From an uncultured Acidobacteriia bacterium (GTDB lineage Bacteria > Acidobacteriota > Terriglobia > Bryobacterales > Bryobacteraceae), in assembly GCA_903876865.1 (NCBI GenBank), contig CAIRBY010000998.1, positions 1-40,299 of the forward strand: a stretch of 40,299 nt of DNA. The letters run 5' to 3'. Position numbers and translations under genes: made by a program. The number at the start of each line of letters is the position of its first letter. Position 1 is the first letter of the stretch. Below are positions 1-40,299 of this stretch, one piece after another. The notes below the pieces were generated by a model, which was not told the DNA's origin, made no database searches, and saw only the letters and a list, made by a program, of their open reading frames with translations.

Positions 1-320
1 ACGCGGGCGCGGGCGGAGACCATTTCGAAGGCGAGGCGGACGTGCTGCCCGCGCGTGGCGGCGGGCGCGTCAAAGCGCCGGCGATACCACCCCGCACCGA
101 TGTAGGCGGGGGATCGCGGATCGAGCGACCAGTTGTGGGGGACGGCGACGTGATCCCAGACGCCATCGCCGTAGGCTGTGTCAAACCACTTGTAGCGCTC
201 GCCCCAGTCCTGGTAGTCTGCTGAGAATTTCCAGTCGCCATTGAGGGAGACGCGGACGGGCTCAGCGGCGGAGAGGAGCGTGCTGGCGATCAGAGCGGCG
301 AAGGTGAGGCGGTTGAGCAT
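1..320 (-). CDS. GH2-type beta-galactosidase/beta-glucuronidase, N-terminal part (3' end beyond window)
   Basis: Reverse-strand reading from ATG at 320: MLNRLTFAALIASTLLSAAEPVRVSLNGDWKFSADYQDWGERYKW...DHVAVPHNWSLDP...GAGWYRR; signal peptide followed by the GH2 N-terminal sugar-binding domain pattern (LNGDWKF, VPHNW, GWYRR). Runs off the left edge. Confidence 0.8.
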   Translation of the reverse strand, partial: MLNRLTFAALIASTLLSAAEPVRVSLNGDWKFSADYQDWGERYKWFDTAYGDGVWDHVAVPHNWSLDPRSPAYIGAGWYRRRFDAPAATRGQHVRLAFEMVSARAR

Positions 321-324
321 AGGG

Positions 325-2709
325 TTATTCCGGTTGGCGCGATTGCAGGATCAGTGTCGCGGGGCGCAATCCAGGGGCAGTGGCGGTGACTTTGATTTCG
401 CCAGCGCGGCGCTGCGAGCGCACCACTAAGTAGACGTGCCCCTGCCAGGCGCTGCGATCATTTGCCTGGAAGAGTTCGTTGCTGAGGATGTCGCCGTTGT
501 CGACGCCGGCATTGGTCGCGGGTCCGGCGACGGTAAAGGTGATGCGATGAGTGGCGGCGGGGACTACGATGCCGTAGGCGTCGACGACCTCGGCGGTGAT
601 CTGCGAGAGATCCTGCCCATCGGCGCGTAAGGCGGCGAGATCGGGTGTGAGGCGGAGGGCCGCGGGGGCTCCGGCGGTCTTGAGTTGGTGGCGCGCGACC
701 TCTTTGCCTTTGTCGCGGCCGATGGCGACCAGGGTGCCGGGCGCGAAGGGCACGTCCCAGACGAGGCGGGGTCCGAGGCCGGGTTCGCCTTCGCGCTTCT
801 TCACCCCGAGGCTGCGGCCGTTGAGCAGCAGTTCGACCTCTTCGGCGTTGGTGTAGGTTTCGACTTTGAGCATCTCGCCGGGCTTGAAATTCCAGTGGCT
901 GACCAGGTTGCTCATGGAAACCTTGCGCTTTTCGGCGCCCATGAAGCGAGTGGAATCGGCATGATCGACGACGATGGAGACGACGGGGCGGCGGCCAAAA
1001 TAGGTTTCGAGGTCGTAGCTCCAGGGGTTGCGCGCACCGGTGCGATCGATGAAGCCGGCGCTGGTGCCCTTGGCGGGCCAGAAGTGGGTTTCGCCGAGGT
1101 AGTCCATACCGCCCCAGTAGAAGAGGCCGACGGCATGCTCGCGATCGAGGCTTTTCCACGCAGTGCGGCCGCTATCGCCGAGATTGCTCTCGCTGGAGAC
1201 GTAGGGGAGTTGCGGATAGTCGAGGCGGTCCTTAGCGAAGTGCGGCTCCATGTAATTGGCGCTCATGACGTCCATGTAGAAGGCTACCTGGTGGGGCGGT
1301 TCCTGTTCCCAGTTGGGAAACTGCTTGGCGGTGCCTGGGCGCACACCATTCCAGCGCATGGGGTAGAGCGCCTGGGTCACGGGGCGCGAGGGTTCGATGC
1401 GTCGCACGAGTTCCGCCATGGCGGAGGACTGAGTGACGCCGTAGTCGGGCGCCTGGAAAATATCGACGCCCTCGTTGCCGACGCTCCAGATGAAGACGCT
1501 GGGGTGGTTGCGGTCGCGGCGAAGGAACCATTCGAGGTCGGCGGCCCAGTTCTCCTGGAAGGCGCCCTTCACGCCGTAAAACTGGTCGTTGCGGATATCG
1601 AAAGCTTCGTCGAAGACGAGCAGACCGAGGCGGTCGCAGAGGTCGAGCAGGGCGGGCGCGTGCGGGTTGTGGGCGAGGCGGACAGCGTTCACGCCCATGT
1701 TCTTCATGGATCTGAGGCGCTGCTCGATGGCGCGGTCGAAGGCGGCGGCGCCGAGCGGGCCGAGGTCGTGGTGGATGGCGAAGCCTTTGACGAATTCAAG
1801 CGCGCCATTGAGGAAGAGCCCGTCGGTGGTGAGGCGGATTTCGCGAATGCCGAAGGGCGTCTCATAGCGATCGGTCTCGGTGCCGCCCGTAGAGACGCGG
1901 GAGATCATGCGGTAGAGCGCGGGAGTTTTGGTGCTCCAGAGGCGGGGGCGGGGAACCGCAAGCTGCTGGCGGACGGTGAAGGTTTCGCCGGGCCGGATTG
2001 GGACCACGGCTTTGGCGGTCGCGGCGGCCTTGCCATCGGGATCGAGGATTTCGCTGACCAGCGTGGTCCAGCGGAGGGCGACGCTCTCGTTCTTCAATTC
2101 GGTGCGCACACTCACCAGGGATTGCGCGGCTTCGATCTTCGGGGTGGTGACATAGGTGCCGTCGCGCGCGACGTGGACGTCGCCGGCGATGACCATCCAG
2201 ACGTGGCGGTAGATGCCGCCACCGGTGTACCAGCGCGACGTATCGGGGCGGGAGTTATCGGCGCGAACGGCAATGATATTGTCGCCGGACGGCTTGAGGT
2301 GCGCGGTGATATCGCAGGCGAAGCCAGCATAGCCATTCAGCTTCTCGGCTACGAGCGTGCCATTGACCCAGACTTTGGGCGCGCGATAGACGCCCTCGAA
2401 TTCGAGCCACACGCGGCGGCCTTCGAGGTTGGCCGGGGTGGGGAAGGACTTGCGATACCAGCCGATGCCGAGCGGGCGGAAGCCGTTAGGCATGCCGCCC
2501 AGCGCCTTCTCGTCGAAAGGACCGTAGATAGAGAAATCGTGGGGCAGGTCAACAGGCTGCCAGCGCTGATCGTTGAACTCGGGACGCTCGGCTCCGGGGG
2601 TATCGACGGCGGCGAAGCGCCAGTCGAAATCGAACGACGTGGTGGAGCGTGGCGTGGCGGCGAAGACGGCGCTTGCGGCGAGCGCGAGCAGGAGGAGAGT
2701 GTTCTTCAT
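325..2709 (-). CDS. Glycoside hydrolase family 2 beta-galactosidase-like, secreted
   Basis: 794 aa ORF; signal peptide MKNTLLLLALAASAVFA; GH2 features FDFDWRFA, VDLPHDFSI, IGWYRKSF, NAVRLAHNPHAPALLDLCDRLGLLVFDEAFD, RDRNHPSVFIWSVGNEG (acid/base NE). Confidence 0.92.
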   Translation of the reverse strand: MKNTLLLLALAASAVFAATPRSTTSFDFDWRFAAVDTPGAERPEFNDQRWQPVDLPHDFSIYGPFDEKALGGMPNGFRPLGIGWYRKSFPTPANLEGRRVWLEFEGVYRAPKVWVNGTLVAEKLNGYAGFACDITAHLKPSGDNIIAVRADNSRPDTSRWYTGGGIYRHVWMVIAGDVHVARDGTYVTTPKIEAAQSLVSVRTELKNESVALRWTTLVSEILDPDGKAAATAKAVVPIRPGETFTVRQQLAVPRPRLWSTKTPALYRMISRVSTGGTETDRYETPFGIREIRLTTDGLFLNGALEFVKGFAIHHDLGPLGAAAFDRAIEQRLRSMKNMGVNAVRLAHNPHAPALLDLCDRLGLLVFDEAFDIRNDQFYGVKGAFQENWAADLEWFLRRDRNHPSVFIWSVGNEGVDIFQAPDYGVTQSSAMAELVRRIEPSRPVTQALYPMRWNGVRPGTAKQFPNWEQEPPHQVAFYMDVMSANYMEPHFAKDRLDYPQLPYVSSESNLGDSGRTAWKSLDREHAVGLFYWGGMDYLGETHFWPAKGTSAGFIDRTGARNPWSYDLETYFGRRPVVSIVVDHADSTRFMGAEKRKVSMSNLVSHWNFKPGEMLKVETYTNAEEVELLLNGRSLGVKKREGEPGLGPRLVWDVPFAPGTLVAIGRDKGKEVARHQLKTAGAPAALRLTPDLAALRADGQDLSQITAEVVDAYGIVVPAATHRITFTVAGPATNAGVDNGDILSNELFQANDRSAWQGHVYLVVRSQRRAGEIKVTATAPGLRPATLILQSRQPE

Positions 2710-5207
2710 CGGGCGACCTCGAAGGTGATGGTCCAGGCAATCTGGCCGGAATCCGCGCGGGTGAGCGTGAGTTCGGCCATCGCCGGGCTGCCGGGGAGAA
2801 TGCGGATGGACGCAGCAGCGGGGCGCCTTTCCGCGGCAACGTTGGAGTGGGCGAGACTGCGCTCGATGGTGTCATCCACCATGGCGACGGTGGGCTGGTA
2901 GCCGTTGGTGGCGATGATGACTTTGTACGGTTCGCCGCCCGCGACGGCGGAGACGCCGTGTAGTTGACGGCGCGCGGCGTCCCAATCGCTGCCCAGCATA
3001 TCGACGGCGCCTTGCATGAGGTGGCGGTTGGTGGAGATCCACTGGGGGCGATCGAGCGCCTGGTGGACGGCCATCATGCGGGCTTCGCCGGGTCGCAGCG
3101 TCTGTTCGAGGCGGGCGTTGCCGGGGACAACGCCTGCCAGGCGCTCGTTCCAGAAATCGTACACGTAGTAGCGCTTCGTGGCGTCCAGGCCGAGCGCGCC
3201 GAAGGCGGTGTCACCGGCGAGATCGGCGGCGATGTCCGCTGGGTGGGTAGTGTCGTTGTTGTAGAAGGTGACCTGGTGCCAGGCGGGGTCGATGGCGAGA
3301 TCGTAAACGCGCGGGTACTGGCTGGTGAATGCGTCGACGGGGCGCGCGCTCTGGCGGGCGGCGTGATAGGGATAGAGGCGCGAGAGGTCGTGGATCTGAT
3401 CGGCGGACATGCGGCCGAAACTGGGGACCACCATCAGGGTGCCGGAGACCACGTAGGCCATGGTCCACATAGCGCGCTCGCCATCGCGGTTGGCGGGCAC
3501 GGCGTGGAAGGGATTCTTGCCGTCCATGTCGTAGTTCATGATGACGCGATTCTTGTACCAGCGCAGGCCCACGCGCGTGATCATCTTCTCGTCGATGACG
3601 TCGGTGTCGCCTTCAGTGCGCTGTGAGGTGACGAGACCGAGGGTAATGTCGCTGCCGCGCTCGAGCGTGCGCTCGTGGAGAAAGGCTTCGGGGCCGAGGC
3701 CGTTTTGCGCGAGGCGGAAGACATTGCGGTAGTGCATGGCGGTAGTGGCGTACGGATCTTCGAGCCCGCCGCGCACGGGCCAGCCGGTGAAGGGGTAATC
3801 GGGGTAGTCGAACTTGACGCCCTGTATGCCGGCGAGGCGCAGGTTCTCCCAGACGTCGCGCACGTGGGCGAGGAAGCCGGGGTCGGTGTAGTCGTAGCCG
3901 AGCTTGCGGGGGATCTTCTTTTCCTTGTCGCGATACAGTTGCTCGCCCTGATCGTTGGTGTGCGGCACGTTGGGCTGATTGAAGACCATGTGGTCCGGGT
4001 GCTGCTCGGCGTAGTCCTGCGAGCGGAAGCCGGTCTGCACGTAGATCATGGGGATGCCGCCGAGTGCGCGTATGGCGCCGGCCCAACGCCGGGCGGTATC
4101 GTAGGGCGCGACGAACTGGCCGTTGGAATTGTTCTTCCAGACGTTCTTCGCGCGGACGTCGGGGCCGCGGCGCCAATGCTCGTCGTCCCACCAGCCCTGC
4201 TGGTTGTTCTCGTCGTAAAGGTCGGGTTCCAGCAGCACGGCGACGGGAGCGTATTTCAGGAAACCGCTGCGCGCGATGGCCTCCATCTCTTCGACTGCGC
4301 CGAGCGAATCGTTGTACGCGTGGTATGCGGTGCGGTCCATGCCGGCGCCGAAGTGATCGACCTGGGCGAACCACATGTCGAGGATCGGGAAGCGGCACAC
4401 AGGGAGGACGACGTTCTGCGCGAGACGCACGCGGTGAGCGTAGGCTTCCAGAGCGTCGAAGGGATTCGGCGTGAGGAAGTCGATGTAGAAGCGATCGTCG
4501 GTGAGGTAGCGCGTTCCCGGGTCCACGCGTTTGCCGATGGGGTCGGCGGCGAAGAGGCGGATGGCGAGGTGGTCGGCGGTGCGGGCGAGTTCGGCGCTCT
4601 TTTCGAATTCGGCGTAGGTGAGGCCGCCGATGACGAGGGAGCGGTTGGCGCCGGGATTGCCGAAGGTGGCGAGGATGTTGTTGCGGCTGGTGCGCGCGGC
4701 GGAGTCGTGCGAGACGAAGGTTTTGGCGCCGCCTCCATTGCCATCGAGCGTGGAGTAGCGCGCCGTCAGAGGGAAGCCTCGAAAGGCGGCGGCTCCGGCG
4801 AGCGGACTCATGGAGAGAACCTGGAGGGACGCGCCTGTGGTGTTTTCGACTCCCGTGGTGAGGGCGATGATGCCGAGATCGTTGTAGAGCGAGATGCGCA
4901 GGAGGAGGCGGGGACCGTTGGGAACGGCAGTTTCGAAGAGCACGGAGCGCCCCATGCCGAGCGCGTCGGCGAGCGGTTCCGCATGCCAGGTGGCGCGGGT
5001 AGAGGTCGAGCTGAAGACGTTTACGGTGGTGGCTGCGTTCTCGATGATGGCGCGGCTTCCTTCGTAGGCGGCCCAGGTGCCGCGGGCGATGTCGTAACGC
5101 ACTTCGAGGCGCGGGTTTTGCAGGCTGACGATGCCGTCGCGTTCGCCGATGGTGACGGCCGCGTGGGCGGTCATGGCGCAGGTGAGGAAGAGAATGAAGG
5201 TTCTCAT
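2706..5207 (-). CDS. Secreted alpha-galactosidase-like glycoside hydrolase (clan GH-D / GH36-like)
   Basis: ORF track start is 5321, but MRTFILFLTCAMTAHA at 5207 is a better signal-peptide start. TIM-barrel-like segments ILDMWFAQVDHFG, GGIPMIYVQTGF, GIQGVKFDYPDYPFTGWP (candidate nucleophile Asp in KFDYPD). 4-bp overlap with the downstream GH2 gene. Confidence 0.65.
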   Translation of the reverse strand: MRTFILFLTCAMTAHAAVTIGERDGIVSLQNPRLEVRYDIARGTWAAYEGSRAIIENAATTVNVFSSTSTRATWHAEPLADALGMGRSVLFETAVPNGPRLLLRISLYNDLGIIALTTGVENTTGASLQVLSMSPLAGAAAFRGFPLTARYSTLDGNGGGAKTFVSHDSAARTSRNNILATFGNPGANRSLVIGGLTYAEFEKSAELARTADHLAIRLFAADPIGKRVDPGTRYLTDDRFYIDFLTPNPFDALEAYAHRVRLAQNVVLPVCRFPILDMWFAQVDHFGAGMDRTAYHAYNDSLGAVEEMEAIARSGFLKYAPVAVLLEPDLYDENNQQGWWDDEHWRRGPDVRAKNVWKNNSNGQFVAPYDTARRWAGAIRALGGIPMIYVQTGFRSQDYAEQHPDHMVFNQPNVPHTNDQGEQLYRDKEKKIPRKLGYDYTDPGFLAHVRDVWENLRLAGIQGVKFDYPDYPFTGWPVRGGLEDPYATTAMHYRNVFRLAQNGLGPEAFLHERTLERGSDITLGLVTSQRTEGDTDVIDEKMITRVGLRWYKNRVIMNYDMDGKNPFHAVPANRDGERAMWTMAYVVSGTLMVVPSFGRMSADQIHDLSRLYPYHAARQSARPVDAFTSQYPRVYDLAIDPAWHQVTFYNNDTTHPADIAADLAGDTAFGALGLDATKRYYVYDFWNERLAGVVPGNARLEQTLRPGEARMMAVHQALDRPQWISTNRHLMQGAVDMLGSDWDAARRQLHGVSAVAGGEPYKVIIATNGYQPTVAMVDDTIERSLAHSNVAAERRPAAASIRILPGSPAMAELTLTRADSGQIAWTITFEVAR

Positions 5208-5238
5208 TCGGGCGCCGGGAGCGTCGCAAGAGCTACTT

Positions 5239-5260
5239 GGACAGGCCAGGAGGCCTGTCC
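5239..5260. repeat. REP/MITE-like perfect palindrome GGACAGGCC-AGGA-GGCCTGTCC flanked by 7-bp direct repeats CTACTTG (5233-5239 and 5260-5266)
   Basis: Direct reading of sequence; 9-bp perfect arms, 4-nt loop, direct repeat on both sides. Confidence 0.7.
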
Positions 5261-6333
5261 TACTTGCGCAGCGGGATGTGGACGTTGAAGGCATGGTCTC
5301 GGACTCCATTCTTCGGAGCATCTACGGCGCCGAACAGGGCGATGGGAACTCCTTTTTCGAAGAGTAGCGCGGGACGTTCGACCTTAGTTCCACTGCGCGT
5401 GCCGTCAGCCCAGGTGAAGTAATTGTCGAGCACTTTGGGATGGCGGGCGGGCTGCCAATCAAAGCCGTCGCGCGATTCGAAGAGGGCCAGGCCTCCGTTG
5501 GAGCCACTGAAGCGGCCGACGACATCGCGCGTGATGGCCCAGTAGCGATCCTTGCCGCGCCAGATGTAGGGGTCCTCGGCGAGCATCCACTCCTTGCCGC
5601 CATCGTTGGCCTCGAAGATCGTGCCGGGATGGCGGACGTAGGGGCCGGCGGCGGTCTTTGAGGTAGCGACGCCGTAGCGGACGCGGCCGCCGTGCGGCGA
5701 GCCATCGTCGATCACGCCTTTGTAGACCAGGAGTACGCCGCCTTCGGGGCGTGGGGCGGCGCCGGGGTTACTGACCATGAGCGAATCGAAGGAGCCCTTC
5801 TCGGGATTGGCATCGAGCGCGGGATGATCGAAGCGCTGCCAGGGACCTTCGGGTCGGTCGGCGATGGCCACCCCGATGCGCTGGTGATTGCGATGCGAGT
5901 AGTTGAGTTCTTTCATGAGCTTGCCGTCACCGGTGTTGCCCATGTAGAAGAGACAATACTGCTTGCCCACGCGGATGATGTTGGGGTTGTGGGTGCAGGC
6001 GCCATCCCAGAATTCGGGACTGCGCGCGGGCAGCGCGACATCGCGATGGCGGTAGGGGCCGAGCGGGCGATCGCTGACCGCGTGGGCAATTTCCGAGCGG
6101 GTGACCCAGGCGTTGTGGCCGAGTTCGCGGGGCCAGCGCGAGTAGAAGAGATGGTAGCGGCCGTCATCGGACTGAATGGGCGCACCGCACCAGATGTAGT
6201 ATCGTTCGTCGATGAATTTCGCGTCGAGCGGGACAGGTTGGATGAGCTGCGAGAAATCGAGGTCGTCCTCGTTGGCGGCGCGGGCGGAGGTGGCGGCCGC
6301 GGCCAGAGTGGATAAAAAGATTCGCCGGTTCAT
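5260..6333 (-). CDS. Five-bladed beta-propeller glycosidase (GH43/GH117-like)
   Basis: 357 aa; MNRRIFLSTLAAAATSARA leader (Tat-like); [94 protein letters not shown]. Paralogous to 32971-34089 and to the C-terminal half of 36716-38473. Confidence 0.75.
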   Translation of the reverse strand: MNRRIFLSTLAAAATSARAANEDDLDFSQLIQPVPLDAKFIDERYYIWCGAPIQSDDGRYHLFYSRWPRELGHNAWVTRSEIAHAVSDRPLGPYRHRDVALPARSPEFWDGACTHNPNIIRVGKQYCLFYMGNTGDGKLMKELNYSHRNHQRIGVAIADRPEGPWQRFDHPALDANPEKGSFDSLMVSNPGAAPRPEGGVLLVYKGVIDDGSPHGGRVRYGVATSKTAAGPYVRHPGTIFEANDGGKEWMLAEDPYIWRGKDRYWAITRDVVGRFSGSNGGLALFESRDGFDWQPARHPKVLDNYFTWADGTRSGTKVERPALLFEKGVPIALFGAVDAPKNGVRDHAFNVHIPLRK

Positions 6334-8987
6334 TGTAGTTTGGAGATCTCCGCTTCGGTTAGCGCGCGGTTGTAGATGCGAACGCCCTGCAGCGTGCCCG
6401 TGAAGTTTCGTGTCTTGGGCGCGGGCGCGTCGTTCGTGGCGATCACGTCGCCGACGGCGAGATACGTATCGCCGGTGGCGCCGAGGCGGCCAGGCGCGGT
6501 GACATCCTGCGTGTCCTGCGTGATTCCGGTGTCGGTCTTGAGCAGGCGGTCGCCGGCGTAGATGCGCGCGGTCCCGTGATCGAAGACGCAGGTGATGCGC
6601 ACGGATTTGCCGGCCGAGTAGGCGTCGGGCGCAAGGATGTCATGGTGATCGCTGCCGCCGCCGATGCGGAAGATGACGCCGCCCGCGGGTGTGAGTTGGA
6701 CGGCCCACCCGGAGCGGCCGGTCTTGGGGATACGCGCGATCGGCGACATCAGGGCGCGCTCCGTGGGCGTCATGGTGAAGGATACGGTGATGGCGTCGCC
6801 GAGGCCCACGCTGCGATCGAAGAAGTAGAACTTCTCGTCGCCGGTGAAGGTGATGGGTGCGGCGAGGCCCTGCGTCCACAGGGCGTCGCCGATCATCGTG
6901 AAGGGCTCTTTGGCGCGCGGCGGGCCGGGCTTGCGGAATTCGATGTCGTCGATTTCGAACCACTGTCCGGCAGCCGATTCCGACTCGATGGCGAGGGTCA
7001 CGGCGTGGTTGGCGACAGCAATGCGGGGGATCGAGATGCGGGTCCACTGGCGGGAGGCTGGAATGTCGGCGGAGACTTCGGGTCCGCCGAACGCGAAGGC
7101 GCGGATTCGGGCGACGGCTTGCCCGCCGGAACTGCGCACCATGGCGGTGAGCTCGTAATCGCCGTTGTTGAGGAACTCGAGGGTTTGCGTGGTGGTGGCC
7201 GAAGTGGCGGCTGTATCGAGCCCGTGGCGGAGTTTGTAACGGTCGCGCGCGGCATCGCCAACCACGATGCGGGCAGCGCCCGCCGTGCCCTGCTGCTGCC
7301 ACGCGATCGGCGTCGCTGGATCGATCCGGTCCTGGTTGTATTCGAAATTACCGTTGGGGAGGAGGTTGACGCCCGGGTAATCTTTCGCGTAGTAGCGAAA
7401 GTAGCGAAAGGTGGTTTCGCCGGGGAGTTTGTCGGCATCCACCTTGCCCACGCCGTTGAGCGCGGTGAGCCAGACAGCCTGTTGAGCGGTAAGGTCTTTC
7501 CAGTCGGCTCGGTTCACGACCTTGCCGTTGTCGTAAAAGATGACGCCTTCGGGCGTGTACTCGTAGGAATCGAGGAACCACCCGCCGGGGAGGAATTGCA
7601 GTGGGACATTGGCGCGACTGGGCCAGGGCACAGGGCGATTCTTAGGCGAGATGTGCAGGTACAGGTTGTTGCAGCCGAGCGCCTGTTTGGAATCGATCTC
7701 ATAGGAGTCGATTTCGAAAATGTCGTTATTGGGCTTGGCGCCACCCGCCTGCCAAAAGGCGGAATGCACGCCTCGCCCCTCCATGAACGGGCGGGAAAGG
7801 GCTTCATAGTAGCCGAAGCCGAATTGGTGCTTGCTGATGAGTCCGCCACCTGTGTTTTCTAACTTGCTGGCGAGTGTCTCCTGGCGTGCGGTGACATGCA
7901 GGGCGCCGCCTGAGACGGTGACATTCTCCTTCAGATTCATGCCATCGATGTTGCCCCCGGTGCGGCGTCCGAGGCGGAAGTTCCAGTCGCCCTCGTTGAC
8001 CGCGTTGCCGCTGAACGTGTCCTCGTAGAGGAGTGAATAACCCTGCATTACGCGCTCGATGCTGCGCGCGATCGCGATGGAGAGGACATCGGAACCCGCG
8101 GGGGTGAAGTGCACATTGCCGGGGATTTGGATGCGATCGAGCATCGACGTCGCGTAGGTCCAGAGGTCGTCGGTCTCGACGCCCTCCTCGCGCATGACGC
8201 GGGCGGCGACGGCGTTGTACGGGACCTCCGCGCCTTTCACGTAAGAGTGCAGGTCGGCGGGGACCGGCGTGGTGCTGGCCCAGATGAGTCTGGCTCCAGT
8301 GCGCCTGAGGCGCGCGACGATGCCGTGGAGATTGGCTTCGTAGGTGGCGAGCAGCGTGCGCTGATGGCCGTTGGCAGGGATGGCGTAGTTGCCGTCGGCA
8401 TCCTGGTTGGCGCCAGCATCGAAGATGTAGACGAGGTCGTGAAGGCCGAAGTTGAAGTGGATGGCGTCCCAGTGCCCGTCGCCGAGCCATTTGTCCAATT
8501 CCCGGAGTCCAAGCGTGCTGTTGCCGCAGTTGGCGGCGGGGCGGTGCACGTTGGCCTTGTCCTTGAGTCGCTCCCGGACAGCCAGGGTATAGCCCATGGA
8601 GACGGAGTCGCCGATGAGGAGGACGCGCGGCAATGCCGGGATATCCGGCACATCGACGATGCTCGGATCGGGCGTGGCCGCCGCGCTTGCGGGTTGTGAC
8701 GCGAGGAATTGAACGACGCCGTCGTTGACACGGCGGTCCAGCCGCACCGGCCCTTTCACGTCGATGCCGTTGACTCGCTTCAGCGTCCAGCCCTTTTGCA
8801 CCGTGATGCCGAGGCGAATACCCGCCAGGGTGCAGGCGGTCAGCTTCACCGCTGCATCGGGTGTGGGTTGCAGGTACAGATACCGCTCGTCGGACTTGAG
8901 GCCGAGCGGCCCTGCCAGCCTGTCCCAGGAACATTCCGTCTGGGCGGACGCGGTTGCCGCCCAGAGGAGAGTCACGAGGATCTTCAT
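6330..8987 (-). CDS. Multidomain secreted protein: SGNH/GDSL hydrolase - GH16 - CBM-like - LamG/concanavalin-like
   Basis: ORF track start 9113 (GTG); Sec-type start MKILVTLLWAATASAQ at 8987. SGNH block VLLIGDSVSMGY, HFNFGLHDL, NVHFTPAGSDVL; GH16 catalytic-type motif DIFEIDSYE; NLLPNGNFEY and IDDIEFRKPG typical of CBM4-like jelly rolls; C-terminal FTGTLQGVRIYNRALTEAEI typical of LamG. Confidence 0.82.
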   Translation of the reverse strand: MKILVTLLWAATASAQTECSWDRLAGPLGLKSDERYLYLQPTPDAAVKLTACTLAGIRLGITVQKGWTLKRVNGIDVKGPVRLDRRVNDGVVQFLASQPASAAATPDPSIVDVPDIPALPRVLLIGDSVSMGYTLAVRERLKDKANVHRPAANCGNSTLGLRELDKWLGDGHWDAIHFNFGLHDLVYIFDAGANQDADGNYAIPANGHQRTLLATYEANLHGIVARLRRTGARLIWASTTPVPADLHSYVKGAEVPYNAVAARVMREEGVETDDLWTYATSMLDRIQIPGNVHFTPAGSDVLSIAIARSIERVMQGYSLLYEDTFSGNAVNEGDWNFRLGRRTGGNIDGMNLKENVTVSGGALHVTARQETLASKLENTGGGLISKHQFGFGYYEALSRPFMEGRGVHSAFWQAGGAKPNNDIFEIDSYEIDSKQALGCNNLYLHISPKNRPVPWPSRANVPLQFLPGGWFLDSYEYTPEGVIFYDNGKVVNRADWKDLTAQQAVWLTALNGVGKVDADKLPGETTFRYFRYYAKDYPGVNLLPNGNFEYNQDRIDPATPIAWQQQGTAGAARIVVGDAARDRYKLRHGLDTAATSATTTQTLEFLNNGDYELTAMVRSSGGQAVARIRAFAFGGPEVSADIPASRQWTRISIPRIAVANHAVTLAIESESAAGQWFEIDDIEFRKPGPPRAKEPFTMIGDALWTQGLAAPITFTGDEKFYFFDRSVGLGDAITVSFTMTPTERALMSPIARIPKTGRSGWAVQLTPAGGVIFRIGGGSDHHDILAPDAYSAGKSVRITCVFDHGTARIYAGDRLLKTDTGITQDTQDVTAPGRLGATGDTYLAVGDVIATNDAPAPKTRNFTGTLQGVRIYNRALTEAEISKLQ

Positions 8988-9109
8988 CAGAGCCTGATTA
9001 AACGCCATCTGGCAATTGCGCCGGGCGGCGGCCGCTCCTGTGAAACTGCGACGGGTTATTTGTTGGCGCATTGCATTTTTCCCTGAACGGGAGAGTCGTG
9101 CCCTCCCCT

Positions 9110-12100
9110 TCACTTGATCTCAGTCAGCGAATACACTACTACCGGGCCCATCAATCCGGATGGCATCAAGGGAGAGTTCGCCTTGTACTTGCTGTCCGGC
9201 GCGAAGGCGACTTTCGCCGCTCCCGGCTGCTGGTCGCCGATCAGCCGGTTCGGCCACAGGTTGACCACCTTGATGGAAAGGGTATTCGCTCCGGCCGTCA
9301 CGGCGTCGGTAATGTCCACGCGGTAGGGCGGCTTCCACGCCACCCCCGCCGTCTTCCCGTTGACCGCCACCTCGGCCACTTCGTGCACCGTCCCCAGGTC
9401 CAGCTCGATGCGCGGCTTCAATGCCATCGCCGTCTCCGGAATCTGGATCGTCTTCGAATAGGTTGCCGAGCCAGAGAAGTACCGGATACCCGGATTGGCG
9501 TGATTGCTCCAGTCCGACAGTTCAGCGAAGGTCGCCGATTTCGGAGCCCCGCGGCCCGGCTGGAACTCCACTTCCCAGGGTCCGCCCACGTCCACCAGCT
9601 TTCCACGGGCCGGCGCGATCACCGTCCGCGCCGTCGCCGCAGCCGGTTCGCGGAATACTACAAACACGGCGTCCCTCCGCTCCAGCGCCAGTGGCACGGT
9701 TGTGACGCCGTCATGGATGCGGTAGGTGGCCGGCCGCATGGTGCCCCGGTCCGCCATCCAGATCTCCGCGGCCTTTCCGGTGACCCGGAAATCAGCGCTG
9801 ATCGTGGTCGCGTTGTCGTTGCGGTTGTTGACGAAATAGATGTCGGTGTCGCCGTCCACGCGATGGTAGAACTTCACCGTCGCGTCCGGAAAGGGTTTGA
9901 CATACGCGAAGTCGGGCTGTATCTGCTCCGCCCCCAGCACGTAGCTCAGGTTCGCGGTCTGGTAGACCTTCCCCTCGCCGAGTTTGCGGAACAGCGCTTT
10001 ATCCGGCCAGATCTCCCGCGCCACCGCCTTCCACCTCGCGGGGTCGTCGGAGAGGCTGGGGGTTTCCTCCGGCGGCAACCCCACCACCACCGCTCCCGCC
10101 ACCGCCAGGGCGCGCACTTTCTCCAGCACCGGCAGGGTCATCCGGCTGCTCGTGCCGCCCAGGTACAGTATCCGGTACTTCATCCCGGACTTCGTCGCCA
10201 GTCTTCCGCCTTCCACCGAGAACTCCTTGACCAGCGCCTCCCGGTTCACGAAGTCGTAGTTGTACCCGTCGATGATCTCCGGCGCGTGGGCACCGTTGAT
10301 GTTGGTCGGTGGAGCTTCTTCGCCGTAGAAATAGGCCACGTCCATCACGGCGTGCCCCTGCTGCAGCAGGAAGCAGCTGCGCGCGATGTAGTCCGTCCAG
10401 GCGCGCGCCTGCTCCGCCCACGTCTCCAGGCGGTTGAACCACATCCCGTACGGGCCCAGCGCCAATCCCGGCGCATTCTCGTTGGGCTGGTGCACCGAAA
10501 CGTGCAAGGTCATCTGGTTGATGCCTCCCAGAAGAATCTGATCGGCGGTCGCCTTCTCGTCCCACGGTCCGTACGCCCATGGGATTCCGGTCGAAGTGAT
10601 GGATTCCGCCGAAGCCACCTTCTTGCCGTAGATGTGCGCCACAGACGCGGTGTCGCGAAGGTCCGCGATGTAGTTCCGGTTCACGTAGTCCCCATAGGGC
10701 AGCCAGTACTCGCCCATCGGGTAGTCGGCCCGCGCCTTCATCTCCATCGAATCGGCAACCATGGCCCGGGGGACTCCCATGGCCTCGGTCACGTACTTGA
10801 TGCCCCGCTCGTGCAGGCTGTCCCGTATCCCCTCGAAGCTCGACGTGATCACCAGGTCCATGATGGTGCGCCGGAAGTCCCAGAGGAAACGGTCGCTCAC
10901 GTCGCTCGATTGCACCACCCATCCGGCCAGGGCCGGCAGCCAGGGAGTGGGATCGTATCCGCGCAGCCGCTTAAAGTCGTCTAAGATGCCGTCCGTCCAG
11001 TTCTGCAGTCCCGCCTCCCAGCTATCGGTCGCGATATTGTTCACGCCGTGCTGTCCCATCATTCCGCCGGAGGCTTCGTCGTACGCCTTCAGGTAATCTT
11101 TCATGAACGTCCTGGTGGCGGCCAGGTTCAGCTTGTCCACCTCGAATCCCGTCGCTTCCGGAGGCGCCGGGGCATTGGTCGCCCCGGTCAGCGAATAGCC
11201 CATTCGCAGTACCATCCAGTCGCCGGCGGGGGCCGTCCAGTCCAGGGTCCCGTCCGGCGCCATCTTGCCCGTCAGGTCCAGTACGTCCGCTTTCTTAACT
11301 ACGCTGGCCATGTCCGCTTCCGGCGTCGGGATCTCATAGTAGTCACGAGCCATCGCGAAGCCGGCCTTCTCTTCGAACCGGTGCACCGGCATCGCAGCAT
11401 GAAGTTGCAGGCGGCAGAGCCGGACAGCGGTTGAACTCTGGGATATGATCCGGTACCGGAAGAACCGTCCCGTCACCGGTGCAAACCCGACAGTCCGCTG
11501 GTAGACCCACCAGATATTGTGGAGGTCTATCACCTTGGTGAAATTCACGCCGTCGCGGCTAACCTCCAGCAGTTCGATCAGCGGGGCTCCACTCGCTCCG
11601 CCTATGTTCTGCGCGGCGATCGTCAAACCGCGCACGGTTTGCGGCGTATCGAAGGCGATTTGAATCCAGGATGACTTCCCCGCCTCCGCCGGCAGGTCCA
11701 CCGGATTCGCATAGGCGCCAGCGGACAGCCCGGCGTAGGTGAAACTGCCCCGGCTCGATGTCACCGACGGGTGCGCCTGCGCCAGCGCCTTCTCGCCCGC
11801 TGGCATGCGAAACGCAATTACCCTCTGGTCCTTGTACAGTGTCGCCAGCGTCACCCCGACGCTAGCCGCGCGGGGTTGATCCTGGAACCGCCCGTTGACG
11901 TCTGAAGGCATCGGCAGGGCGCCCTGAACTCGCTTGCCGCCCTCCACCGCCGTGGCGGTCCACACCAACTTCTTCATTGCATCGGCGGGCTTTACCCAAG
12001 GCCCGCCGGACTGGCTCCATCCGGGTGCGGCCCCGATCGTCGTTTCCAGCCCCAGCTTGTCCGCCAGTTGAATCGCATGGCGGAACGCGTCCTTCCAGCC

Positions 12101-12376
12101 GGGCTGCATGTAGATCAGCCGCGGGTTCACCACGATCGGTGTCTGAAGAACTACGTCGAAGGTCTCCACTCCCCCAATGCCTGCGCGGTGCATCCACTCC
12201 AGATCCTTCGTCAATCCGTCTTTGGTGATATTGCCGTTCTGCCAATACCAGTAGACCCGCGGCCGCGCGATGTTCGGGGGATCCTTGAACCCCTTGGCCA
12301 GAGGGGTCTGCGCGAACGCCGGCAGCACAACAGCAAACACAGCGGCAACGGCAGATTCAAATTTCATTCCAAACAT
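9110..12376 (-). CDS. GH106-like (alpha-L-rhamnosidase-like) large glycoside hydrolase
   Basis: Start MFGMKFESAVAAVFAVVLPAFAQ preceded by GGAGGTG; ARPRVYWYWQNGNITKDGLTKDLEWMHRAGIGGVETFD is the GH106-type N-terminal signature; C-terminal GH2-like sugar-binding domain (GGPWEVEFQPG...YSKTIQIP...VNGKTAGVAWKPPYRVDIT). Confidence 0.8.
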   Translation of the reverse strand: MFGMKFESAVAAVFAVVLPAFAQTPLAKGFKDPPNIARPRVYWYWQNGNITKDGLTKDLEWMHRAGIGGVETFDVVLQTPIVVNPRLIYMQPGWKDAFRHAIQLADKLGLETTIGAAPGWSQSGGPWVKPADAMKKLVWTATAVEGGKRVQGALPMPSDVNGRFQDQPRAASVGVTLATLYKDQRVIAFRMPAGEKALAQAHPSVTSSRGSFTYAGLSAGAYANPVDLPAEAGKSSWIQIAFDTPQTVRGLTIAAQNIGGASGAPLIELLEVSRDGVNFTKVIDLHNIWWVYQRTVGFAPVTGRFFRYRIISQSSTAVRLCRLQLHAAMPVHRFEEKAGFAMARDYYEIPTPEADMASVVKKADVLDLTGKMAPDGTLDWTAPAGDWMVLRMGYSLTGATNAPAPPEATGFEVDKLNLAATRTFMKDYLKAYDEASGGMMGQHGVNNIATDSWEAGLQNWTDGILDDFKRLRGYDPTPWLPALAGWVVQSSDVSDRFLWDFRRTIMDLVITSSFEGIRDSLHERGIKYVTEAMGVPRAMVADSMEMKARADYPMGEYWLPYGDYVNRNYIADLRDTASVAHIYGKKVASAESITSTGIPWAYGPWDEKATADQILLGGINQMTLHVSVHQPNENAPGLALGPYGMWFNRLETWAEQARAWTDYIARSCFLLQQGHAVMDVAYFYGEEAPPTNINGAHAPEIIDGYNYDFVNREALVKEFSVEGGRLATKSGMKYRILYLGGTSSRMTLPVLEKVRALAVAGAVVVGLPPEETPSLSDDPARWKAVAREIWPDKALFRKLGEGKVYQTANLSYVLGAEQIQPDFAYVKPFPDATVKFYHRVDGDTDIYFVNNRNDNATTISADFRVTGKAAEIWMADRGTMRPATYRIHDGVTTVPLALERRDAVFVVFREPAAATARTVIAPARGKLVDVGGPWEVEFQPGRGAPKSATFAELSDWSNHANPGIRYFSGSATYSKTIQIPETAMALKPRIELDLGTVHEVAEVAVNGKTAGVAWKPPYRVDITDAVTAGANTLSIKVVNLWPNRLIGDQQPGAAKVAFAPDSKYKANSPLMPSGLMGPVVVYSLTEIK

Positions 12377-12554
12377 CGACACCTCCAAGCCATCGGACAA
12401 AAGTGCGGTTGGCGAGTCGCAGATCCACGGTACGCGACGGCTGCACGTCAGATATCAGCCCGAGGCTCGGAGAAAGATGGTCCCAGGAGCACTCCGGTTG
12501 CGGGGCGGCCGAGGCCACCCCGATCAGGAGGAGAAATGAGAGTGCCCTGAGCAT
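12357..12554 (-). CDS. Small secreted ORF homologous to the N-terminal module of the 6330-8987 protein; orphan or truncated domain
   Basis: 65 aa MLRALSFLLLIGVASAAPQPECSWDHLSPSLGLISDVQPSRTVDLRLANRTFVRW...; compare ECSWDRLAGPLGLKSDERYLYLQPTPDAAVKLTACTLAG of 6330-8987. Starts 2 nt after the TBDR stop and overlaps the next gene by 20 bp. Confidence 0.55.
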   Translation of the reverse strand: MLRALSFLLLIGVASAAPQPECSWDHLSPSLGLISDVQPSRTVDLRLANRTFVRWLGGVDVWNEI

Positions 12555-12556
12555 CG

Positions 12557-15500
12557 CTAGAAGCTAATTTTCAGCGCGACCTGGCACTGGCGCGGATTGC
12601 GGGCGGTGGTGATGCGTCCGAAGAGCGCGCTGGTGTTACCGCCGCCCGGGCCCGCCGTATTGTTGGTGGCGGCTGCCGAGAACGTCGTATTCGGATTGCC
12701 GAGATTGACGTGGTTGAGGGTATTGAAGGTCTCGAAGCGGACTTGGAGTCGCATTCGTTCCCCGACACGGAAGTTCTTCATGGTGGAGAGGTCCATATTG
12801 AACAGTCCGGGGTTGAAGACGTTGCCGAGCGTGCGGCCAAGGTTCCCGGCGGCATACAGCGGGGGGTTGTAGAAGATGCTGGTGTCGAACCACTGTTGCG
12901 CGTTGTGGTCGGACTTGTAGGCGTACTGGCCCATGGTGCTGGGGCGGGTGGCGAAGTTATTGTTGCCGCCGGTGACGTACAACGGAGTGCCGGTCTGAAT
13001 CGCGGTGATGGTGTTCAGCTGCCATCCGGCGATCGCTCCGCGCACCCACTTGTTGGCGGGGTCGATCGCTTTGCCCTTGCCGATAGGCAGTTCCCACACA
13101 GCGCTGCCCACGACGCGGTGCGCGATGTTCTGGCAGGAGACGGAGCGCTCCGGCTTCAAATCGTACAACGGATTCTGCCACCCGCCGCACTTGTCGGAGA
13201 CTTCGCTGGCGTAATCGACGCTGGTGTAGGTGCCGATCCCAATACCTTTGGCATAGGTGTAGGAAGCGAGCACCGAGAGGCCGCTGCGCATGCGCTTTTG
13301 GGCGCTGATGATGCCGGCGTGGTAGATCGATTTGCCGACCTGCGAAATGCTCTGCGTCATGGCGCCCAGGTACGGGTAGGGGGTGTAGAGTTGCTTCACG
13401 GAGATGGTGGAGGCGCCCAGGCTGCCGGGAACCTTGCCGGCGTAGGGGTTGGCGACCTGATCGGAGAGAGCCAGGCCCTTCGTGTAGTTCGACGGGTCGA
13501 ACTGATTGAGGTTGATGCCGTTGGATTGAAGGTGCGTGGCGTGGTTACCGGAGTACTGCAATTCCATCAGCCAGGTGCGGCCGAGTTGACGCTGGATCGA
13601 CAGGCTCCATTGCTGCGAGCGTGGCGTGTACTGTCCGGTGGGGACCAGGGTCGCGCCGCCGATCTGGTAGCTGGGTCCGAGCGCCGATCCCAGGGCGAGA
13701 GTGAGAGTCTTGGGAAGTTCCGGGTTGACGAACGGTCCCGTGGAGAGCTTCCAGGCGGGATAGTTGGCGTTAGCCACGTTGAACGGCGTGTTGCCGGAGC
13801 TGAAACCGGTAGAGTTCGGCCCGTAGTTGGGGACGGCCATATAGAACATGCTGTAGCCGCCGCGGATGGAGGTGCGGCCGTTGCCGAAGGCATCCCAGGC
13901 GAAGCCGACGCGCGGGCTGAAATCGAGCTTGTCCCGCACCACCGGCATGACGCCATCGACGTTGCCGTAGAGCATGGCGCCAGGGAGTCCGGTCTGCGAG
14001 TTCATGGTGGTAACCGAGAAATTCGAGCTGCGCCCGTGGGACTCGAAGGCGGGCTGCTGGTAGTCATAGCGCAGGCCCAGATTCAGCGTGAGGCGGCGGG
14101 AGACGCGCCAGTTGTCCTGCACGAAGGGGCTCACGGAGTAGTTCTTGATGGTCTGATTGCCGCCGGAAAAACAGTTGATGCTGCCGCCGGAATAGATGTA
14201 GCCGAGTTCGAATGTGGCCAGCGCGCTGCCGGTGTTGCCGGAGGACTGGGGGTTGCCGGTGAGGCTGGAAGAGGGGTTCCAACTGCCCGAATCGCAAGGC
14301 AGGAAGTTGCCGGTATTGCCCTGGTTGTGGCGGATTTCGCCCCCGGCTTTAACGGTGTGCCGCCCATTGATAATGGTGACGGCATCGAATAGCTGTGAGG
14401 TCAGCCCGGCTCGATAGTTGTAGGTGTTGCCGCTGCCGATGGTAAGGACGCCGAGGTTGAACGCCGGGAAGACATACTGCGGGAAACTCGCCGGCATGCC
14501 GATCTTGCTGGGCCAGTCCTGCAGTGCCGAGGGGTTGGCATAGGTGAAGTACTGCCGCGCCAGGGTCAGGCGGAATTCATTGAGCAGGCGCGGGCTGAAC
14601 GCGTGGGTGTCCGAAGCCATGATGTTGCGCGTCCAATAATTGTCGGTGCGGCCGTTGAAGAGTTGCGGCACGTTGAGCACGCCGCTGGTCAGTTTCGGAT
14701 GGTGGTAGAAGACCATGTAGCGCGCAAAGAACTGGTTCTTGTCGCTGAAACGCTGATCGATGCGCGTGCTGGTCTGATCGCTCTGCGTGCCAGTTCGGGC
14801 CACCTGATAGAAGTTGTTCTGCTGCGTGAACGTGCTGACCGGCGGGGTATTGGGAGCAGCGATAAACTTCAATACATTCACCGCCACCGGGTCGAAGCGG
14901 CTGGAGGGAATGATGTTGCCGGGGAGGGGGGTACGCACGTAGCCGGAGCCGGCTGGGTTGACCTTGGTGGTGTCTGGGTCGTACATGATGAGAGGCACGC
15001 CGGTGCTGGTGAAGTTACCTGGACCGCTGAAATCGCCGGCGCGCTGTTCCATGGTTGGTACGCTGCTGAAACTGGTGGACTGGCCGGCCTGGCGGAAGCC
15101 TTCGTAGTTGAAGAAGAAGAAGGTGCGGTCCTTGCCATTGTAGAGTTTGGGAATGCGTATGGGGCCCGAGATGCTGCCACCGAACTGGTTGTAGCGCAGC
15201 ACGGGGACGGTGAGCGAGAAGGCGTTGCGCGAATCCATCACGTTGTTGCGCATGAATTCGTAGAGCGAGCCGTGCAGGAGGTTGGCGCCACCCTTGGTAG
15301 CTACGTTGACCACGCCGCCGAGGGTGAAGCCGTATTCGGCGGACATTACGATCGACTGGACCTTGAACTCGGCAATGGAATCCACCGCGGGGTTGGCATT
15401 CACCTCGTTGAGAACGGTGTTCATGTTGTTGCCCCCATCGATGGTGAACTGGCTATGGCCGCCGCGCGCGCCGTTGATGGAGATGTCCGCTACTTCATAG

Positions 15501-16030
15501 CCGCGCGAGAGGAAGCCGGCGTTCACTTGGTTGGCGTTGTTGACGACGCCCGGCGTGAGCGTAGCCATGGAGAACGCGTTGCGCCCGTTGAGCGGGAGTT
15601 CGGTGATCTCGCGTTCTCCCACAGCGTTGCCAGAGGTAGCGGTGCTCGTGTCGACCAGGCCAGCGTCGGCCACCACTTCGATTGCCTGCGTGAGCGCGCC
15701 GATCTCCATCCGGAAGTTGACCGTGGCCTTTTGATCGAGTGCGAGGTTGATGCCGCTGCGGATGGACTTCTTGAAGCCCTGCGCCTCCACCGTAACACTG
15801 TAAGGGCCAATCGTGAGCGAGGGCGAAGTGTACAAGCCTTCCTGGTTGGTTTGCGTCCGGAAGGGCACGCCGGTGGCAGTGTTGCTGATCACGATATCGG
15901 CGTTGGCCATGGGGGCGCCGCTTGAATCGGTGACGGTGCCCAGAATCGTGCCGCCGCCCAGCTGAGCAGACAACGGAAGACTGAGCGCGAAGAGTAGAGC
16001 GAGTGCGAGTTTCAACGTGGACTCCTTCAA
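12557..16030 (-). CDS. TonB-dependent receptor with N-terminal carboxypeptidase-regulatory-like domain (Oar-like)
   Basis: 1157 aa; signal peptide; GGGTILGTVTDSSGAPMANADIVISNTATG (CarboxypepD_reg-like), plug ITELPLNGRNAFSMATLTPGV, beta-barrel segments, terminal ...CQVALKISF ending in Phe. Confidence 0.92.
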   Translation of the reverse strand: MKESTLKLALALLFALSLPLSAQLGGGTILGTVTDSSGAPMANADIVISNTATGVPFRTQTNQEGLYTSPSLTIGPYSVTVEAQGFKKSIRSGINLALDQKATVNFRMEIGALTQAIEVVADAGLVDTSTATSGNAVGEREITELPLNGRNAFSMATLTPGVVNNANQVNAGFLSRGYEVADISINGARGGHSQFTIDGGNNMNTVLNEVNANPAVDSIAEFKVQSIVMSAEYGFTLGGVVNVATKGGANLLHGSLYEFMRNNVMDSRNAFSLTVPVLRYNQFGGSISGPIRIPKLYNGKDRTFFFFNYEGFRQAGQSTSFSSVPTMEQRAGDFSGPGNFTSTGVPLIMYDPDTTKVNPAGSGYVRTPLPGNIIPSSRFDPVAVNVLKFIAAPNTPPVSTFTQQNNFYQVARTGTQSDQTSTRIDQRFSDKNQFFARYMVFYHHPKLTSGVLNVPQLFNGRTDNYWTRNIMASDTHAFSPRLLNEFRLTLARQYFTYANPSALQDWPSKIGMPASFPQYVFPAFNLGVLTIGSGNTYNYRAGLTSQLFDAVTIINGRHTVKAGGEIRHNQGNTGNFLPCDSGSWNPSSSLTGNPQSSGNTGSALATFELGYIYSGGSINCFSGGNQTIKNYSVSPFVQDNWRVSRRLTLNLGLRYDYQQPAFESHGRSSNFSVTTMNSQTGLPGAMLYGNVDGVMPVVRDKLDFSPRVGFAWDAFGNGRTSIRGGYSMFYMAVPNYGPNSTGFSSGNTPFNVANANYPAWKLSTGPFVNPELPKTLTLALGSALGPSYQIGGATLVPTGQYTPRSQQWSLSIQRQLGRTWLMELQYSGNHATHLQSNGINLNQFDPSNYTKGLALSDQVANPYAGKVPGSLGASTISVKQLYTPYPYLGAMTQSISQVGKSIYHAGIISAQKRMRSGLSVLASYTYAKGIGIGTYTSVDYASEVSDKCGGWQNPLYDLKPERSVSCQNIAHRVVGSAVWELPIGKGKAIDPANKWVRGAIAGWQLNTITAIQTGTPLYVTGGNNNFATRPSTMGQYAYKSDHNAQQWFDTSIFYNPPLYAAGNLGRTLGNVFNPGLFNMDLSTMKNFRVGERMRLQVRFETFNTLNHVNLGNPNTTFSAAATNNTAGPGGGNTSALFGRITTARNPRQCQVALKISF

Positions 16031-16036
16031 TTTGGG

Positions 16037-17563
16037 TTACTTTTGGTCAACCTTGACCACTAACGGGTATTCCAATGACGTTTGCGCCGGCAGTTCCAGT
16101 GAGAGGCCATCCGCGGCGCGTTTCCAAACGGTACGGGCCTTGTGGCCCAGAATCGAAACTGACGAGATCTCCCGCTTCATAAGCGGGGAGGCCGCGGCGA
16201 GCGATTGAATAGTGAGCGTGTTCCCCGCCGGCGGCGCGAGCACGATGGCGTACAACGTATTCTTTTTCGTGGTGAAGCGAATGTCCTTCCCGGTGTATCC
16301 GGTAACCATTCCGAACGCAGGACCGAGGCCGGTGGTGGGCCCTTCGCCGAAGACCGTCCACGGGCGCGTGCCGTAGATGGCCTCTCCATTGACGGAAAGC
16401 CACTGCCCCATGGCAAGCATGGTGTTGCGGGTCTGCTCCGGAAAGACCCCATCGCCATCGGGCGTGAAGTTGAGAAGGTAAGAGCCGTTCTTGCTGACCA
16501 CGTCGGCCATTTCAGCGAGCAGTTCGGGAGCGGGGCGGAACTTGACGTCCGCGCGCCAGAACCAGTTGTTGGTGGACATGGTGTCGTACTGCCAGGGGGC
16601 GTGAACCACTTTGGCCGGGTCCCAGGTCATGCGCTTCGTGAAAACGGAGATATCCAGAATGCCGGCATTCTCGGGGAAGGATTCGTACTTCCGATTCAGC
16701 ACCACGCCCTGCTTCCATTCGGCGGCACGGTTGTAGTAGTAGGCAGCGAACTTCTGGAGATAGGGCTGGAACGCGGGTTGCTCGATCTGCCAGTCGAAGT
16801 AGAACATCTGCGGGTGATATTTGTCGACCATGTCGGTGACGCGGGCCAGCCACAGCTTCAGGAACTCCTCAGAGGGCGGGATGGCGCGCGGATCGGGCGT
16901 CGTGCGGGCGACCAGCGGCGGGGGCGGCGACTTCAGCGGCGGATCGGCGAAGTACCAGAAGTGCTCTTCGAAGTGCGAGGAGGTGCCGAAGATCATCCCC
17001 TGCTTGCGGATGGCGGCGGACAGATCGGCGAGAAAATCGCGCTTCGGCAGCATCTTGACGGAAGAGGTGTCGGTGAAGCTGGCGTTGTACATGGCATAGC
17101 CGTCGTGATGCTCGCCGACCGGCACGACGAACTTCGCGCCGGTGCGGCGAAAGAGGTCCGCCCAGACGGCCGGATCGAAACCCTTGGGATTAAACGCAGC
17201 CATGCTCTCTTTGTGGCCGAGGCCCTGGGATACCGTCAGCGTGGTGGGGCCCCAGTGGACGAAAAGCCCGAACTTGGCGTCGCGGAACCACTCAGGAGCC
17301 TGGTTGTTTTCGAGCGATGACCATGCGGGTTGGAAGGGGCCCTTGGCGGCGACTTGGTCGACCTTCTTCAGTTGCTGGTCGACGCCAGGATAGGTCCACT
17401 GCGCGGATAGCGGTGCGGCGACGAAGACCAGTGCGGCAAGGGTTCTGTAGTTGGCTCGCCATCTCAATGGCGGGGAGAGCAGGCCGGTTCTCCACCAGCG
17501 CAGGTGATGCAACACACGGCGTAGTGTGATGACCGGAGCAAGCGAGCGGGTTACAGCGCGCAT
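16037..17563 (-). CDS. Alpha-L-fucosidase-like, GH29
   Basis: 508 aa; PEWFRDAKFGLFVHWGPTT, KFVVPVGEHHDGYAMYNASFTDTSS, MFYFDWQIEQ (candidate nucleophile Asp), YLLNFTPDGDGVFPEQT. Strong SD GGAGGTG before ATG at 17563, although the Sec leader begins about 40 aa further in. Confidence 0.88.
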   Translation of the reverse strand: MRAVTRSLAPVITLRRVLHHLRWWRTGLLSPPLRWRANYRTLAALVFVAAPLSAQWTYPGVDQQLKKVDQVAAKGPFQPAWSSLENNQAPEWFRDAKFGLFVHWGPTTLTVSQGLGHKESMAAFNPKGFDPAVWADLFRRTGAKFVVPVGEHHDGYAMYNASFTDTSSVKMLPKRDFLADLSAAIRKQGMIFGTSSHFEEHFWYFADPPLKSPPPPLVARTTPDPRAIPPSEEFLKLWLARVTDMVDKYHPQMFYFDWQIEQPAFQPYLQKFAAYYYNRAAEWKQGVVLNRKYESFPENAGILDISVFTKRMTWDPAKVVHAPWQYDTMSTNNWFWRADVKFRPAPELLAEMADVVSKNGSYLLNFTPDGDGVFPEQTRNTMLAMGQWLSVNGEAIYGTRPWTVFGEGPTTGLGPAFGMVTGYTGKDIRFTTKKNTLYAIVLAPPAGNTLTIQSLAAASPLMKREISSVSILGHKARTVWKRAADGLSLELPAQTSLEYPLVVKVDQK

Positions 17564-17650
17564 TCAGACACCTCCGTCGGCAGCGTACCGATCGTAACAC
17601 CTGTCCTGAACAAACATATATGCTCATTTATCGATCTAATGGTCCGGCTT

Positions 17651-17694
17651 GTCGACTGACGTTTAGACTAGGCTCGGATAGTCCTAATAGACTA
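17651..17694 (-). promoter_or_regulatory. Composite operator a (upstream of the GH29-TBDR leftward unit)
   Basis: Reverse strand: TAGTC TATTAG GACTA TCCGAGCC TAGTC TAAACG TCAGTCGAC; first site is part of perfect ATAGTC-N6-GACTAT (17678-17695). Confidence 0.85.
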
Positions 17695-17791
17695 TTCGGT
17701 CTGGCTGTCTTTGACCGCAGGGGCAAATGAGGTTCTCCCCTTTATGAGCCAGCGGACCAGGAAGTATGCGATCAGGTGAAGAAAGCCCTTC

Positions 17792-18847
17792 TCACCGCAG
17801 CCAGCCAATCGCTGAGCGCGGTGCAAAGAACGCCGTCCCATGGTGGATGCCGGGGGGCATGGCCAAATCCACGCGATGGGTCCAGTTCTTGAGATCGGGT
17901 GAGGTGGCGAGGTTGATGCCGCTGCCGGCGGGCTCATCCCAGTAAAGCCACCACTTGCCCTGAAAACGGATCAGGCTCGGCCCTTCCGCCATCGCGTGCT
18001 TCGCATCGCTGAACATCGGAGCATTGTCGCCCGCGATCGGATCGGAGACCGGGGTAAATTCGGGCCGGGCCAGATCCAAGCCGGCGTAGGAGATTCTCAG
18101 ATTCCGTCCGGGCATCACCTTGAGGTCGGCGTTGCGTGAGTCCTTGATGACCATGACCCACCGCTTGCCGTCCACGTCGAGATGCATCACAGCGTCGATG
18201 CAAGAGAATCCCTGGTCGAACAATAACCGCGCATCGGAAAATGTGCGGCCATCCGCAGTTCTGACGATGTAGATCCGGTTGTCGTACGGTGACGTGTTGT
18301 CGCCCTTGTTGTCGCTGCCATCGCCGTCGCTCCGCTCCCGCCTGGTGGTGGCGGCGAACAGGATGAAATAGTTCCCGGCCGCGGGATCCCAGTGAATTTC
18401 GGGCGCCCAGACGTTCTCCGGCTGATCCTCTTCGCTCAACGAAGGTGGGAAGGCCTCGACCATCCTCGGCGCAGACCACTTCACCAGGTCCGCCGACTCC
18501 GCATAACCGAAGACGCGTCCCTTCCAGTTCGAAGTCCACACCATCCGGTACAATCCGTTGCGGTAGAGGATGGATGCATCGCGGGTGAGGTTCTGGTCCG
18601 GCCAAGCGGGCGGCGTGAAGATCGGCTTATCGCCGTTGAGCGGAGTGAATCGGATTCCGTCCTGGCTCATGGCGAGATAGACACCTGCCTGCCCGTTGTC
18701 CCGGAAGTAAGTGAACAACAGCGCGTCATGAGAGGGTGGTTGGGCTTGCCCGTGCGGGCAGGCGGCAATTGCCAGTGCGATGGCGGCGAAGATGTTTGGC
18801 CGCAGGTTGACGGACCTGTTCCCCTGGCGGTCTCGACGGATAGTCAT
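17792..18847 (-). CDS. GH43-like glycoside hydrolase, secreted
   Basis: Start MTIRRDRQGNRS...FAAIALAIAACPHGQA at 18847 (RBS GGAG); propeller motifs DGIRFTPLNGDKPIFTPP, TRDASILYRNGLYRMVWTSNWKGRVFGYAESADLVKWS, NVWAPEIHWDPAAGNYFILFAAT, AEGPSLIRFQGKWWLYWDE. Confidence 0.82.
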   Translation of the reverse strand: MTIRRDRQGNRSVNLRPNIFAAIALAIAACPHGQAQPPSHDALLFTYFRDNGQAGVYLAMSQDGIRFTPLNGDKPIFTPPAWPDQNLTRDASILYRNGLYRMVWTSNWKGRVFGYAESADLVKWSAPRMVEAFPPSLSEEDQPENVWAPEIHWDPAAGNYFILFAATTRRERSDGDGSDNKGDNTSPYDNRIYIVRTADGRTFSDARLLFDQGFSCIDAVMHLDVDGKRWVMVIKDSRNADLKVMPGRNLRISYAGLDLARPEFTPVSDPIAGDNAPMFSDAKHAMAEGPSLIRFQGKWWLYWDEPAGSGINLATSPDLKNWTHRVDLAMPPGIHHGTAFFAPRSAIGWLR

Positions 18848-18882
18848 ATGCGTCTCCAACCATGACACGATTGGCGGCGACT

Positions 18883-18926
18883 GCCGTCTGCGGATTGGAC
18901 TAGCGGATTGTAGTCTTAATGGACTA
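18883..18926 (-). promoter_or_regulatory. Composite operator b (upstream of the GH43-like gene)
   Basis: Reverse strand: TAGTC CATTAA GACTA CAATCCGC TAGTC CAATCC GCAGACGGC; first site is part of perfect GTAGTC-N6-GACTAC (18910-18927). Confidence 0.8.
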
Positions 18927-19003
18927 CTACGACCGTTGTCCCGTTCCTATTTCGCCGCGCGAGGCGCACGATTGTTGCCGAATCGCTTCCATCGTGGTAG
19001 CAC

Positions 19004-21961
19004 TTGAGGTTGCCCGTGCCCATTTCCAGAGGAGGTCTTCGACTGGCCGTATTCGCCGCATTGTCGGCGTGCTCTGCGCTAGCTCTTGACCCGAGCCTCC
19101 GGGTCTCGCAGTATCACAAGCAGTACTGGCAGGTGGAGCAAGGGCTGCCCCACAGTTACGTGACGGCAATTGCGCAAAATGCCGATGGCTATCTACTGGT
19201 AGGCACCGATGAAGGCTTGGCGCGTTTCGATGGCCTCAACTTCCGGCCCTTGCCGGCGGACCCTTCGTTGCGCCTGTCGAAGCGCTGGGTCTCGGCTTCG
19301 CTCGTCGCCCGGAACTCCAGTCTCTGGCTCGGCACCTTCGACGGGATGCTGGTGGAACTCCGCAAGGGCCAGGTGCTCAGTAAATACCAGACGGACGGTT
19401 CGGTCTTCGACGTACATCAGGACTCCACGGATTCCGTCTGGTTGAGCACCCGCAACGGCGTGTTTCGCCTGGAAAACGGCAAGCTTCAGGTGGTACCCGG
19501 ACTCGGCCCGCCTCTCGATACATCCTGGAACGTCCTGGCCGCGGGCGACAAGGGTGTGATGTGGGTAGTCACGAGCGCGGGCTTGTTTCGCGCCTCCGGG
19601 GGCTCGATTTCGCAACGCTTGGCCAACTCCCGCGAACTCGGCGATATCCTTACCGTCCTTGCCAGCAACAAGGGAGGACTCTTACTCGGGACCACACGGG
19701 GCCTTTTCCGTTTGGATGTTGACCAAAACAGGCGTCCCGTTCCGGTCGCAGGCGTGGCCGGACCGGTGGTCAGCCTGATCGAGGATCGCGATGGCATCAT
19801 CTGGGCCGGGACTTGGGGCCAGGGGCTGATTCGAGTGACCGGTAATGGGGTGGACCGCTGGACATCGCGGGACGGCTTGCCGGAGGACTTCATCCGCACG
19901 CTGGCGGAAGATGCCGAAGGAAACCTGTGGATTGGCATGCGGAGCGGTGGTCTGGGGCGGTGGAAAGACGGGCGACTCGTCCCCCTTGGACCTCCCGAGG
20001 GGTTGGCCGGCAGTTTCGCCACCACGGTTGCCGCCGACCCCGCTGGAGATCTTTGGCTCGGGACCTGGCGGGGCGGGCTGTACCGGCTGAGAAATGGCGC
20101 CCTGGAGAGCCAGCCTACGCCCCTGCCAACCCTCTACTTCACAGTTCGCGCGTTGGCCTTCGACCGCCTCGGACATCAGTGGATCGGCAACTGGGAAGGG
20201 CTCTTTCAGTTCGATGGGAAGAAATACCAGCACTTCGGCAGCGAGATGAATGCCGCCTATCGGCGAGTCTCCGCGCTACTGTTCGATCGCAGCGGCGCGC
20301 TCTGGGTCGGGACGGCGGATCATGGCGTGTTCCGTTTCCCGGAGGGCCGTCCCACTGCCTCCGTTCCCCCTCCGCTACTACCCGAGACCGAGGTCACCGC
20401 ACTACTGGAGGACTCCGCGGGAAGTGTTTGGGTGGGCACTGCGAAGGGCTTGGTGAAGTTCCAGAATTTCGCATCGCCGACCTGGGCCGGAATCCAGGGA
20501 GTCCCCCCGGACGGCGTGGAGTCGATCTTGGAGGATTCGCGGAAACGGATCTGGGTGTCCACTTCCGAGGGTAGTGCGGCCGTCATCTCCCCGGGCGCCA
20601 CGGTGGTTCTCGACCGGGGGAACGGTATGCCGGGCCACCCGTTGTACCGCATCGTGGAGGCCGCGGACGGATCGTTCTGGGTGAGTTCTCCGAAAGGAAT
20701 CCTGGAGTTGACTGCCGGGCCGTTGGAACAAGTGCTTGCGGGCAAGCGAAAGAAGCTCGATGTGGTGGTTCACGGGCAGGATGATGGAATGCGGACCATC
20801 GAATGCCATGGTCTCTCGCAGCCCGCGGGTGGCAGAGATAAGGCCGGTAACTTGTGGTTCCCAACTGCCAAGGGCTTCGTCCAGGTCCGCGCAGCCGCGG
20901 TTCGGAGCCTCCCGCCTCCCGCTGCCGTTATTGAAGAGGTCAACACCGATTCCGGCGCGCTGCCTCTCGCACCGGAACTGACCTTTAAGGCAGGCGCTCG
21001 CAATATCGAGGTCATCTTCACCAGCCTTCGCTTCTCCAATCCTCGCGCGCTGAAATTCCGTTATCGTCTCTCGGAATACGATCCCGACTGGGTGGATGCG
21101 GGCGGTGAACGCAGTGCCCGCTACAATCAGCTACCACCCGGTCCCCACATGTTCGAGGTTCAAGCCCGCGATCCTCTGGGGGAGTGGAGCCCGTCCGCAA
21201 CCCTGGCCTTCCAGCAGAGCCCGCGGTTCCACCAGACCTGGTGGTTCGTGATGTCGCTGGCGCTGCTCTTTTCTTCCATGTTGTTCGGCGTTTACCGCTG
21301 GCGCCTTCACGCGATGCGCGGCCGCTACGCACTCGTTCTGGAAGAGCGCAACCGCATCGGGCGCGAGTGGCACGACACGCTGGTGGCCGGTTTCTCGGCC
21401 ATTTCGCTGCAACTGGAGGCCGCTATGGCGCGCATGAGAGAGCAGCCGGAACGGGCATCGGAGATTCTGGAGGTGACGCGCAAAATGGTGCATCACTACA
21501 GGGCGGAAGCGCGGCGCGTGATCTGGGATCTGCGGGATAGCCGCCCCGAGGGCGAGAGCCTGATTGCGGCCTTGGAAGGCGAACTCGCTCGAATGAAGGA
21601 GAATCGCGGAATCGAGGGCCGATTGACGGTCACGGGTGAAGCCGTCGAACTGCCTGTGGAGATGCAGCACAATCTCCTGCGAATCTGCCAGGAGGCCATA
21701 TCCAACGCGGTACGACACGGACGTCCATCGCGCGTGGATGTGGACCTTGTCTTTACGGAACTCCGGCTCCGCGCCGCGATTCGAGATGACGGCGCTGGCT
21801 TCCCGGCGGGTCCATCCGCCGAGAGCGCGGGACATTTCGGACTGACGGTGATGCAGGAACGCGCGCGGCGCGTCGGCGGGCAACTGGAGGTCCACAGCCG
21901 CCCCGGCGAAGGCACCGTAATCCAGGCGGAAGTCCCTTTGCCGCGGAGTAAGAACACATGA
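19004..21961 (+). CDS. Two-component sensor histidine kinase: periplasmic Reg_prop propellers, Y_Y_Y domain, TM, HisKA_3, HATPase
   Basis: 985 aa (TTG start); signal peptide; about 14 repeats of the type G.LW.GT..GL.RF.G; FRYRLSEYDPDWVDAGGERSARYNQLPPGPHMFEVQARDPLGEWSPSATLAF (Y_Y_Y); TM WWFVMSLALLFSSMLFGVYRW; ERNRIGREWHDTLVAGFSAISLQLEAA (HisKA_3); NAVRHGRPSRVDV...IRDDGAGF...GHFGLTVMQERARRVGGQL (HATPase). Confidence 0.93.
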   Translation: MRLPVPISRGGLRLAVFAALSACSALALDPSLRVSQYHKQYWQVEQGLPHSYVTAIAQNADGYLLVGTDEGLARFDGLNFRPLPADPSLRLSKRWVSASLVARNSSLWLGTFDGMLVELRKGQVLSKYQTDGSVFDVHQDSTDSVWLSTRNGVFRLENGKLQVVPGLGPPLDTSWNVLAAGDKGVMWVVTSAGLFRASGGSISQRLANSRELGDILTVLASNKGGLLLGTTRGLFRLDVDQNRRPVPVAGVAGPVVSLIEDRDGIIWAGTWGQGLIRVTGNGVDRWTSRDGLPEDFIRTLAEDAEGNLWIGMRSGGLGRWKDGRLVPLGPPEGLAGSFATTVAADPAGDLWLGTWRGGLYRLRNGALESQPTPLPTLYFTVRALAFDRLGHQWIGNWEGLFQFDGKKYQHFGSEMNAAYRRVSALLFDRSGALWVGTADHGVFRFPEGRPTASVPPPLLPETEVTALLEDSAGSVWVGTAKGLVKFQNFASPTWAGIQGVPPDGVESILEDSRKRIWVSTSEGSAAVISPGATVVLDRGNGMPGHPLYRIVEAADGSFWVSSPKGILELTAGPLEQVLAGKRKKLDVVVHGQDDGMRTIECHGLSQPAGGRDKAGNLWFPTAKGFVQVRAAAVRSLPPPAAVIEEVNTDSGALPLAPELTFKAGARNIEVIFTSLRFSNPRALKFRYRLSEYDPDWVDAGGERSARYNQLPPGPHMFEVQARDPLGEWSPSATLAFQQSPRFHQTWWFVMSLALLFSSMLFGVYRWRLHAMRGRYALVLEERNRIGREWHDTLVAGFSAISLQLEAAMARMREQPERASEILEVTRKMVHHYRAEARRVIWDLRDSRPEGESLIAALEGELARMKENRGIEGRLTVTGEAVELPVEMQHNLLRICQEAISNAVRHGRPSRVDVDLVFTELRLRAAIRDDGAGFPAGPSAESAGHFGLTVMQERARRVGGQLEVHSRPGEGTVIQAEVPLPRSKNT

Positions 21962-22584
21962 GCGTACAAACAAGAATCCTGATCGTGGAAGATCAATACT
22001 TCTTCCGGCTCGCATTGCGCACCACGATCGAGGCGAGACCAGATATGCAGATCGTGGGCGAGACGGACAAGGGGGACGAAGCGCTGGCCCTGTGCAGACA
22101 GTTGCTTCCGGATGTGGTCATCATGGATCTGCGACTCCCGGGCCTGTCTGGCTTCGAAGCGATTGACCTGATTCACCGTGAACTTCCAGGGATCGGGGTG
22201 CTGGTGCTCAGCAACTATGAGGGCAGCGAGGACGTGCACCGGGCGCTCGCCTCCGGCGCGCTGGCCTATCTGACGAAAGACGCCGGTGCCGACGAACTGG
22301 TGAAGGCCCTGCTCAGCGTACGCGCCGGACACCGCTATGTACCGGCATCCATCGGCGCCCTGTTGGCGGCGCGCGTGCCCAGTTCCGCATTGACGGACCG
22401 GGAAGTGGATGTGCTGCGCCTGCTGGCCAAAGGACGGAGCAATCGGGAAATCGGCGAGAAACTGGGCATTGCCGAGAATACCGTGCGCATCCATGTCAGC
22501 CGGATACTGGACAAGCTGGGAGTCGCTGACCGCACACAGGCCGTCTTGCTGGCGATTCAGAATGGCCTTGTGCACGTAGACTGA
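21958..22584 (+). CDS. NarL/LuxR-family response regulator
   Basis: 208 aa; receiver VEDQYFFRLAL...VVIMDLRLPG...LVLSNYEG...YLTKDA; C-terminal LTDREVDVLRLLAKGRSNREIGEKLGIAENTVRIHVSRILDKLGVADRTQAV. 4-bp ATGA overlap with the kinase gene. Confidence 0.96.
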   Translation: MSVQTRILIVEDQYFFRLALRTTIEARPDMQIVGETDKGDEALALCRQLLPDVVIMDLRLPGLSGFEAIDLIHRELPGIGVLVLSNYEGSEDVHRALASGALAYLTKDAGADELVKALLSVRAGHRYVPASIGALLAARVPSSALTDREVDVLRLLAKGRSNREIGEKLGIAENTVRIHVSRILDKLGVADRTQAVLLAIQNGLVHVD

Positions 22585-22593
22585 CCGCACGGG

Positions 22594-22637
22594 TAGTCTT
22601 TTCAGACTATGTTTCTGTAATCCAAACCTCAGACGAC
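22594..22637 (+). promoter_or_regulatory. Composite operator c (upstream of the rightward TBDR)
   Basis: TAGTC TTTTCA GACTA TGTTTCTG TAATC CAAACC TCAGACGAC; first site is part of GTAGTC-N6-GACTAT (22593-22610). Confidence 0.85.
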
Positions 22638-22704
22638 AGCGTTACCGCGATGTGACATCGTTAATGAAACTTTAGCGGTAAATAAGTTTCGAGGTTATGT
22701 TTCC

Positions 22705-25700
22705 ATGTTGAAAATCGCTCTTGCTCTGCTGCTGTTTTGCAGCCTGCCACTCGCCGCCCAACAGGGCCGCGGCACGATTCTGGGGACGGTCACCGATTCC
22801 AGCGGCGCCGCCGTCCCATCCGCCAAGGTGACCATCACCAACACTGGCACCAACTTCACCTTCCAGGCTGAGTGCAGCCAAGAGGGTTTCTACACGACTC
22901 CTGCGATTCCCGTCGGGGCCTACACAATCGCTGCCGAAGGCGCTGGCTTCAAGAAGACCGTGCGCACCGGTATTACCCTGCAGGTAGACCAACATGCGCA
23001 GGTCAATCTGCTGCTGGAGATTGGCGCCGTGAGCGAGTCGGTGGAAGTCAGCGGACAGGCGGAACTCGTGGACACCAGCACCGGCACGATCGGCAAGGTG
23101 ATTGAGAACCGCCGCGTGATGGACCTGCCGGTGAACGGACGCAGCGCGTTCGCTCTCGCGCAACTCGCGCCGGCCGTGAAATCGACGCAAGGCAACAGCG
23201 AGGGCTTCCTTGACCGCGGCCTTTCGGTAAGTCTCATCAGCATCAACGGCGGTCCCAGCGCGGTCAATGCGATGGAGATCGACGGCGGCACGAACAACCA
23301 GGCGTACTATAACGAGGCCAACGCCAATCCCGCAACCGACTCGATTCAGGAATTCAAGGTCCAAAGTAATACCATGTCCGCCGAGTTCGGCTTCACGCTG
23401 GGAGGCGTGTTGAACGTAGTGACCAAGGCGGGCACCAACCAGGTTCACGGTTCCTTGTACAGCTTCATGCGCAACAGCGCGCTCGATTCGCGCGACACCT
23501 TCGCGCTGACCAAGGGTCAGTTCGAATACAACCAGCCCGGCGGTTCATTGGGCGGCCCGGTGCGGATTCCGAAGATCTACAACGGCAAGGACAAGACGTT
23601 TTTCTTCTTCAACTACGAGCAGTACATGTACCGGACCAGCGCCACGAGTTTCTCGACGGTGCCGATCGACACCTGGCGGCAGGGCGATTTTTCCGCCCTG
23701 AAGAACTCCTCGGGAGTCCCCATTGTCATCTACGATCCGAACACCACCGTGGCGAATCCCAGCGGTTCCGGGTACGTGCGCACACCTTTTGCCAACAACG
23801 TAATTCCGACGAACCGGCTGGACCCGGTAGCGCAGGCGGCGCTGAAGATCCTTCCCCAGCCCAACGCGACGCCCATCAATGCCTTCGCCCAGACCAACAA
23901 CTTCTACCAGATCAATCGCAACGCGACGGATTCGAACCAGTACACGGTGCGGATCGACCACCGCTTCTCCGATAAGAACCTGCTGTTCGGGCGGTTCATG
24001 TTCTTCGAACACAATCCGTATCCGCTCGCGAGCAACTTCGTTCCGCTGGAGGCGAGCGGAAGCCGAACCGACGACCTGCAGAACAAGAATGCGGTGATCT
24101 CGGACACGTACACTTTCACGCCGCGCCTGGTCAACGAATTCCGGGCCGTGCTGATGCGAAATTACCTCAATTTTAAAGTCACCTCCGCGGATCGGAGTTG
24201 GCCGCAAAAGCTGGGCCTGCCGAATACGCCGCAGGACGTTTTCCCGGCCTTCGAGGTCGGCATCGCCGGGCTGAATCCGCAGGGCACTTACGGCCAGCGC
24301 GGCTCCACCACCCCGCAGTTCGTGGATACGATCTCCTACATCGCCGGATCGCACACGCTGAAGGCGGGTGTTGATTTCCGCAGGATGCTGGGAGACAACT
24401 TGCAGAAGAGCTATCCCTCGGGACAGTTCCAATTCACCGGCGGTCTGACCAACAATCCCCAGATACCCACGAATACCGGTTCCCAACTCAGCCAGTTCCT
24501 GCTGGGAGCGGTGAGCACCGCTTCGGTGGGGACGTATATGGGCGAATCCGAACGCGGATATTCCCTCAGCGCGTTCCTGCAGGACGACTGGAAAGTATCC
24601 CGCCACCTGACCATCAACCTCGGCCTGCGCTACGACTACCAGGAACCGTCCCACGAGATGAACAAGGGGCTCTCCAACTTCAACCCGTACGCCAAGAACC
24701 CTGTCACCGGCCTGTTGGGAGTGATGACCTACGCGGGATTGGACGGGGCGCCGCTTTCGCCGTTTGCCTCCGAGAAGCACGACTTCGCCCCGCGCATTGG
24801 TTTCAGCTTCGACCCGTTTGGCGGGGGCAAGACGGTAATTCGCGGGGGCTATGCCCTGTTCTTCGCCAACGTCTTCAACGTTTCGTTCTTCGGCAACACG
24901 GCCGGCTTCGCCAACACCAGCACCAGCTACACGCCGGCTGGAAACAATACCGCCTTCACCGCGTTCAATCTTAAGGACGGCCTGCCCTTCGCACCCACAC
25001 AGCCGCTGGGCGCGAAGCTGGGGCCCAGTTACCTGATCAACACTGGCGTCAATTACGACCAAGGGAACCAATCGGTGCCGTACTCCCAGCAATGGAACCT
25101 CTCGGTTTCGCATCAGATTCTGGGAGGCATCGTGCTTGAAGGCAGTTACTCCGCCAACCGCGGCACGCACCTGGTAGCCGGCGGTTACGACATGAACCAG
25201 TTGGGCATGCAGTATCTGAGCCTGGGGCTCTCGTTGCAGGATGCGGTGCCGAACCCCTATGCCGCCACCATCCCGGGCAGCAGCGCCACCATCACGCGTT
25301 CGCAGTCTCTCAAGGCTTACCCCTACTACACGAGCATCAACGTGCGCAATCCGCATCTGGGCAACTCCATGTACAACGCCATGCTGCTCAACGCCGAGAA
25401 GCGCTTCGCCAGCGGCCTCACCATGCTGGTTTCCTTTACCGGGAGCAAGCTGATCAGCGACAGCGTGGTCAGCCCGCTGAATTACATCGGCGAGCAGACT
25501 GGGATCGTCGGCTACCAGAATGGGGCATACAACCGCCGGGCGGAGCGGTCGGTCGATCCGACCGACGTTCCGCGCCGGTTGGTGATCAGCGGACTGTACG
25601 AGTTGCCTTTCGGACCGGGCAAGATGCTCCACAGTTCGAGCGGCATTGTGAACAAGGTGATCGGCGGCTGGCAGATCGGCAGCATCACCACGATCCAGAA

Positions 25701-26115
25701 GGGACAACCTCTACAGGTGACTGGCGCCAATAACTTCCTGGCCAGCCGCCCGAATTCGACCGGTGTGAGCGCCAAACTGAGCAACCCGACCCAATTGCAG
25801 TGGCTGGATCCGACAGCATTCGTCAAGCCTCCCGACTACACTTATGGAAACGTGGGCCGGATGCTGCCCGATGTGCGCGGTCCCGGCATCTTGAGCCTGG
25901 ATGCATCGCTGGTGAAGAACACCCGCTTTGGGGAACGCGCCAACCTGCAATTCCGGGCCGAAGCCTTCAACTCGATCAACTGGACCAACCTGAGCTACCC
26001 CAATACCAGTTTTTCGCCCGCCACCAACGGACAGAATGCCAACGCGTTGTTCGGCCGCATCACCTCCGACCGCGGGCCGCGAAACGTGCAACTCGGATTG
26101 AAGCTGTCTTTCTAA
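22705..26115 (+). CDS. TonB-dependent receptor with N-terminal carboxypeptidase-regulatory-like domain (paralogue of 12557-16030)
   Basis: 1136 aa; MLKIALALLLFCSLPLAAQQGRGTILGTVTDSSGAAVPSAKVTITNTGTN; plug RRVMDLPVNGRSAFALAQLAPAV; C-terminus ...RNVQLGLKLSF. Confidence 0.93.
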   Translation: MLKIALALLLFCSLPLAAQQGRGTILGTVTDSSGAAVPSAKVTITNTGTNFTFQAECSQEGFYTTPAIPVGAYTIAAEGAGFKKTVRTGITLQVDQHAQVNLLLEIGAVSESVEVSGQAELVDTSTGTIGKVIENRRVMDLPVNGRSAFALAQLAPAVKSTQGNSEGFLDRGLSVSLISINGGPSAVNAMEIDGGTNNQAYYNEANANPATDSIQEFKVQSNTMSAEFGFTLGGVLNVVTKAGTNQVHGSLYSFMRNSALDSRDTFALTKGQFEYNQPGGSLGGPVRIPKIYNGKDKTFFFFNYEQYMYRTSATSFSTVPIDTWRQGDFSALKNSSGVPIVIYDPNTTVANPSGSGYVRTPFANNVIPTNRLDPVAQAALKILPQPNATPINAFAQTNNFYQINRNATDSNQYTVRIDHRFSDKNLLFGRFMFFEHNPYPLASNFVPLEASGSRTDDLQNKNAVISDTYTFTPRLVNEFRAVLMRNYLNFKVTSADRSWPQKLGLPNTPQDVFPAFEVGIAGLNPQGTYGQRGSTTPQFVDTISYIAGSHTLKAGVDFRRMLGDNLQKSYPSGQFQFTGGLTNNPQIPTNTGSQLSQFLLGAVSTASVGTYMGESERGYSLSAFLQDDWKVSRHLTINLGLRYDYQEPSHEMNKGLSNFNPYAKNPVTGLLGVMTYAGLDGAPLSPFASEKHDFAPRIGFSFDPFGGGKTVIRGGYALFFANVFNVSFFGNTAGFANTSTSYTPAGNNTAFTAFNLKDGLPFAPTQPLGAKLGPSYLINTGVNYDQGNQSVPYSQQWNLSVSHQILGGIVLEGSYSANRGTHLVAGGYDMNQLGMQYLSLGLSLQDAVPNPYAATIPGSSATITRSQSLKAYPYYTSINVRNPHLGNSMYNAMLLNAEKRFASGLTMLVSFTGSKLISDSVVSPLNYIGEQTGIVGYQNGAYNRRAERSVDPTDVPRRLVISGLYELPFGPGKMLHSSSGIVNKVIGGWQIGSITTIQKGQPLQVTGANNFLASRPNSTGVSAKLSNPTQLQWLDPTAFVKPPDYTYGNVGRMLPDVRGPGILSLDASLVKNTRFGERANLQFRAEAFNSINWTNLSYPNTSFSPATNGQNANALFGRITSDRGPRNVQLGLKLSF

Positions 26116-26125
26116 CTAAGCCGAT

Positions 26126-26163
26126 GGAGGCGGGCCGCGGCCCATGTGCGCGTGCCCGCCTCC
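26126..26163 (+). other. Intercistronic stem-loop between the TBDR and GH29 genes
   Basis: Perfect 10-bp arms GGAGGCGGGC (26126-26135) and GCCCGCCTCC (26154-26163), 18-nt loop; no following T-tract. Confidence 0.7.
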
Positions 26164-26212
26164 GGTTCGGATTCGCCGCTCCGGCAAGTCCCCGAATTTG
26201 GAGTTAGCCCCT

Positions 26213-27604
26213 ATGTCCGCACCGCGTTTCTCGCGCCGCGACGCCTGCATCGCCTTGACCGCGGGCCTGGCGGCTTCCGCGGCGTCATCCGCCCAGGATG
26301 CCGCCGCAATCAACAAGGACCTGGAGTCACGCAAGAACGTCCTTGTCCATACGACTCATCCCGAAGCCCAGTGGTTCCCAAATGCCGGACTCGGCCTCTT
26401 CATGCACTGGGGCATTGCCAGCGTGCACGGAAATATCGACATCTCCTGGGGCATGATGCATGGCATGGGAAGTGGCGTCAAGATCACGCCGGAGGAATAC
26501 TTCCAACTTGCCGAGCGCTTCCGGCCCGAGCACTGGGATCCCGACAGGATGATGGCGGCCGCTGCCAAGGCCGGCTTCCGTTACGCCGTCCTCACTACCA
26601 AACATCACGAAGGCTTCGCCTTGTGGCCAAGCGCGCACGGGGACTTCAATACCCGCAAGTACCTTGGGGGGCGGGATCTGGTGGCTCCCTACGTAGAGGC
26701 CTGCCGTAAGCACGGACTCAAGGTCGGCTTCTACTACTCGCCGGGAGACTGGTACTACGCCCGCCAGTACATGTCTTTCAATTACCGCAGCGCCCACTGC
26801 TGGCAGAACACCGGACTGGCCTGCCGTCCCGAGGTCCCGGACTACGACACGCGCTTCCAGACGGTGACGCTACCGGTGCGTCCCCCCGAATTCGAGCAGG
26901 CCTACCGGGATTACAAGCGCGGCCAGATCCGCGAACTGCTGACGCGCTACGGCAAGGTGGACCTGCTGTGGTTCGACATGGCCGACGTGGTGATGACTCC
27001 CGCCGAGATTCGCGCGTTGCAGCCAGGGATCGTCATCAACAACCGCATGGGTTCCGATACCGGGGACTTTCTGACGCCGGAGGGGGCCTTCCCCAAGGAA
27101 AAGCCAACCGGCTGGTGGGAATTGTGCAGCATCTGGAACTCACCCAACTGGGGATATGTTGCCAAAAACGAAGAGCGGTACCTGCCTCTCGACTCCTTTC
27201 TCAGCACACTGGCCAAGGTTCGCGCCTGGAACGGCAACCTGCTGATCAACGTTGGTCCGCGCCCCGACGGCGCCATGCCCAAGCCGTTCTGGGAGGGGAT
27301 GGAACAACTCGCCGGTTGGATGAAACACAGCGGTGAAGCCATCTTCGGCACTGCAGCCGGACCTTGGCCGGGTGCCAGTGAATTCCCGGTTACCGTGAAA
27401 GGCAACCGATGGTACGTACACGTGCCGTCATCGTTCCGTGAGCCTGCTCTCTCCGTCAAAATGCCCGCTGCGCCAAAGTCCGCGCGGCTGCTGCGTACCG
27501 GCTTGGCGCTGCCGATCACTTTTGGCGCGGGGGCCGCCCGCGTGGAGTTGCCTGTGCCGTCGCGCAGCGAACTGGCAGATGTCGTGGAACTTACGGTGTC
27601 CTGA
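26213..27604 (+). CDS. Alpha-L-fucosidase-like, GH29
   Basis: Start MSAPRFSRRDACIALTAGLAASAASS (Tat-like leader) at 26213; [48 protein letters not shown] (candidate nucleophile), NGNLLINVGPRPDG. Confidence 0.92.
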   Translation: MSAPRFSRRDACIALTAGLAASAASSAQDAAAINKDLESRKNVLVHTTHPEAQWFPNAGLGLFMHWGIASVHGNIDISWGMMHGMGSGVKITPEEYFQLAERFRPEHWDPDRMMAAAAKAGFRYAVLTTKHHEGFALWPSAHGDFNTRKYLGGRDLVAPYVEACRKHGLKVGFYYSPGDWYYARQYMSFNYRSAHCWQNTGLACRPEVPDYDTRFQTVTLPVRPPEFEQAYRDYKRGQIRELLTRYGKVDLLWFDMADVVMTPAEIRALQPGIVINNRMGSDTGDFLTPEGAFPKEKPTGWWELCSIWNSPNWGYVAKNEERYLPLDSFLSTLAKVRAWNGNLLINVGPRPDGAMPKPFWEGMEQLAGWMKHSGEAIFGTAAGPWPGASEFPVTVKGNRWYVHVPSSFREPALSVKMPAAPKSARLLRTGLALPITFGAGAARVELPVPSRSELADVVELTVS

Positions 27605-27632
27605 CCCATGGAACCAGATGTCTGGCGGCGAA

Positions 27633-27676
27633 TAGTCTTTTTAGACTACCAAGGGGTAGTCCTAAGCTCAGTCGAC
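27633..27676 (+). promoter_or_regulatory. Composite operator d (upstream of the GH16-FAD oxidoreductase unit)
   Basis: TAGTC TTTTTA GACTA CCAAGGGG TAGTC CTAAGC TCAGTCGAC; first site is part of ATAGTC-N6-GACTAC (27632-27649). Confidence 0.85.
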
Positions 27677-27758
27677 TGCCAGCTCGCCCTGTGTCAAAGT
27701 AAGGCGTCGTCGGTACGCCCGCAACAAGTGTGAATGGATGGGTTGGAGTGATAAGACC

Positions 27759-28520
27759 ATGTCGTTAGCTAAGATCTTCCCCGGGGTTCGGCCCATTCTC
27801 TTTGCTGCGCTCGCCGCGTTGTCCGCGGGCGTTCTTTGCGCCGAACAACCAGCCGGCTACAAACTGGCTTGGGCCGATGAGTTCGGCGGCGCCACGCTCG
27901 ATACCGCCAAATGGGGCTACCGCACCGATTCCAAGCACTGGAGCACGCAGAAACCGGAGAACGTATCGATCTCTAGCGGCTTCCTGACGCTCACGCTCAA
28001 GAAAGAGAAGGCGGGTGACAAGGAATACACCGGCGCGGGTGTCATCAGCAAACAATCCTTCCGCTACGGCTACTACGAAACACGCTTCCGCATCCAGGCC
28101 GGCAAAGGGTGGCATTCCTCGTTCTGGATGATGGGCCACGATGGATCCGGCGGTACCGGCACCACGGCCACCGAACTGGAACTGGACGTCATCGAAAATG
28201 ACTCCATCGACCTCACCGGCTACGGCGTCAACACTCACAAGTGGCAGGGACAGCACACCAGTCATGGTGGTAAGCGCGTGGCAACTCCGCCTCTCTCCGA
28301 CTTCCACATCTACGGCTGCGAGTACACGCCGCAGGAAGTTAAATATTACTTCGACGGCCAGGTGGTGCAGACCGTCGACATCTCCAAACTCCCGCAGGGT
28401 AGCCTTCACATCTGGCTTACCTCGATCGCATCCCAATTGGGTAAGACCGACGCGGTCGATGACACCAAACTGCCGGGGCGCGTCGAGTACGACTATGTCC
28501 GCTTTTATACCAAGCAGTAG
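27759..28520 (+). CDS. GH16-family endo-acting glycosidase, secreted
   Basis: ORF track start 27738; ATG at 27759 has RBS GGAG and starts MSLAKIFPGVRPILFAALAALSAGVLC. KLAWADEFGGATLDTAKW, FRYGYYETRFRI, catalytic-type motif ELDVIE. Confidence 0.92.
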   Translation: MSLAKIFPGVRPILFAALAALSAGVLCAEQPAGYKLAWADEFGGATLDTAKWGYRTDSKHWSTQKPENVSISSGFLTLTLKKEKAGDKEYTGAGVISKQSFRYGYYETRFRIQAGKGWHSSFWMMGHDGSGGTGTTATELELDVIENDSIDLTGYGVNTHKWQGQHTSHGGKRVATPPLSDFHIYGCEYTPQEVKYYFDGQVVQTVDISKLPQGSLHIWLTSIASQLGKTDAVDDTKLPGRVEYDYVRFYTKQ

Positions 28521-28529
28521 TGCCCGACC

Positions 28530-30707
28530 ATGAAGCCGATTCTTACAATTGCCCTGTTCTTCTGCACCCATCTCGGCGCCCAACAGGTACTGGTGGAGGC
28601 CGAGTCCTTCACCGCCCTGGGTGGCTGGTCGCTCGATCAGCAGTACATGGATCAAATGGGCTCGCCATTTCTGCTGGCGCACGGACTGGGAAAGCCGGTT
28701 GCCGACGCGCGGACCGAGATATCCCTTCCGACCGCCGGACGCTACCGGATTTGGGTTCGTTCCCGCGATTGGGTGGCCCGCTGGAAAGTGCCGGGCGCTC
28801 CTGGAAAGTTCCAACTGCTGGTGGACGACGCCCCGCTCGCGACCACATTTGGCGCGGAAGGGGAAGCCTGGCACTGGCAGGACGGCGGCACCGTGCGCAC
28901 GACGGGATTGAAGGTCCGCCTGGCACTTCATGATCTTACGGGCTTCGATGGCCGCTGCGATGCGATCGTGTTCTCGCCGGACGTGAACTGGAGACCGCCG
29001 GAGGGCTCCGCGCTGGCGGAGTTCCGTCGCAAGCAACTCCCCATGCAGGGCCGCACGGAAGATGCAGGCAACTACGATCTGGTGGTCGTGGGCGGCGGAA
29101 TGGCAGGGATTACGTCGGCCGTGGCGGCGGCACGTCTGGGCTCCAAAGTGGCTCTGATTCAGGACAGGCCCCTACTCGGCGGCAACAGCAGTTCGGAAAT
29201 CCGCGTGTTCCCCGGCGGCAGCATTCTGGTTGGCCCAAACCCCGGGCTGGGGGCGATCGAACACGAACTCGACCCCGGCGGCGTGGGCGGCAATGCCAGG
29301 GATGGCGCCTATTATGAGGATGAGAAGAAAAGATACGTCGTAGCCGCGGAAAAGAATATCAAGCTCTTTCTCAATCTGCACGCCCTTCGCGTGGAAAAGT
29401 CCGGCAGCCGGATTGTCGCCGTGGTGGCGCGTGACGTACGCACCGCGCGCGACCTCCGCTTCTCCGGCGCTCTCTTCGTCGACTGCACGGGCGACGCCAC
29501 GATCGGCGCCCTCGCCGGCGCCGATTTCCGGGTGGGCCGCGAAGGCAAGGACGAAACCGGTGAGACCTTGGCGCCCGGCAAAGCCGACAAACAAGTAATG
29601 GGTACGACGTTCATGTGGTACGCCGAAGAATCGGATCGTCCTGCGACTTTCCCTGATTGTCCTTGGGCAGTGGAGTTCAACGAGCGTACCGCCCAACGCA
29701 CCACCAAGGGCGATTGGGACTGGGAACTGGGCATGAACCAGGACCAGATTGCGGATGCGGAGGCCATCCGCGATTACGCGTACCGCGCGTTGTACGGCAA
29801 CTGGAGTTTCCTGAAGAATCACGCCGCGGGTCGCGCCGCCTACGAGCGGCAGCGCCTGAGTTGGGTCGCCTACGTCGCTGGCAAACGTGAGTCGCGGCGC
29901 CTGCTGGGAGATGTCGTGCTCCGCGAGCAGGACATCGTCAATCAGGTGCCCTACCCGGACGGCTCGGCGACCGCAACCTGGGGTATCGATTTGCATTACC
30001 CGAGTCCGGAGAACTCCACACAATTTCCTGACGGCGCATTCCGTTCGATCTACCAATCGGAAAAACACCAACCCTACGCCATCCCCTATCGCTGTTTCTA
30101 CTCGCGCAACGTGGAGAATCTGTTCATGGCGGGCCGCAATGTCAGCGTGACGCACGTTGCGTTGGGCACGGTGCGCGTGCAGCGCACGACGGCCATGATG
30201 GGTGAGGTCGTCGGCATGGCTGCATCGCTGTGCCGCAAGTACCAGACCACGCCGCGCGGCGTGTATCAGGCGCATCTGGACGAGCTCAAGGAGCTGATGC
30301 AGAGGGGCGTCGGCAAGGAGGAGGGTATACAGGAAGTGCGGCAACTCCCCGCCGGATTCTCCGTCTCCGCCGACGGCGCAATCTGGAAGCCCTCCATTTC
30401 GAGAAGCCTGGTTCGAGTCTGGTACCGGGCCGTCGCCGATCCGCAGGGTGACCCCGCGGCCACGCTCAAAGTGATCTACGATGGCACGTTGGCGGTGCGC
30501 CGTCTCGACTTGACGGAGAGTGGCGACCGGTGGCTGGACCTGGGGACTTTTACCTTCTCCGGTAACGGGCTGGACTGCGTGCGGCTGGTGCGCGCCGCGG
30601 GCGCCCGCGCTCCGCTGCCGGACGATGTGAAGTTCGACGTGTTTCGCCCCGAGGGTGACACCGTGCGGACTACGGTAATTCTGAAGCCCGCGGTCCAAAA
30701 AAAATGA
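28530..30707 (+). CDS. Exported FAD-dependent oxidoreductase (FAD_oxidored type) with N-terminal carbohydrate-binding-like domain
   Basis: 725 aa; leader MKPILTIALFFCTHLGAQQ; VLVEAESFTALGGWSLDQQYMDQMGSPFLLAHGLGKPVADARTEISLPTAGRYRIWVRS; dinucleotide fold DLVVVGGGMAGITSAVAAARLGSKVALIQDRPLLGGNSSSEIRV. Confidence 0.87.
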   Translation: MKPILTIALFFCTHLGAQQVLVEAESFTALGGWSLDQQYMDQMGSPFLLAHGLGKPVADARTEISLPTAGRYRIWVRSRDWVARWKVPGAPGKFQLLVDDAPLATTFGAEGEAWHWQDGGTVRTTGLKVRLALHDLTGFDGRCDAIVFSPDVNWRPPEGSALAEFRRKQLPMQGRTEDAGNYDLVVVGGGMAGITSAVAAARLGSKVALIQDRPLLGGNSSSEIRVFPGGSILVGPNPGLGAIEHELDPGGVGGNARDGAYYEDEKKRYVVAAEKNIKLFLNLHALRVEKSGSRIVAVVARDVRTARDLRFSGALFVDCTGDATIGALAGADFRVGREGKDETGETLAPGKADKQVMGTTFMWYAEESDRPATFPDCPWAVEFNERTAQRTTKGDWDWELGMNQDQIADAEAIRDYAYRALYGNWSFLKNHAAGRAAYERQRLSWVAYVAGKRESRRLLGDVVLREQDIVNQVPYPDGSATATWGIDLHYPSPENSTQFPDGAFRSIYQSEKHQPYAIPYRCFYSRNVENLFMAGRNVSVTHVALGTVRVQRTTAMMGEVVGMAASLCRKYQTTPRGVYQAHLDELKELMQRGVGKEEGIQEVRQLPAGFSVSADGAIWKPSISRSLVRVWYRAVADPQGDPAATLKVIYDGTLAVRRLDLTESGDRWLDLGTFTFSGNGLDCVRLVRAAGARAPLPDDVKFDVFRPEGDTVRTTVILKPAVQKK

Positions 30708-32974
30708 TCACCTCAGGTCCATGCACCGGGCGCCGCCCCAAGGAATCGACTCTCGAAACCGACTTCGTCGTGGCCGGCGGGGGGCTCGCGGGTACCTGTG
30801 CCGCCATCACCGCCGCGCGTGCCGGCATCCGCGTCGTCCTCATACAGGACCGTCCCGTGCTCGGTGGTAATGCCTCCAGCGAGGTCCGGCTCTGGACCCT
30901 CGGCGCGACCTCGCACATGGGGAACAATAACCGCTGGGCGCGCGAAGGCGGAGTCATCGACGAGATCCTGGTCGAAAACCTGCATCGCAATCCCGAGGGC
31001 AACCCGCTGATCCTCGACACCATCCTGCTCGAGAAAGTGGTCGAAGAGCCCAACATTCAACTTCTGCTCAACACCGCGGTGCACGATCTCGAGATGGCCG
31101 CTACTGGTCTCATTTCCGCGGTTCGTGCCTGGTGCAGCCAGAACAGCACCGCCTATCTGGTCAAGGCGCCATTGTTCTGCGACGCCTCGGGCGATGGCGT
31201 GCTCGGCTTCCTGGCCGGCGCCGCATTCCGCATGGGCGCGGAGAGCCGCGACGAGTTCGGAGAAGGCTTCGCCCCGGAAGCTGCCTATGGCGAACTGCTC
31301 GGCCACTCGCTCTACTTCTATTCCAAGGACACGGGCCGGCCGGTGAAATTCACCGCTCCCTCATTTGCGCTGAAGGACATTACGCAAATTCCGCGCTATC
31401 GGGACATCAAGGCGACCGATTCCGGCTGCCGCTTCTGGTGGTTCGAATACGGTGGCCGTCTGGACACGGTGCACGAGACCGAGGCCATCAAGTGGGAACT
31501 CTGGAAGGTCGCCTACGGCGTCTGGGACTACATCAAGAACTCGGGCAAGTTCCCCGAGGCGGACACCATGACCCTGGAATGGGTCGGCACCATCCCAGGT
31601 AAACGCGAGAGCCGCCGCTTTGAAGGCGACTATATCCTGACGCAGCGCGATCTGGTCGAACAGCGCGAGCACGCCGATGCCGTCAGTTTCGGCGGCTGGG
31701 CGATGGACTTGCATCCAGCCGATGGTCTCTATAGCCCCCTCTCTCCGTGTACCCAATGGCACTCCAAGGGTGTCTACCAGATACCCTACCGCACCATGTA
31801 CAGCCGCAATGTCGGCAACCTGTTTCTCACCGGGCGGCTGATCAGCGTGTCGCATGTAGCCTTTGGTTCCACACGCGTGATGGCCACCTGCGCCCACAAC
31901 GGACAGGCGGTCGGAATCGCCGCAGCTCTGTGTGTGCGGCATGGCGTCCCACCGCGCGCCGTACCCATCGCCGAACTCCAGCGCGAACTCCTGCGGGCAG
32001 GCCAATACATTCCGGGTGTTGCGTTGAACGACCCCGACGACCTGGCACGCACTGCCACGGTGCGGACGTCGGGCTGTTTCGAACTCGAGGGGCTGCCGCC
32101 GTGCAGCGACATTCAGCCGCTCGAAGTCTCCCGCGCGATGCTGTTCCCCGTGCTTGCGGGGAAGGCGCCGGCGCTGACGGTGCTGGTGGATGTGGAGCGT
32201 CCAACCACGCTCGAAGTCGAGATCCGCGGCAGTTGCCGTCCCGGGAACTTCACTCCAGAGATCACCTTCCACCGGCAGAGCATCGAGTTATCTCCCGGGC
32301 GCACGCAGTCCGTGCGCATCGCCGGCGAGATCTCGATCGACTCGCCCCGGTACCTCGCGTACTGCCTCGTGAAGAATGAGGACGTATCGGTCCATCTGAG
32401 CGATCTCCGGGTTACCGGAGTGCTCAGCCTCGCCCAATCCATGAACAAAGCGGTGGCCAAGGGGACGCGCCAGGAGCCTCCCGAGGGCAGTGGTATCGAT
32501 TCCTTTGAATTCTGGCTTCCCTCGCGGCGCCCCGGCGGCAGGAATTTCGCGGCGAGTGTAGAACCCCCGCTGCGCGCCTTTTGCGGCGCCAATGTGACTA
32601 ACGGAACCGCCCGCCCCGCTCTCCAACCGAACGCCTGGGTAGCCGCGCCCGATGATCCCGCGCCGTCGATCTCCCTTTGCTGGCGCGAACCGCAGGCCGT
32701 CGCGCGCATCGAACTCGCCTTCGATACGGATTTCGATCACCCCATGGAATCCGTCCTGATGGGCCATCCCGAACGCGACATGCCATTCTGCGTCAGGCAT
32801 TACCGGGTTCGCGACCACGCCGGTGCGCTCCTCTACGAGTGCACGGACAACCATCAGACGCGAAACTCCATCCGCCTGGGGACTCCTGTTTCCACCAACG
32901 AACTGCGTGTGGAGGTCCTGGAAACTCACGGCGCTCCCGCTGCCATTTTCGAAATCAGGTGCTACTCCCGATGA
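30704..32974 (+). CDS. FAD-dependent oxidoreductase, no obvious signal peptide (paralogue of the preceding gene)
   Basis: 756 aa; DFVVAGGGLAGTCAAITAARAGIRVVLIQDRPVLGGNASSEVRLWTLGA; shared blocks IPYRTMYSRNVGNLFLTGRLISVSHVAFGSTRVMAT. 4-bp overlap with the upstream gene. Confidence 0.87.
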   Translation: MITSGPCTGRRPKESTLETDFVVAGGGLAGTCAAITAARAGIRVVLIQDRPVLGGNASSEVRLWTLGATSHMGNNNRWAREGGVIDEILVENLHRNPEGNPLILDTILLEKVVEEPNIQLLLNTAVHDLEMAATGLISAVRAWCSQNSTAYLVKAPLFCDASGDGVLGFLAGAAFRMGAESRDEFGEGFAPEAAYGELLGHSLYFYSKDTGRPVKFTAPSFALKDITQIPRYRDIKATDSGCRFWWFEYGGRLDTVHETEAIKWELWKVAYGVWDYIKNSGKFPEADTMTLEWVGTIPGKRESRRFEGDYILTQRDLVEQREHADAVSFGGWAMDLHPADGLYSPLSPCTQWHSKGVYQIPYRTMYSRNVGNLFLTGRLISVSHVAFGSTRVMATCAHNGQAVGIAAALCVRHGVPPRAVPIAELQRELLRAGQYIPGVALNDPDDLARTATVRTSGCFELEGLPPCSDIQPLEVSRAMLFPVLAGKAPALTVLVDVERPTTLEVEIRGSCRPGNFTPEITFHRQSIELSPGRTQSVRIAGEISIDSPRYLAYCLVKNEDVSVHLSDLRVTGVLSLAQSMNKAVAKGTRQEPPEGSGIDSFEFWLPSRRPGGRNFAASVEPPLRAFCGANVTNGTARPALQPNAWVAAPDDPAPSISLCWREPQAVARIELAFDTDFDHPMESVLMGHPERDMPFCVRHYRVRDHAGALLYECTDNHQTRNSIRLGTPVSTNELRVEVLETHGAPAAIFEIRCYSR

Positions 32975-34085
32975 CTCCGCTGACACGGCGGCGCTGGCTG
33001 GGCGCGGCGGCATTGCTCGCCACCGGGCAGGCCGCAACCCGGGACCTCGACTTCGCGCGTCTGTTGCCGGAGCGCTTTCCGCGTTCCGCCGTGTACCGGG
33101 AACCCGGCTTCCACCTCTGGGACCCGGCCATGGTGCGTACGCCGGATGGAGTCTGCCACCTGCTCTATTCGCGGTGGCCGGTCGAACTCGGATATGACGC
33201 CTGGGCCACACATGCCGAGATTGCCTGGGCGACCTCGACCCGTCCGGAGGGTCCCTACCATTTCCAGGGAGTGGTCCTGGGCGCCCGCGGCACGGGCTTT
33301 TGGGATGGCCATTCGGTCTACAACACCTGCCTGCTCGCTGACGGCGGCCGCTATTACCTCTATTACACGGGCAATCACGGGGACTCTTCCTGGAGGCCCG
33401 ACCGGGCTCCCGGGATGAACGAGGAAGCATGGTGGGTGCAGCGCAACAGCCAGCGCATCGGCGTGGCGGTGGCAGATTCTCCACGCGGTCCCTGGAAGCG
33501 ATTCGACCAGCCGCTGCTCGATACCGGGCCTGAGACCGGCTCCGGTATCATCGCCGTGCCCAACGTCATCCACCGCCGCGGGGGCGGCTTCCTGATGTAC
33601 TACAAGACTCTGGCCCCTGGTCCGGGCCGGTTCGGAGGCGGCGTATTCCACTACGCGGCAACGGCCCGCAACCCGCTGGGTCCGTTTCGCCGCCAGGGCA
33701 AGCCGATGGTTAACAAGCAGGAGTTGATGCGAACCTCCAATCATTTCGATTTCCACATCGACGATCATCTGGAGTGGTTTCAGGACGGGCGCTACTACGC
33801 CATCGTCAAGGACCACGATGCGCCGTTCCTGACTGCTCACGGCCGGTCGCTGCTGCTGATGGAATCGCCTGATGGCATCTCATGGAAGTTCTCACCCCAT
33901 CCGCTGGTCAAGGACTTCGCCATCACCTGGGAGGACGGAGAGACGCAACCGTTCGAACGGCTCGAAATGCCAAAACTGTACTTCGAAAAACAACGTCCCA
34001 GAGTGCTGTTCCTGGCGGCCCGGACGGCCGGCGATACGCGCGCACCCTCCTTCCTGTTGTCCGTTCCGCTCCAGGAGGCGCACCA

Positions 34086-34089
<4 letters not shown>
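32971..34089 (+). CDS. Five-bladed beta-propeller glycosidase (GH43/GH117-like), Tat-type leader
   Basis: Start MTPLTRRRWLGAAALLATGQAA at 32971 (4-bp overlap with upstream stop); [69 protein letters not shown]. Confidence 0.78.
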
Positions 34090-35393
<1,304 letters not shown>

Positions 35394-35405
35394 AAGGAAG
35401 TGCTA

Positions 35406-36704
35406 ATGATCTCCCGACGCCATTGGTTATCCGCTGTCGGCGCAGGCACCGCGCTCACCGCTCAGGCGCAATCTCCCCAGCCGCAGCCCGGCGACAGCAC
35501 GCGCGCCCAGCGCATGCGCTGGTGGCACGAAGCGAAGTTCGGGATGTTTATCCATTGGGGCCTTTACAGCGTGCTGGAGCGCCGCGAATGGGTGCTGGAA
35601 CAGGAGGCCATCCCGATCCCCGAATATGAGCAGTTGGCCAGGCGCTTCACGCCGCAACCAGGCGTTGCCCGGCAGTGGGCAAAACTCGCCAAACGGGCCG
35701 GACAGAAGTACATGGTGCTCACCACCAAGCACCACGAGGGCTTCTGCCTCTTCGATTCCAAATTGACCGATTACTGTGCTCCGAAACAGGCCTGCGGCCG
35801 CGACCTGGTGCGCGAATATGTCGACGCCGCGCGCGCTGAAGGCCTGCGCGTCGGCTTCTACTATTCCCTGATGGATTGGCACCACCCGGATGGAGAGCGC
35901 TGCGCCAAGGACGAAGCAGCCCGCCAGCGGTTCGTCGCCTACATCCACGGGCAGCTTCGCGAATTGCTCACAAATTACGGCAAGATCGATATCCTCTGGT
36001 ATGACGTCGCGTCGCCCCTCGACGCCAAGGGCTGGGAGTCCGAACGAATGAACCGCATGGTCTTCGAACTCCAGCCGGATATTATCGTCAACAATCGCAA
36101 CAAGCTCCCGGGCGATTTCGGCACTCCCGAGCAGTCCATCACCGCCGAAACGCGCCCCTGGGAAAGCTGCATGACGCTGAACAACAGTTGGGGCTACTGC
36201 CGCACCGACGAGGAATGGAAGAGCGCGCGCACCATCGTGCGCAATCTGGTCTCGTGTTCGCGCGGCGGCGGCAACTACCTGCTGAACATCGGGCCGCGCG
36301 GCGATGGCTCCGCCCCTGAAGGCTCGATCCAGATCCTCAACCAGGTGGGCAGTTGGCTGGAACGTAATGGCCGCTCGATTTACGGCACCGACCGTTGCCA
36401 GGTCGGCTACGCACAAATGGCCGGCTTCACACGGCGGGGCAATACGCTCTACCTTCAGGTACACTACTGGGACGGCGCCGTGCTCTCCATACCCGGGATC
36501 AAAAACAAGGTACTCTCCGCGCGCATCCTGGTCTCCGGCGATCAACTTCGGTACAAGCAGGATGAATACCGACTGCTCTTCAGCGACCTGCCGGTGACTC
36601 CACCGGACGATCCCGTTAGCGTAATCGAACTCGAACTCGATGGCGTCCCCGCGCAGATGGACCGCAACCTGATCCGCGGCCGCGAACATCGCGGCAAAGC
36701 ATAG
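35406..36704 (+). CDS. Alpha-L-fucosidase-like, GH29, Tat-type leader
   Basis: [87 protein letters not shown] (candidate nucleophile), [15 protein letters not shown]. Confidence 0.93.
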
Positions 36705-36715
36705 AGAAGCACTTC

Positions 36716-38473
36716 ATGAGACTCGTTCTTTTCTCCCTACTGACACTCCCGGCCGTCCTGTGGGCCCAGCCTCCGGCCAGCGGTCGCTGGCAGCTCGCCT
36801 TCTCCGACGACTTCAACGGCGCCGCCATCGATACCGCAAAGTGGAACTTCCGCACCGGACCGCGCATGTGGAGCGAGCAGCGCGCCGCCAACGCCTCCGT
36901 GCGTGACGGCATGCTCCACCTGGCTCTCCGCAAGGAGAAAGCGGGCGGTCTCGATTACACCGCCGGCGGGCTCATCAGCAAACAGGCCTTCCGCTATGGC
37001 TATTACGAAGCGCGCGTTCGCATGCCGAAGGGCCGCGGCTGGCACACGTCGTTCTGGCTGATGCAGAATGGCCCCAAAGCCGGTCTCGAAGATCGCTTCC
37101 AGGAGATCGATGTCTGCGAGCAGGATTCCGTGGACCACGCCAGTTACTCCGCCAACTGGCATTCCTACAAGCCGCACTCCTCCTTCGGCGTGAAGCGCGT
37201 CACCGGTCCCGATCTCTCCGCCGATTTTCACATCTACGGCGCGGAGTTCACCTCGCGTGAGGTCCGCTTCTACTTCGATGGAGCGCTGGTTCACAGCCTC
37301 GATATCTCCGCTCTCCCCCACTTCGACCAGCACATCTGGCTCACCTCCATCGCCTCATCCCTCGGCAAGACCGCCAGTGTGGATGACGCGGCGCTTCCCG
37401 AAGAAGCTCTCTTCGACTGGGTTCGCTATTACCGCCGGGAGGACGAAGCGCCGCGCACCTCCGTCGTTCCGGATTTCGCCGCCATGATTCAACCCGTGCC
37501 GGAATCCGCCAAGCTGATCGATCCCGATTACTACATTTGGTGCGGCACGATGGTCCGTGGAGACGATGGCAAGTACCACCTCTACTACTCGCGCTGGCCT
37601 CGTAAGCTTGGCCACTACGCCTGGGTCACGCACTCCGAAATCGCCTACGCCGTGGGCGACACGCCAACTGGCCCGTTCCGTCACGTGGCCGTCGCCCTGC
37701 CTGCTCGCGGCAAACAGTTCTGGGACGGACTCTGCACACACAACCCCACCATCCTTCGCGCCGGCGACCGGTATTACCTCTACTACATGGGCAACACAGG
37801 CGACGGCGTTGCCATGCCCGACCTCAACTGGACCCATCGCAACAACCAGCGCATCGGAGTTGCCGTGGCCGACACTCCCGCCGGTCCCTGGCAGCGCTTC
37901 GATCAACCCATCCTCGACGTGAGTTCCGATGCCAACGCGCCCGATGCGCTGCTGACCTCCAACCCAACCGTCGCGCGCCGCCCCGATGGTGGCTACGTGA
38001 TGATCTATAAGGCGGTTGGCAAACAGCGGCCCATGCCTTTCGGCGGCCCGGTGGTTCACCTCACCGCCACCTCCGACTCCCCCACCGGCCCCTTCACCAA
38101 ACAACTGCGCCCCATTTTCATCACTCCGGGTGTCGACTTCCCCGCCGAAGACCCGTTCGCCTGGTACGATTACGCCGCCGGGCGCTATCTCGCCATCGTC
38201 AAGGACAATAAGGGCGATTTCACGCACGCCGGCAAGTCGCTCGCGCTCTGGGAGTCCGCCGACGGTTTCGCCTGGAAACTTTCCGCGCACCCTCTCGTTG
38301 CCACTCCCGCAGTCACCTGGGCGGATGGGCACCAGCAGAAATTGAACTCGCTCGAACGCCCGCAACTTCTCTTCGCTCCCGACGGCCACCCTGCCGTCTT
38401 GCTGGGTGCGGTCGATGAAGATCCCACCCGTCCGCATTCTTTCAACCTGAGAATTCCCCTCCTTCGCAAGTAG
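36716..38473 (+). CDS. Fusion protein: N-terminal GH16 plus C-terminal five-bladed-propeller glycosidase (GH43/GH117-like)
   Basis: 585 aa; GH16 half [19 protein letters not shown]...[12 protein letters not shown]...[10 protein letters not shown]; junction [40 protein letters not shown]; propeller half [30 protein letters not shown]... matches 5260-6333. Confidence 0.88.
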
Positions 38474-38493
38474 ATAGTGAGACTGAACCTGTC

Positions 38494-40299
38494 ATGAGAC
38501 CCCTCCTCCGCCAGACCGCGCTGCTCGCTCTCGCCGCGATCGCCTTCGCGGCCGACCCACCCGCGGGCTATCCCAGCCGTTCCACGGCCCTCGACGTTCT
38601 GCCTGGCTTCCGCACGCCGCCTCAGGGCTACGGCGCAGTGCCTTTCTATTGGTGGCTGGGAGATCCGCTCACCAAGGAACGCCTCACCTGGCACCTCGAT
38701 CAGGTCGCTGGAAAAGGCCTCTCGGCGCTGCAGGTGAACTACGCGCACAGCGATAAGGGGGGCCGCTCCTACGGACTGACTTATGCCAGCGATCCGCCGC
38801 TCATGTCCGAGAGTTGGTGGGACCTGTTCACGTGGTTCCTCAAACAGGCACGGACCCGCGGTATGGCGGCCAGCCTCAGCGATTACACGCTCGGCTGGGC
38901 GGGGAATGGCTGGTACATCGATGAGATTCTGAAGGACCATCCGGAGGTACACGGCGCGGCATTGGCGCGCGAGACTTATGATTGCGCCGCCTGCTTCTGG
39001 GAAGTGCCCGCCGGCGCCCTCAGCGTCACTGCGTATCGATTCTCAAATGGAGGCATCGTTCCAGGGAGTGGCGTTGACATGCGCCCCTATCTCGCCGGGC
39101 GAACGTTGCGTTACGCCACATCGGATGGTGCATGGCGAATTGTCGCTGTCTATCCGAAGGAAGTTCCGGTGTCGCTAGACCCCATGCACCCGCTCAGCGG
39201 CAAGCAGATGATCGAGAAGTTCTTCCAGCGCTTTGAAGATCGCAACCCCGGCGAGAGCGGCAAGGGGCTCAACTTCTTCTTCTCCGACGAGCTTTCCTTC
39301 GGCATCCGCGGCTGGCTGTGGAATTCCCGCTTCGCCGCTGAATTCCAGCGCCGGAAGGGTTACGACGTGGTGCCCGAACTCGCCGCCCTCTTCGAAAACG
39401 CCGGCCCGCGCGCCGCAAAGATCCGTCTCGACTACTCGGACGTGATGGTCGCGCTCGAAGAGGAGAACTACTTCCGCCCGCTCTACGAATGGCATCACGA
39501 CCGCGGCATGCTCTACGGCTGCGATCACGGCGGCCGCGGCCGCGACGTCACCGAGTTCGGCGACTACTTCCGCACCCAGCGCTGGATGACGGGTCCGGGC
39601 AACGACCAGCCAAACCTGGCCTCCGACGTCATCAAGAACAAAGTGTCCAGCTCCATCACGCATCTCTACCAGCGTGAACGCACCTGGCTGGAAGGCTACT
39701 ACGGCAGCGGCTGGGGCACGACCAGCGCTCAGGTAGTGGACGCCACCTGGCGCAACTTCGCGCAGGGGCAGAACCTGCTGACGCTGCACGGAATGTACTA
39801 CTCCACGCACGGCGGCTGGTGGGAATGGGCCCCTCCCGATAATACATTCCGCATGCCCTATTGGCAGCACATGGGCGAATTCCTGCACACCGTGGAGCGT
39901 ATGTCTTACCTGCTCAGCCAGGGACACCATCGCGCTGATGTCGCGGTAGTCTACCCGGTGGCGTCCATGGAAGCGGGCATGAGCGGAAAGGAAGCCGTTG
40001 ACACGGCGTTCGCGCTGGGACGCTACCTGTACGAACACGGCATCGACTTCGACTTCATGGATTTCGAGTCTCTGGCGCGGGCGAAGGTCGAGGACAAGAA
40101 ACTCACGGTGGCAGGCGAGGAGTACCGCGTCCTGGTGCTGCCCGCCATGCGCGCCGTTCGCCACTCCACGCTGCAAAAAGCCGTCGAGTTCCAGCGCGGC
40201 GGCGGCGCCGTCGTCGTGTTGGGCGCCATGCCGGAAGCGAGTGAGCGTTCTGGCACGGGCGACCCGGAAGTCCTGGCTATGGCGAAGGAACTCTCCGGC
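38494..40299 (+). CDS. GH106-like glycoside hydrolase (3' end beyond window)
   Basis: Open frame of 602 codons from ATG 38494 to the window end: MRPLLRQTALLALAAIAFAADPPAGYPSRSTALDVLPGFRTPPQGYGAVPFYWWLGDPLTKERLTWHLDQVAGKGLSALQVNYAHSD...; resembles the GH106-type N-terminal region (FYWWLG, LTKERLTWHLDQ). Absent from the ORF track because it has no stop in the window. Confidence 0.75.
   Translation, partial: MRPLLRQTALLALAAIAFAADPPAGYPSRSTALDVLPGFRTPPQGYGAVPFYWWLGDPLTKERLTWHLDQVAGKGLSALQVNYAHSDKGGRSYGLTYASDPPLMSESWWDLFTWFLKQARTRGMAASLSDYTLGWAGNGWYIDEILKDHPEVHGAALARETYDCAACFWEVPAGALSVTAYRFSNGGIVPGSGVDMRPYLAGRTLRYATSDGAWRIVAVYPKEVPVSLDPMHPLSGKQMIEKFFQRFEDRNPGESGKGLNFFFSDELSFGIRGWLWNSRFAAEFQRRKGYDVVPELAALFENAGPRAAKIRLDYSDVMVALEEENYFRPLYEWHHDRGMLYGCDHGGRGRDVTEFGDYFRTQRWMTGPGNDQPNLASDVIKNKVSSSITHLYQRERTWLEGYYGSGWGTTSAQVVDATWRNFAQGQNLLTLHGMYYSTHGGWWEWAPPDNTFRMPYWQHMGEFLHTVERMSYLLSQGHHRADVAVVYPVASMEAGMSGKEAVDTAFALGRYLYEHGIDFDFMDFESLARAKVEDKKLTVAGEEYRVLVLPAMRAVRHSTLQKAVEFQRGGGAVVVLGAMPEASERSGTGDPEVLAMAKELSG

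Follow-up and report, generated by a model that had tools for sequence, protein, structure and literature searches.

Four copies of a 44-bp element in a 40,299-nucleotide contig of an uncultured Bryobacteraceae bacterium (C998; the whole contig is called the window below) probably serve as activator operators and promoters of the adjoining two-component system, a Reg_prop kinase and a NarL-type response regulator (RR), which would turn on genes for polysaccharide degradation (probability roughly 0.8, as judged from sequence). In the proposed mechanism, the kinase would sense a periplasmic oligosaccharide, as its COG3292-like propeller suggests, and phosphorylate the RR, whose gene follows and overlaps that of the kinase. 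Two RR dimers would then bind side by side, one to a perfect box near -66.5 and the other to a degenerate box (TARTCCAAANC-TCAG) near -42.5, whose right arm merges into a weak -35, with an extended -10 another 17-18 bp on. Each 44-mer would thus make up the first half of a promoter that depends on an activator, at which RR placed against the -35 would recruit RNA polymerase. The units switched on would be the receptor, GH29, GH43 and GH16/FAD operons of the locus and an FAD/GH16/GH31/MFS/GH29 operon on another contig, C552.

Table 1. Elements, regulatory genes and glycan genes in the window (targets are predicted)
Feature	Position	Strand	Remarks
TonB-dependent receptor	12557..16030	-	CarboxypepD_reg, OMP_b-brl_4
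GH29 alpha-L-fucosidase	16037..17563	-	target of site a
Site a	17651..17694	-	distal box 17694-17679; proximal box/-35 overlap 17670-17650; -10-like GATAAA 17632-17627; target, GH29-TonB receptor-GH106 unit
GH43	17792..18868	-	target of site b; mechanical ORF limits
Site b	18883..18926	-	distal box 18926-18911; proximal box/-35 18902-18882; TGT-CATGGT -10 18864-18859; target, GH43; kinase gene diverges from it
Sensor kinase	19004..21961	+	Reg_prop propeller, Y_Y_Y, HisKA_3 (His790 in WHDTL), HATPase_c
Response regulator (RR)	21958..22584	+	NarL/VraR-type; receiver with VIMDL Asp; GerE HTH, helix AENTVRIHVSRIL
Site c	22594..22637	+	distal box 22594-22609; proximal box/-35 22618-22638; TGA-CATCGT -10 22656-22661; 9 bp past RR stop; precedes TonB receptor-GH29 unit; copy conserved beside RR orthologs
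TonB-dependent receptor	22705..26115	+	target of site c; homolog after site in most relatives
GH29 alpha-L-fucosidase	26144..27604	+	
Site d	27633..27676	+	distal box 27633-27648; proximal box/-35 27657-27677; TGT-CAAAGT -10 27695-27700; target, GH16-FAD-FAD-GH43-MFS-GH29 unit
GH16	27738..28520	+	target of site d
Two FAD-dependent oxidoreductases	28530..32974	+	PF12831
MFS transporter and GH29	33882..36704	+	

The kinase and RR genes overlap by 4 bp, and their products are the only regulators seen in the window with Pfam, in line with the preliminary description, which took the only regulator there to be of the NarL/LuxR type. The RR combines a NarL/FixJ-type receiver (PF00072, 4.6e-24) with a GerE/LuxR-type HTH (PF00196, 9.7e-21); its closest solved proteins are VraR (6.9e-35) and NarL (1.4e-31). 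HisKA_3 and HATPase_c domains, a phospho-acceptor His790 and the VIMDL Asp of the receiver are all present, as predicted for a partner kinase and its RR. By Pfam, the locus encodes GH2, GH43/32-like, GH16 and GH106 proteins, two TonB receptors and three GH29, and further a GH43, a GH16, two FAD oxidoreductases and an MFS transporter. This gene content suggests a polysaccharide containing fucose and rhamnose as the likely substrate. TonB receptors are present, and SusD was absent from the window proteins scanned, so that no SusC/SusD pair was seen. Within a glycosidase operon on the minus strand (2706-5321) lies a gene for an 871-aa protein with no Pfam or NCBIfam match.

The window sequence matched the four 44-mers exactly at the coordinates and strands first reported. 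TAGTC-N6-GACTA occurred four times in the window, compared with none in 100 dinucleotide shuffles, and five times in the whole genome (G000; 7.27 Mb, 1052 contigs). Allowing at most one mismatch, the 29-bp composite TAGTC-N6-GACTA-N8-TAGTC also had five matches genome-wide, the window's four and one at C552:30111 (chance expectation, about 0.004 exact copies per genome); matches with 2-3 mismatches were no more frequent than those of a reversed-pattern control. All five sites adjoin glycan genes; the many copies unrelated to such genes that would have counted against the preliminary description were not found in the genome-wide search. The fifth site precedes an operon for an FAD oxidoreductase (79% identical to that at 30704-32974 of the window), GH16, GH31, MFS (81% identical to its window counterpart) and GH29 (79%); no kinase or RR homolog was found on C552. 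The "local regulon" of the preliminary description thus holds for the four copies in the window, but with a member on another contig it is defined by its motif and is not purely local.

Other parts of that description fared as follows. The offsets 0, 11, 24 and 35 recurred in all five genome copies and in relatives, and a profile of 16 sites bore out the lack of conservation in the 8-bp linker. The TAGTC and GACTA arms of the proposed RTAGTC-N6-GACTAY palindrome stood, but in copies c and d its outer R...Y pair falls short of strict complementarity. The right-hand TCAGWCGAC, the last 9 bases, is a looser consensus than described (GCAGACGGC in copy b, GCAGTAGAC in the fifth copy). The second half is indeed a degenerate copy of the box; its right arm, however, is best read as an overlap with a -35, followed by an extended -10, and the 44-mer is better taken for the first part of a promoter that depends on an activator than for an operator alone.

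In the 16-site profile, the distal box (TAGTCYWTTWRGACTA) reads TAGTCYW-TT-WRGACTA, a 16-bp inverted repeat of two 7-bp half-sites around a 2-bp centre, which is the 7-2-7 format of NarL-type sites. The proximal box starts 24 bp after it and reads TARTCCAAANC followed by TCAGACGAC; its right arm, TCAGWCGAC, overlaps a weak -35-like [AT][CT]GAC. An extended -10, TGN-CANNGT (TGNCANNNT), followed at a 17-18 bp spacer in 13 of the 16 sites (-35 at element offsets 39-44, -10 at 62-67), compared with 0.25 in shuffles (maximum 3); the 16 include three pairs that are near-copies downstream, giving an effective n of about 13. Numbering the last T of the -10 as -7 puts the box centres at about -66.5 and -42.5. 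By the rule derived from the composite sites, an extended -10 should begin 38 bp past the first base of the proximal box, and among 10 single-box sites outside its derivation, 8 had TGNYA with the hexamer at 37-39 (shuffles 0.21, maximum 3), although the paralogs concerned are relatives of one another and do not count as independent events. Site a has GATAAA without TG, and the sites in G145 and G226 also have no clear TGN. The transcript predicted from site b would have a very short leader, of about 5 nt; translation of GH43 probably begins at an ATG near 18847 and not at 18868, the GTG that sets the mechanical ORF limit. Upstream of TonB receptor genes, the leaders in the window (22660-22710) and several relatives share a GAGACTTCGAGGTCT-like stretch with a possible ribosome-binding GAGGT.

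The position of the proximal box, abutting or overlapping the -35, is also compatible with an RR that represses, or acts both ways, and blocks the promoter at -42.5 until the kinase signals; NarL both activates and represses. The promoters themselves are weak, with a poor -35 and C at the first position of the -10, and a scan for consensus sigma-70 promoters found nothing at the four window sites, which is expected of weak activator-dependent promoters and does not prove them. Activators typically bind at positions such as that of the perfect distal box, upstream at about -66.5, and activation by NarL is known from sites at -44.5, -67.5 and -77.5 (PMC7419079). We therefore consider repression unlikely.

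The composite was present in 9 of 237 genomes of the family. In 8 of these, the sites lie beside such glycan genes, and all 8 genomes belong to the 11 whose RR homologs are closest (hypergeometric 8e-13, ignoring relatedness). The match in the ninth, G036, was rejected as chance: no related or similar genes are nearby and its centre is not AT-rich. No composite was found in about 297 genomes of the class outside the family, in a class-wide sample. A strict pattern searched across all GTDB genomes returned only two records, Umea1_bin-0121 (Acidobacteriia) and a Candidatus Solibacter from Lac Pavin, because it required TCAG and full Y/R symmetry.

Comparison of the intergenic regions beside orthologous kinase-regulator pairs placed the element 3' of the RR gene in 9 of 12 RR-clade genomes (G000, G227, G125, G202, G206, G209, G226, G145 and G146; near copies in G226, G145 and G146), followed by a TonB receptor gene or a GH16/FAD operon. 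In G067 the site lies one gene further on, G208 has only the proximal box and its promoter, and in G207 the RR contig is without an adjoining site while two sites sit on two other contigs. After the site in G202 and G206 (L037/L038), a start resembling a TonB receptor leader seemingly stops soon and is followed by GH16/FAD; perhaps the receptor gene was lost and its promoter retained. One contig of G207 (C3, L039:9491-9970) encodes a 127-aa, receiver-only relative of the RR, 52% identical and without an HTH, in which the conserved Lys region LTKDA is changed to LPADA. Upstream of this gene is a box, TAGTC-N6-GATTA, and the TAG of a second box is the gene's own stop codon. The protein is possibly a degenerate or a feedback receiver.

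In a tree of 85 RRs, all those with the TAGTC operator fell in one clade (support 97/89). Sister clades have a different 16-bp inverted repeat at the same place 3' of the RR: a TAGGACATTTGTCC-like box goes with helix EKT (G057, G109, G110) and a TATGACATTTGTCATA-like box with helix EGT (G070, G103, G112), though the EKT boxes do not mark one side of a single branch. Perfect TA boxes occurred 3' of 13 of the 85 RRs (0.29 in shuffles), and none occurred in the stretches around the RR starts. This co-divergence is confounded by shared ancestry, the clades and related paralogs not being independent events. The genome under study also has a second kinase/RR pair (RR 51% identical, helix EKT), followed by the box TAGGTCATTTGTCCTA and a TonB receptor; the pair is split over the overlapping ends of contigs C681 (L094) and C276 (L160), and an apparent second copy of this box was rejected, the overlap making one locus most likely. 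In paralogs of G202 and G206 (L081:10245, L082:8800; helix EKTAKIH), TAGTCCATTTAGACTA lies across the RR stop codon; these fall outside the main operator clade, and the box there is possibly due to chance.

Could another DNA-binding protein, encoded elsewhere, occupy the boxes, with the nearby RR a bystander? Binding by the RR is read here from sequence, and C552 carries a site without a kinase or RR homolog. The site nevertheless tracks the RR clade across genera, being confined to genomes with that clade, and sits 3' of the RR gene; sister clades have different boxes there, and the geometry is that of NarL-type dimers. A foreign binder appears even less likely to us than repression, and the earlier proposal of tandem dimer sites for the 21958-22584 protein gains support from the same observations. 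Least probable by far is an RNA hairpin, a terminator or a mobile or repetitive element, to which an inverted repeat in intergenic DNA might point: folding energies equal those of shuffles (z 0.03 to -1.1), the boxes have no Rfam match and no terminator-like site, only five copies exist genome-wide with weaker matches at control level (which also excluded chance), and the second box and promoter spacing are conserved while the 8-bp linker is not.

With the RR as the binder, the sister clades hint at a readable operator code in the Solibacter-like family, a tentative proposal that we hold at somewhat less than even odds. The operator of each Reg_prop-kinase/NarL-type RR paralog would sit immediately 3' of the gene for that paralog, centred at about -42.5 relative to the promoter that follows. 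The residue before TVR, where the recognition helix begins, would go with half-site bases 3-6: N with TAGTC, K with TAGGAC and G with TATGAC. One clade would have gained the perfect upstream copy at -66.5.

The arrangement resembles that at E. coli ogt, where NarL dimers bind tandem 7-2-7 sites at -44.5 (abutting the -35) and -77.5 (PMC7419079): in both, one of two 7-base inverted repeats with a 2-bp centre lies by the -35 and the other upstream. Unlike at ogt, the half-site here is TAGTCYW rather than TACYYMT, the boxes are 24 rather than 33 bp apart, the genes concern glycans, the -10 is extended and the proximal box shares sequence with the -35. The VraR, LiaR, DevR/DosR and RcsB regulators of the NarL/FixJ family likewise consist of a receiver and a GerE HTH, VraR being the best solved relative, but differ in signals and regulons, and their half-sites differ from the TAGTC box.

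In the polysaccharide utilization loci of Bacteroides, hybrid regulators (HTCSs) likewise have a COG3292-type propeller/Y_Y_Y periplasmic kinase beside TonB receptor and glycosidase genes, and site copies before local and distant operons; in B. thetaiotaomicron, HTCSs with the same sensor type have AraC-type domains that bind direct repeats (PMC3878776). An HTCS carries kinase, receiver and AraC HTH in one polypeptide, whereas here kinase and regulator are separate proteins from separate genes, the HTH is of the NarL-type GerE kind, the repeats are inverted and no SusD was found. A propeller sensor paired with AraC-type direct repeats in Bacteroides thus seems to be paired here with NarL-type tandem inverted repeats. 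We found no described regulator-operator pair for Acidobacteriota glycan loci in the open-access literature; the mechanism is of a known kind, and the operator family and its parallel divergence with the regulators appear to be undescribed.

Acidobacteriota abound in soils and lakes, most of them are uncultured, and what is known of their use of glycans comes largely from gene content. The present analysis gives a precise candidate regulator-operator pair, a candidate five-unit regulon and a way to read the operators of paralogous systems. If the operator code is true, genome sequences could be used to read the operators, and with them the regulons, of many such systems in uncultured Acidobacteriota.
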